Shown: in pieces, positions 1 to 64,000 of the stretch
Layout: each line of letters opens with the position of its first letter
Position numbering within the stretch: position 1 is the first letter of the stretch
Assembly (NCBI GenBank): GCA_015680905.1
Contig: CM027380.1
Span: 49,202,001-49,266,000, forward strand
Origin: Coptis chinensis
Taxonomy: Eukaryota; Streptophyta; Magnoliopsida; Ranunculales; Ranunculaceae
Direction: 5' to 3'
Length of the DNA stretch: 64,000 bases
Position numbers and translations under genes: made by a program
The notes under the pieces: model-generated
The model's input: the letters and a program-made list of their open reading frames with translations, nothing else
Told to the model about the DNA's origin: nothing
Databases searched by the model: none

Positions 1-212
1 ATGGGGTTCAACTTCAGCCTTATTTTTTTGGGTTAACTAGTATTACCCAATTTGTGTGTCCCTAATTTCCAATCTATGGGGGGGAGGTAATACTCGTTAA
101 TTTTTTTCCCTTCAAATTATCACTTAAGTAGGTTATTCATGTTGTGCTTGTCGTAACCGTTAGCAACAAGGATGCGCGATAGGGGCTCTTCACTAGGTTA
201 ATTACAAAGAAA

Positions 213-214
<2 letters not shown>

Positions 215-290
<76 letters not shown>
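215..290. repeat. (TA)n microsatellite
   Basis: An uninterrupted TA dinucleotide run of about 75 bp. It directly abuts the left end of the foldback element at 296. Confidence 0.95.
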
Positions 291-295
<5 letters not shown>

Positions 296-697
296 CCCGC
301 TCTTAAAAAGACCTTAAATAAGTACCAAATCTAAAACAACCCACAACTTCACCTACAAAATGATTTAAAACCTAATTTTTTGTGGATATGATCTACTAAC
401 CATAAAAAATATATCTACAAAAATTCAACTTGTTTGACAATTTTTAACATTGGCAAAAGATGATTTCAAAAACTCAACATTTCTGGACCGTTAGATATTT
501 TTTCAAAAGTGGATAACAATTTTTATCTAAGTTAGAGGATATCAAACGAGTTGAATTTTTGTAGAGATGTTCTTTATGATTAGTAGATCATATCCACAAA
601 ATATTAGGTTTTAAATCATTTTGTAAGTGAAGTTGTGGGTTTTTTTAGATTTGGTACTTAGTTTGATACTTATTTTAAGGTCCTTTTAGGAGCCGGG
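296..697. mobile_element. Foldback MITE, ~400 bp
   Basis: The two ends are long inverted repeats. About 135 bp starting CCCGCTCTTAAAAAGACC at 296 is matched in reverse complement by about 150 bp ending GGTCCTTTTAGGAGCCGGG at 697. The arms nearly meet, leaving a short spacer around 435-545. There is no coding capacity. I could not define a clear target duplication, so the superfamily is unassigned. The inverted-repeat structure itself is directly visible. Confidence 0.75.
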
Positions 698-1690
698 CTA
701 AAAGTAGTAATGACAAAATATAATCCTAGAGAGGCAATTCCTGCTAAAAAGAAGATTTGTACGTCTATATTTTGCCTCTTAAATGACAAGCTCAGAACAA
801 ACACCTATCCTAGATTATAACCAGGACCGTAAACAAATTTAAGTAGCTATCACAGAAAAAGGTAAATAAATTTTTTCATTTTTTATCAAAAAAAGAAATT
901 GTGTTGATCCAAGTAATATTGACACGAGTACGCATGTCGGACACCGCAACCTATATAAAGTAGGACACTTAGACACAACTAAGTTAAAAACGAACTATTG
1001 CTATTCTCTAGTTACACAACTATATCTTTGGCTCTGGACTCACAACACACCTCCTTTCAAATAAATCACTTTGGAAGAGGCATATGATAGAGTTGACTAA
1101 GTCAATAGATTGTTTTCTTAGTCCTTTAGGGTGTGAGAACTCTTTGAAATTGTATGCATAATGTGTCTGTGCGCCCAACAAGGATTTTTTGAGAATATGT
1201 AATGTCCATGTTACTTAGGTTGATATATATAATTGGAGCTTACATCAACACTATAAAGTAGCAAGGGCTACTCTTCTAGGACCTGCCCAGTATCCATGTA
1301 CCCCTCCCTACTATAACGAAAAGAAAAGCAAGAAAGAAAAAAAAAAAAACAATCAGGAAAGCACAAAATTACAAGACCAACGGACCCAAGCTGCTACAGA
1401 ATAAGCGTCCTACACCCCTCCATGATCTCACAAAATCGCTCATCCACACCCACTCCTCTTCCCCACCAGAATACTAAACTTTGATTCCCACCTATTGCTT
1501 CTCATCTCCTTTGTTTTATAACTCATCGTAATACTTACCCTCATCCATCCAACCCCCCTTCTGATTTTTCTCCACATTCCTAGCCTCCCTCTCGTCCAGT
1601 GTCCTCAAGATTTTCCTTTTAGATGTCTCTACATTGGCTCCCCAAATCTTCCCGGAATCCAGATATTCTTCCTCACCCCCAAACACTAGC
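698..1690. other. No recognisable gene
   Basis: AT-rich sequence with no long reading frame. The part after about 1260 is pyrimidine-rich on the plus strand and may belong to the coding-like remains described for the minus strand. Confidence 0.5.
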
Positions 1691-2271
1691 TCACTACTGC
1701 CGACTTCCCACCTCTAATAGGATCAGTCGGCATTAACTCCTTGTCTTTGCGAGGTAGTTTGATTTCCATATCCTTAACTCAAATGCTTGCTCACTACTTC
1801 CCAGTGGCGACTTCCCACTCTAATCAGCTCAGTCGGCATAATATACCTATCTTCAGTAAATTTTATATGTGGGAAGATATTGTATGTTGTGGGCTTGTGG
1901 GAAAAACTGGATATTGACACTGTCAATAGTTCTTAAACATTATCCCAACCATGGCTAAGGTTAAGAAAGGAAATCAGTTTTAATTGGAAACTAATTACAT
2001 TTTTTTATCGATAATCTTTTTTAATGGGAAACTAATTATTACTATTATCAATTTAATTTATTTGTAACCTGAATTCAAGTAGTTGAAAATAATAAAATCG
2101 TATATTGGATTCTATAAAAAATAATTAGTTTCCAATTAAAACCAAGTTAACCAAGGTTAGAAATGACTAAGGATTAACAACAAGTGGCAATTTCCTATTT
2201 GACCCACAAGTCCACATACTATATCTTCCCACATAAAATTTACTCCAGGTAGTTTGAGTTCCATATCCTGA
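1691..2271. repeat. Local duplication, second copy split by MITE
   Basis: Copy 1 (1691-1780) and copy 2 (1791-1855 plus 2244-2271) share the phrases TCACTACT, CGACTTCCCA, CAGTCGGCAT and AGGTAGTTTGA.TTCCATA. Copy 2 is interrupted by the inverted-repeat element at 1856-2243, so the duplication came before the insertion. Confidence 0.6.
1856..2243. mobile_element. MITE, ~390 bp, inside duplicated segment
   Basis: The terminal inverted repeats begin GTAAATTTTATATGTGGGAA at the left, and the right end is their reverse complement (ATATCTTCCCACATAAAATT followed by TAC). A second inverted pair lies further in (AATTGGAAACTAATTA and its complement). There is no coding capacity, and no convincing target duplication was found. 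The superfamily is unassigned. Confidence 0.65.
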
Positions 2272-3106
2272 ATACTTCCTAAGACTCAAAATTCACCCCC
2301 TCAAATACTTTCTACCTGATTAGATCTTCCTTTGCCACTCTCAGTGGTCTTCTTATAGATCCAATATTCTGGTAGCAAATTTACCTAGGGATCCTATGCA
2401 AATAACCCCAATATTAAACCCTTCCTACTGAATGACCTTCTTCTCAGTCATGGCCACACAGATATTTCTGACTTCCTTTATTATTGCCACTCTTTTCTGC
2501 GGTAAAAAGTCTCAATTTTGGTTCGACTGATAGTTGAAACAATTTTAGAAGACGATTGACGCAACTCCATCCTTTGATCAGTGAGGATATAAAACATACG
2601 ATTGTTTTCTTCCATACGCTAGCTGACAAAGGACTATCCACCACCACTATCTCTTGCTGTTACGAAGCCTTCCCATTGTTCTCCCCAAGCTTGATTTTGT
2701 CCCCTTCCCTTTTCACAGGTCTCCAGCTGCTTCTTCCCTACTTGTAACACAACGCTAAAGCTCCTATAATCTACCAAGCTAGTTTTCTTCTCCTAGCCAC
2801 TACCTCTCCACAAGACCTGGATCTAATGCTACATCCTGATCACCCCCTGCTATGAAGTCTTTCACCACTCTGCAAATGCGAGCCAACCCCTGACAAGGAA
2901 TACAAATGCACATTGTGTTGCCTCCCACTACTATGATGTCCAACTTGATGTGTCGCCCTTGCTTGTTCTCCTTCAAAGAGTATCCAAAGAGAAGATGGCT
3001 GCTGACAATCAGAAATATTATCTCTGCATCTTGGTTTCCCATTGACCATAAATTCTCAGTACCCTTTTCTATCTGCTCAAATACTTGTCAATCACCCACA
3101 GACCAC

Positions 3107-3306
3107 CTTCAACCAAAGTGTAACCTCTTCTCCACAGCCTTTTGTTATGAAGATCACAATTCTCTCACCAAAGCCACTACAGCAGAAATCGAACTCCTTT
3201 TTGCCTTCAATCGAAGTGCAACCTCTTCCCCACACACACAGCCTTCTGTTATGGAGATCACAATTCTCCCACCAAAGCCCCGACAGCAGAAATCAAACTC
3301 TTTTTC
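3107..3306. repeat. Two-copy tandem repeat, ~98 bp unit
   Basis: Two adjacent copies share the phrases CCTTCTGTTATGGAGATCAC / CCTTTTGTTATGAAGATCAC, CACCAAAGCC and CAGCAGAAATC. It lies inside the unidentified coding-like stretch. Confidence 0.7.
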
Positions 3307-4100
3307 CCTGATAGAAATTTGGTGTGTGAACCAAAAGTTTCAGATCCAAAAAAGTAAGGAAACAAGCAACAATTACTTTCATTCCCACAGAAAGGTGCTA
3401 GAAAATGTGAAGCATTAATATTAGATACCCCGCCTCCTTTGTGGATCGACAAAATGTCATCTCTCAAAGAGTCTTCAAAACTTAAAAGGTACAAAAGAAC
3501 GCATTGGAAAGCAAAGTGATCGAAATGTGCTGAAATTGTAGGATAAAAATCTCTTTATCTCAGATTTGTTAATCCGATAATACCAGCTTGATCTAATACT
3601 GACAACAATGGGATATGATCAAAATTTGAGGATTTTATTATAATTGATTATGGTGAATGATTCAACAATTACTCATTGAAGACTAAGGTTGCATCTGGTA
3701 ATTTGCATTAGTTGTGGTCAAAATAAGAGTAAAAGTAAGGTGTTTTTTTCTTTTTTGTTTGATAAGTAAACTTAATTGATTTGGATGTAAATGGAGTACA
3801 AATGTGAGATAGAATCTCACTTACAGGGCGCAACCAGTACTAGACAACTCCTATGTCCTCATGCCATTCTCCAAAGCTCCTTAAATGTATCCCCCTATGA
3901 CGAACCAATTTTGAACTCCAAAGTAATTTCATTCCGAAGATTAGACAAGAGGCCCCAAATTTCTACCCTATCAGTAGCAAATATTCCATCACTAGTGATA
4001 CATTCGACTAAGGTGTTCCGAGGTTATTTGTCATCTTGGTTGGTGGTACTACAACACAAACCTCTATCAAAGATGACACAAGTAGAAACAACATTTTACC

Positions 4101-4194
4101 GCCATTTCAAACCTAACAAATCTCCTTGCATATGACACCATGGAATAGCCACTTCAAACCTAACAAATCTCTTCGGATATGACACCATGGCATG
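4101..4194. repeat. Two-copy tandem repeat, 47-bp unit
   Basis: The phrase GCCA(T/C)TTCAAACCTAACAAA, followed by TATGACACCATGG, occurs twice in a row with a period of 47 bp. Confidence 0.8.
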
Positions 4195-4991
4195 ACTTTT
4201 AAGTAAGAGTCCAACCAGGAATTTGCTCCACAGCCTTTTGTTTTGTACCAACTCGGGCCTAAGTGTAATATGCAGCAAAGTACTTCACTAGTACCAATTT
4301 CATATGTATCAGGTCAGTTTAAGCAGATACATGTATCTCAGGTAAAAAGGTAGACATCCTAGGTCTGCTTAACAGTCAACACAATGAAGCTCTGTCCACA
4401 AATTATATGTTCTCTGATCTATAGCAACTTGAGTTTTCTGTAATAAGTTGCTTATTTCATATTGGAATAAAGGCTGAAAGTGAGATCCATGTGCCAACAA
4501 ATTCAAATAGCATGTAGGTTCATCATCTCATTCACAAACCATTCGTTACATGTCTCGAGAAAAATTCAGAAACAGTACCAAACAAGACTATGAAGTCTAA
4601 GATGTTTTTACAATGGAACTAATTGGCTATAACTTAATATAAGAATCCAGTAATAAGAAAGCCTAGATCAGCATAAGTGCATAACTATATTCTAGTATTC
4701 TAGACGAGCTAGGAATCAAGGGGCAGAAGATTTTGGGACAACCTTATACTACAAGCTAATCTAACACTTCTTTTCTAATTGGTAAAACTGTAAGGACCAT
4801 TCCACTACGCTACAAGGTCATCTGACCCTAACACAAAAAATAACAATAACAATAAAAACGATTACAAATAACAACTGAAAATAATACTGACAACAAATAT
4901 TCCTGCCAGGAGTTCTTACGGATGTACAAGGAGACCAATGGAAACTAACAATAATATAAACACAGGAATAGTCAGAAAAGTGGAAATTTAC

Positions 4992-6828
4992 CTGGATTGG
5001 GGAAGAACCTCCTATGGTCATTTGGACATGCTAGAAAAAGTGGATTCTGTGGATTAAATATCGCCTGGCACACCAAGTAAAACCATTCCCGTAGTACACC
5101 AGGACCTGTAGCTTCCTCATTTTTGAACTCCATAAAAAGGCCACCGTGGAATGACTCAGGATCTGCACGACCAATATACTCAAAAGACTCCTCTAACAAT
5201 TGAGACCTGTCAATAAGCATCTCGTGTAGCTCCTCATACTCCTCTACTAAATCAGGGAACATCATCATCACCAGGTGCCTTCTAGCTTCAAAATCAGTCA
5301 AATCTTTATGCTCGAGAAGCCAATAATGGTCGTCGCTCCGCTTTAAGTACTTGATGAGAGCATTTAACGGGAACCTCCTCAACTTCATCACAGAATCTAG
5401 TATTTCTTCAGCGCCTTTATAAAGTTTACAAACGCTTTTCAATTCCTTCAAAACAGGAATATATTGATACCAACTGAACCGATTACTTTCACCCGCCACT
5501 TCTGCACCTTTTGAAACTAACATGTCCTCCACTCTAGCCAGGCACTGACTGATTGTTTCTAGCAACTTGCAGAAAATATCGTAAAGCTGTTCAATCTCAG
5601 CCATGTAACTTGGATGCTTATTATGCAGATGAATAGGGAGGATACTCACACCACCGACATGGTCTTCAATAGCTTTAAGTAGTGGGTTTAAAAACGCATT
5701 GAAATCACGGACATCGACCGCTAAAGCCGCCTCCGTGCATGGTGATGAATTCCAACTCGACTCGAAACCCACAGTCAGCTTACCCGCTAAGTCACGAACA
5801 AATGGCAAAAACTCTTGAATAATAACAGCAGGTTTCGCATTGTCAAAGGATTTACTCCCGTGAGCGCACTTAATCGTATCTAACAAAGACCCAAGAGTGC
5901 TCCGACACGCAACATAAAGACTCTCATTCTGAGGATTCCCATATAACAATTTACAAAACTCCAAAACAATAGAAGCACAATGGACTTGAATAGTTTTCGG
6001 TAAAAAGTCAAGATTTGGTGTAAGTAACAACCTAATCGACTCCTCAGCACACTCCTTATTCCCACTATAAGGAGACAAATACAACATAAACAGGGCCGTC
6101 GGAGCACCCGCAGCTTTAAAGATTTTAAGATGACCCGAAGCTCGTTCACTTTCTTCCTTGGGAGTCAATCTTAAAAACTCCTTAACTTTAAACTTAACAT
6201 TTCTAATATCACTTTGCAAACCACCACCACCTCTACAAAGACTACAAATAGACGAAACTAAATCAATAACAACTTGCCAAGTCTGCGGATAATCCGTACT
6301 TCTCATCCTTCCAACCAATTGCAACCCAGCATCATTCTCAACTCCACACTGTTCCAATGTCTGTTCCCACTGTAACTGTCTCCCTTCATAAATCAACCTC
6401 TGTTCAAATATAGGTATCCCAGTCATATTCCGAATCTGTTCATGAACAGATTCAACAGAATCATCAGAATTTGCATGCACTACAATAGTATTTTTACCAC
6501 TCATCATAATCCGTACAAAAAAATGTAAGCACTTAGTTGTGGACATCATAGAACCATCATCAGGGTAAATTGATGATGATGACGTGGATGACGAAGCGTG
6601 ATTAGATGAAACCCTAGTTTTAGACCTAGTTCTAGATGAAATTCTATTATTGTTGTTAAAGGATGAGGAATTGACGGAATTGGACTCGTCTTTTTTCATT
6701 TTGACTGGGATTATTAAATCGGACAGGGTGTCTTCTTCTTCTTCTTCTTCGATTGGTCCATAATCATCTAGTTTACGTTTTGAGGAGGATGAGGAGATAA
6801 TTCGATTATTGTCTTCTCTGAACGACAT
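4992..6828 (-). CDS. UPL5: UPL5-type HECT E3 ubiquitin ligase, exon 1 (3' part not in window)
   Basis: Open for 612 codons from an ATG at 6828. Residues 1-98 are low-complexity (Ser, acidic and basic runs). Residues about 100-175 form a ubiquitin-like domain (HANSDDSVESVHEQI, QRLIYEGRQL, LQLVGRM). A long middle region typical of plant UPL5 follows. From about residue 545 the HECT N-lobe begins (RSQLLEESFEYI, SFHGGLFMEFKNEEATGPG, VLREWFYLVC, NPLFLACPND). The frame meets a good donor, CAG|GTAAAT, at 4991, so translation past 4992 is intronic. Arabidopsis UPL5 is about 870 aa; the remaining ~250 residues, with the HECT C-lobe and catalytic Cys, are not recognisable in the next 5 kb on this strand. 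Either the intron exceeds 5 kb or the 3' end is lost. The family attaches ubiquitin to substrates; Arabidopsis UPL5 targets WRKY53 in leaf senescence. The family call is secure, but function of this copy is uncertain. Confidence 0.9.
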
Positions 6829-7118
6829 GAGAGAGAGAGAAATTGTTTACAAGGAAATAATCATGTCAAGAAAAGAGGAGGAGAAGAGAGAGAGGTGTGA
6901 ATAGAGGAATGAATGAGGAAGGTGGTTTATGGGTTTTTTGTTTCTTTTTAATATTTTATTATAATAATAATTAATGGGAAATGAAATGGACTTGCGTTCT
7001 CCGTCAGCAGGAGAATTGATTTGTGGAATTTCTGGAAATGCCATTTTCTCACTAGTGAGTCGCATGGTTTTTTAACAGACCGGTTTCACGGGTGACTCAG
7101 CCACCAAATACGGGAGCT
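6829..7118 (-). promoter_or_regulatory. UPL5 5' leader and proximal upstream region
   Basis: Upstream of the UPL5 ATG the minus strand is CT-rich (TCTCTCTCTCATG at the start, then CTCTTCTCCTCC), as in many plant 5' leaders. A Mutator-like element begins at 7128, so only about 290 bp of native upstream sequence remain before it. No defined TATA box was assigned. Confidence 0.4.
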
Positions 7119-7127
7119 TTTATATTT

Positions 7128-7377
7128 GGGTTATTTAGCTTTTAGCCCCACTTTATATATGGATATTAGCGTTTGGCTCTCCTAAGTTGCTAAATTCGTT
7201 TTTGGCTTCAGTTCTGTTAGTTGAATCAGTCAACTTTAACTCTACCACATGTTTTCTGCTCATATTTTCGTAATGACATAAATACCCCTCACACTTGACA
7301 CACGTACTGATTTTATTGAAAACAACTAAAATTTACACATGTCGAAATCTTGTGGTTTCCATCCAACGGTCACCTGA
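7128..7377 (+). repeat. Left terminal inverted repeat of Pack-MULE
   Basis: About 250 bp, matched in reverse complement by 9021-9269 with scattered mismatches and small indels. The outermost bases are GGGTTATTTAG. Confidence 0.9.
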
Positions 7378-7498
7378 TCGGCAACTATCTTCACTATCTC
7401 CGTTTCTTGGTAATTCCAAACTCCACCATTTGCATTTGGATCAAACTCTGGTGTCCCGCCCTTAAAGTTTGACACCCTAAGCATTGGCATCCGAATGG

Positions 7499-7849
7499 CT
7501 AAGGGTGGAATTTGAGCCGAGGGCTCGGAGCTCGGCTTGGGCTTGGCTCGTTTAAGCTCGGCTCGAGCTTCGCTTCGTTTATTATATGGTAGAGCTCGAG
7601 CTCAAATAAAAGCTCGTATAACAAATGAGCTTGATGAAGCTCGACTCGTTTAGTTCAAATAGCATATTTATAGTGTAAAATAACCGAGGGCTCGGAGCTC
7701 GGCTTGGGTTTGGCTCATTTAAGCTCGGCTCAAGCTCACTCGTTTAACTATATGAGCCGAGCTCGAACTCAATTTAAAGCTCGTGTAATTAGCAAGCCGA
7801 GCTTGAGCATGGTAAAGCTCGGCTTGTTTAGCTCGAATTCCACCCTTTA
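7499..7849. mobile_element. hAT-type MITE with GAGCTCGGCT codeword interior
   Basis: The ends are inverted repeats (AAGGGTGGAATTTGAGC on the left; GCTCGAATTCCACCCTTTA on the right), similar to hAT termini. The flanking octamers CCGAATGG and CTTAATGG agree at six of eight positions, consistent with an aged 8-bp hAT duplication. The interior is almost wholly variants of GAGCTCGGCTCGAGCTTG. Confidence 0.65.
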
Positions 7850-7902
7850 CTTAATGGTCGCCACAAAGACCCAATTCATCGGCACCACCGCTTGCTTGCG
7901 GC

Positions 7903-8229
7903 TAAGGTGGAATCGGTCGGGTAGACCCGAATCCGACCTGACCCAATTACCGAATATATCGGGTTCGGGTTAATTTTTGTATCCGTTTATGTATTCGGGT
8001 CGGATTCGGATTCGGGTATGTCGGGTTTGGGTTCGGATTCGGATATAATTTTTGGGATTTTTTTGAATTTTTAGTGTTATCCGATCGGGTTAGTTGGATT
8101 CGGTCGGGTTCGGGTCGGATTCGGATATTAAATTTCGGATATAATCGGGTTCGGGTTCGGATTCGGATACTGTGAAATTATTCGGATTCGGATTCGGATA
8201 TAGTCATATCCGACCCGAACCCTGCCCTA
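7903..8229. mobile_element. hAT-type MITE with CGGGTTCGGAT codeword interior
   Basis: It is flanked by the octamers CTTGCGGC (7895-7902) and CTTGCAGC (8230-8237), an 8-bp duplication with one mismatch as expected for hAT. The ends are imperfect inverted repeats rich in GGTCGGGT/ACCCGA. The interior is iterated GGGTTCGGATTCGGAT. It lies 53 bp from the GAGCTCGG-type MITE. Confidence 0.7.
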
Positions 8230-8346
8230 CTTGCAGCTCCAAGAGCGGAATCCGTACTTAGTGTTTTCACTCCCTCACTTTTTTTTTATTTTCAATACAT
8301 CTGGGTCATCATATGGGATTGAAACACGACTCCTGCCTTTCAATTC

Positions 8347-8992
8347 ATGGATAAGATTCATCTCTGTCCTATCCTCATTTGGCATCCAAATTGCACAATT
8401 ATGAAGATCCAAAGTATTGGTACAATAGAGAATGTTGGGTGTAATGATGAGTCAGAGAAGCCTCTTCCAGTGCTGCCCCCACATATGTGTTCATTTAGTG
8501 TTTGTGGCTCTTGTAATGGGTTGCTTTGTTTACGGGATTCCGGTTTGCGTCATCCTTTAATGGATCCAATAAAGATGGGTGAACTCTATGTTTGGAATCC
8601 ATTTACTGGAGAAATCTTACAGCTACCAACTTCTAATACGATTGGAGTCAATACTTTTTCTTTTGGTAAGAATCCTATTCTTAATGAGTACGTGGTTTTG
8701 GCGATCACAAAGGTATTCCTGGACGATTTTGGAGATTTCTATGATAATAGCGAAGATTACGAGTGTGAACTAAAAATTGAGATGTGCACACTCGGATTGA
8801 CTTCGTGGATAAGAATAAGAAATGTCCCATTCATCCCAGTAACTTCACACTTATCATATTACTTTCTCTTAGACCGCTCTTCACTGGCTGGCGCGGAAAG
8901 AAATCAATCGATATAGTGTTGGGATCAGTTCTTTGGATTTGGGGAATCAGACGTTTACAATTTACTCCATTACCTCTAGAGATCGCGCATAA
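8347..8992 (+). pseudogene. F-box protein fragment (FBA-type region) captured in Pack-MULE
   Basis: The main frame starts at an ATG at 8347 and shows F-box-associated motifs: CGSCNGLLCLRD, ELYVWNPFTGEILQLP, FSFGKNP, and MCTLGLTSWIRIRN. Near 8885 the frame shifts by one; the sequence then continues as LHWLARKEINRY and SLDLGNQTFTIY, which also fit the family, and stops around 8992 just before the right TIR. The N-terminal F-box itself, which would bind SKP1, is absent. A full F-box/FBA protein is around 350-400 aa; here only the middle ~210 residues remain. Position between the TIRs indicates capture by the Mutator-like element. It could be transcribed but is unlikely to make a working SCF adaptor. 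Confidence 0.8.
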
Positions 8993-9020
8993 TGATAAAA
9001 TAAGAACATATGGATAATAT

Positions 9021-9269
9021 CAGTAACCGTTGGATGGAAACCACAAGATTTCGACACGTGTAAATTTTATTTGTTTTCAATAAAATCAGTACATATGTCA
9101 AGTGTGAGGGGTATTTATGCCATTGCAAAAATGTGAGTAGGAAAACATACGGTGGAGTTAAAGTTGACTGATTTAATTAACAGAACTGGGGCCAAAAACG
9201 AATTTAGCAACTTAGGAGAGCCAAACGCTAATATCCATATATAAAGTGGGGCCAAAAACTAAATAACCC
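9021..9269 (-). repeat. Right terminal inverted repeat of Pack-MULE
   Basis: Mirror of 7128-7377, ending CTAAATAACCC and followed by the 9-bp target duplication TTTATATTT. Confidence 0.9.
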
Positions 9270-9290
9270 TTTATATTTTAATGGTATTTG

Positions 9291-10100
9291 TTACTTACGG
9301 ACCCAATTTGTGTTGGGCATACTCCCATAAAAAAACTATTATTACAAGTGTACCATTGGTCTCAAAAAATCTAAAAAAAACAATTATTACAAGTATGCCA
9401 TTGGTCCCAAAAAAGTTGAATTCAAAAACCCCAAACTTAAACGACCCGGCTAGGTCGTTTGGAGTAAGTCCCAAACGACTTGGCCACACCGTTTGGGACT
9501 TAGTCCAAACGATCCGGCCACACCGGTCAAGAGCCCAAAAAATATAACTTTAAATTTTTTTCAAAGTTCAAATCCCAAACGACATGGCCACACCGTCTGG
9601 ACTGAGTCCAAAACGATGTGGCCATGTCGTTTGGGATTTGGACTTAGAAAAAAATGGCCACACCGTTTGGACTTAGAAAAATCCCCAACGATATGGCCAC
9701 ACCGTTTGAATTAAGTCTCCAACGATATGGCCACACCGTTTGGACTAAGTCCAAATCCCAAACGACATGGCCACATCGTTTTGGACTTAGTCCAGACGGT
9801 GTGGCCATGTCGTTTGGGATTTGAACTTTGAAAAAATATAAAGTTATGTTTTTTGGGCTCTTGACCGGTGTGGCCGGGTCGTTTGGACTAAGTCCCAAAC
9901 GGTGTGGCCAAGTCGTTTGGGACTTAGTCCAAATGACCTAGCCGGGTCGTTTAAATTTGGGGTTTCGAATTCATTTTTTTGAGGACCAATGGCATACTTA
10001 TAATAATTATTTATTTTTAGATTTTTTGAGACCAATGGTACACTTGTAATAATTGTTTTTTTTGGAGTCTGCCAAACACAAATTGGGGTCCAACAGTAAT
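9291..10100. mobile_element. Large palindromic foldback element, ~810 bp
   Basis: The left half reads as the reverse complement of the right half over nearly its whole length: TTACTTACGGACCCAATTTG at the start, CAAATTGGGGTCCAACAGTAA at the end. Both arms also hold ACAAGTGTACCATTGGT-type blocks, and mirror-image reading frames appear on the two strands. Around the centre (about 9690) a motif of the type AACGAYATGGCCACACCGTT recurs about ten times in both orientations. There is no transposase. It begins only 13 bp after the Pack-MULE target duplication. A transcript would fold into a long hairpin. Confidence 0.8.
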
Positions 10101-10109
10101 ATGACCCTA

Positions 10110-10840
10110 TTTTAATTTTATAACGACTCGTTTTAATTTAGCTTTAAACTCCATCTTCAATTAGGGGAGAGATCCGTTTGTTTATAGTTGACTTAATTTA
10201 GAAGTGTGATTCTCGTTTTAGTTAGAGAATGATTCACGAAGTACATGAATTTTTCCTTTTCAATAGAGGAGGAATTACCGATGATTGGACTTTTTAAATA
10301 GAGCTTGAAAAATACATTGGGTGCAAGTTTTAATATTAAGACAAAAAAATAGACCCGTGCATATACTCTGGCTTTTTTAAAAACTTACTCAACAATCATA
10401 ACTATACATATAAAATTTTTCTAATAAATCGTGATTACTGTTTTCGTTGCTAACTCTTTTTAATTTCTTAACAAATTGTTTTAATCAAGTCTTAAAAACC
10501 CGTTTTAATTTCTCAACAAATTGTTTTAATTAAGTTTAAAAAATCCGTCTTTTAATTGGGGGAAGGATCCTATTTTTAATAGGAGAAAGATTTCCGTTTT
10601 AATTAGAAGTTAGATTTTTTTTTTTCAATAATGAAGGAATTCTCAGTATAATAGGAGAAAGATTTCTGTTTTAATTAGAAGTGTTGGAATTACTCTTTTC
10701 AATATGAGAAAAATTTCCATTTTAATAAGAGTTGATGATGTGGAATTTTAAGAGAGCTAGAAAAATACTCCTTGTGGGAGCTTTAATATCAACAAAGTTT
10801 TTGACCTGGCTATATGGCTGGGCTCTTTTAGAAAATTTGG
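10110..10840. repeat. Two copies of the ~480-bp Helitron-like repeat family
   Basis: A partial copy (10110-10340) and a fuller copy (about 10345-10840). Typical marks are GACCCGTGCATA, CTCAACAATCATAACTATAC, runs of TTTTAATT with CAACAAATTGTTTTAATTAAG, a GGGGGAGGGATCC box, and a closing hairpin GGC-TATATGG-C followed by GGGCTCTTTTAGA. The same family recurs at 13690, 15708 and 18600-20460. The GTGCATACGCAC stem and 3' hairpin resemble non-autonomous Helitrons, but the class is not proven. Confidence 0.55.
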
Positions 10841-11159
10841 TGAAAACGCTGCCTACATTCCTGTTACACAAAATTTACAAATAATATAATGTGCGTGGCT
10901 ATGAAAAGTTTTATTCTCTTACACAATTTTTCATAACATTATCTGAATTGAAAAATCCTCCATAGTAACACTTAGGAACCAAACAATGCAAGTCATCACT
11001 ATGAGAAGACGAACTGCCTTTTATATAATATTTTCCATATCAAGAATCCATTACTACCCTGAAAAGACAAAAAAGGAATGACTTATTCAAGATTATATAT
11101 CCTCATTTAAAATTATGATAATGGGTGAACAAAGAAAGGAATCACAACTTTAAATTAGG

Positions 11160-11160
<1 letters not shown>
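10841..11160. other. No recognisable feature
   Basis: AT-rich unique sequence between the repeat family and a TA microsatellite. No gene seen. Confidence 0.5.

Positions 11161-11254
<94 letters not shown>
11161..11254. repeat. (TA)n microsatellite
   Basis: About 94 bp of uninterrupted TA dinucleotides. Confidence 0.95.
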
Positions 11255-11257
<3 letters not shown>

Positions 11258-11727
11258 CCATTCTTTTAGATTGAATCAATCCATTTCCAAATTAAAGACA
11301 CTCCATCAAATGATCAGAACCTAAGATCAAGATAGGAGATTGCACAATTATATTACAGGATAAAATCAATGAAAAATTGTTCATGGTGGAAAAAAAAATA
11401 ACATTATGTGCCTTCTTCAACTTTAATTCAGATTCTTCTATGTTATAAGCAAAATCAGCAAGGCATGATATTAGTATGGACACGTAGAGAAAATATTATT
11501 ATGCTATTAACAAAATCTCGAGAAAAAAAAAAAAAAAAAAAAAGAAATCCATAGCCAATATAAAGCCGTATTATGGCATGGTTTAGAAACAGTGTCATCA
11601 ATATTAATAGATCTAATCACTACACCAGTCCTCAAACTTTTGCATTTTTAGTCCTGACCAATCCTTGCTTCCCACATTCCAGATTCAACATCAAGAGGAA
11701 CACCCTCTTCACTCCAACATGAATCAC

Positions 11728-11813
11728 CTCAATTGCAAAAACCACTTTTCGTTATCGAGCTTAATTAAACCATCTCCCTCTGTGGAAGAACTACTAATGG
11801 GTCTGCAGAAACC
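11728..11813 (-). other. Possible orphan exon, unidentified
   Basis: On the minus strand an 86-bp open stretch lies between an acceptor-like ATACAG|GG and a donor-like GAG|GTGATT. It reads with residues such as SSSSTEGDGLIKLDNEKW and FLQLR. I do not recognise the protein. It may belong with the coding-like block at 12236-12360 to one gene on this strand, but that is a guess. Confidence 0.25.
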
Positions 11814-12235
11814 CTGTATGGGGGAATTGCTATATTCAACCCCAGTTCAATAGCTTTTTCCACAATCTCAATGTAGGTTCACTATAGTGCTGGGATCAAG
11901 TTTTAGGTGTCAAGCCAACCCGATGCTTCTTATCCGGACTTTAAAATCAAGAAAATTATTCATCATTAAGCACATGCCTAAATGTGAATTTTTTTGAATC
12001 AAATGCAATCTCAGAGGACTAAATTTGATTAACAATGAATTTCCAACTTATTGTGTAAATAGAAACTGTTCAATCCTTGATGGTATCAATAAATAGTCTC
12101 CTGATCTTTTTCTTTGTTCAATTTCCTCATCAAGAAAGTTAGAATGGTAAGAGAATGACATTTAAGATCGTTTTGTATTATTGTTATTTTAGAGGTGCCA
12201 CAATGTTTAGCCAAGGGTCTAGTAAAAAACAACAT

Positions 12236-12360
12236 ACCATTATGGAGATTTCTGTAGCACGCAAAGTTGTTCGTGAAAGAGCACTTTTGAAACCATACAA
12301 GTCACCTTGCTGCCAAATTCAAGAGCCATATCCCTCCCCCTCTCATCTATAACAACAAAG
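12236..12360 (-). other. Possible orphan exon, unidentified
   Basis: The minus strand after an AG at 12361-12362 reads FVVIDERGRDMALEFGSKV and then TCMVSKVLFHEQLCVLQK. The composition is strongly protein-like. The frame reaches a stop at about 12240 without a clear donor. No family recognised. Either a decayed host exon or an exon of an unresolved gene. Confidence 0.3.
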
Positions 12361-13186
12361 CTCCCTACACATTGTATTAATTACAATTTATTGAAAAGGA
12401 CAACATATTGCAGTTAATATCTCCTTTATATATTACCCACACTCTCTGACACCCACATTAAGATTGGCTATCGAAATGATGGATGTTGCAGAAAGGTAAC
12501 TAATCCATAAAATAAGAAAGCAAATGACCAAACAACATAGAGTATTGATTCATTGGACATGGAGAGAAAATCATTCATTGGACAGCTAAAATCATCACAG
12601 AAGGATGCTTAAATGGTAACGGTCCATCCGTAAGCAATTCAACAATTGAACCCAACAACAAAATAAAAACTCCTTGCATGAACAAAGACCCTGCTAATAG
12701 TTCACACAAAATAATACATAGTTTCTCGCGGACAATTTGGCGCAACTTGAATTCTAAGAAGTACTTTATAACAAAAGTATATCAGAAGCGAATCAAAAGA
12801 GATGATTTGCATAAAAACAAGCAGAATTGAGTTCCCAAGTTAATTGAGTCCAACTGTGTATCTCAATGTCTTTTTAGAATAAATTGTTCACCAATCAATC
12901 AAGTATAGCTATCAGAATTTAGTATGTAGATTAGAAGTTTGCGGTCATATCGGTATACATTATAAAGTGCTAATTAAAGGATGGTACTAAATGGCTCGAA
13001 CACATGAAAAATACACATCGCACATCATATTTACATGTCAGAATATAACTCAATCCTGCAGGTTTGGATGTATCAACCTCTTTAGCAATCTGATCCGATC
13101 AGGCCATGCCCAACAGTCCAACCAAAGAAAAAAAAACAATTCCAAAGCCAGAAAAAAAAATCACATTGCGCTCATTCAGTTGCATA

Positions 13187-13230
13187 ATTAAGACGACTTT
13201 TGTTGCATATGCAACAAAAGTCGCCTTAAT
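13187..13230. repeat. 44-bp near-perfect palindrome
   Basis: ATTAAGACGACTTTTGTTGC, then AT, then its complement GCAACAAAAGTCGCCTTAAT, with one mismatched pair and no loop spacer. It stands alone in AT-rich sequence. It could be a collapsed terminal-inverted-repeat relic of a transposon, joined end to end. Confidence 0.85.
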
Positions 13231-13539
13231 AGTTTCAACAATCATATTAATTGATCAATAAATAAAACTATAATAAAAACTCATCAAACCTATAACTTGA
13301 CAACACTTGTTTTATGTGAATCAAATTGACTAGTTGTGTCCATATACCACATCAGTATAAAATAGACCTGTTGAGGTATAACTCAATAGAGTTGTTCTAT
13401 TTCGCCGGGAGAGAGATAGTCTTCACAATAAATAGAGTAACCTAGAGATTCTATCGGTGTCTTCCTGAGAAGTTTTAGTCTTTTAGAAGAAGTGCGAAGG
13501 GTTTAATTGAGTTTTATTTGAGAGAGGGCCGCCCCAAAA

Positions 13540-13800
13540 AAACAAACTGGCCCATCCACGTGGCTTCACTCTCTCTTGGTCCCGAAAGAAACAAACTCAT
13601 CCACGTGGCTTCACTATTTCTTAAGAGAGTGCCACCTAGGAGAGAGACTATCCACGTAGGATGTACTCTACTTTAATATAGAGAGAGGTGATACTAGAAA
13701 GTAAACATGTGCATACGCACAGACTCTTTTAAAAATTTGCTCAACAATTATAACTATACATATAAAAAATTTCTAATAAATCGTGATTTCTGCTTTTGTC
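13540..13800. repeat. Helitron-like family: junction segment and 5' part of a copy
   Basis: Two ATCCACGTGGCTTCACT units and a GTGCCACCTAGGAGAGAGAC segment lead into CTTTAATATAGAGAGAGGTG and then ACTAGAAAGTA and GTGCATACGCA. The same junction occurs near 18590 and, more decayed, near 20620. The copy is interrupted by the solo LTR at 13806-15702 and resumes at 15708. Confidence 0.55.
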
Positions 13801-13805
13801 ACTAA

Positions 13806-15702
13806 TGATAAGCACCCAAAACTGTAATATTAAACCTCGAGAGACATAGCATTTTGGTCAATTATGTGTTTAATAATCATGTAATAATTATATTTTCGTA
13901 CTTTTGCAGGTTTCCGTAATTAAAATGAAGATAGCGATAAAACATGCATCAAAGTACAGGAATACGGGAATATTTGGAGTTTCCCACTCGACCCCGTAAA
14001 GCCGAAGTTTCCAAAAGAACAGAACCAGGGCAGAACGGGCCCACATATGAAGAAGCGAGGAAACTTCCGATGCTCGGATCCCGGATAAATCTAGGTGCCG
14101 GCGTTGGCTAGTGAAGCCGCCAAGTACAAGAATACGAATATATTGGAATTCCCGCCAATCCCCGTAAAGCCCAAACAAAGCCCGACTAGAGCGAAGTTTC
14201 CAAAAGAACGAACCGGTCGCAGAGCGGGCCCACATATAAAGAGGCGAGGAAACTTCCAAGCTCAAATCGGATAAATCTAGGTGCGGCGTGGGCTAGTGAA
14301 GCTGCCGCCATGATAATTCGACGAACTTTAACTCAAGAAGGACAAAAAGTCGTAAAACGCCAATTTTGGCCGCCAATCGACACACACTAAGTGGACACAT
14401 TATGCGGGCCCGAAGACATGATGAGTCAAGATAGGCAGGTGGCAAATGATGGTTTCAAATTGATGCCACCTTGCAATGAGAGAAGAAGACACGCACTGCT
14501 CAATATGGAAATGAAATAAAGCAAAAGGACAATTATAAGGCTAGCGCATTTAAGCGATAAATAAGTTTTGTTTCGTAAACAAAACTTTGTCACGTGAAAA
14601 CAAAACCTCGACATTCAAAGTTTTGAATGTCTCAATTGGAGTAAACAGCCAAAACCAAATTTAATGATCCTCCAGACATCCGCCTATATATATGAGGGCT
14701 TCGCCTTCATTAGAAGGTCTTCAGCATATTAATGCTTTAGCTACGTTTAGTTTTCTTTCTTCAGTACTTACCTTCTGCCATTTTTATTTCAGCAGCTTAA
14801 TACAGTAAGTTATTTTACCCTTAATAACAGTCATTTCTTTTCTTGTTAATTTCTGTCCTGCATTTATTTACTTAATGTATACAGCAAATTTTATTATTCC
14901 TGCTATGATGATGAGCTAATTCCCCCCCGGGGAGGGTTATGCTGCTCGTGTGAAAATCCGGATTGACTCGTTAATATTCTAGAATCACTACTTAGGAATT
15001 AGGCATAGAATTAACATCCGGTCCCAAAAATCGAGACTGCACAAAGTTGGAGTGTCGATGCTCGAGAATCGCCATGTAGCGACCCAAAATGTCTCGCGTA
15101 GCGACTCTCTGCAGTGTCGCACCCACTGACTCTCCAATAGATCGGTGATGTGAACTTGTGCGGGAGCGGAGATAATATACCGAGATGTGGTATTATTAAA
15201 ACTCCTTATGCTAGTGAAATGCGACCTAGAGATGTGGGCATGCACTAGGGATCAATACTTTCGACGCCGTCTCCAAACGGAGACGAACTAGAGATGTAGT
15301 GATTTGGTAATAAAACTGTTGAAAAATGATTCTTGCATGAGCATGATTAACTCTCTCCCTGTTTCTCTACATTTCGTTTACCTATATTTAATCACCGTAG
15401 TAATTTACATTACCGTTAATTTAATTAAAACCAACTAAAAAGAAACCTAAAATCCTACTCACTTAAAGTTGTAATTCCAGTTGTGAACCTATCCGAGCCC
15501 TAAGGTTTGAACGATCCCTTACTCGACCTATCCTACCAATCCCACGTGAGTAAGGTAACTTGACTAAAACGTACGACTATACGGACGTTGGACTTTGGAC
15601 TTTGGACTTGGACTGTGGACCTCGGACTTTGGACTGTGGACCTCGGACTTAAGAAATAAGTAACTAAAAATCAATAAACGTGAGTAAAATAGCGTTTTAT
15701 CA
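13806..15702. mobile_element. Solo LTR (LTR retrotransposon), 1.9 kb
   Basis: Termini are TGATAAGCACC and AGCGTTTTATCA (TG..CA), flanked by the 5-bp duplication ACTAA (13801-13805 and 15703-15707). The flanks form a continuous copy of the Helitron-like repeat, matching intact copies elsewhere. A TATA-like CCTATATATATGAGG near 14680 fits an LTR promoter. No internal domain or second LTR is present, so it is a solo LTR left by recombination. The TGATAAGCACC start is common in long-LTR plant Gypsy elements; family assignment is tentative. Perfect TSD suggests moderate age. Confidence 0.85.
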
Positions 15703-15707
15703 ACTAA

Positions 15708-16455
15708 CTCGTTTCAATTTCATAACAAATTGTTTTAATTAAGTCTTTAAACCCTGTTTTAATTTTTCAACAAATTATTTTAATTAAGTTTTAAAAACCC
15801 ATTTTTTAATTGGAGGAGGGATCCCGTTTTAATTTAGAAGTGTGATTCCCATTTTTAATAGGAGAAAGATTTCCGTTTTAATTATAAGTGCTAGATTTTT
15901 CTTTTTCAATAGGAGAGAAATTCCCATTATAATAGGAGAATGATTCCCGTTTTAATTAGAAGTGCTAAATTTTTTTTCCAATAGGAAAGGAATTATTGTT
16001 TTAATATGAGTTGATGATGTGTAATTTTAATAGAGTTAGAAAAATACCCTTGTGGCCGTTTTAATTTCTCAACAAATTGTTTTAATTAAGTTTTTAAAAC
16101 CCATTTTAATTTTTCAACAAATTATTATAATTAATTTTTAAAAACTCGTTTTTTAATTGGATGAGAGATCCCATTTTAATTTAAAAGTGTGATTCTCGTT
16201 TTTAACAGGAGAAGGATCCTCGTGTTAATTAGAAGTGCTAGATTTTTCTTTTTCAATAGGAGAGGAATTCCCATTATAATATGAGAATGATTACCGTTTT
16301 AATTACAAGTGTTAGAATTTTTTTTTTCAATAGGAGAGGAATTCCCGTTTTAATAGGAGTTGATACGTGGAATTTTAAGAGAGCTAGAAAAATACCCTTT
16401 GTGAGAGTTTTAATATTAACAAGGTTTTTGACCCGGCCATATGGCCAGACTCTTT
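15708..16455. repeat. Helitron-like family: remainder of split copy plus a further copy
   Basis: The right part of the copy interrupted by the solo LTR is followed by another partial copy (about 16050-16455). The latter ends with the hairpin GACCCGGCCATATGGCC, then AGACTCTTTTAGATATC and a poly(A) run. Confidence 0.6.
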
Positions 16456-16462
16456 TAGATAT

Positions 16463-16463
<1 letters not shown>

Positions 16464-16494
<31 letters not shown>
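16464..16494. repeat. Poly(A) run, ~31 bp
   Basis: Homopolymer of A directly after the end of a Helitron-like repeat copy. It may be slippage-derived or a retroposed tail; there is no recognisable body for a retroposon. Confidence 0.8.
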
Positions 16495-16498
<4 letters not shown>

Positions 16499-16627
16499 TT
16501 CGAAAGTACTATAATGTGAACCTTTTACCATAGCAATAAGAAATAATTCGACAAAATTATGAAAGGACTATGGAATATTTAGAAGCAAGAATGCATGATA
16601 ATGAGCTAAATGTTAAGTACCCAAATC

Positions 16628-16756
16628 TTAAGAGCTTTGCAACTTTAAAACAACATCAGTGGTCTTAGTTTTCAAAGTTCTAATAATTTCATAAGCATCT
16701 TTGTCCAAGGCCAGGCTATACGCAACGGTATATTCACCTACATTTGAGTGACTCCC
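16628..16756 (-). other. Possible terminal exon of an unidentified gene
   Basis: On the minus strand, after an acceptor-like ATGTAG|GG, the sequence reads NVGEYTVAYSLALDKDAYEI then IRTLKTKTTDVVLKLQSS and a TAA stop at 16630-16628. The composition is clearly protein-like and the stop follows a smooth C-terminus. I do not recognise the family. Upstream exons on the minus strand (between 16.8 and 18.5 kb) were not convincingly found, although 18176-18129 has an open stretch ending in a CAG|GTGTGT donor. Confidence 0.35.
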
Positions 16757-18560
16757 CTACATATCCATTGCTAGTGGCCACCATAAATCAATCCAGTGTT
16801 CATATATGTTCCATTCGATTGTTAGGGATCAAAAGACCAAAGGAATGTTGAATGGAGACAATCAAAAGATAATTGCTAGGTAAGCTAAACAATTTCTCAA
16901 CTCTCTCCAAGTTCAAACTAAAACTCGTTGAGACTTCTATGCTCGCAACTAAAATTAGGTATGCAATATACATCTATTAGATATTTTAAAGTAAAAATTT
17001 CCTTTGTATTGAAATTCTGATGTTGGAGAAGAAGCATATATGATGTTTTCAATCAAGAGTGTAACCAAGCAAGATGCCAAGATTATACATTGACATATAT
17101 CATTTTCAGAACTAAGTTGCTACTTCAAATCCACTTTGCCTAGAACATGGTTCAGGTGTCATTCTCATTAAGGAATGAAGTTGATACTTGAAATGATATG
17201 CAAATAAAAATTGTCAAGTCCCTTCCAACCCTTCAATGTAAAGATCAGTAGTTTTTGGCAATTATTTGGCCAATATATTTCCTTATCCTAGCCTTGTTAA
17301 CCTAGTAAACAAACAATTTAAGTAGACTACTCTAAATATTTTTATGAGAAGCATAAAACATTACTTAATAAGGTAGTGGCGTAGGGAAATATATTTCATT
17401 GATGCAATCTTTTCTATAGCCTTATCCTTAGTTCAAAGGCAATCGGATCGGACAACCATAAAGTAAATGAAGTAATTTTACAGTGCAAAAGCAACCATAG
17501 TCCCGACCCCTCTATCTACAATGCTTATTTGTTTCAATGTTCTATGGTCTCAATTAACCTTTTGAGTACTTAAAAATGGTTTGTTAGCTAGAGCTAGTGT
17601 TTATTTACCAAACGACAATAAAATTAGCAATATGATTAGTTTTAAGAGGTTTTGTACCATAGTACTATATATTTACTAAGAACGTACACCAAATCTTGCA
17701 AATGTTTTTTACCTCAAACTTTCAAATGATTCGCTCAACAACATCACATATATATTGATTTTTCAATTCACTTTCATTTGTACTAAAAGTAGCATGAAAG
17801 TATATATCAAAGTGAATCACGACACGCAAATAACTCGTAGCAATTTGAAAATAATACCAATGAACTCATAGCAATGAATATATATCTTTTCAACAAAACT
17901 TCCTTGCATATGCCAACCACAACTACATACATCAGACTATATGAAAACTACATGTTTTAGTTCCGTTAGAAAGAATTATTAATGAGAGTAAAACTCTCTT
18001 ATCATATGAAAAACTCAACATCTATTCCTAGGCTGAGATTATTCCTACCATGCATCAACAAAATTTAAGAAAATATCACTAAATATAATTATGTATTCAC
18101 ATGACTTTATATAAAGGTACACACCTGTAGTTGGGCTCGGTGAATGGATGATACAGTTCAGGGCTGCATTCTATATACCTTTACTTATTGTTCATGCTCT
18201 CCTTTCTAGATTGCATACCTATTACCTAGCTAGCCTGATGATTGATGATTGGCACCTTAATACAAACGGTTTATCTACGTGTTAGTTCTTTAATTTTTCT
18301 TTCCTTCTCCTAAGTAGAAAGAGTTAGAATTGGATAAAAAAGATAAATTCCTACGGAAAGATTTTTGTAAATATGCCGTGGATTTCTTAATAGGAAGATT
18401 TTCGATTGTAAACTGGATAAGAGTGTAAGATTTTGCTAAAATAAGATTTCTTAATGGACAATTGCTTAAGGAAGTTAATCTCACTACGAACTGGTTTCCT
18501 ATTAGTTTAAGTTATATTAGGAAACTTCTCATAAATTAAGTGATCCATATGCCAGAACCA
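16757..18560. other. Unique AT-rich sequence, no gene resolved
   Basis: No long reading frame and no repeat signature. May include introns of the gene whose last exon could be at 16628-16756. Confidence 0.35.
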
Positions 18561-18579
18561 AGTACTGGGAAAGTGCCAC

Positions 18580-19971
18580 ATAGGAAAGAAACTGTCCACC
18601 TCATATGTACTCTGCTTTAATATAGAGAGAGGTGATATATAGACTAGAAAGTAGACTCAGCAATCATAACTATACATATAGAAATTTTCTAACAAATTGT
18701 GATTCCTGTTTTCGTCGCTAACCCGTTTTAATTTCCTAACAAATTATTTTAATTAAGTCTTTAAAACATGTTTTAATTTCTCAATAAATTGTTTTAATTA
18801 AGTTTTAAAAACCTATTTTTAAATTGGAGGAGGGACCTCGTTTTAATTTAGAAGTGTGATTCTCGTTTTTAATAGGGGAATGATTCCCGTACGTTTTAAT
18901 TAGGAGAGGAATTCTCATTATAATAGGAGAATGATTCCCATTTTTCAATTGGAGGAGGGATCCTATTTTAATTTAGAACTGTGATTCCCGTTTTTAATAG
19001 GAGAAGAATTCTAGTTTTAATTAGACGTGCTAAATTTTTCTTTTTCAATATGAGAGGAATTCCGATCCGTGCATACGCACCAACTCTTTTTAAAACTTGC
19101 TCAACAATCATAACAAATCGTGATTCTTGTTTTCGTCGTTAACCCATTTTAATTTCCTAACAAATTGTTTTAATCAAGTCTTAAAAACCCGTTTTAATTT
19201 CTCAACAAATTGTTTTAATTAAGTTTTAAAAACCCATTTTTTAATTGGGGGAGGGATCCCGTTTTAATTTAGATGTGTGATTTCCGTTTTTAATAGGAGA
19301 ATGATTCACATTTTAATTAGAAGTGCTAGATTTTTCTTTTTCAATAGGGGAGAAATTTTCATTTTAATAAGAGAATGATTCCCATTTAAATTAGAATTGC
19401 TAAAATTTTCCTTTTCAATAGGAGAGGAATTCCCGTTTTAATAGGAGTTGATGGTGTGAAATTTTAAGAGAGTTAGAAAATACCCCTTGTGGGAGTTTTA
19501 ATATTAATATATAGACTAGAAAGTAGACCCGTGCATACGCACCGCCTCTTTTGAAAACTTGCTCAACAATCATAATTATACATATAGAAATTTTCTAACA
19601 AATCGTGATTTATGTTTTCGTCGCTAACCCTTTTTAATTTCCTAACAAGTTATTTTAATCAAGTCTTAAAAACCCGTTTTAATTTATCAACAAATTGTTT
19701 TAATTAAGTTTAAAAAACCCATTTTTTAATTGGGGGAAGGATCCCGTTTTAATTTAGAAGTGTGATTCCCGTTTTTAATAGAAGAATGATTCTTGTTTTA
19801 ATTAGAAGTACTAGATTTTTCTTTTTCAATAGAATAGGAATTTCCGTTATAATAGGAGAAGGATTTCCGTTTTAATTAGAAGTGCTAAAATTTCTCTTTT
19901 CAATAGGAGAGGAATTTTCGTTTTAATAGGAGTTGATGATGTGGAATTTTAAGAGAGCTCGAAAAATACCC

Positions 19972-20023
<52 letters not shown>

Positions 20024-20460
20024 ATTAAGATATATATTAGAACATAAGCCTGTGCATACGCCGACTCTTTTGAAAACCCCTAAAGAGTCATGACTAAAAT
20101 ATATAGAAATTTCCTAACAAATCATTTTAATTGTCCTCTAAAAAATTGTTTTTAATTGGGGGGAGGGATCTCGTTTTAGTAGTTGACTTAATTTAGAAAT
20201 GTGATTATCATTTTAGTAGGAGAAGGATTCACGTTTTAATAGTGGAAAAAAAAAATACTCTTTTTTTATTTTGTTTTGTTTTTAATTTGTATTGTAAATA
20301 AAGTTGGACTCTCACGATTTATGTAGAATTTTAAAAAATACATTGGTGCAGTGAGAGCTTTGATATTTAATTAATACAAGCTAGGTTTTGGACTCATGTT
20401 ATTTTAGATATTTTGACTGGAAAATGATTTCGCACGCAAAAGATACTCGTACAACCTTAG
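18580..20460. repeat. Cluster of four or more Helitron-like repeat copies
   Basis: Head-to-tail copies begin near 18640, 19066, 19505 and 20040. Each has the series TGCTCAACAATCATAA, CGTTTTAATTTCCTAACAAA, GGGGAGGGATCCCGTTTTAA, TAGGAGAGGAATTC and GAATTTTAAGAGAG in the same order. Several are introduced by ATATATAGACTAGAAAGTAG. Copies differ by indels and by loss of internal modules, so they are not recent duplicates. No coding capacity. Confidence 0.65.
19974..20021. repeat. (TA)n microsatellite
   Basis: TA run between two Helitron-like copies. Confidence 0.9.
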
Positions 20461-20902
20461 CTCTTTGAGTTGTATTGAAATAGAAAATTAATGACCTCAC
20501 TACTAATTTTACTTTTGTATTAGTGTATATTTCAAACTTCGAGAGTTTGAGTTGTACTCAAATATGAAACTAACCATGCAATAGATATCCACATGATATC
20601 ACTCTCTCTTTAGAGAGCACAACTTGGGAGAGAGATTGTCCACGTAAAAAGGTTCTGCTTTAATAGAGAGGGGGATGATTGGTAACAATTTGAGGGTAAA
20701 TAAAAATAGACATTTAGTTCTTTGGTGGTAGTAGGGAAGTTTTGTTTTGTTTTGTTTTGTTTGACTTTTTGTTTTCAGATCATCTTTAGTACCGAATTTG
20801 GCAGTATAGGTAACAAAGCAGTGTACAAATGTACGTCCCAATATGTTCTTTGTTATGGATCTGGGTAACCTACAAATGTACCTGAACTAGATCATTTAAC
20901 AC

Positions 20903-20903
<1 letters not shown>

Positions 20904-20936
<33 letters not shown>

Positions 20937-20965
20937 CATCGTTGTTGTTGTTATTGTTATTATTT
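20904..20965. repeat. (ATT)n / (GTT)n microsatellite
   Basis: ATT trinucleotide run passing into GTTGTTGTTGTTATT. Confidence 0.9.
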
Positions 20966-21060
20966 TCTTCCAATAAACACACAACTAAAAATATAAATAT
21001 ATAACCATAACTAATTCAAGCACATTTCTGTCAAAAACAAATATCCAGAATCATAAACCT

Positions 21061-21199
21061 AACACCACCACTTTCTAGCCATCTGTCTCCTAATTTCTCA
21101 TTTTCTTCTTCTCTCATTCTATTATTCAATTTTTATCTGCAAATTTCTTCTTCAACTGCTCACCATTTTCATTCTCATTTCCAACATTATTATACTCGC
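21061..21199 (+). promoter_or_regulatory. Pyrimidine-rich leader, now separated from F-box pseudogene
   Basis: CT-rich sequence (TTTCTTCTTCTCTCATTCT, CAAATTTCTTCTTCAACTG) directly left of the solo LTR. Without the LTR it would lie about 30-170 bp upstream of the F-box ATG, so it is probably the old 5' untranslated region. Confidence 0.4.
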
Positions 21200-21204
21200 T
21201 TAAA

Positions 21205-23762
21205 TGTCACGCCCCGAGACCTATCATGCATCCCGAGGACGAAGAGTGAATCTCGAGGCTGACACCATCCCAATTCTAACGAAATTTTGGCAGAGTTTCC
21301 TTTGTTTAATCGACGTTTCGTATACTCAAAACCTGTCATAAAACCTGGATATCGCATAATAAGTCCATCCAACACCCATATATATACAATCTTAACTTTC
21401 TAAACCACAGTGGTGTATCTACCTACATTTCCACAAAATGCTTAAGAGCAACTATTTCCAATACATCGAGTAAATACATCCAAAACGAGCTAGCTCTCCA
21501 TATATATAACAAAAGAATGAATTAGACTATCTCTATACAACCCAAAATATGAACTTGACTCTGTCCCTTGTCAAGCATGGGGGAACCCACCCAAATCCCC
21601 ATAACCATCATCCTCGGTAGTAGGGAAAGTCTCCTCCGCAATGGGCTCGGCTGAAATGTTAATATAGGATGAGCAAAACAACCATGCCCAGTAGAAACGC
21701 ACATAACCAATAAATAGTCTACTTATAGAAAACATTTAAAACATGCAGGTTTCCATAATAATATCCAAATATCGTGACTATATAATACATCACTAACTAG
21801 TAGAAATCATTTCGACATGCTTCGTTAATATTCAAAATATAGTTTTTCACAATCATCATACAACTATTGTGGCCGCTGCATCCTATTAGAATGGTGAGGG
21901 TACGACTGGTACTCTGCCTGATCATGCAGGGCATATCTCGGTTCAAGACTTTCCAGGTGTGAACCATGCACCGTTGTTTTCCCGATTTTACCCGGCGGGA
22001 AGCTGAAATCTTTGTTGTTGTGTGTTAAATACACAAAATCCCCAAAGCTTTTAGGGCTCGGTGGGCCTGGATGACCTACCCCCCCATCTGGTGGCTGTCA
22101 CCTAACTCACGGTGGTCAACCGTTCGACGACTGTAGACTACTCAGGATCCTGACACACATCCTGGAGTGGACTAAACTCTCACTCCTCGCGTCTAAACCT
22201 CATCGAGGTAACATGTAACCTCACACAAGCATGTAACCTCATCGAGGTAACATGCTTGTACTTTTATAGATAACCATATACTTAGTTTATATCAAGAAAA
22301 ACTACAATGCAAAACATGAATATCATATATATACATGCATGGTTGATACGCAAACTATCTATTACCAATTTAAACAAATCAAATCATGTATGAAAATAAG
22401 CATGCTATATATATTGGTATGTAGGTTCCTACCTTAGCAAGCTCCGTTCTCCTCAAGCCCACTTAACCGAATCGAGCCCGCTTTACCAAATCCACTCTTA
22501 TTTGACTCCTATAACATCATATACACGTAGGTTATTATAATTTATCGAACGAACGAGAACTTCTTATCTAACGTAAGTCGAGAAGAAATCTCGACGCTAC
22601 GAATTTGGTTTCAGGTATCTTTTCCTATAACTACGGTCAACCGCGCTACAAGCCATTTCTGGCACTGATACTCTGACAGGGTTCGGTAGTCCGTTTATAG
22701 CCACTGTAGGACCTTATGCCCACACCACTCCTATCCATTCCGAATTCCAACTACGACGAATTCTACATCTCCCAATTCACATTAATTCTATTAATAAAAT
22801 CGGTGGGTGTTCCTTATCCCTCGATCATTACTCAATCAAATCTTAAACAATTATAAACCGACATGAATTGCTCGAAATTAGAGTGAATAACCAAAAATTC
22901 TTACCAAGTCAGCAAAAATCGCTCCTTTAGCTTTCTTCTCCACCAATTCGCTGCGCCATATCCCTCCAATGAGCTACTGCCGACATGAAAACCACGCCAT
23001 TTCAATTATTTTTCCTCAATACAACCCACTCCATCGAAATCAAGTTTAAACTATCGATTTGAGAAGAATTTAACTCACCTGTTGCTGCGATTTCACTTCG
23101 GTACGCTGGAAATTCGAACTCCCACACTAGAGTTTAGTGTTATTAAGGATGGGGAGGTGCGAATTGAGGTTTTAATCACTGAATTTTGGGTGAATTTGGG
23201 ATTTCTCTCTCCTAGGTTTTGAAATTGGCGAATTGGGGGAAAATTTTGGGTGCGATTTGGTTCTGTGAGATTTTTGTTTTGTGCGATTTCTAATTTCTTT
23301 GCTAAATGACCGTCTTACCCCTTACCTTGTAATTTAGCCTCCAACAAGGTTTTGAATCCCCCGCTCTCGCGTGCAACGCCCAAGTTTGCGCATGCGATAC
23401 CGAAATTACGACGCTGTCGTCGAATGACTTGTCCAGTTTTAAAGTTTCCGGTTTTGGTGACGGACTCTCTTATTGACTATGCAAGTATTTAATTATCATT
23501 ACGCAATTTACCGGTATCGAATTATTTTATCACGTATTATTTATCTTCTTTTCGATTTTCGAATATTCTAAGTAGCCAGTTATATGAAACCTTAGAATTT
23601 TTCGAGAGGTTTTCCTGAACTAACTTGGTTTTCTTGGTCGGTGTTAAATAAATTTACGTTACATCAGGCTAACCGTCTATCCAACTGGCCAAGTACGTAA
23701 TCGCCCCTAAGGTTTAAGTGTCTTTTACTAATTTACCCTTAATAATAATTCAGGACTTTACA
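21205..23762 (+). mobile_element. Solo LTR (Gypsy, probably Tekay/Del-like), 2.56 kb
   Basis: It begins TGTCACGCCCCGAGACC and ends TTCAGGACTTTACA, flanked by the 5-bp duplication TTAAA (21200-21204 and 23763-23767). TGTCACGCCCC-type starts and LTRs of 2-4 kb are usual for Tekay/Del chromoviruses of plants. No internal region or partner LTR is present. It sits in what looks like the pyrimidine-rich 5' leader of the F-box pseudogene, 29 bp from that gene's former ATG. Perfect TSD; moderate age. Confidence 0.85.
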
Positions 23763-23791
23763 TTAAAGGAATATAAACTGTTCATCTAAAA

Positions 23792-24449
23792 ATGCAGGAA
23801 ATCCCATACTACGTGGTATCATAAACTCTCTCGTGATTGCTAGCCAAAGACACATTCAAATTCAAATGTGTGTCAAAATAGTGGCTTGGATTACTAACGG
23901 ATCCCCGTTTTTTGAAGTTGCACCTCTGGCGTTCTATCTAAGCCAGCCGCTCTAGCCTTCTAGCATTTCAATGCATCAGTAACCAGACCCAAAATTACTG
24001 TGTGGAAATAGAAGTAGCAAATCGAAGTAAGGTGACAAAGATTCATCTCCCTGTTGGCCATTTGGATACCTTTATTAATATCTGTAATATCTGTAATGAT
24101 TTAATATGTTTTGAAAAACTTGATTCGAGCATTTTTATTTTTAATCCTCTTACCAAAGAACATATTACAATTGGAAGTCCACCTAGTCCACCTGCTTATG
24201 GTTATGGTATGACATGCATATGGGTTTGGTTGTGATGGTGATAAGGTGGTTGTAGTATTTTCCCGTTACGTCGAAGTCCCCCCTCCTTCACTTGCCATTG
24301 TCTCACTCTACACTCTAGGAGGCGCAGCAGACTGGACTACTTTCCAAAAATTTCCATACAACCTTTTTACAGCCAAAGACTATACGATATTTGCCAATGG
24401 ATCCCTTCATTGGTCTTTAATCGATAGATATAAGGATGGAGGACACTAA
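23792..24449 (+). pseudogene. F-box protein pseudogene
   Basis: From an ATG at 23792 the frame reads MQEIPYYVVS, then across a stop TLS, another stop LLAKDTFKFKCVSK, a third stop, and WLGLLTDPRFLKLHLWRSI. This is a clear F-box (SKP1-binding) domain with three in-frame stops. The associated region follows at 24002-24235 (INICNICNDLICFEKL, SIFIFNPLTKEHITIG). A frameshift near 24230 leads to the next block (VVVVFSRYVEVPPP, SLYTLGGAADWTTFQKF, TIFANGSLHWSL). It ends at 24449; the C-terminal part of the family's usual ~380 aa is missing. A solo LTR occupies its 5' leader. It cannot encode a working protein. Confidence 0.85.
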
Positions 24450-24950
24450 CTAATAAGTTTACAAACCAAAATACACCGCCAACAAGCCATATTTTTATCT
24501 TACTCTATATTTTCACTCTCGGCTGTATGATGTGACTCATATAAAATATTCACTGGACAGTCCAATTGAACATTTCATGTGACAAAGAACATAGTCATAA
24601 AACTAGCCCTATAAAGCCCTTGTCACTCTATCACAAATTTCCAATACTTGTGCTAGTGTGCTACTCTGCTCTTTCTCCATTATCTATTTGTATCAGTGTT
24701 CATGATTTCGAACAAAATCTTGGAATTTCGCAAGATATTTTGGTTTTTGAAAAAAAAATAGTGTCGAAGTATCAATATAGGGTCGAAAAGTGTTAATTTT
24801 GAAATCTGGACAGAATATACGGAATTCTGGGTGGATTATGGTTTTTCAACAATTTGGAAATCCAAAAAATTTGAGATCTCAAACTATGATTTGAATTCCT
24901 TCTTTCTTCTGTCCTCTCAAGGTATTTTATGTTCTTTGTGTTATTGAATC

Positions 24951-25313
24951 CAAGGCCAAATATTTCGATGTCAGGCGATATATCTGAACCCTAAAAAATC
25001 GGAATATATATATCGGATATATCGGTAGATATATATTTTTTTGTTGACCGGTCAAAATTTTGTTTTGTATCTCGATATATAAAAAAATATCATAAATATC
25101 GTCGATTATATCGGAAATATCGTTAATATATTAATAAAAAGGTCAAAGATTGGTTAAAGTCAACAAAGTTAACGATCTATATCGGATATATCAGAAAATC
25201 AATATGTCAATATATCCATCCGATGTATAGCAATATATCCATATCGGGTACTACCTAAAAAACTGATATATATCGGTGATATTTCGGAAATATCGGCAAT
25301 ATTTTGGTCCTTG
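24951..25313. mobile_element. hAT-type MITE with ATATCGG codeword interior
   Basis: A perfect 8-bp target duplication ATTGAATC flanks it (24943-24950 and 25314-25321). The ends are inverted repeats: CAAGGCCAAATATTTCGAT on the left, ATCGGCAATATTTTGGTCCTTG on the right in complement. The interior is iterated ATATATCGG / GATATATC. The 8-bp TSD and short TIRs fit hAT. No coding capacity. Confidence 0.85.
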
Positions 25314-25448
25314 ATTGAATCTTCATTGTAATTCAAGCTTTTTACTTGATAATTTTGTTAGAGTTCTTTTAGTCCGATTCAACTTATTATACTGATTGAT
25401 TTTTTTTTGATGGTTGGGATGTGAGATTATCATAGACACCTAAATCAT

Positions 25449-26053
25449 TCATTCATTACTTGATAACTGGTTTAAAAACCTATTACAGACCTCCTGCTCA
25501 ATTAGTAATCTTTTACTTCTAGCCCACTTGGCCAAAGTATGAGCTGACATTATACAAACTCTGGGAGTAAACCTGAATAATATAGAATTGAAATTACTTA
25601 AAATACTGGAAATATAAAGTAATGGTGGTCTGTAAGTCCATGAAGTTGCTGCCTTAATGTTTCTACACGCTTGTATCACCATTTTGGCATCTCCTTCCAA
25701 AATGACCTCTTTCCATTACTTCTGAAGTGCGAAATCCACTGCCAATTCTGCTGCAAGGGCTTCTGCTTCACCAAACGTGTTGGTTTTGACTCTACCAACT
25801 TTTCCACCAAGAAATTCTCCTTCATTGTTCTTGCCAACAACAGCTATGTTTGCATGAGCACAATCACTATGAAAACTTGAATAGAAGTTAATTTTGCACC
25901 ATCCAGGTGGTGGCCTTTTCCATCTTTGATCTGAAGAAAGAGAGACAAACCTTCCAATATCATAATCAACACTTTCGGTTGTAGTTTCAGAGAAGGCCAG
26001 TATCCAATACTGACAAGTTTTGTAAGTGATAGTAAACACCTTGATATTGCCAA
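25449..26053 (-). pseudogene. RNase H-like (RVT_3) domain remnant, LINE or LINE-derived gene
   Basis: The minus strand reads KRPPPGWCKINFYSSFHSD, HANIAVVGKNNEGEFLGGKV, FGEAEALAAELAVDFALQK, one in-frame stop, WKEVILEGDAKMVIQACRN, and finally CIMSAHTLAKWARSK with an end at 25449. This is the plant RNase H-like domain found at the C-terminus of LINE polyproteins and in many stand-alone plant genes. The usual NFD catalytic Asp is Tyr here, while the Glu of AEALA and the Asp of EGD are kept. With the stop and the lost Asp it is probably inactive. No reverse transcriptase is found upstream, so it is a fragment. Confidence 0.75.
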
Positions 26054-26099
26054 AACAATGATGAGAAGAAAAGGAAAACAGTAGATTATGAAGATAAGA

Positions 26100-27322
26100 A
26101 ACTTTCTAAATCATGTGATAAAGAGGAGAGTAGTCGTGTTCGTACCACTCTAGTCGTACCTTAGTTGAATGCAAGTTTAGATTAGAATTGTGCTTTTACT
26201 AGTGAGAGTAAGATGATGTGAAAACAGTAGATAAACAGTGGATTTAAAGTATAAGAGAAGATATAGAGAAGGTTTATTCTGCCACGTGATTCGATTAACT
26301 ATTAGTTAGTTATCGAATCGTTTGTTTGATCCCTAGTGAACACCAAGTCCTCTCGGATTGAGGTTTCACTAGTATGAGAGTTTAGTTCCACCACAAATCT
26401 CTTTGGTGGTGGTTCTAAACTCTAGTTCTACGTTATGAGCTCTATCTCTAGACACTCGCAACGAAGAACTTGAAGTTCTTTGCAAAACAATAAAGAAATT
26501 AAATGCTAATTAACCATCCTCACGTGGCTTCATAAACCCTCTCTAATGGAGGTTTAACCTTGTGTCATTAGATTGGAATTAACTAAGACAATAATATATG
26601 ACATAATATAAAAGAACAAGAATTGAAATAAATAAAGGCTTTTTATTAAATGGTTTAATGGTGGCTACAAACTAAAATTATTCTAACCTAAAGAAAGTAA
26701 ACCTAATTTAAAACTAAACTAATAATGGAGAGGTTAAGAGAGATGAGTGTTTAGCCTTAACCCTCTTTATATAGGAGAGGGTTACGGTTACCTTTTCGTG
26801 TATGATCCAAAAAGGGGAGCTTTGGGCCTCTAAAGTGAGCCAAAAGTTCATTAGGTTAAGTCTAAAGAGGCTACAACTGCTGGAAGTTACTTCTGTGCCA
26901 TTTTCATCCACGTTTACAATTCTGATTGGGGCAAGACTGGGTCCATTGGAAAGCTAGTTCTGAGCCGGTCGTTTTGACATAAAGTAGACTCACTTTTGAG
27001 GCCCGAGTCCAAAGATACAGCCTATTGAAGTTATATTGGCTTTTCTATTATTTTTCTATCCGAATTGACTTTGACTTGCTAGCTTTGATTGGGCTTGAAA
27101 AAGACTTTTTTTTCATGATTCTTGGGCTTTAAACATAGAACTTCCTTGGTAATCATCTTGACTCATTTTCCATGCAAAAGCGGTGCTTTTAGTCACCTTA
27201 ATCAACTTCAAGTCTTGAAATGCACAAAAACACGTAAACAGTAATAACTTTTATTTATTATAAACATAATTGGCCTAAGTAGAATACTATAAGGGGTTTA
27301 AAATACACTTTTAGGTGCTTAT
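26100..27322 (-). mobile_element. Gypsy LTR fragment, minus orientation
   Basis: Read on the minus strand it starts TCATAAGCACCTAAAAGTG at 27322, resembling the TGATAAGC-type start, and contains an LTR promoter-like CTATATAAAGAGGG near 26775. The first ~450 bp match the minus strand of 59740-60188. The outer end near 26100 is not well defined. Ty3/Gypsy, old and broken. Confidence 0.55.
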
Positions 27323-28099
27323 GACACCACTCCTAAACAATATTTTGCTTGTCCTCAAGCAAATATGAGAAATAAAAACATATAAGTGGCAAAAAATGTG
27401 GTCATAAATAATCTCGTTTCGCAGAGTGCGATTGTATTAACCATATGCAATAAGGCCTTAAACCACTAGGAATTCCCTAGTGGACGAGTTATAGCCTCGT
27501 GAGAGTTTTCTAGAGAAGATACTCACAAACTTCATTTATATTACAACGACTAAAAGATAAAAATAAAATTTCTTAATTAATCTCAGATATCTATACATCT
27601 CAATAACAATATAATAAGAATAATACTTTTGAAACCTAAGCTAATGCACACATAATAATCAAATTATCTAAGGATACACATGCATGCTATGAACTATGTT
27701 ATGAAATGCAATGGTAGGTCCGTTTCTGAAACTTTTGGAATAACATCCTTAAGTAGGTCTTCACAATTTGTCAAGAAAAAAATACTCTGATTTTTTCACT
27801 CAAGTTAGCTCACTCCAGTGTGTAGTGGGTACACATTTCCTCACAATCTCCATGACGTCCAAAGTAGCCGAGGTCGATCAATCACATCTACCACTTACTA
27901 TCACACCAAATTAATCCTAATTGATCTATAAGTCTTTATTAGGTGGTACAGGGCTGAGGGAATGGTTTAAGAAGAAACGGAATGGATATTCAAATAAACA
28001 AGTCTGAGATAATAGGGTCTTCAATTACATGTAACTAGAGAAAACCTTCTTCTTACTTTGCTTCTATACTTAGTTTCCATCCTTAGCCTTTTTATTTTG
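27323..28099 (-). mobile_element. Gypsy 3' internal region, minus orientation
   Basis: On the minus strand this contains GAGGACAAGCAAAATATTG just before the LTR start, a typical polypurine-side leader of long-LTR plant Gypsy elements. It is the inverted relative of 49420-50477 and 57532-58658 (shared CTAGGGAATTCCTAGTGG). It meets a plus-oriented LTR end at about 28100. Confidence 0.6.
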
Positions 28100-30020
28100 G
28101 CTAAGGAAGACTAGAAAGACTAGAAAGACTAAAAAGACTAGAAAATGATTTTTCAACCATCAAACCATTCCTCCAAACAAAGGATTTAAGATGAACAACA
28201 CAACCCTCAACACCACTATTTACACATATTCAAATGGCGCCGCCGTCATGGATCCAAATGGAAAGAGGAAGATAGAGAAAAAAAATCACTCTTTGAACTA
28301 TTCTTCTCAATCTTATTTTAAAATTTTTCAAGTTTTTTTTTCTTTTATTTCGTTACTGATGTTTCTTTTCGCGTATTTCTAGTATACTTCTGAGCAAACG
28401 GAGCCCGAGAATAGCACGAGAAGATTCACCGGAGACTGCTAGAGAAAAACGAGCTCAAATAGAGAAAATTCACCCGCGCCGTGCCTGTCCCCCACGCACC
28501 CGCGCACGACACGAGTCTGCACCTGTCAAACACGCACCTGCGTAAGACATGCGCTTGCACATCATTCACCCGCGCCCGCGTGTGACACGCATCCTCACTT
28601 CATGCACCCGCGCCGCACCTCAATTTCTTCCAACGAAGATTTTGTTGGCTCAGAATCTTCATGTGTAAGTCACCTGTAATTCCCCCTAGTCTTTTTAATT
28701 CAACTGTGAGTAGATAAAAAGTAGTTAGATTTGCAAAGTTTTGAGTTTTCAAAACAAAAAATTCAATTAAAAAAATTAAAAATTTTATTAATTAAAATGA
28801 ATTAGTAACCCATCAGTAAAGTTAAACATTAAAATTAGTTTAGTAGCATGTTTAGGCTTTATTTTCTATTACTTGTTGTTTATGCATGATTAGATTAAGA
28901 TAATATCATATAGTTAAGTCAAAATACAAAAAAATTAATTAGGATAAATACAAAATAGTGTAAGTTTGAAAGTTTAGTTTTTTGGTTTAAGTTTACTTAC
29001 CAAGAGTTGGGGATTCAACCAACTTGGACTGGTTGGATGTGCGAGGCGAGTAGTGTAACATCACTCTCGCAACCCAACTTGGGGGTTGAAGTTCCAATAT
29101 TTGACGAACACTTTCCAAGCTTTTACATATTTTGTTTAATTAATTATTAGTGAATAGTTAATTATCTAAACGTAGTTAATTTTCGTGTTTACTGCTTTCA
29201 TAGTTTTAAGCCCACGAAGACAACTTTGTTTTAGGCCTACAAAGGTAACCAATTATATCTTATTGGCTTTGCCACATTTTGACCCGACTTGATGGTCTTA
29301 GATAGATTAAACTTGTAACCATAAGGAAAAGCTCGAATGGTGGGTTGACACGCAAGACACCAAACACTTTGTCAACCCTACCACGTCACCTTCACCCTAA
29401 GGGTCGTGTACGCACACATTGGGCAATAATTTCTAAACCTCCTTGCTACAAAGTGTAAGAGGATACTTGTGTGTGCGCTACTAAGCATGCTTAGATGATT
29501 GTGTGATTTACATTTCAGTCTCGTCTTTACATTAACGCTAAGGCTAAACCCAAGCCCTAAAAGAACAAAAAGTAGGATTAAGCCCCACTTTAGAATGGAC
29601 GTTGTGTGAACAATTTGTCACATAGACGAAACTAAAAAGATAAAATCAATCAAGCAGAGCCAATCTAGTCAAGTCCATCAGGACAAACATCTAGCACAAA
29701 CAAAGAGAGTAGTGAACTACCAGATTCTAGTGGGCCAACCACCTTCCTCACTCCCCTCCCTCAGAAATACCGTGGGTGAGATTCTTGGTGGCACACCATC
29801 TGGTAAAGTAGCAATCTTCCCTCTTGATGTGTGTAGAGCCAAAATCCTAGATTTGCGCCCACTGTTCGATTTGAATAGGGCATAGTATCTAATCTACAGA
29901 CATTGTATACAAACTTTTCAAAAACTTCAAGCTCACAAATGAATTTCTACAGATTGTGCATCATTCTTGTTTGAGCATTCATAGCTTATCAATGTGTAGA
30001 ATAACCATCATGGAATTATA

Positions 30021-31456
30021 ATGCAAACCCAGAACCATGTTCTTGTACGTTGTGGTAGTATGTATCATTGGGCGTCTCAATGCACATCATATACCGAGTT
30101 CGAGCCTCTTATGAAATATTCTTACGATTACGAACCTCAATTTTCAAATTTCCCTAGTACCCAATACATGCAAAAGTTTTCTAATCATGCAAACAATTCA
30201 TGCAGTTCTATCACAGATAGTCAACCACCATTCATATATCCACCTGGTCAGTCAGAGTATGGCTTCACCCAAGGTCCATTACCATTCATATCACCATCCA
30301 TTTCAAATTTATATTCCACTCCACCATTTATCACATACCAACTTTACCAAGCAATGGCCGAGCAAATAATTCAAATACAACAAATAGCAAAGACCTTCTA
30401 TTCTCTCAAAATATTTCAATCGATACCACATCTGAGACTAATATTCTTCCCACCAGTCCAGAACCCAACCAACAAGAGAAACAAGGTGTTACTATAATAG
30501 AGCCAATTGCTAAAGCTCATCATGATATTTATGATCAATTAAAACCACATCACCATCCACCTGACTATCGTGTGAATTCCAGATTCTATGATAATGACTA
30601 TATACATGAGAACATTTCGACAAAAGAAACTCTAGAACCTATGTTGGAAAGTAACTCGACAAACTTGGACGATGACATTGAGAAAATTTATGAAGTTTTA
30701 GATAAAGAGGACAAAGAAAATGAAGTGCCGGTAGAAGAAGATATAAATTCTATAGTGGAAAGTGGATCTAATTTTAGTTTGGTCATTAAAGACTTATCGA
30801 TGAAACAAATTTGTGACATCCTTAATATTGCCAATATAAACCACAAATTTGTGGAAACACCAAAACTAGATGAAGACTTCCCTGAGTCCTCGAGATCATA
30901 TGAAGAACCACCACCCGACCATTATTCCCCTGAGTTAACACCACTCGAAAGCCAACCTCCATTCATAAAAAATCCACCCAATTATGAGGACTGCACTACT
31001 AAACCTTTTCAAAGAAACCTCAAGCTCGCACTTAAGCCAATTGCCTTCGAAATCCTTTATAATTTTCTAAACCTTCCAAATAAAGAGACTTTGCCCAACA
31101 TACAAATTCTCGAGACTATCATTCCAGTTGAGAAAAGCCTCGCATTGATTGAAGTGCCAGAAAAAGAAAAAATAGAATCTAAGGTGGAATATGAGTTCTT
31201 GAGAGCATACGATGATCCCTTTATTCAAGTGGTTAAGAAACCTAGTTTGCCATATGTCGCATCATCTAAGCCTTATGAAGAACAACTACTACCACACTCA
31301 CACTCTTTTGGACAATTTAATGACGGGTTACTGCATAAATTCCATGATGAGTTACATAAGCTTTCTTTTATCATTCTGCATCTAACGCTCCCAATGCATC
31401 ATTTCATTTTGTTTGGGGGTAAATGCTTTCATATATTTTTCTATAGAAATCCCTAA
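30021..31456 (+). other. Retroelement coding remains (gag side, old Gypsy element)
   Basis: Two protein-like blocks (30021-30497 and 30572-31456) lie in the internal region of the old Gypsy element. The first has a zinc-knuckle-like stretch with Cys, His and Cys near its start; the second is acidic, Pro- and Glu-rich. Position after the primer-binding region fits the gag side or linker region. No enzymatic domain is recognised. Treated as a fossil. Confidence 0.4.
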
Positions 31457-33199
31457 CTGTTTAGACTATTAGTATATAGTTAATAGCATATCATCCATCT
31501 CATATGCATAGCCTTAAGGAATCTGACTTAAAACAACCCCACATATAGTCTTGCATATCTGACTATAAAAGATTCATGTTATGTTTTCTCGATGCATTCC
31601 ATGAGAGTGCATCACAAAGGTAAACGAACCACTCCACTTGGAGTGTGTGGTTGTAAGTGCCGAAGTCCTGAGTCCACGTATACTTGCATATTCCTTGTTA
31701 TCACTTTTACTCGTAGTTTGAGTAGTGTACCCCTATGGAGCAAGTATACAATTTTCTTTTTCTTTATTTTACATTTTTTTTTAGAAAAACTTTTCTATTC
31801 CTGTCTTTATTTTCATTTCCTTGTTTTCTATTTTTAAATAAGCATTTTTCTTTCAATCTTCACTTTTGATGTTTGAGTAGTCTTTCCTTATAAAGAAGAG
31901 ATGTGAAACAAAGCAGAGGTGAGATGGTGATTGAATGGAGGTGTCTTATGGTTGTTTTTCATGGTGGTATTATATAGGCATGCCAAACCATGGGATGGTT
32001 GGCAATTGTAGCCATTTTAATTTATTTTTTTCCCTTTTGTGGGTGATTTCTAGTTGTTTCGAGTTTCGTCTTACAATCTAGTCGGAATGACTTTAACTAG
32101 GGCTAACTAGAGAGTATGAGAGGAGAGACTAGATTATCTAGAAATAGAGCTAGTCTTCCTCACTAGATTTGCCTACTTGCAAAACAAGAGGTGGAAGATC
32201 TAGGGAGGCCAAATCATGGGATGGTTCGCAATTTGAGTCACCTAAATTCAAAAATATTTTCCTTCTATTGGGTGGATCACTCTCCTCATAGTGATTTTTC
32301 TTAGTAGTTTTCTCTTTTTCTGTTATTGTTTTAAGTAATTTAGGAACAAAAACCCAAAAAAAAAAACCCTTCTCTCACCCTTTCATAAAAGTTCTTGTTT
32401 TTCCTATGCTTATAATAGATGATTCTCGATACAACAATAGTTATAGGATTTTCTAAAACACGGGCAATGGATTCCATATAGACCAACCCTTAGAAGTACG
32501 CAATCTCCATTCTTCTAAGGGTGGTTTGAGAATCAGTTATGTGTTACTAAGGGTCCGCCCATATCACCATAATATTCGTACAAGACATCTTACGTCTTGC
32601 ATAGTAAATTCTCCAACACACATAACTGAAGCCACAGTCTGACTGGATTGGGTTCAATAAAGAGCCCGCACGAAAGTTGCCTAAGATCACCTGTTATGAT
32701 TTGTTTTCAAACTTAGAATAGAAATCACATCTTTTGTACGAGTTATTTTTATAACATCTCTCCATAGTTTTTCAAAAACTTGAGGATATAAAAATTAAAA
32801 TCTTACGCCCCAGAGTAACCAAAATGATACTAAATAAATGTATGATTTTATCTTCTTGTAAAAGCCCTCTATATTGTTAGAGATACCTTTTGAGAAAAAC
32901 AAGATTCAAAAAAAAAAAAAAAAAACCCCAAATATTTCATGGTAGAATAATTACGTAGCTTACTATTTAGATAAACCATGTATTTTTTATTCTATATCTA
33001 GCAAAACATACTCCAAACTTATTTGGGGGTGGTATATTCTCATCACGAAGAACAGAGTATAGGTTACTGCCATTTTTGCTCATGTTCTTATGATAAGCTC
33101 TTTCATTTTCTTTATACTTTGAGGACAAAACATATTTCTATTTGGGGGTGGTATAGTAACATTCTGCAAAAATTAGGCATTTATTATATAGCAACATCT
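31457..33199 (+). other. Internal and 3' untranslated sequence of the old Gypsy element
   Basis: No gene. Contains TTTGGGGGTGGTATA twice (33023 and 33142), typical of polypurine-tract neighbourhoods in long-LTR Gypsy elements, and GAGGACAAAACAT just before the second. The CACTA insertion follows at 33200. Confidence 0.45.
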
Positions 33200-33224
33200 C
33201 ACTACACCAGAAAAGACGTTTACT

Positions 33225-33560
33225 AACGGTTATATCCGTTACTAATATTTTTACTAACGGTTATATCCGTTAGTTCTGGGGCGTCACTCTCAGTTAGGCC
33301 AACTTTTGTAACGGATATAACCGTTACTGATAATAATATTAGTAACGGATATATCCGTTACTAAAATTATTTGTAACAGATAGCCAACAACCCATGGTCC
33401 GATAAATTTGGCATTTGTAACGGATATAAGTGTTAGTCAAGTTGGCGCGTTTCAATTTCTAGCGGGAAAATAATTTGTTTGTCACGGATATAACCGTTAG
33501 TAATGTATGTGGTCACTTGTTTACTAACTATTGTTTGTAACGGATATATCCGTTAGTAAA
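33225..33560. repeat. CACTA left subterminal repeats
   Basis: About seven copies of an 18-20 bp palindrome, TAACGGATATATCCGTTA and close variants, in both phases. In En/Spm these regions bind the element's own DNA-binding protein. Confidence 0.85.
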
Positions 33561-34310
33561 TTGGAGCCACTAAAAAAAAAAATTCCTGGGTCAAATAATA
33601 TCAAATACAAATTTGGTCAAATAATATCCAATACAAATTTGGTCAAATAATGTCAGATGAGTAGAAACAGAAATATGTGACTGACTTCTCATATTTACAT
33701 GCAATGATATGATGAGTACAAAATTTTCACCAAGGCTGGGCAGAAAAAGGAGCTCCCAAAGCCTTCAAGAGTGGTAGACGTGAATGGACTAAGTCAGGAG
33801 ACTATGGAGAAGCAAATTGATTATTGGACCCTCTCCTTCGCCATCGACGCTTCTTCCGAATTCTACATAGATCTGAAAAGCTCAAAGTCATCTGAATTTC
33901 AGCTCACCCTTTAACATTATAACCTTCACTATTAAAATTATTATAAATACCAACCTCATTACTCTCCATTCTCTACTAGATCTAAGTAAACACAAAACAT
34001 TTAACAGAATGCAAACATAAAACAATTACCCATTCTCTTTGAGGAAATCTAGTATGGTCAATAGCAGTAGCTTCTTTGCACTAATTGAAGCTGCCCCTCC
34101 ATTTCTAACATTCCCAATATTACTGCCATTCATTCCTCCATTTCCAGCCATACTCATCATCATATACTTGTTACTCTCTCACATTTTCATAAAGATCTCT
34201 TACAATGACAAAGATCTCAGAACTCAATAAATCATTTCCCATATCTGTTTTCCCATATCTCTTGCAATGAGTTTCTCACGGAAACAAGACAAAAGTGCAT
34301 ACCCTAGAAG

Positions 34311-34620
34311 CTACAAACATATGCAGCTTGAATCTTTGGTCATCCCCTTGAACGGTGTAAGATTAGTGAGCAGTTCCCTCAAAACTATGGAGAAGCTGTA
34401 GATGTCAACCTTATGATCATAGTGTTTCTTCTCTCCACGTAGAAGTGGGGTTGTGCTACACAACTGATTAAAATAGAGAAGGTTGAGCATAATATGCTTT
34501 GTGATTGACATATTTATTTCAATTTTCAAAAGCAAACAAGTAGTCGGCAGAGGAGATACCTCGGGGGCCATCCATCCTGTAAAGTACCAATCTCGATGAG
34601 ACATTGCTTCAAGACATACC
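34311..34620 (-). pseudogene. Raf-like Ser/Thr kinase fragment, C-lobe exons (captured by CACTA)
   Basis: Two exon-like pieces on the minus strand. The first (about 34620-34562) has VKSAGPSR, where a family member would have VKLADFGLAR, so the DFG magnesium-binding motif is lost; then SHRDWYFTGWMAPE and a donor GAG|GTATCT. After an intron ending TTTTAATCAG at about 34469, the second reads STTPLLRGEKKHYDHKVDIY then SFSIVLRELLTNLTPFKGMT. A one-base shift follows; the next residues (QAAYVCSF) and a stop end the homology. These match the Raf-like MAPKKK group of plants (HT1/STY-related). With the exon at 34841-35034 they show a genomic, intron-bearing capture. Not functional. Confidence 0.8.
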
Positions 34621-34840
34621 TCGAGGGGCCGGCCGACTTAACCTTTGTTTGGTCTTACATTATGACACATTACCGTAAAACAACAATCATTTAGCGGTAG
34701 AATTACTCACTTGCATAAACTTGAGCCATATTTGATTATTATATTTAAAATTCAAGTCGAAATAGAAGGCGAGCAATACACGGATAAACTATGAAAGTTT
34801 TAAATTTGTTAACCTCATAAAATCGAGGAAAGAACTTTAC

Positions 34841-35034
34841 CAGGCTTCAGTTCACGGTGAATGATGCCATTAGAATGTAAGCATTCCATCACTCGAGCAA
34901 TATCTAATGCAAAGTTTAGAGAGGGGCAAATCTGGACAGCTTGGACGCATGTCCCACAGATACTTTTTAAGTGAACCACCTTTCATCAGATCCGTGACTA
35001 TTAGCATATATGGTTGCAGAGATGCACCAATAAA
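34841..35034 (-). pseudogene. Raf-like Ser/Thr kinase fragment, N/C-lobe junction exon (captured by CACTA)
   Basis: A 194-bp exon bounded by acceptor GTGACAG|TTTA and donor CCTG|GTAAAG on the minus strand. It reads FIGASLQPYMLIVTDLMKGG, SLKKYLWDMRPSCPDLPLSL and NFALDIARVMECLHSNGIIH followed by RELKP. The catalytic HRD loop is HRE here, a loss of the catalytic Asp. It precedes the C-lobe exons at 34311-34620 in the correct order and strand, separated by an intron. No earlier exons (ATP-binding loop) are found before 35375. Confidence 0.85.
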
Positions 35035-35289
35035 CTGTCACACCACAAAAGCTTATGTCAGTATCAAGAATAATGAGCCACAAAAGCATTGGTCTTTTTT
35101 TTTTTAAGGTAGAACAAAGCACATTGGTCTTTGATTTAGTTGGTTAACACCTATCTCCCATTTAGGTGTTGAGGAATTCTACCAAACTATTCTGATTTCT
35201 GATTTGGATGTCACTAGTGCCATAGGCCATAGCCACCCCTAACCTCCTGACCTTAATAATTAAAAAAAAAAAAAAACTACGAAACCCTT

Positions 35290-35510
35290 AGAAGTGTATA
35301 TATATAGAGCAAATCCTATACAACTTCTTGCATCATAGTATTTTAGGAGACAAACAACTTCTCATCTTCAAATAATGAATCCCTCCAAGAATATTCAGTC
35401 AATCATTCCCTTGTTGTTCCTTTTTCTCTTCTTGAATCCTCTTGTTATCTGCCAACTTGACTACAGTTTTTACGATAATAGTTGTCCTAATCTGTCAAAT
35501 ATTGTCAATA
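35290..35510 (+). pseudogene. Class III peroxidase 5' end with promoter (captured by CACTA)
   Basis: ATG at 35375 opens MNPSKNIQSI then a hydrophobic run (PLLFLFLFLNPLVIC), a secretory signal peptide. The mature start QLDYSFYDNSCPNL is the hallmark N-terminus of plant class III (secretory, haem) peroxidases, with the first conserved Cys. Homology ends at NIVN (about 35509); the distal-His region (FHDCF) and everything after are absent. A TATA-like TGTATATATATAGAG lies at about 35295, 80 bp upstream of the ATG, so promoter and leader were captured too. It is on the strand opposite the transposases. A complete peroxidase is about 330 aa. Confidence 0.85.
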
Positions 35511-35619
35511 GAATGTCCATACTTAAATTCCAAAAGTATTCAGTTATATGTGTGGTATATCTGAAGAGTAAGATGCAATTTATATTTAATTACAAAGTTG
35601 TAGGCTGCATATATGAAAT

Positions 35620-37640
35620 ATAAGTCGTGAACTATTCATTTCTACTCAAAGAAAAACAGTTCCTGGACACTTAGAGATCAATAAATTACATGCATTGTTC
35701 ATTTCTGCACGATTTTAGAAGAACATATAAGAGTCAAGTACTAGGATATGACAAACTCTCACATACATATCCACAAGGTGGTAACTATGACGAATTCAAA
35801 CTGAACTATGGAGAAATGACTCATAAACAATATAAACATAAACATGACACAACCTGATCCAGTGTCCAACTTTTACAACGCCTCAGACATCTTTGACCCT
35901 CAAGGTAACCTAACACACTCCCATCCCGTGGTCCACATGGGTCTAAAATGCGAGGCACAACATGGTCAGCCCCGAGACATAAAGTCGAGACTAAATGTGA
36001 GCTCTAAGCAAGTAAAAGAATCTATAATTAAGATGTCCAACTCTTACCATGAACTGGAAAGAAGCATGAACTACTTAAAAACGGGCGGGATCAGACCATG
36101 TGAAGCTTGTGGGGAGCTGGTGCTGGAGGAGTGACTGAGACAGCAATTCCCAAGCAAGATGAACTTCCTAATATTGGAGAATGCAATAGCAAGATCTCTA
36201 TAAGAAAACATACAGGCTGCTAGAGGTTAGGATGTTGCAATTGCATCACTGCCATCTGCTTCATATATATCTCGAACACCACGACTATCACAGATATACA
36301 CAATGACTCCTTTCTTTAACCTGAATTTGTAAAACAAAAATGGAAAAGTACAAGAAAATGAAAATGAATATGAAAAAAAAAAAACTATGGTTCTAAGACA
36401 TATCATGCATTAAAGTTCATGTATACATACACAACACATGCATGGAAGCTAAGATTTGTTTCTAAGGAATATATCATTAAGCTTACGGATCTTTGCAATG
36501 CCAGCCCTACTGGCAGGGGTTCCGGAGAAGAAGATATAACAACAAGCCCATGGACAACCCTACACACGATTAAGAGCACCTTGAGTACCGATTCGCCTTC
36601 AAAGAAAATACAAAGATACGCCGAGGGAATAAGGTAAACAATTGCCACACTAGATTTTCCTCGGCTTTTTGGGTTCCTTGATGAAAACAAAACTAGGTCT
36701 CCCATTAAATAAACACTATCCACCATTCCTTCATTCAACCAATGAATGCCGATTTCTTTTAACCCGGTATCACGATATATCTTGGCATTTTGTACTATAC
36801 TTCGTGGTTAAGGATATCCCTGTCTTGCAAATGCACGGAACCTCGGCTCCTTCCCTTTTGCTCTTTCTAAGAAAACCTCCACAACAAACATGTTCGTTTC
36901 TGATTCCATTCTCCTCATTAGCTTGTTTAAATTTCAATGCAAGTATATAGTTGTAAGGTTGAAAAGTTTGTTTCTTCGATGTCATAGTGCGAACTAACAA
37001 AGAATTTTGCCTTATGTATCAACATTATATATTTTCCAGTGTCTAATTGCAACAAATAAAAACTAAACAAAATCAATCAAACCACAAAAAACATAGATAC
37101 CTTTGATAGATCAATGTATTAAGTATCAGGAAGGAACATTTCTACGACTATTATGAGACGCACCTTTGCAAACCGTTTTCAAACTAGCGATACCGCTTCT
37201 CCCCAAGTGCAAATGCAACTTCGAAAACCTCTCCCCGCATATTCAATTCTACAGAATCACATTCGGCTTCGCAATAAGGTTTTATGATATACTGAATAAC
37301 GGAATCAAACCTATCCATTTGGCAACATCCATTCCATCATGGCCTAGATATTGAGATTTAAGTTTAGGAGAGAAATTAAACCTTATCTAGTTTTTCTTTT
37401 TTTTTGGATAGTTTCAACTTTATTCTCTAATCCCTTAAATTCCCCATTTCCTGTGAAGGTGGGAAAGGAACCCAAACTCCCAAGTCTCGACCGGTGAGAC
37501 CACGACACACTTTCACAGTAGACCTTAACTAGATTTATCTACAAATAACATATAATTTCCTGCATTTCACAACTGTATAATTATCACAGAAAGCAACGAT
37601 TTGTTCCATATAAAGTGAATATTAACTCATTAACTAAGCA
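35620..37640. other. CACTA interior with unidentified exon-like pieces
   Basis: The minus strand at about 36331-36236 reads LKKGVIVYICDSRGVRDIY and EADGSDAIATS then stops, after an acceptor-like AAATTCAG. A further piece near 36510 reads GTPASRAGIAKIRK. The plus strand 35844-36134 is open but unrecognised. These may be further captured exons. No family named. Confidence 0.3.
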
Positions 37641-37644
37641 TCAC

Positions 37645-37732
37645 CTATATTTAGCAGAGTGAGGATCTTGATCAAGGTGGTATTGGAGGTAAGATAAATC
37701 TTGGACATCGGTATAGTAGTCGAGGTTAAAAG
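37645..37732 (-). pseudogene. GPN-loop GTPase 2 (QQT1-type) exon (captured by CACTA)
   Basis: An 88-bp exon bounded by acceptor TTTCAG|CTTT and donor ATAG|GTGATG on the minus strand. It reads FNLDYYTDVQDLSYLQYHLD then QDPHSAKYR, a highly conserved segment of GPN2, which helps assemble and import RNA polymerase II (QQT1 in Arabidopsis is the relative). It follows the exon at 37842-38013 in the same order and phase as the family. The next expected exon, with IEDYSLVNF and the NGY region, is not found downstream. A gene fragment with introns kept, not a retrocopy. Confidence 0.85.
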
Positions 37733-37841
37733 CTGAAACATAACAAACAAAAGAATTAACAGAGAGATGCAGTACTTAAAAGAATGAACGGCGCTTTAAT
37801 TTGTCACTAATATTTAACTAATTAGAAGTGCTTTACCACAC

Positions 37842-38013
37842 CTAGCTTCCCAAAACTCTCAATGAGATCGATCTTAGACAAGACATTTATGTGAGGGAGT
37901 TCAAGATGTAACATGATTGATAATGAGAGAAGCAATGCGCTAACATATTTCGGGGTCAAATAATGTAAATGTAAATGAGAAGCCAAATAAAGCTCTCCCT
38001 ACTGAAAGAAGAG
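37842..38013 (-). pseudogene. GPN-loop GTPase 2 (QQT1-type) exon (captured by CACTA)
   Basis: The minus strand reads [20 protein letters not shown] then [16 protein letters not shown] up to a donor at CTAG|GTGTGG. This is the GPN2 segment with the GTPase guanine-specificity motif (SKID, the N/TKxD box of the G4 motif). The part before KYVS is decayed; an acceptor-like TTTCAG near 38014 precedes it. The P-loop and GPN motif exons are not in the window. Together with 37645-37732 it represents about one quarter of the protein. Confidence 0.85.
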
Positions 38014-38014
38014 C

Positions 38015-39319
38015 CCACATTGCGAAAAGCCAATGTTGTGTTACTAATAACTAATAAGAGAACTAGAGACAAGCTCAAGAGCTAAAGAAGGTTACAAGTA
38101 ATTGGCTTCTTTACGATACAACTTCTTTAGTCCTTTAGATCATATTTATATAAACACGAAGTGGTTAAGGAGTTAATAAAACAGGAGTTCTTTAAGTATA
38201 AAGGTGATGGGGTCCCATGTTTATTGTGTGCACCAATTTTCTAGTTCAGAAGACATTTTCTCCATAAATTGAAGGGGTATATAGCTGTCTTTGGAAATTT
38301 GGAGAACTAATCGTATAGCAATATACCATGCACAACAAAACTGACATAGAAAGTCTCCTATAAGTTGGTGGTTCCATTCATTTAAAGATTATAATCATCT
38401 CCAGATATGGTTACTGCGCCTTACTGGTAGTCTGGTACTCACTATTCACTAAGTCACTAATGCATCACTTACTATGCGTTCCTAATTACGGTTCATCAAA
38501 CTTGTCTTGATTCTTGATCAGGATCTCGCGATACGAAACCAGGCGAGGAGGGTATGTACTAGTTACATACTGCTTTCATTAGTTTCATATACTAGAAAAG
38601 CCAAAATAATAATAAAAAGAAAAACAGATAGAAGGATAGTATGTACCCGGTATGTTGCATAATCGGAAGTAGCAACAATGGAGTTCCAACATTATGAACC
38701 TCGCATGCATCAAACAATTACACAATCATTAGTGGCAAATAAAAGTAAAAACTTCAAATTAAAATAGCTAATGGAAAGAAGAAGGAAAAAAAAACTAACG
38801 GGGGCTTACGATCCCCCCGGTGACTACTAATTGCTCCAAGCATCTCGTCATCTCTATCCATGTTGCCATCTGCTTTTTTAAACTTAAAATACGAAAAGGC
38901 CTTGATTTCTTTACAACAAGGCAAGTCAAGACATAAAACTAATAAAAAGAATTGACATCTATGTACAATTAAGATTCTAAGTCATGATAACACTAACAGG
39001 TTCCAAGTCCCGGCAACCACAACCACATCAAAGTTTAACGCCATATTTGTTTCTTAAGTTTCCAAACTAAAGCACAAAACCAAAAAGTAGAGCAATCCAA
39101 AAAGATCTAAAACCTACAAACATCAATCATACTTCAATCGCCCATCAAGCCAAGCTATATACCCTCCTTCAACCCACGCGTTCAAAGTTGCATTACCATC
39201 TTGTGGACCGTCATAACAAAATAAACATCGGGAACCAATACTTCATCAATATACACTCTTCTCTCTCCACCAACCAGAATTCTGCCATGACAAATTGTTG
39301 CACCAACATCAATGGACCC
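38015..39319. other. CACTA interior, no gene resolved
   Basis: A ~60-bp segment at 38790-38850 (TGACTACTAATTGCTCCAAG) has a relative at 46565-46625 (TGACTACTAACCGCTCCAAG), an internal duplication in the CACTA. On the minus strand it could be a small exon. Nothing else recognised. Confidence 0.4.
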
Positions 39320-40948
39320 TTAGCAACCGCGACCAAACTTATCTAGTAATGTGACTCTAGAACATTTCAAAGCGACCCAAAAGCAGGGGGTCAAGTTCGA
39401 GGAGTTCTTTGGAGAATGGCGTTGAGCAGAATTTGAACCAAGTTCAGTTCTAGGTGTAGTCACACCCATATGTGCTTCGGCATTGGCTGTCACATTATTA
39501 TTGCATAGTTGTTGTTGAATGAGAACCTGCGATGGAGTAGATGATGCAAGGATATTTTTTATGTGTGGATCAAGTATTAACAACTCTAACCATTACCACT
39601 AATTGCAAAGAAAAAATTGACCTTGAGCATTGATTTGACCTCAGACATGTCTCCATCGACCTTTGATTTAAATGAAGCCATGTCGGCCTCGACCTTTGCA
39701 ACTGATGTAGTGGCCATCTGGTTGATTAAATCATTTGCCACAGCAGCATGTTGTAGCTGCTTTCTAGTAATATTAGAACCAACTCCACGGACACGGTTCT
39801 TCTTTTCCTTGCCAAGTACTTCATTCAACGCATCAGAGTCGATGTCTTCAATGTCAGTCTCTCCCTTTCGCTAGTCTTTTCTCGAACCGCTTTCACTTGA
39901 TCCCCGCAAATATATATATATTTTTTAAATCAAATCAAATATCTAAAAATATGTCCGATAGCAATAAAAACTACAGTTAGTTAATAGAAAGAAACAAAAT
40001 TTCTACTCACATATTTTTCACGAGCACTTGGCAAACCGAACCATCCGGCGTTCACGGCCCTTGCACCGATCATCTACCGAGTCCTTTTGCTTGAGGGTTT
40101 TGTTCTTGCTACAAGCAAATAATCAATGCTTAGTAATAGTGCTAAAAGAAAGACAACTAAAAGAAAATATATTAGTCAACTAGCTAGTTAATTGTTTTGC
40201 AAATTTTATACATGATCAAAGCGACATTTTATTTCAAAAGTGATACGTACCAGCTCCTTATGTATTTGGGAAAAGGTTTTCCTCCCATTAGTAGTACCAA
40301 TATCATTCATTGCCCTATTGTTTGCATTTTTTGCATTTCTTTCCTTTACTTTAGGTTGAAGCTCATAGTCAACAAAATCAACCCAAAGAGTTGGATTAAC
40401 ACCAGGTGGGCAGTTTGCCTTAGCTGCTTCAATGCTTTCAGAGTTTGCCAAGAACTTTGACCGATACGTCGCTTTCACAGTCCTAAGTTTTTGAGGATAA
40501 TTCGTCTCAACCCATGGACGAGCAGCAAAATTGGATACATTAAATTCATATTCCTTCTGTCATGAGTAAAGTGATTGATAAGAAAAAAATATAGTGAGAT
40601 ATAGATGAAAGAAAGGTAGAATTGACCAAAAACAATACAAAAAAAAAATACCGTCAAGGCTTTCCAAATAGCATCCTTAAAGCTATCTTTCACTAGTCGC
40701 CAATCTTTAGTGTTGATCGGGATATGAAGCCTCACTTCATTCCCTATTGCAGTCTTGAAGTTGCTTGCATTTGGTCCAACAATTTGGCCATTAGACCACA
40801 CCTCAACAAGCAACTTCCCAGAGGGACCTCTTAATTGTGCCGTTTTGGATGATCGAGAACTACATTCACCTGTGGGAGAAGATGCATCTGATGCGCTGCG
40901 GTGTGCATTTGTATTACCTGACTCCATTATTAAAAAACAACCTAACAA
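39320..40948 (-). pseudogene. CACTA second-ORF protein (Transposase_24 / Ptta-En-Spm type)
   Basis: Exon-like blocks run from 40948 to 39320: a basic-acidic start (SASDASSPTGECSSRSSKT, LRGPSGKLLVEVW), GNEVRLHIPINTKDWRLVKD, then YRSKFLANSESIEAAKANCP, NPTLWVDFVDYELQPKVKER and the hallmark NAKNANNRAMND..GTTNGRKTFSQI, and finally VLGKEKKNRVRGVGSNITRK with a coiled tail. This is the family of second proteins in plant CACTA elements, thought to bind subterminal repeats as TnpA does. Introns are likely between blocks. The order and strand after the TNP2 gene are typical. Intactness not established; probably decayed. Confidence 0.8.
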
Positions 40949-41337
40949 TTCCCAACAATTGAAAACATATTATCAAGGATTTCATAATGCTTCAAATATG
41001 ACATATAACAAACAATTATTTAAGATCTTTAAAATGTAGAATAGATAAAGTAAAAAGAAAATAAGAAAAATTAAAGGAAGAACACTATCAAATTAACCAA
41101 GATATCAAAAAATTAGCACCCAAATCTAGTACATAATCATCAAAAGAGAAAACTAGTCTTTTGAACATGTTTTCAAAATTACAACTACACACTACAATCA
41201 TCGACGTGGTTCTAACAATGATCTCAAATTAGGTTGTTGTGCAAGAGTAGATTGAAAGTCTTCGGGTACTTCTAGCTGGTCCACTTGACTAGTCATTCGC
41301 CTTGGTGAATGTATGACCACCCACCAATCAGGATTTT

Positions 41338-44300
41338 TCAGATCTCTTGAATAGAACACTTGATGGGCTTTTTAGCTATAAATGGCGGTTCATCTAACAT
41401 TTTGTCAGAGCTCTTGAGCCGATTAAAATTTACCATCAATAAGTTAGAGTCTGGGCATAGCTTACAGCCATTGGTCTTATCTTCCACCCTAACCCAGTCA
41501 CAATAAAACACCACTTCCTTGAAATTTGTGTAATCCACCTCTAGTATTTGTTTGATGACCCCATACCACATAGCAGATGCATCGATAGGATTTTTATCTT
41601 TCCTACTTGATGTGAAAGTAGTAATTGCACTCATGCAAACACCACTGTCTTGCGTAAGAACGGTCTCATCATGAGACTTAGTAGAAAATAAATAACCATT
41701 AACGTGATACTTTCGAAAAGTTTTAGCTTTGAACAATGGCCCTCTAGCAAAGAACCACAATTCAGATGAAGTGTCATCATTCTCCAGCAACTACACAAAG
41801 AAAACATAACACAATTCAAAAAGTGTAAATAATATAAAAATCGTATCTTCCTATCCCCATTAAGTAATACCTTATTATATAACCAGTCGATAAAATCTGT
41901 TTGTATCTCTATTTCTGTCTTTGCTATCCCTTTCCTACTGCCTCGGAAACTAGATTGCAAAGACTCGCGATACTCACTACAATTTAACCAAAAAAGTTAG
42001 TATATATCTGTCAATTTATTACGGGGAAATAGACACATGTGAAGAACTAACACCTATAATGATCGTCAAGTCCATCGACTTCCAACCGAAAAAGTAACCA
42101 TCTACGGATTTGTACAAATTGCTCCGACGACAAAATCACATCTTTACCTTCAAACACAGGCCCTTCATCAATATATTCATCATTTTCATCTAGAAACACT
42201 TCACTAGTAGTGCTTTTGTGATTTTTGCGCTGTGGATTTGGAATGTACTCCATTGCATATAATGGACTTCGAGACAAGATCACGACTCTGCAATCGATCC
42301 TTCAACAAATCGTTTGTTACTAGGTATATCTTTGCACTCCTTCATCGACCTATTTAAGCGATAAACCCATGAATGCATTTATTAATTTTATTTAAAACCG
42401 AGACAAAAACAATGGGGATTGAAAGAAGCATAATTTACCTCTCAAACGGATACATCCAACGATCTCTAGCTGGTTCACACATTAATGCCTCGTCAGCTAA
42501 ATGCACAACAAGGTGGATGCTAATATCAAAAAATGATGGTGGAAAGTACTTTTCCAACACGCACAATGCCTCTGCAACCATGTATTTGGCATCTTGGATT
42601 TCTTTTCGAATTACAACTTTCGAACACAATATGTTAAAAAATAAGCTTATCTGGTGAAGAGCTCTCCGCAAATCGGGATGAGATGGAAAAGCATGTTGAA
42701 GTAGCACGGGCAAAAGATATTGCATAATCACATGATAATCATGTGATTTCATTCTGAAACAAACAAGGTGGATCAAGACTCCATCGATGTTACTCAGATT
42801 AGATGAAAAACCTGATGGGAGCTTCAAATTTTTTAAAGTTTTAAGAAAATTCATCTTCTCCATTTTATCTAGAATGAATGGTGCTGTAGGTTTAACTTGT
42901 TTCCCACTTGCAGGGTCAATTTGCATCCACTGATTTCGGTGTATGCCAAGTTCCCTCATATCCTCTCGTGCCTGGTCAGTATCCTTTGATTTGTCTTTCT
43001 TACTAAGGATCGTGTCGAGTATGTGCTCTGCAACATTCTTTTCAGTGTGCATCACATCAATAACATGACGAACTTTATGATGAATCCAGTAAACAAGGAA
43101 AAACAATATGGACTTTCTGTACCATGCCAATGTAACTTCATTACCCTCATTGTCGTTAACCACATTTTGACCGCCTCTCTTCCGCTTTTTACCAGGTTTA
43201 TACTTCACATAACTCAACGTTTGCAAAAGTGCATCACCATTTAATCGTTGTGGAGGAGTTCTCGCTCCTCTTTCTTGCTACCCACTAGTCCCAAGTACTT
43301 ACCGCTCTGAGCGGATGATTACCTTTAAGGAATATCGGTAATCAAGGTATACATTCTTCTGCTAGACTTCAAATATATGGAAGAAGTGTTGTCACATAAA
43401 ATAGGACAAGCTTTGTAACCATGTGTTCGCAGCCCGCTAAGTTTCCATATCTTGGGCAAATCATGGATCCCCACATTAGTATAGCTTTTTAAAGTGAAGT
43501 CTTCTTTTTTGTTCATGTCATAAGCTGGCACTCCTTCCCACAACTCTTTCAACTCGTCATACAAAGGTTCAAGAAAAACATCAATGTCTCCTTTTGGTGC
43601 CTTGGGACCCGGTATAAGCAAAGACAACATCTGAAACTCTGATTTCATGCACATGGAAGGGGAGATTGTAAAGGCCACGATTGATGACAGCCAACAGCTA
43701 TAACTAGTAGATTTGAATGCCACGCGGATTAAACCCATCGGGTTGCAATTGCAAGCCAAACATTGCGTTGCTCATTAGCAAAGTCCGGCCACTTTTCTTT
43801 ACAAATTTTCCAGCGACCGAATCAATTGGATGACGATATAAAGCCACGGAAGTCTACGCTTTCGTGCATGCCATGTCATCTCATGTGCTATCCACGGTAT
43901 ACTATACAACCGCTTAAGTCTTGGAATTAAAGGAAAATGTCTCCGATTGCTTTGTTAGGCTCCTTGGAATTCTTCTTCCCTTACCCCCCTCCTTAACTTT
44001 ATATCTTGGAGCTTGGCACTTAGGACATTCGTCAAATCTTTCTCTGTCTTCCAATATAAGATCTGTTGTTCCGCGCGATGAATGCACGTAGCCTTCATCC
44101 CTAAGTCTTTCAACATCTCCTTCATTTTGGATACTTCTCGGGGGAGTGTGTTACCTTTAGGCAACCATCGCCTCAACAAGGATAAAATCTTGTCATACCA
44201 GCTCGGACCAACCAAATTGCTTCTTTACATTGTGAAGTTCTACAAGTGCGAGAGAGTTGTCTCGGGACCCTCACATGCAGGATACAATTTTTCAGTTGCC

Positions 44301-44792
44301 TTTTTCTTATATTCATAATACCTCTTTCCTAAGTCTGGTTCGGGGAACATAAGGCTCATCAAACTCCGGTCCCGGTGCCATCACCCACAACTCTTTCATG
44401 CAATCCAAAAGAAGAGTCAACAAAGTTTCCCATCCCAATCCGACCTCCCCAATAGTTTCTTCCTCGGTGCCTTCCATCTCAATAGCAACATCACCAATGG
44501 TTGTTTCTCCAATATTTGCAACCATTGGAGGATGAACGGCAATGTTAGATAAGTCCTCACCATGTAAAGTCCATACACAATAGGACTTCTCTATACCGTT
44601 TGAGACTAAATGGTGCTCAACATCTTTATAAGTCAACCAATACCTATTTCGACACTTCTTGCACGGGCAAGGACACTTCTTCCCACCCAACTTCCACTTT
44701 GCAAATTTAAGAAAATCCTCGACTCCCATAGAATAGACTGTGCCGCCTCTTTCCTTTTCACTCATCCATTCTTTGTTTATTGGCTCAGACAT
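41338..44792 (-). pseudogene. CACTA TNP2-type transposase gene (TnpD-like), decayed
   Basis: Blocks in order on the minus strand. 44792-44313: transposase-associated domain (INKEWMSEKERGG, KKCPCPCKKCRNRYWLTYKD). 44215-43955: KEMLKDLGMKATCIHRAEQQ. 43759-43325: core TNP2 (LSLLIPGPKAPKGDIDVFLE, LYDELKELWEGVPAYD, LSGLRTHGYKACPILCDNTS). 43226-42435: HKVRHVIDVMHTEKNVAEHI, then VVHLADEALMCEPARDRWM. 42283-42047: linker. 41960-41338: DUF4216 (KYHVNGYLFSTKSHDE, DSGVCMSAITTFTS, YCDWVRV). The usual protein exceeds 1000 aa. Between 43325 and 43226 the conserved NHPLR/RTPPQRL linker is present but out of frame and includes a stop, so at least one frameshift has broken it. It would have cut at the element's ends. 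Confidence 0.9.
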
Positions 44793-44859
44793 TCTATACT
44801 ATATTTAGACACCAAGGGAAATAATGATCAGCATAAATAACAGACAATTAGCTATCCAA

Positions 44860-45473
44860 GTACAACCAAAAGCAAGAAACAAAGCGGCATCATAAGATTC
44901 AAATGCAGGTAACATTGTTTTCAATCCATAAAGGCAAAGAATGGTTAGAACACTAAATTTTGCAGGTGTATAGCTCGTCGCTTAATGCAACATATAATTT
45001 CCATCATATCTACAACTCAAAACTAACAAATACTATGAATATATGTCATGCGCCCATATTTTTTCAGAATGAAAGAGCCACTAGGAAATTGTATTTGTGA
45101 GTACAGATGCTACTTTAGCACTACCTATTGATTTGATTTATTCTAGTGCAAGGCAACTAATGAAATTAAATATGCACCAACCTAAAAGAAAATGTCTAGC
45201 CTAGTTATATTCTTATGTCCTCAACAACTAATTATCGCATTTCAAGTAGTATGTAATCCTGGAGCTATGTACATAACCAACAAAGAAGCAAACTTTTATA
45301 ACCACATCTATTAAACCAATAAAGATTAATATTTTACCTCAAAATTAGACTTAGCAGCAACAAGTGAAACTTTTGAGAAAATCAGTCAACCCTTCAAAAA
45401 AGAAACATATCAAGTATGAGAAAATAAATTCCAGTAGTTGAAAAGATGAGTCAAAGAAAGAAACCCCCAACTA

Positions 45474-45552
<79 letters not shown>

Positions 45553-48200
45553 ACTTTTATTTATAGAAAGAACAATCATAACACCAATATGGCCATCCCC
45601 ATACTGTTATTATCCCTCTCCCTTTCATATAAACCACCTCCACCTTATCTCCAAGTAGGAGCAAATGTGCAATAAAGCCCAAGTACACCTTACGTCTGTA
45701 AGAGCAAGACACCTCATGCTACAATTAGACCCTATATGCAAATGACCAGTCCTACCTTAGGACTAAAGTGTTTCCCCTCCCCCACCCCCACCCCACACAC
45801 ACACAACTAACTTTAGTAGTAAATGTATTCCTTCTTTGCCGATTGATTAGAACTACTACAAACATCGTACTTTGGGGCCAAATTTTCAAAATGAACCCAT
45901 TGTCTGGATCGCTCAATTTGTGGATATAATAATTATAATATTCTCCTATTCTATCTAATGACAACATCTTGTAATCTTGGACATCATCTCACACAAAAAT
46001 CATTAAAGCTATGTGATTACAAAGAAGGAAATCATGATCTTAGTCTGAACACCCATACTCATCATCGACCAAAACGCAAATTAAACAAAATTAATTTCGA
46101 AATTAGAATACACTTGCCAGAGAAATGAAGAAAATACAATAAAAGCACAAACTTACAGATTAGAAGAAACTTTTTGTAGAATGCAGATCTGATTTGTGTA
46201 CCAAACACATGGGTTATGGATTTCACCTCTTCAAGAGAAGACTTGTAGTATTTCAATAAGATCTGCAGAACTGAATCAGTAGTGCGTCAGTACTGGTTCA
46301 AGCCTTAAAGTCATTTTTCATCTTGCTTCTCTATAAAACAAAATTACTCAACCGCCACTATTATTATTCATTACATGCAAAACATAATGAAAAACATTTT
46401 TTTTTTGTCAAATTCAAACAACCAGATGAACACTAACGGTCCCTCTTTGAGTTCATTAATCAACTAACAATCAGAATTCCATATCTTACAACAATGAAAA
46501 ATAGTAGATTCTTTGTCTAATAGAAATCCCAACATTAACTAATAGAAAATAGAAAGAACAAGAAAAAAAAAAACTAACTAGGGGAAACGCATCCCCCGGC
46601 TGACTACTAACCGCTCCAAGTATCTTATACCATTGACCAGTTCCATAACACACTCTGTTCACGTGTAAGAAACCACCACATCATCAACAACTTTCATTCA
46701 AATGAAACATGTAGAACTTAATAAGGTAACAACTTATCACCATGTGTACAAGGTACACTAGTTAATAAACCATTTTGTTATACAAAAAGTCAATAGGAAC
46801 TAAGGCCAACACAATCTCATCCAAATCACTTATTCACAAACGTACTTTTTGTACATTATCAATTCTAGATAATAGATTCCAATAGTCCAATACCAATGAT
46901 ACTTAGATAAGTCCAAAAGAAAATAGTACCAACGAATTCTTGCAACTAATTAAATAGTTAAATTAATAAATCCATAAACCGAGGGGTATTACATAGGGTG
47001 CGCTTGTGTCACTATGATTAACACACTAGTCAAGAACAATTCTTAATAAATAATTAGCTCGAAATAGTAACATGGATTTGTATTAGACAAATAATTGACT
47101 ATTTTTCATTGGAAAACAGATAGAGGAGCTTACCAAATTGAACTTCCAATTTAGAGCCTAAAATGATGCATTTCATTCAAACCTAAAATCTTAGAGAAGC
47201 AGAGGCCTTGTCTAAGTCACACGGTCAACTCACACTCATCCTTTGAAAAGAAAAAGGAAATAGAAAGAGGGGTAAAACTAAAGTATAAATTCAACTAAAA
47301 ATATGACGGGCGAGAATCGTCAAAGGCGCTTTCGTTGTTTCTAGTCATTGTCTTGCGTGTGGTACGCAAAGGGATGGAAAAAAGAAAAATTGAAAAACAT
47401 TTCCTAGTTGAACTGTTTCTAGAATTGTTCCAATGAATTTAAGAATTGCTGCAATTTTTGCAAATTTAGCTAAAAAATCAAGCATTTTCCGACGAGAACA
47501 AGCACAATGCACCATCAGTAAAATTTCTAACTACGATAATACAATAGAATACTGATGTAACAAAGAATAAGAGCCAATATGTCTTACTAATAGCATATAG
47601 AGTAGAATACCGACTTAAGAAACAATGAGAGGGAATGTGTCATACAATTGCCAATTCATATTCTTCTCCCTCTGCGCAATTTAGAGCTTATCCAGAATAA
47701 ACTAACCCTTCAATGGAATTCTGCACATAAACATGTTTACAAACAACCAACAAAAATGAGAGAGAGAGATAGGTAGGTATCGGTAAAAAAGCAACCTTTT
47801 TTTTACTTTTCTATGATTCAACTACTTTTTGAGATTTCAAGCATTTAGATTAGCCAACATTCACTTAACCGGCATAGAGACCCTTTGAATTCAAGCACAC
47901 AATGTGTTACGCAATCTACAATCTGCACAACCATGCACCGCGCCCGCCATGCATGGAGGAAACGCACTAACTACTGATTACTAAAGGAAAAGGTTGCATT
48001 TTCATACATTTCGACCACGGTTTACTTATCCATCGAGGAAAAACAAGCGCATGAATGAATTGAAGTCCAACTTTTTTCATAACGTCGGCTTATTGAGTTC
48101 AAAACAGCTATTTACTTCAAAACAAGAAATTTAAGAAACATCAGTGTTTTCTGAGCATTTGACAAGATAGAGCTGAACTTGCACAGTCAAGATAACAGCC
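44860..48200. other. CACTA interior upstream of transposase, no gene resolved
   Basis: AT-rich. Contains a (TA)n run at 45475-45548 and a duplicated ~60-bp segment at 46565. Likely long 5' non-coding region or introns of the transposase unit, plus 3' flank of the captured ATP-synthase gene. Confidence 0.45.
45475..45548. repeat. (TA)n microsatellite
   Basis: About 74 bp of TA dinucleotides inside the CACTA. Confidence 0.95.
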
Positions 48201-48232
48201 CCAAACAAACCATCGCTCCAGCACTCCTCGAA

Positions 48233-48400
48233 TCACCTCTTGTGCCTCTGCACAAAGGGCGAGTTCTTCTTGTCCTCCTCGGTTAGATTAAGAGTCATCT
48301 TAGTAATGATGGCCCCAGTGACAGCAAATCCAACCAAGAAAGGCCAAGTTCGCTTCCACTCTCTCTTGAAGAAAACAAGCCATGGATCAAATTTCCTCAT
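48233..48400 (-). CDS. Mitochondrial ATP synthase 6-kDa subunit, complete, inside CACTA
   Basis: A 55-codon frame on the minus strand: MRKFDPWLVFFKREWKRTWP, FLVGFAVTGAIITKMTLNLT, EEDKKNSPFVQRHKR, then TGA at 48235-48233. It matches in length and sequence the plant-specific small subunit of mitochondrial F1Fo-ATP synthase (MtATP6, about 55 aa; Arabidopsis At3g46430 type). Residues about 20-36 form one membrane helix; the N-terminus is basic and aromatic, and the C-terminal ENSPFVQRHKR-like tail is conserved. It has no stops or shifts. Upstream (48401-48660) is a plant-like 5' leader with AACCCTAGCC; downstream lies a plausible 3' UTR. It lies about 560 bp inside the right terminus of the CACTA, on the transposase strand. 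Whether it is expressed or redundant with a genomic parent is unknown. Confidence 0.9.
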   Translation of the reverse strand: MRKFDPWLVFFKREWKRTWPFLVGFAVTGAIITKMTLNLTEEDKKNSPFVQRHKR

Positions 48401-48665
48401 TTTTTTTCTCTCTCTTGTTTGCGATGAGAAAAAAAAAAAAAAAAAAAAATCGAGCAGAATCTATATTGAGACTGAAGAGGAAATCGAAATCGAAAAAAGA
48501 AGTCAAGAGACTAAACGGTTCGTCGACAATATTTCACAACCCAAAAGAGAAAGAAGAAGATGCGAAGGAAACCCAAGATCTTTTTCCGGAAGGCTAGGGT
48601 TCTATAGAGAGTGTTTTATTTTATTTATTTTTTTGGTTTCCTCTTCATAAAAAAAAAGTGTTAGC
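48401..48665 (-). promoter_or_regulatory. 5' leader of the captured ATP-synthase gene
   Basis: The minus strand shows AACCCTAGCCTTCCGG, TTCTTCTTTCTCTTTTGGG and a homopolymer T stretch just before the ATG. AACCCTA-type leaders (telo-box-like) are common in plant genes for mitochondrial and ribosomal proteins. The CACTA subterminal repeats begin about 110 bp further out. Confidence 0.5.
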
Positions 48666-48774
48666 GAACAAAAGAAAAAAAAAAAGGGGAAACAGAGTCG
48701 CTGATACCAAATATTGCCCGGCTTTTGATATTTCTTTTCATTTTAATTTATTTTACCTTATTTTCCTTTTTACT

Positions 48775-48930
48775 CACGGATACAAGTGTTACTCTATCCT
48801 AACATAATCGTCAAAATATTATTAAATATTAATTCCGGACTTTAAGTAACGCTTGTGGTAAGACGTAACGGATATATCTGTTACTTAATAAGTAACAATT
48901 ATTTCCGTTACTAATGGAAAATTTGCACTG
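48775..48930. repeat. CACTA right subterminal repeats
   Basis: Degenerate copies of the same unit (CACGGATACAAGTGTTAC, GTAACGGATATATCTGTTAC, ATTTCCGTTAC) just inside the right end. Confidence 0.75.
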
Positions 48931-48960
48931 TTACAAAATAGCTATTATGGTGTAGTGTCT

Positions 48961-50477
48961 ATATTAGTTATATTAAGTATATTTCTATATTTCTTTCTTT
49001 CTGTAAACAAATTTCGAAAAGACCAAAAATATTTTTCTGTTTAGTACTAAAAGTATTGTTTTCCTTTTTCTATGATAAACAAATGGTTTAGAAGTCTCAT
49101 TATAGCAAATAGAGTAAAGTTTCGTTCTTCGAACTTAGACTAATATACATACAATAGTTTCTGCATATTTTAATGAATGGCATGCATCCGCATCATTGAT
49201 TGTATATAGCAGTAAGTTTCTGAGACCAAGGTTGGAACAATTAAGTTCCATATCCGGTGAGAATCTAGCCAAAAGCCTCATCTGAATGATTATTGAGTGA
49301 TGACACAAAGGATGTCCAGATAGAAAGATAACACGTCCACTTGCTTGGTCACCACGCCATATCCTAGGAGAGAATTTAGGCCATTTTTAGATTGATATAG
49401 CCAAATAAACGTTAAAAACCCAAAAAGATAGTTTTTCCTCTAATTACCCCCCTGAGCCTCCATCAATTTCTAAAAACCTTTTTATTTCTTCGCCATCAAT
49501 CCCTGAACCATTACAACACACAATAAAAAGCGTACCTAGCTGACGAGTTGAGAATTGGATGAACAATAAAAAGAAAAGAGAAGGCTTTGTACAAAAACAT
49601 AATAGTTAGAAGCTTCAAAAAGGAAAGAAAGAAAAAGAAATAAAAGAAAGAAAAGATTTAAAAATCAAAATCTCCCAAAAGTTCAAAATCAAAAGGAGTC
49701 GATTTCAAAAGAAACAAAAGCAAAGTTAGAACTCCCAAAAATCAAAATCATATGGAGTCACAAAGCCAAAGAGCTAAAAAAAATTGAATCAGAAATTCAG
49801 AAGCAAAAGAACAAAACAAGGTTCTTCTCTAGCCCTTATCTTTTATTTCTAAACCACAACCTTAGCCCCGTAATTCCTAATAAAAAACCTCTAGCTCAAC
49901 TAGAAATAGGATGGTGTGATAGTAAGTGGATATTGTGATCAATTGACCCCAGTTTCTTTGGACGTCATTCGTGTATGTGAGTAATATAAGTGCCCTCTAC
50001 ACTTGAGAAAACAAAACTTGAGTGAATCTATTAGAGAGTTGTGATTGCAACACATCACTGTGAGAACCCACCTTAAGGACACTCTCTAAGAGTTTCAGAA
50101 ACGATTCTGCTTTTGCATTTCACCGCTCATGTTTTGCATGTTTATCTTTAGATGATTAAATTACTATGTATATGTTATTCTGAGTTCAAAGGAGCTTTTC
50201 TTTATTCCCCCGCTAACGAGATGTATAGACTTCTGAGAATAACAAGGAGACAACAACCTTTGTACTAGATAGAGGAAGTTTGTGAGTACCTTCCATTGAA
50301 AACTCTTACGAGGCTTAAGCTCGTCCACTAGGGAATTCCTAGTGGTTTAAGGCTTTGATGCATATGGTCAATGCAATCACACTCCGTGAAACGAGACTAG
50401 AATAAGAAATCACACATTTGTGATCTTAGGTTTTTCTTTCTCTTCTTTGCTTAAGGACAAGCAAAATGCTGGGTAGT
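48961..50477 (+). other. 3' internal region of the old Gypsy element
   Basis: No gene. From about 49415 it is closely related to 57532-58658 (shared ACCTAGCTGACGAGTTGAGA, CACTAGGGAATTCCTAGTGG) and inversely to 27323-28099. It ends with AAGGACAAGCAAAATGCTGG before the LTR start. Confidence 0.6.
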
Positions 50478-50963
50478 TAATCAGCCCCCAAATGTGCGTT
50501 TTATTACCTTTACAATACTTCAATTATGCCTTTCTTATATTTAATGAACAGACAACTTATAGCTGTTGCTACCTTTTGCAGGATACAAGCCATTTAGGAC
50601 ATATATTCCTAAAATGTCCATTTTAGCGCAAAAAGGATTGCTATTAACGCTGCTTGGGAAGATTCCAGTGTAGGAGCAAAAGTGCCAAAAAGTCAAAGTC
50701 AACTCTCAAAAACTCAGAACCAAAAGCTGAAGACTTAATGACTTAAAGCCAAAACCAAGAATTCAATTAGATGGGCTTTAGTCAAAAGCCCACAAAGCTT
50801 AATCTTATCCTCAAGAAGGGGCAATTATGTAATTGGTGTCCTATATAAACCAAAGAGATGTAAAGAATTAGTTATCCAATGCTTTTAGGGCCCAAACCAT
50901 TTGGTTTGTAGCTTTATTTTCATACCCTAGAATTAATCTTCGGTCATTAGGAGTAGATAATAT
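50478..50963 (+). mobile_element. 3' LTR of old Gypsy element, left part
   Basis: It begins TTAATCAGCCCCCAAATGTG, parallel to TTGATCAGCTCCCAAATGTG at 58658, and runs until the younger Gypsy insertion at 50964. It continues at 57077. Confidence 0.6.
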
Positions 50964-51438
50964 TGTTTCGGCAGTAACCTGCTTTAACACAACGAGAGCA
51001 ATGGTGACGAACGCACTAAGAAACAGAGGATTTTGATGTTGGGGGAGATGAAACTGAACCAAATAATGGCTGCCTACGTACCCAAGATCTATTATCTAGG
51101 GATCAAGTTTCCACGTAGTTCCTTATGAAAAATAATGTGATATTTATATAGGTAGAGTAGAGAGTCCTTGTAGCTCAAGTAATCTTGTAGCTTGAGTAAT
51201 TGTAATGGAGTATAACTGTCAACTGATAATTATCTTTTTGATAAGAAATAAATCTGGACATAAATCAATGTACATTAGTGGCAAGCCATGTGGCTAAGGT
51301 TCAACCTTAGACACATGAGTTAATGGGCCTGTATATTGATCCATGATATTGTGAATTGGGCTTTAGCCCTGTTGATTAAACGAATAAAATAGAGACCCCT
51401 AATAATGGACGTTTGACACGTATGTGGGGGTCGAAACA
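50964..51438 (-). repeat. LTR (3' LTR in element sense)
   Basis: 475 bp, TG..CA, about 97-98% identical to 56596-57071. Contains the TATA-like TATTTATATAGG at about 51151. Confidence 0.9.
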
Positions 51439-51959
51439 CCGCCCCCTCTTTGTCATGCGAACAAAGTTCACATGGCAAAGAAGAGAAGAAAAAGCAAGGA
51501 AAAAATGGAATAAGAAAAAAGTGAGCGTAGTGTATAACGAAGTATCATGCGAAAGGAAATGATAGAAAAATGGAATGTCGAGAAAAATGCCTGAAATATT
51601 GTGTGTTAAATAATTTTAAACTAATTTATATGAGGCTGCAATGTAATTAATTGATAGAGGGGGAAGCAAGAAGTAAAATAGGTGACAAAAAATCGATAAA
51701 GAAAACCAATTTTTAACCCGGATTGGCAGATCTAGTATTAATAGAAGTATGGAAAAAAAATAGATTCCTTTCAAGAAAGTGGTTGGGCTGTAGTGGCACA
51801 CCCACTAGTTGGTGAGAGGGGTGAACAATGTTCGAGTCTCCACATGGACAAATTAATTTTTGAATTTCAAAGATTCCCAAACCTGGGCTATTAAGCCGGT
51901 CCAGTATATTGAAAATATCCGGGTTGGATAAGGTAGGAAGAATTTAAATCTACTCAGTC

Positions 51960-52208
51960 GGTGGTTGAGGCAAGAAGGAGATAATGTAACGAATTTAAAT
52001 CCGGATTAGGAAGTGATAAGCACGAATTTAAATCCGGATTAGGAAGTGATAAGCTCCGTAACTTGGAACAGTGGACGAACACAACAAAAACATAACTCGC
52101 GAAGGAAAAAAAATAATGAAGATTAGGAAGTGATAAGCTCCGTAACTTGGAACAGTGGACGAACACAACAAAAACATAACTCGCGAAGGAAAAAATAAAA
52201 TAATGAAG
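51960..52208. repeat. Short tandem duplication inside Tat-like element
   Basis: The phrase GATTAGGAAGTGATAAGCTC followed by CGTAACTTGGAACAGTGG occurs twice (about 52035 and 52120), about 85 bp apart, and a third partial start precedes it. Confidence 0.8.
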
Positions 52209-53530
52209 CTGATGAAAATTTTCGTTCGGAAAAATTCTCGTAGAAAGATCGGTAGAAAGATCGGCAGAATACCTTAGAAAAAATAATGACGCTGACGAAA
52301 ATTTTTGCTCGAAGAATTTTTCGTAGAAAGATCGGCACAATGCCTTAGAAAAAATAATGAAGCTGACGAAAATTTTCTCTTGGAAATTTTTTCGTAGAAA
52401 GATCGGCACAATGCTTTAGAAAAAATAACGACGTTGACGAAAATTTTTGTCGAAATTTTTTTCGTAGAAAGATCGGCACAATGCCTTAGAAAAAATAATG
52501 AAGCTGACGAAAATTTTCGTTCGGAAAATTTTGGTAGAAAGATCGGCAGAATGCCTTAGGAAAAATAATAATGCTGACGAAAATTTTCGATCGGAAAATT
52601 TTTCGGAGAAAGATCGGCACAATGCCATAGAAAAAATAATGATGTTGACGAAAATTTTCGCTCGGAAATTTTTTCGGAGAAAGATCGGCACAATGCCATA
52701 GAAAAAATAATGACGCTAACGAAAATTTTTGCTCGAAAATTTTTTCGTAGAAAGATCGGCACAATGCCTTAGAAAAAATAATGAAGGCGGCGAAAATTTT
52801 TTTCGGAGAAAGTTTTTCAGTAAAAGATCGGCACAATGCCTTAGAAAAAATAATGAAGCTGACGAAAATTTTTGCTTGGAAATTTTTTGTAGAAAGATCG
52901 ACACAATGCTTTAGAAAAAATAACGACGTTGACGAAAATTTTCGTCGAAATTTTTTTCGTAGAAAGATCGGCACAATGCCTTAGAAAAAATAATGAAGTC
53001 GAATTGACGAAAATTTTAGGTAGAAAGATCGGTGAGAATGCCTTAGAAAAAAAATAATAATCTTGTTTAAAATTTTTCGTCGGAAATTTTTTGGGAGAAA
53101 GATTGGCACAATGCCATAGAAAAAAAATAATGATCTTGTTAAAAATTTTCACTTTCGGGAAAATTTTCGGAGAAAGATCGGCACAATGCCATAGAAAAAA
53201 ATAATGATTGACGAAATTTTTCAGAGAAAGATCAACACAATGCCTTAGAAAAAATAATGAATTTGACGAAAATTTTTAAGCTCGGAAAGTTTTTCAGAAA
53301 GATCGGCACAATGCCTTAGAAAAATAATGAAAATTTGCGAAAATTTTCGCTTGGAAAATTTTTCAGAGAAAAGATCGCACAATGCCACGAGAAAAAATAA
53401 TGATGATCGAAAAATTTTTAAACCGGAAAATTTCTCGGAGAAAGATCGGCACAATGCCATAGAAAAAATAATGACGTTGACGAAAATTATCGCTCGGAAA
53501 ATTTTTCGTAGAAAGATCGATACAATGTTT
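52198..53530. repeat. Tandem array, ~20 copies of a ~70-bp unit
   Basis: The unit has the form AATAATGAAGCTGACGAAAA, TTTTCG..CGGAAA, then GTAGAAAGATCGGCACAATG and CCTTAGAAAA. The AGATCGG mark recurs about every 69-76 bp from 52245 to 53517. The copies vary by small indels and point changes. The many short reading frames here are a by-product of the repeat. It lies between the coding remains and the 3' LTR of the Tat-like element. Confidence 0.95.
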
Positions 53531-53862
53531 AAAAAAATCGGAAGATAGTTAACCGAAAGCGCTAGCGAAACAAATGCAGATTTTGAATAAGAAAACGAAG
53601 ATTTAATAGAGCGACCGTAAAACAATTGACAGAGGCAATTGATTAGGTAATTGTGTGAATGTAATATCATAGAGCTAAAACTTCTTTTGATGAAAAATAA
53701 AAATAAAGATGGGTTTGCTATTGAATATTGTTGTTGTGTCAGATAACATACCTGCGGAAAACTGACAATGTTGTAGATTTATAATTGAAATGAAATAGAA
53801 CGAGACGCCCCCATGTAGATATAAACACCTCCAATGCGTACTTAACTTTGCAAAATTAGGCT

Positions 53863-54510
53863 AAGCGAGCATAAAAGCGTTCAAACTTAGGCTGACGAAG
53901 CTAAATGTGGTAACCTCGTCAGATTTTGTCGGAACGATAGTAATGGATTAAGCGAGCGTAAAAGCGTTCAAACTTAGACTGACAAAGTTAAATGCGATAA
54001 CTTCGTCAGATTTTGTCGTAGCGATATTAACGAACTAAGCGAGCGTAAAAACATTCAAACTTAGACTAGCGAAGTTAAACGTAGTAACTTCGTCAGATTT
54101 TGTCGTAGCGATAGTAATGAGTAAGCGAGCGTAAAAAGCGTTCAAACTTAGATTGACAAAGCTAAATGTGGTAACTTCGTCAGATTTTTTTCGTAATGAT
54201 AGTAATGAACTAAGCGAGCGTAAAAGCGTTCAAACTTAGACTGACAAAGTTAAATGTGGTAACTTTGTCAGATTTTTTTTTCGTAATGATAGTAATGAAT
54301 TAAGCGAGTGTAAAAACGTTCAAACTTAGACTGACAAAGCTAAATGTGGTAACTTCGTCAGATTTTTTCGTAATGATAGTAATGAATTAAACGAGTGTAA
54401 AAACGTTCAAACTTAGACTGACAAAGCTAAATGTGGTAACTTCGTCAGATTTTTTCGTAATGATAGTAATAAATTAAGCGAGTGTAAAAACGTTCAAACT
54501 TAGACTGACG
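53863..54510. repeat. Second tandem array, 8 copies of an ~87-bp unit
   Basis: The unit has GCGAGCGTAAAAGCGTTCAA, ACTTAGACTGACAAAG, then TGGTAACTTCGTCAGATTTT and CGTAATGATAGTAATGAA. The CGTTCAAACTTAG mark occurs eight times with spacing of 85-91 bp. It is unrelated in sequence to the 70-bp array next to it. Confidence 0.95.
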
Positions 54511-54594
54511 AAAAGATGACTGCAAAAGTGATGTGTCAAGCCCCCGCTTCTAACGTGCGGAGAGATAAGCCAATGAATCTGCATGGCGACGAAG

Positions 54595-55715
54595 TCATTC
54601 GAGTCTTTGAGTGATAGAGATGCTATCAAATTGTCGAGCAAGACTATGTATCAAACTAAGATAAGTCGCCATACGCTCATCTCTTGCTTCAAAAGACCCA
54701 CCAAACTGATTTGCAACAAGGCGAGAATTCGTGTATAACTGGAGCTTTCGCGCCCCCAGTGTCAAAGCTGTTCTCAAGGCACAAATGGCATCCTCATACT
54801 CGGCTTCGTTATTTGAAGCGGCGAAGCCAAGTCGTATAGATTTCCCAATCTTTTCTCCGCCGGGTTTAACAAAAACACATCCAATTCCCGACCCAGATTT
54901 ACTATGGGAGCCATCTGAGTAAACAATACATAGGTCAATGGGTTTAGGAATTGCGTTTTCAAGTTGGTCTTCGTCGCCCCCAGTTATTGGCGGCAGAATG
55001 TCTTCCATAGATTCTTCCTGGCGCAAAAAATCGTCAATAGGAGAATCATCAATCGGAAAATCAACTACCAAAGAAGCCAGAGCATGTCCTTTTTCAGTAG
55101 TACGACTTTCAAAGACAATGTTATATGCATTAAGATAACTTTCCCATTCGGCTAATCTGCTTGATTCTTGTGCATTACGAAAGATCTTGCGTAAGGGATA
55201 CTCAGTATAAACTCTGACCAGCCTCCCTTGGAAGTATGGTTTTAACCGGCGAGCAGCATGAACCAATGCAAGTGCAATTTTTTCCATCTTTGAATAACGA
55301 GACTCAGCTCTAGTTAACGTCTTACTGATAAAAAAGATGGGTCTACCATCATCGACGAAAAGAACAGACTAACAGCTTGAGTTGTAGCTGCTAGGTATAT
55401 GCCAATAGGTTGACTCGTTGAAGAACTTGTCAATATAGGAGGACTGACTAAGTATTTCTTCAGTTGTTGCAATGCCATATCACAATCAACGTTCCAAGTT
55501 GCCGCCTCCTTTAAAGTCTGGAAGAAGGGATGACAACGATCAGAATATTTAGAAATAAATCTATGAAGAGCGGCAAGCCGACCAGTAAGTCGTTGAATTT
55601 CCTTCTTATTTTTGGGTGATGGCATATCAATAACGGCGTGTATCTGATCAGGATTAGCCTCAATACCTCTACGAGTCATGAGGTATCCCAGAACTTTTCC
55701 AGAAGAGAGGCCCAA
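54595..55715 (-). other. Pol remains: reverse transcriptase end and RNase H (Tat-like Gypsy)
   Basis: Two protein-like blocks on the minus strand. The outer (55715-55314) carries the end of a Gypsy reverse transcriptase with LTGRLAALHRFISKYSDRC and the connection region. The inner (55287-54595) has the Gypsy RNase H end followed by a second, archaeal-type RNase H (IVYSDGSHSKSGSGIG, NNEAEYEDAICALRTAL, YTNSRLVANQF). A second RNase H is the mark of the Tat lineage. Fossil coding sequence; integrase was not recognised. Confidence 0.85.
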
Positions 55716-55859
55716 AATAACATTTGGCAGGATTGAGTCTCATGTTAAGCCTATCAAAAACAAGTTATAGATCGGAAAGATGATCACCCGTATCCTTCGA
55801 TTTAACGACTATATCATCGATATAAGCCTTCATTATTTTTCCCAGCAGATCGGAAAAAA

Positions 55860-56345
55860 TTGTATTGAAGAGTGAAATTCATTTCACCTAGAAGATTTAA
55901 ACAGACAGACGCCCCCGGTCGAGCCTATGTGGAAGATGACACCTGCCATTACCTCTTACAAGAGTTAGAGATTTTAGGCGGTACACACTTTCGAGTCCAA
56001 CTGGAGATTGTCTTTTTCTTTGTATGTAACCAACCTATCTAGGTCGGTAGTTTGTCTGGGATTGTGGTCTTCTCTCTAGTTTATACGCGGACACCTTCCA
56101 TCCCTACCGGTGGGACACATGCGGGATGGCGGTTTTTCTCAAATCTGCGAGGTCGGCCTTCCCTGTAAGGTCAGTCCAGTCTAGGATGAAGGTTTTCCTT
56201 ATACTTTCTTCCGTGACGCCTTTTTTCCCTGTCTGGATGGACCTGTCTAAGATGGCGATTTTTCGCAAATCTGCGAGGGTCGGCCTTCCTGTCAGTCGGT
56301 CCGATCTGGGATGAAGTTTTTCCTTATACTTTCTTCAGCGCGCCT
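55860..56345. repeat. Leader/gag-side region with two-copy repeat
   Basis: GATGGCGGTTTTTCTCAAAT, TCTGCGAGGTCGGCCTTCC and TTTTCCTTATACTTTCTTC occur twice about 130 bp apart (56123 and 56253). It lies in the 5' side of the Tat-like element. No domain recognised. Confidence 0.6.
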
Positions 56346-56595
56346 TCTTCGAGGCGTTTGTACCGCCGTTCGCGGTAGCGGCCGGTCTTTCTTCTTCTGA
56401 TTGTATGTTGCGAATTGATCCTACCACTAGGAGCAACTTTTCAACGGTTCTTGCATTGGCCGATTTAAATTTCGAGGGTTGCGAGTATTATTAGCAGGAG
56501 GAATATGTCGACTATTTGGTCTGCTTCTTGTGCTTACCATCTTGATTGTTTCACGTGATAATGAATTCTAAAATCCCCACAGACGGCACCAATTA

Positions 56596-57071
56596 TGTTT
56601 CGGCAGTAACCTGCTTCAACACAACGAGAGTAATGGTGACGAACGCACTAAGAAACAGAGGATTTTGATGTTGGGGGAGATGAAACTGAACCAAATAATG
56701 GCTGCCTATGTACCCAAGATCTATTCTCTAGGGATCAAGTTTCCACGTAGTTCCTTATGAAAAATAATGTCGTATTTATATAGGTAGAGTAGAGAGTCCT
56801 TGTAGCTCAAGTAATCTTGTAGCTTGAGTAATTGTAATGGAGTATAACTATCAACTGATAATTATCTTTTTGATAAGAAATGAATCTGGACATAAATCAA
56901 TGTACATTAGTGGCAAGCCATGTGGCTAAGGTTCAGCCTTAGACACATGAGTTAATGGGCCTGTATATTGATCCATGATATTGGGAATTGGGCTTTAGCC
57001 CTGTTGATTAAACGAATAAAATAGAGACCCCTAATAATGGACGTTTGCCACGTATGTGGGGGGTCGAAACA
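56596..57071 (-). repeat. LTR (5' LTR in element sense)
   Basis: 476 bp, pair of 50964-51438, followed by the target duplication AATAT at 57072-57076. Confidence 0.9.
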
Positions 57072-57076
57072 AATAT

Positions 57077-57531
57077 ATTTTAAATTAATAGTGTAATTTG
57101 TTATTTACTTGTTTTCCATTTTTATGTTCTTCAAGCTTTAGTGATTAAATCAAGTTCTTATTATCTTTAATACTAGTTTTCAATCTTGTCTTCAATACAA
57201 AGTTTTCATTACTTTTCTATCTTTGATTCAATCCCACAAACACTAGTCATACTCATTTGACAAGTTCAAATGAGTATACCTTTGTGAGCAAGATATCTAT
57301 CAAAACCATTTTTTATACATGTTTTTTTTATCAAATTAAATCAATTGTTTAATTAAGAATTAAACCCATTATAGGTAAAGAACTAGTGTTTCCACCATTA
57401 AAACCTTAAGAACAAGAGTAGAGAAAGACTAGAAAGACTAGAAAGTGATTTTTCAACCATCAAACTATTCTGCCAAACAAAGGATTTAAGATGAACAACA
57501 CAACCCTCAACACCACTATTTGCACATATTA
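57077..57531 (+). mobile_element. 3' LTR of old Gypsy element, right part
   Basis: Continuation after the younger insertion. It ends AACACCACTATTTGCACATA, matching the LTR end at 28232. Confidence 0.65.
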
Positions 57532-60188
57532 AAAAAAACCCAAGAAAATATGTTTCCTCTAGTTAGCCCTTTTTGAGCCTTCAAAAATTTCTAAAAAGCT
57601 TTTTATTCTTCTCCATCAATCCCTCACCCGTTACAACACACAATAAAAAGCTTACCTAGCTGACGAGTTGAGAATTGGATGAGTATCAGAAAAAGAGAAG
57701 AGAAGACCTTGTACAAAAACAAATCAATTAGTTGTTTCAAAAAGAAAGAAAAGAAAAGAAAGACCCATCAAAAACCAAAACTCCAAAAAAATCAAATGTC
57801 TCAAAAATCGAATCTCCCAAAAGTTCATAATCAAAATGAGTCCATATCAAAAGAAACAAAAGCAAAGTTAGAACTCCCAAAAATCAAAATCATATAAAGT
57901 CACAAAGCCAAAGAATAAATCACAATTCGGAAGCAAAGAACAAAACGAGGTTCTTCTCTAGTTACAAGCATCTTAATGACCCAATTTCTCAACTTATCAG
58001 ATTTTTTTCCCCTTCCTTTTTCTTTCTAAACCATCACTTTAGCCCGGCAACTCCTAATAAAATGCCTTTAGCTCGATTAGGAATATGATGGTGTTATAGT
58101 AAGTGGCAATTGTGATCAATCGACCCCAGTTTCCTTTGGACGTCATTCGTGTATGTGAGGAATATAAATATCCGCTGCATTTGAGAGAACGAAACTTGAG
58201 CGAATTTATCAGAGAGTTTGTGTTTTAACACATCCCCGTGAGAACCCACCTTAAGGACACTTTCCAAAAGTTTCGGAAACGACTCTACTTTTGCATTTCA
58301 TTGCTCATGTTTGCACATTTATCTTTAGATGATTTAATTACTGTACATATATTATGCTAAGTTCAAAGGAACTTGTCTTTATTTCCTGCTAATGAGATGT
58401 ATAAACTTTTGAGAATAAATAAGGAAACAAGACCTTTTGTACTAGATAGAGGAAGTTTGTGAGTACCTTCTCTGGAAAACTCTCACGAGGCATAAGCTCG
58501 TCTACTAGGGAATTCCTAGTGGTTTAAGGTCTTGTTGTATATGGTCAATGCAATCGTACTCCGTGAAATGAGATTTGGATAATAAATCACACATTTGTGA
58601 TCTTAGTTTTCTCTCCTATTTTTGTTTGAGAATAAGCAAAATGCTGTTTGGGGGTTGTTGATCAGCTCCCAAATGTGCATATTTACCCATTTATATTACT
58701 GCATTACAATATTTCTTACGTATAATAAACAGACAACTCATAGCTTTTACTGCCTTTTGCAAGTTACAAGCCATTTCAGACCACTTATCATAGAAGATGC
58801 ATTTTAGTGCCAAAAGGAGCTTTATTAACGCTTCTTATGAAGACTCGAGTTTATATGAAAATGTCAAAGTCAAAGTCAAAGTCAACGGTCAAGGACTCGA
58901 AACCAGAAGACTGAAGATTATGTCCTTAACTCAAAAGACTGGAGATGGATGACCTTGTCTCAAAAGTAGCTTTGCAGAAACCCTAGCTTGCTCAAGAAAA
59001 AGGAGGAAAAGCAAAAGCATAAAGGAAAAATGAAAAATAAAAAGCAAATGTGTGAGGTGTCTTAATTGTAAAGGGAGAGGGCAAATCAGTTATTTTATAA
59101 AGTAGGAGGTTAAAAGCAAAAAGTAGAGAGAGAAAGTATTATCCAATTTTTGGCTTGACAACCCAAAAATTGAGATCAAATTTTATTATGCTTTCTTAGG
59201 TAGATTTACATTATTGAAATTTATTTTTCTTGTTTAGTTATTATTATTTTTTTTATTTCAATCTATTTGTTTTTCTTTGTTTTCAAGTTCTTCATTGTAT
59301 TCAATACTAGTTTCAATACTTGTTTTCAATCTAGTCATTTCAATCAAACTTGTTTTTAAACTTTCCTTGTCATTTAAATCTCAAGAACACAAGTTACACT
59401 AATTTGAAGACATCAAACGAGTGTGACTTGGTGACAAAGTCATCTCCTTACCTCTCTTTTCACTTCATGTTTTAATTCCACACCAACTTCAATGTTTTCA
59501 ATATTTTTCCCTTCATAAGCAACTTGTTTTTCAATACCTTTTTAGATTTAGAACAATGAATAAGAAAAGTTGAAGAAGTTCTTGTTTTTAGTCATCAACC
59601 ATTTTTTCCCATTTTAAGATTTAGAATGAACTTCAACTCATAAAACAAACTCACCACAATCTACATCTTTTCAGTGGTCGAAAGTCTATCTCACCATAGG
59701 CTCATGGGCTAAAATATTTCACTAGGGTCTAATAATCAAGGTCCAAATCTGTAGTGTTTTACTGTTGTGCTCTTTTCGTCAATTTATAACTACCCACCAA
59801 GACCTATACCATTAGAAAGCTATTTCCGAGTTGGTTATGTTGATATAAAATGGGGCTAAATCAGAGCTCTGAGTCCAAAGATATGCCTATTTGAAGTTCT
59901 ATTGACTTTTCAACAATTTTCTATTCCGGGTTGGCTTTCGCTTGAGTTCTTTAACTTGAGATTTTTGAAGGTTTTTTCTTCATAAATATTGGCCTTTCTT
60001 CATAGTTTTCACCTTACAATCAATTTAGTTTCTGTTCACGCACAACTGACATCATTTCAACAGTTATTCAACTCGAAAGCCTGAATTACATAAAAACAAG
60101 TAAATAGTGAAACTCACATTATTATTAATATAATTGGCCTATGTAGAATACTATTAAGGTGTTTAAACTATAGTTTTTTGTGCTTATT
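57532..60188 (+). mobile_element. Duplicated Gypsy 3' region and LTR, with an inverted LTR piece
   Basis: 57532-58658 repeats the 3' internal region of 49415-50477, with a polypurine TTTGGGGGTTGT at its end. An LTR follows from TGATCAGCTCCC (58659) to about 59660. From about 59660 to 60188 the sequence is LTR start in the opposite orientation, matching the minus strand of 26880-27322. This suggests ectopic recombination or nested copies. Broken, old; no coding region. Confidence 0.6.
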
Positions 60189-60257
60189 ACGTAACAAATT
60201 GGAAATATTGTAATAGGAAATTTATTTATTATTAAGACATTTTTAATGTTTAAATGG

Positions 60258-61984
60258 TGTTGTAATGTGAATCAAAGTGTACGTATGATTTTGTTGTGAC
60301 ATGACATTCCTGAAATACTGTAAAAATGTTATGCAGTATGTTTGGAGCAATGGTGATATTATGTGGTATGTTGTAATTGTTGTTCTGTTAAATGATATGA
60401 TCGATATGTTATGATATCTATTAAATGTGACATTTTTGAGAAATAAATGTAAATGTACGCTTCATTATTATATAGGTGAGATGCTACTATGAGGTATTAT
60501 AGTCTTTGTGGATATTTCCAAAGGAATTGTGGTTTAGTGCAATAATTTTATTTGGCACTTGAAAGAATAAAATGGTTATGAGATGGATAGTGATATTTCC
60601 AAACGTTGTGTTTTAGTGCAATATATTTTCTTTGGCATGTGATAGTGTGTGGAATGATTATGAGATATAATTGTAAGGTATTTGAATAATTTACGTAACG
60701 AAAATCCTAGTCCCTATTTACCACAACTCATTTGATTATATGATTAACCCTTGTGAAGGGAATGTGATTTTGTTTCAAGGGAATTTGGAGCCCTTGTAGC
60801 CAAATGATAACTTTATTTATCTCGTTGCCAATTCAGTATGAGACGCGCGATATGTTATGCCTAGTTAAGGCTTACTCACATAATTTTGGCGTCCATGTGG
60901 AGGTTACCTGGTATGTGACATCCCGCTTAGGGTAACTACGCACGGAATGGTTCCATTATGTGAGAGAGGCATGCAGATGTGCATGTTCGGCTCGATTGAG
61001 GGGAGCGATTGTGGTAGACAGGAAACTAGGTAAAATATAGAGACGACATTATTATAGGGACACTTGAAGAAATTCTAAATATTAATTATTATTTGTCAAA
61101 GTGTATGTTAACACAATAGTAAATGATTGACTGTGGTTGTGAGATTTGTCGTAGAGTTTGTTCTCCTTGGTTTGATGGAATGATTGGAATTTTGTATATG
61201 ATATATTTTGTTTTATAGCATTTTATTTGCACTCACAACGGGTTTGCAGAAGGGTGAGTAAAATGAATTATTTATGTAGGTATGACCTACTTTGTGATCA
61301 TGCCTATACCAGTGTAAGTATATAGCAAGTTTTACTTTTGTTATTTAGTTATTGTTAGATGCAGTTGATCTAGTTTAAATATAAGGCGCCTCGATGGAGG
61401 AACTAACTGCCTTTTTAATGTTGAATTGGAAACTAAATGTGATTAGTTGGATATTAAGGTGCCTCGGTGGAGGAACTAACTGTCTTATTAATTGTGTACA
61501 TATGTGTATAAGTATGATTTGTATTTTAGGGCTACTCATACCAGTATTATTTATAATGCTGACCCAATTTGCATGTTTGTTTATCGGGTGTGTTCATAAA
61601 ATGAACATAATTGATAAGTCTTGACAGGATTAGTGTTGAAGAAGGTTGATTGTTGCTTGTGGTTTGTGTTAACGTCTCATTACAGAATATATTTTGTTTT
61701 CCCTTGACGTGCAACAAATTTTTAGTTGAGACTATGTTTTTGTATTTTCGGTTGTAATTATAATTGAAGTGTTGTTTAATGGGAAGTTTGTAACTAAATC
61801 CTATTTGTGAATTTTTGTAATGAATAGGACTTTGGTTTATTTTAAAAAATTTATTGGTTTCAAATTATTGGAATAATTAAACAATGATAGATTTTTGAAA
61901 GTTGGGAGTGCATCACACCTCGAAAATCGAAGAGTCGGGAACAAATATTGTTTTTCCAATTTTGTCAAAATTTGGGGTGTGACA
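60258..61984 (-). mobile_element. Probable solo LTR (Tekay/Del-like), 1.7 kb
   Basis: Read on the minus strand it begins TGTCACACCCCAAATTTTGA, the common start of Tekay/Del LTRs, at 61984. A candidate other end is TGTTGTAATG at 60258, with ATGG directly outside both ends (a 4-bp match, shorter than the usual 5). The right boundary is well supported, the left one tentative. Contains a two-copy ~74-bp repeat (GCCTCG.TGGAGGAACTAACT) at 61381-61500. No internal region. Confidence 0.5.
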
Positions 61985-63540
61985 ATGGTGAAACTAAAGA
62001 AATGGACAGATGTTTGGGTGGAAAGAAAACGAAGTTAACAGTTTAAAACAGAAAAACTTAACAGAGAAGATGAAACAAGGTGAAAGTTGATACCAAACTA
62101 ATGATTTAATTAGAAAGCTAAAAAAGGATTTGGTATACTATAGACAAAGATATCTGAACAACAAATAGAACTTCGACGTTATAAAAGATAACATTATGGA
62201 TTAACGAAAAAAGTAGGTTGGACCCATATCACTCATCGAAAAATGCAACTGCTATTATACTGATTGATTTGAAATGAGGATAGATCTTTGATTTATCAAG
62301 ATATTCACATCCCTAAATTACACGGCATATAAATAAAGATAGCTTTACAATCTCACTACATCCTTTTACTCCTACATTATGCAATATCATTACATCATTT
62401 TACTCTTATGATCTCACTACATGTATCATCACTACGTCTTTTTATTCCTCATTACTTCTAGTTTTCACATATAATCATCTGTTTCCATCTCACATAACAT
62501 AAATTTTTTATATATTGAAGGTTGGATATCCTTTCTTTCTTCTTATAAGGGTGGGCTTCTACCTTCCTCGATCTCCTTTTGTGTTCCTTCCATTCTTAGC
62601 TTTATCTACTTTGTGAAAACGGTAGTGTGCAGGCTTGCATAAGTAGTTTTAAACGTCGAAAATGCAATGATCCAAATTGGAATCAAACCTCATAACGTTA
62701 GGAAAGAGAAATGAAAAATATATTAAAGGAAATGCAAGAAAGTTTGAGGGAGAAGTTCTTATGTCCTACTTTTTTTTTGGTGAAACTAGAAGTGAGTCCT
62801 TGAGTGTAAAGCTATTTTTAGGTTTTTAATCCATGTTCAGATAGACCTCTATAGTGGTATATTAGCCTCTATTGTTGAAGTAGTGCACAACATTGTAAGT
62901 GAGATCTGTAAAGTTGGAAAAAACAATGAAATAACATTTTCATGTCAATGAAAGCACACGAAACTGGATAAAGGTCTACATCAAGTCTTAGATGATGTTA
63001 TATATTGATGGTGCCTTCTCTATTTGATTCGTCTTCCTCTTTAAAAATGGATCAGATCAAGCAACAATTAAAAACCATTTTTGAAATTGTTCTTTTTCTC
63101 TTAAAATTTCTATTTTGATTTCTAAAAATTTCTATTTTGATTTCCAATTCGAAATCACTAACCCCTCATATTTTGTCATTTTTAGGGTTAGCTATGGAGC
63201 CTTCTTCTTCTTTGATAAGTTTAGTATGCTTTCTTATTGGGGATAGTTATATGAACTCCACTTCTACTTTATAGTGACTCCAAAGTTACTCCACTCCTAA
63301 AAGTGGACTTACAAACTAGATAAATTGATGACTATTTTTTTGTGGAGATATACATCACATGATGAAGAACACCCCCACAAAAAATCAACTCGATTGGATA
63401 TATATGTTTAACTTTGTCAAAATTTGTTATGAAGTTAAAAAAAATTAGGTCGTTGGATAATTTTGTAACATTCTAAACGATTTTTGACAATATTGTACAT
63501 CTTTGAATGAACTGATCTTTTTGTGAGGATGATCTCGATT
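61985..63540. other. No recognisable gene
   Basis: AT-rich sequence. A loose repeat of CTCACTACAT / TTTTACTC phrases occurs at 62350-62450. Nothing else supported. Confidence 0.5.
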
Positions 63541-63544
63541 GTGT

Positions 63545-63760
63545 GGAGAATAGGGGTGTCTCTTTTTTCCAAAAACCCATTTTTTCCGAATTCCGATCCG
63601 ATATTTTTTCGAATTTGGCAATGATATTTGTGTTTCGATATTTGAAATTCCGATATCCAATTTTTTCTAAAAAATAATTGGATCGGAATTGGATGTGCTT
63701 TCAAAATACGATCCGATCCGATTTTCGATTAATTTCCGACTTTTTAACATATAGCAGTCT
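63545..63760. repeat. CCGATCCGAT codeword repeat, probable hAT MITE edge
   Basis: It follows an AGGGGTGTC-type start at about 63552, similar to hAT termini. The sequence is built from TTCCGATCCGATAT and TCCGATCCGATTTTCG in both orientations. No matching right terminus was seen before the window ends, so the element is incomplete or decayed. Confidence 0.4.
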
Positions 63761-64000
63761 ATTTCATATAGTTACTAAATTAAAACTACATATAATTTAC
63801 AAACCAAATAAAAACTCTAGAGAAGTAGAACATTGTCTCTCTTACAACTTCAAGAAATCAATATTGTCATTTTAGTACATGTCTCAATTTATCTCATATT
63901 CCTATTTACTGAATTAATGCATTAACATGAATAAAAAAAAATTGCTAAATGAACGTGTTAAAAGGTCTAAGTTGTTTATTGAATTAATACATTTCAAAAT

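Follow-up and report, generated by a model that had tools for sequence, protein, structure and literature searches.

Host gene sequence lying within CACTA transposons has been described for Tgm-Express of soybean, for the Pack-CACTA elements of Arabidopsis, rice and maize, and for Chenopodium elements (PMC8978399, PMC8903248, PMC1947982). The passengers of the Chenopodium elements are situated 5' of the transposase (PMC8978399). A review from 2026 lists transduction, template switching and transduplication as mechanisms, describes the Pack-CACTA route as a DNA-level one and leaves room for an undiscovered route (PMC13317346). Reverse-transcribed mRNA has been proposed to alter CACTA elements in the RNA-mediated intron loss of their transposase genes (PMC4158355), and an ARF6 retrogene lies almost wholly inside a DNA transposon, MER20 (PMC8277862). 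L1-like retroposition in dicots uses a TT|AAAA target, and plant retrocopies with a polyA tail and without a target-site duplication have been reported (PMC4838847).

The locus described here shares features with each of these systems. It lies in a window of 64,000 nucleotides of the Coptis chinensis genome (C4:49202001-49266000; genome size 935.6 Mb), in which a CACTA element holds host sequence, likewise in its 5' region upstream of the transposase. In the available accounts of Tgm-Express, Pack-CACTA and Chenopodium, the passengers are fragments or coding DNA from chromosomal loci, whereas the passenger in the Coptis element appears to be a whole processed mRNA copy with a full frame. The dicot L1-like retrocopies are alike in their TTAAAA target, their A-tail and their mRNA origin (PMC4838847), but here the target is a DNA transposon that then moved, and no target-site duplication was found. 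In the published intron-loss case, the reverse-transcribed molecule is the cDNA of the transposase itself (PMC4158355) and not, as here, a host mRNA. The ARF6/MER20 case differs in being metazoan, and its authors allow repeated retroposition; apart from such a case, their survey pipeline removes copies without introns when the parent has several exons (PMC8277862). A whole retrocopy in a CACTA element with empty-site proof was not found in the literature at the level of titles and abstracts, a search that covered subscription journals thinly. The nearest statements among the published parallels are the transposase intron loss (PMC4158355) and the MER20 retrogene (PMC8277862). The features of the window that bear on the argument are as follows.

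33200..48957, minus strand: CACTA (En/Spm-type) transposon of 15,758 bp, recognised by CACTACACCA terminal repeats, transposase Pfam matches and full-length copies on C2 and C9
33197..33199, no strand: target-site duplication TCT, low side
48958..48960, no strand: target-site duplication TCT, high side
48448..48957, minus strand: transposon 5' end with terminal repeat, subterminal repeats and native leader, delimited by empty relatives
47803..48447, minus strand: apparent processed retrocopy insert of 645 bp with a T-run at the 5' junction and an A-run at the 3' junction; missing from 7 of 7 empty sites, exons joined
48401..48427, minus strand: short 5'UTR of the parent mRNA, by similarity to C7
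48233..48400, minus strand: 55-codon open frame, putative mitochondrial ATP synthase 6-kDa subunit; P8L and V30I relative to the resident gene
47804..48232, minus strand: 3'UTR derived from the parent mRNA, by similarity to C7 (93.4% identity to parent exon 3)
47797..47804, minus strand: A-run of 8 (10 in the C9 copy, 17 in the C2 copy, 6 in all seven empty copies)
39589..44798, minus strand: CACTA transposase genes by Pfam (Transpos_assoc, Transposase_21, DUF4218; weaker DUF4216 and Transposase_24)
35086..35508, plus strand: beginning of a peroxidase gene, comprising DNA upstream of it and a portion of exon 1 (97.4% identity to C4:8367443-8367861)

The element shows the hallmarks of the CACTA class, namely terminal inverted repeats, a 3-bp target duplication and a tnp2-type transposase. 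Its ends in the window are CACTACACCAGAA and CACTACACCATAA, with CACTACACCA at both, and its 5' end is at 48957, given that the transposase genes lie on the minus strand. On that strand, Transposase_21 (tnp2; E 1.2e-34), Transpos_assoc (E 1.8e-20) and DUF4218 (E 6.8e-17) match above the curated Pfam cut-offs, and DUF4216 and Transposase_24 match below theirs; the scan covered 10 of the 18 frame-segments of the element, with 45000-48957 left out. These matches are spread over several separate frames, and small indels between element copies occur there. Pack-CACTA elements are non-autonomous with captured host coding DNA, while this element holds host DNA and still has recognisable transposase genes.

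The first-pass annotation had described an intact gene for a mitochondrial ATP synthase subunit inside a transposon, and its claim that all 55 codons are open is borne out at 48400-48233 on the minus strand. Both the frame and its stop codon are undisturbed, the start codon lies 557 bases inside the CACTA end, and the strand is that of the transposase genes. The frame is more than a product of chance, because it recurs at three further genomic loci, among them an intron-containing resident gene. We assign the 55-amino-acid sequence putatively to the plant mitochondrial ATP synthase 6-kDa subunit; a comparison of the sequence with Pfam, NCBIfam and PDB revealed no significant relative. Three PDB matches to glucose transporters (E 0.5-0.82) were not significant and were dropped. 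Beyond the Coptis genome, none of 31 pattern stretches in viral contigs was confirmed as a relative, plasmids yielded none, and the one confirmed among 149 in genome contigs (L001) was a segment of a 460-amino-acid bacterial frame and thus spurious. Six peptide strings searched in literature texts were not contained in any paper. In plants, the 6-kDa subunit is a small, nuclear-encoded F0 protein (PMC4623399, PMC2851662). Arabidopsis At3g46430 is named as the gene for it (PMC4623399), and the reading frame of Jatropha JcMtATP6 comprises 171 bp (PMC2851662); together with rice RMtATP6, these genes are likened to the Coptis frame of 168 bp by size alone.

A protein search of the 935.6-Mb genome, in which all five first-look candidates were scored, identified four loci: the window, C2 and C9, the latter two at 98% protein identity, and a partial match on C7. 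A DNA search with 47803-48427 (again five of five candidates scored) recovered the intronless copy at three loci and, on C7, three pieces of exon size, and no free-standing retrocopy elsewhere in the genome. The C7 pieces are the exons of a resident gene at C7:73578456-73587182, separated by two GT-AG introns, one of 87 bp after exon 1 and one of 8,023 bp after exon 2. Exon 1 ends with ...CTAACCG|GTGATA and the 87-bp intron with ...TTTTACAG|AGGAGG; exon 2 ends within the last codon with ...CACAAGAG|GTATTA, and the 8,023-bp intron ends with ...TTTTTGCAG|GTGATT. The stop codon and the 3'UTR reside on exon 3. In the window copy, the C7 exons are joined exactly and both introns are gone at the splice junctions. 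Similarity to C7 starts at window position 48427 and stops at 47804, in an A-run that is absent from the parent. Because the C7 counterpart of 48427 lies 36 nucleotides after the start of TATAAATA, the copied similarity appears to begin near the parent's presumed transcription start.

The insertion site itself can be read from relatives that lack the insert. A search with 48233-48957 detected at least 54 family matches, a lower bound on the size of the CACTA family as 40 of 242 candidates were scored. Seven family members lack the retrocopy; at 85-94% identity, six of them match the window from the terminal repeat through 48448 and the seventh through 48456. In all seven, the sequence matching window position 47802 onwards follows at once; in one of them (L021), the two BLAST matches are separated by CGATT. 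The junction reads GATT|AAAAAAGGTTG in 7 of 7, as part of CTTGATT in four and of CTCGATT in three, and the sequence GATT|AAAAAAGG common to all of them corresponds to an L1-like TT|AAAA target site. Since the seven empty copies also carry the leader 48448-48665, this segment belongs to the transposon family; the "plant-like 5' leader" that had been assigned to the gene is thus not its own. A copy of the gene over its whole length within a CACTA element was correctly recognised, while its proposed extent, 48233-48665, needs to be replaced by the foreign segment 48447-47803, comprising 5'UTR, coding sequence, 3'UTR and A-run.

Considering that the copy starts near the presumed transcription start, that the introns are cleanly gone and that an A-run is located at a TT|AAAA site, the insert is, as judged from its structure, one full-length processed retrocopy. 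The target site and the A-run, which precedes GGTTG, suggest that L1-like retrotransposon machinery was probably the source enzyme. This assignment is kept at probable because a target-site duplication is absent and the surplus of the window A-run over the empty site is just 2, with one A templated by the parent. Inspection of the retrocopy junctions by eye revealed no target-site duplication, which weakens the claim of an L1-like origin and leaves that of a retrocopy intact, as some plant retrocopies are reported to be without one (PMC4838847). The 5' junction reads CGATTTTCATCGC in C2, and the window and C9 have a run of about 20 T there. In the window this run comprises 21 T at 48429-48449 (minus strand), the C9 run is similar and C2 has only four T; the run has either grown after insertion or been lost in C2.

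Other copies of the CACTA family do carry the gene, as the first-pass annotation had considered: the genome search found three carriers, the window element on C4 and those on C2 and C9. All three contain the intronless copy in the same CACTA element at one common insertion site and are located at unrelated chromosomal sites. C2 and C9 hold the whole element, with the same first and last bases as in the window. The C9 element is 95.6% identical to the window element in one BLAST match, and the C2 element matches at 95.5-95.6% in two long matches, with a further 465-bp piece at 81% and an extra 2.3 kb inside. This 2.3-kb insertion (at about 4152-6451 of the C2 element, L008) includes a stretch that is 77% like the 5' end of the element, 48957-48649, and is probably a nested, related short CACTA. 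The target-site duplications of the carriers are TCT/TCT in the window, TGC/TGC in C9 and TAT/AAT, with one mismatch, in C2. No similarity was detected between the flanks of the three carrier sites; local scores were 9-14 in 200 bases, as computed with no shuffled control, and the BLAST matches end at the element ends. The dissimilar flanks and the different target-site duplications indicate separate insertions. In unrooted trees of the three carriers and the seven empty copies, calculated from two blocks of about 510 and 106 bases outside the insert, the carriers group against the empty copies (ultrafast bootstrap 91, FastTree 0.91). All carrier copies share 5 substitutions relative to the parent over 604 gap-free aligned bases, and on this count the retrocopy event is recent.

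These observations are combined in the following scenario. As the parent exons, the splice junctions and the empty sites show, reverse transcription of a spliced C7 mRNA gave rise to a copy that entered the 5' leader of one CACTA element a single time, at a TT|AAAAAA site. The filled element then transposed, perhaps mobilised in trans, as we infer, and the retrocopy is now carried by CACTA in three independent insertions. It would be a passenger young enough to stay open, possibly transcribed from a transposon promoter and presumably without function. A single retroposition followed by transposition accounts for the empty sites, the shared insertion site, the grouping of the carriers and their separate flanks. 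We regard this sequence of events, including the young, open passenger, as very probable.

The same element appears to have acquired further host sequences. The frame at C4:8367443-8367861, to which the peroxidase fragment corresponds, scores 27.1 bits for the Pfam peroxidase family (cut-off 27). The fragment is present in the three carriers and missing from several other family members, in which 6-8 bases separate the flanking matches; it looks like a second, DNA-level acquisition by this element. The segment 37273-37951 is 98% identical to C13:411072-411743 and C2:21782426-21783104 and 95% identical to C2:113396073-113396742, with an ATP_bind_1 (PF03029) match below cut-off at its start, and is probably another recently acquired gene fragment. 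Protein-kinase matches occur at 33700-35080 (PF00069 just below and PF07714 above cut-off). Eleven other genomic sites contain this segment over its whole extent at 91-94% identity; by its distribution, it is an older passenger of the CACTA family. The CACTA element is surrounded by long repeats at 49883-50476, 58060-58575 and 27333-27939, two in the same orientation and one inverted, which are probably LTR retrotransposons; polyprotein-like frames were seen by eye at 54595-55739, between the two same-orientation repeats. In the right-hand retrotransposon region, long frames on the minus strand at 51954-53778 consist of a single short peptide repeated many times in slightly varying form.

Sequence variation within the frame is low. 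Over the four sequences, two coding changes are observed: V30I (codon ATC) sets all copies apart from the parent, and P8L (codon CTT) is found in the window copy. These amount to two replacement and no synonymous changes at 33.7 synonymous sites. Both are of the C-to-T/G-to-A type, in CG and CTG contexts if the parent base is ancestral, and would fit a pattern common in methylated transposon DNA. Among the three copies, 1 of 168 columns varies in the frame versus 45 of 410 in the 3'UTR (Fisher P 2e-6; 3.5e-6 with the parent); the 3'UTR changes are clustered and indel-rich, so that this contrast may be exaggerated by errors of assembly or by unusual mutation in the region. When changes within 10 bp are merged, the frame has 1 and the 3'UTR 15 (binomial P 0.03), or 2 and 15 with the parent added (P 0.09). 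Across the whole element, a fast three-way alignment shows 670 of 15,412 columns variable and 259 gap runs, a gap count that depends on the aligner and differs for a careful alignment; the frame is less variable than the rest of the element (Fisher P 0.011). Under a Poisson model, three frames free of indels and stops are expected with a probability of 0.043 if element-wide rates apply and of 0.0002 if those of the 3'UTR do, the latter figure treating every indel as disabling. At the same time, no more than one variable base is seen in 19% of 14,913 overlapping 168-column windows (each with 150 or more comparable columns) and in 51% of the 2,905 windows free of gaps, and the synonymous changes expected are 1.5 at element-wide and 3.7 at 3'UTR rates, with none observed. 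Selection could account for the low variation of the frame; gene conversion, a locally quiet region or neighbouring sequence rich in errors would suffice as well. Because variation is uneven across the element and the expected synonymous changes are missing too, low variation does not specifically indicate protein-level selection, and the missing synonymous changes do not fit protein-level selection alone. Purifying selection was therefore dropped as an explanation, given P values of 0.03 (merged) and 0.09 (with the parent), 19% of windows as quiet as the frame and synonymous sites equally unchanged, and we lean towards no selection on the frame. Two stretches of about 500 bp, 45457-44958 and 35457-34958, have 0.6% variable columns among the three copies compared with about 4% elsewhere, and reflect either recent exchange between copies or later insertions. 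The first-pass annotation had offered recent capture or selection as alternatives. The five substitutions shared relative to the parent favour the former, and the replacement nature of both coding changes speaks against the latter; with a near-identical resident parent on C7 and two replacement but no synonymous changes, the description as a passive passenger leans towards being correct.

Several other origins of the insert need to be weighed against a retrocopy that entered the element directly. The peroxidase fragment, apparently taken up as DNA, suggests that DNA-level capture of the Pack-CACTA type, in the course of gap repair or from two adjacent elements, would be within the history of this element; for the insert at 47803-48447, such a capture with later loss of the introns would nonetheless have to explain why the loss of both introns follows the splice sites precisely, why the parent's promoter and intron sequence are absent and why an A-run ends the insert, and we rate it as highly improbable. 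The idea of a gene in a transposon, as first proposed, holds; what had not been anticipated is that the exact absence of the introns points to the insertion of a processed retrocopy and not to capture as DNA. It is also very unlikely that the retrocopy was formed elsewhere in the chromosomes and later captured by CACTA. Its source may since have been lost, but the genome search, with all five candidates scored, detected no free-standing retrocopy, and the flanking transposon sequence is contiguous in all seven empty relatives; with such clean empty sites, a prior chromosomal retrocopy is unnecessary. That the frame in the window is the resident gene, with transposon ends nearby by chance, is hardly conceivable: the target-site duplications match, the whole unit is repeated at C2 and C9, and the intron-containing C7 gene together with the empty sites rules this reading out.

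A further alternative accepts the retrocopy and its transposition and concerns its present role: transcribed from the CACTA promoter, the copy would be a functional mobile retrogene for the 6-kDa subunit whose frame is held open by selection. The three open frames, their low variability relative to the 3'UTR and the small Poisson probabilities of undisturbed frames are in its favour, and so is the orientation of the copy, in sense behind the native leader. Upstream of its start codon, no ATG occurs until 48648, and a leader transcript begun after this position would offer the frame first. Against it stand the two replacement changes, the many equally invariant windows in the element and the position of the insert inside a candidate intron. 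A candidate donor, CAG|GTTAGT, is present in the leader of 9 of the 10 copies, only the window copy being without the donor consensus (CCGTTTAGT in place of CCAGGTTAGT), and a TTTAT...AG acceptor-like sequence follows the insertion site in 10 of 10. In the window, the candidate donor is located at 48516 and the candidate acceptor at 47721. Measured from where the donor motif begins, the acceptor is 146-180 bases away in the seven empty copies and 783-812 in the three carriers. As donor and acceptor-like sequence bracket the insertion site, the retrocopy may be intronic and perhaps spliced out. On balance, a functional mobile retrogene is unlikely, and the fuller proposition that the retrocopy took over the CACTA promoter, is translated and is kept in frame by selection while the transposon drifts is slightly less likely again. 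If the retrogene does work, the disturbed donor of the window copy (CCGTTTAGT for CCAGGTTAGT) would favour retention of the frame in the mRNA.

In the available literature, gene capture by CACTA elements is a DNA-level process and usually concerns fragments, and the retrocopy described here points to another route within one genome. By combining empty copies, filled copies and an intron-bearing parent, it can be followed how a whole mRNA copy would enter a DNA transposon and then travel with it, and how a cut-and-paste element would thereby gain a complete open frame. Surveys in which copies without introns are filtered out when the parent has several exons, as stated for one metazoan survey (PMC8277862), would miss such cases. 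With its three copies, Coptis chinensis offers a natural experiment, on a small scale, on the expression and retention of passengers of this kind.
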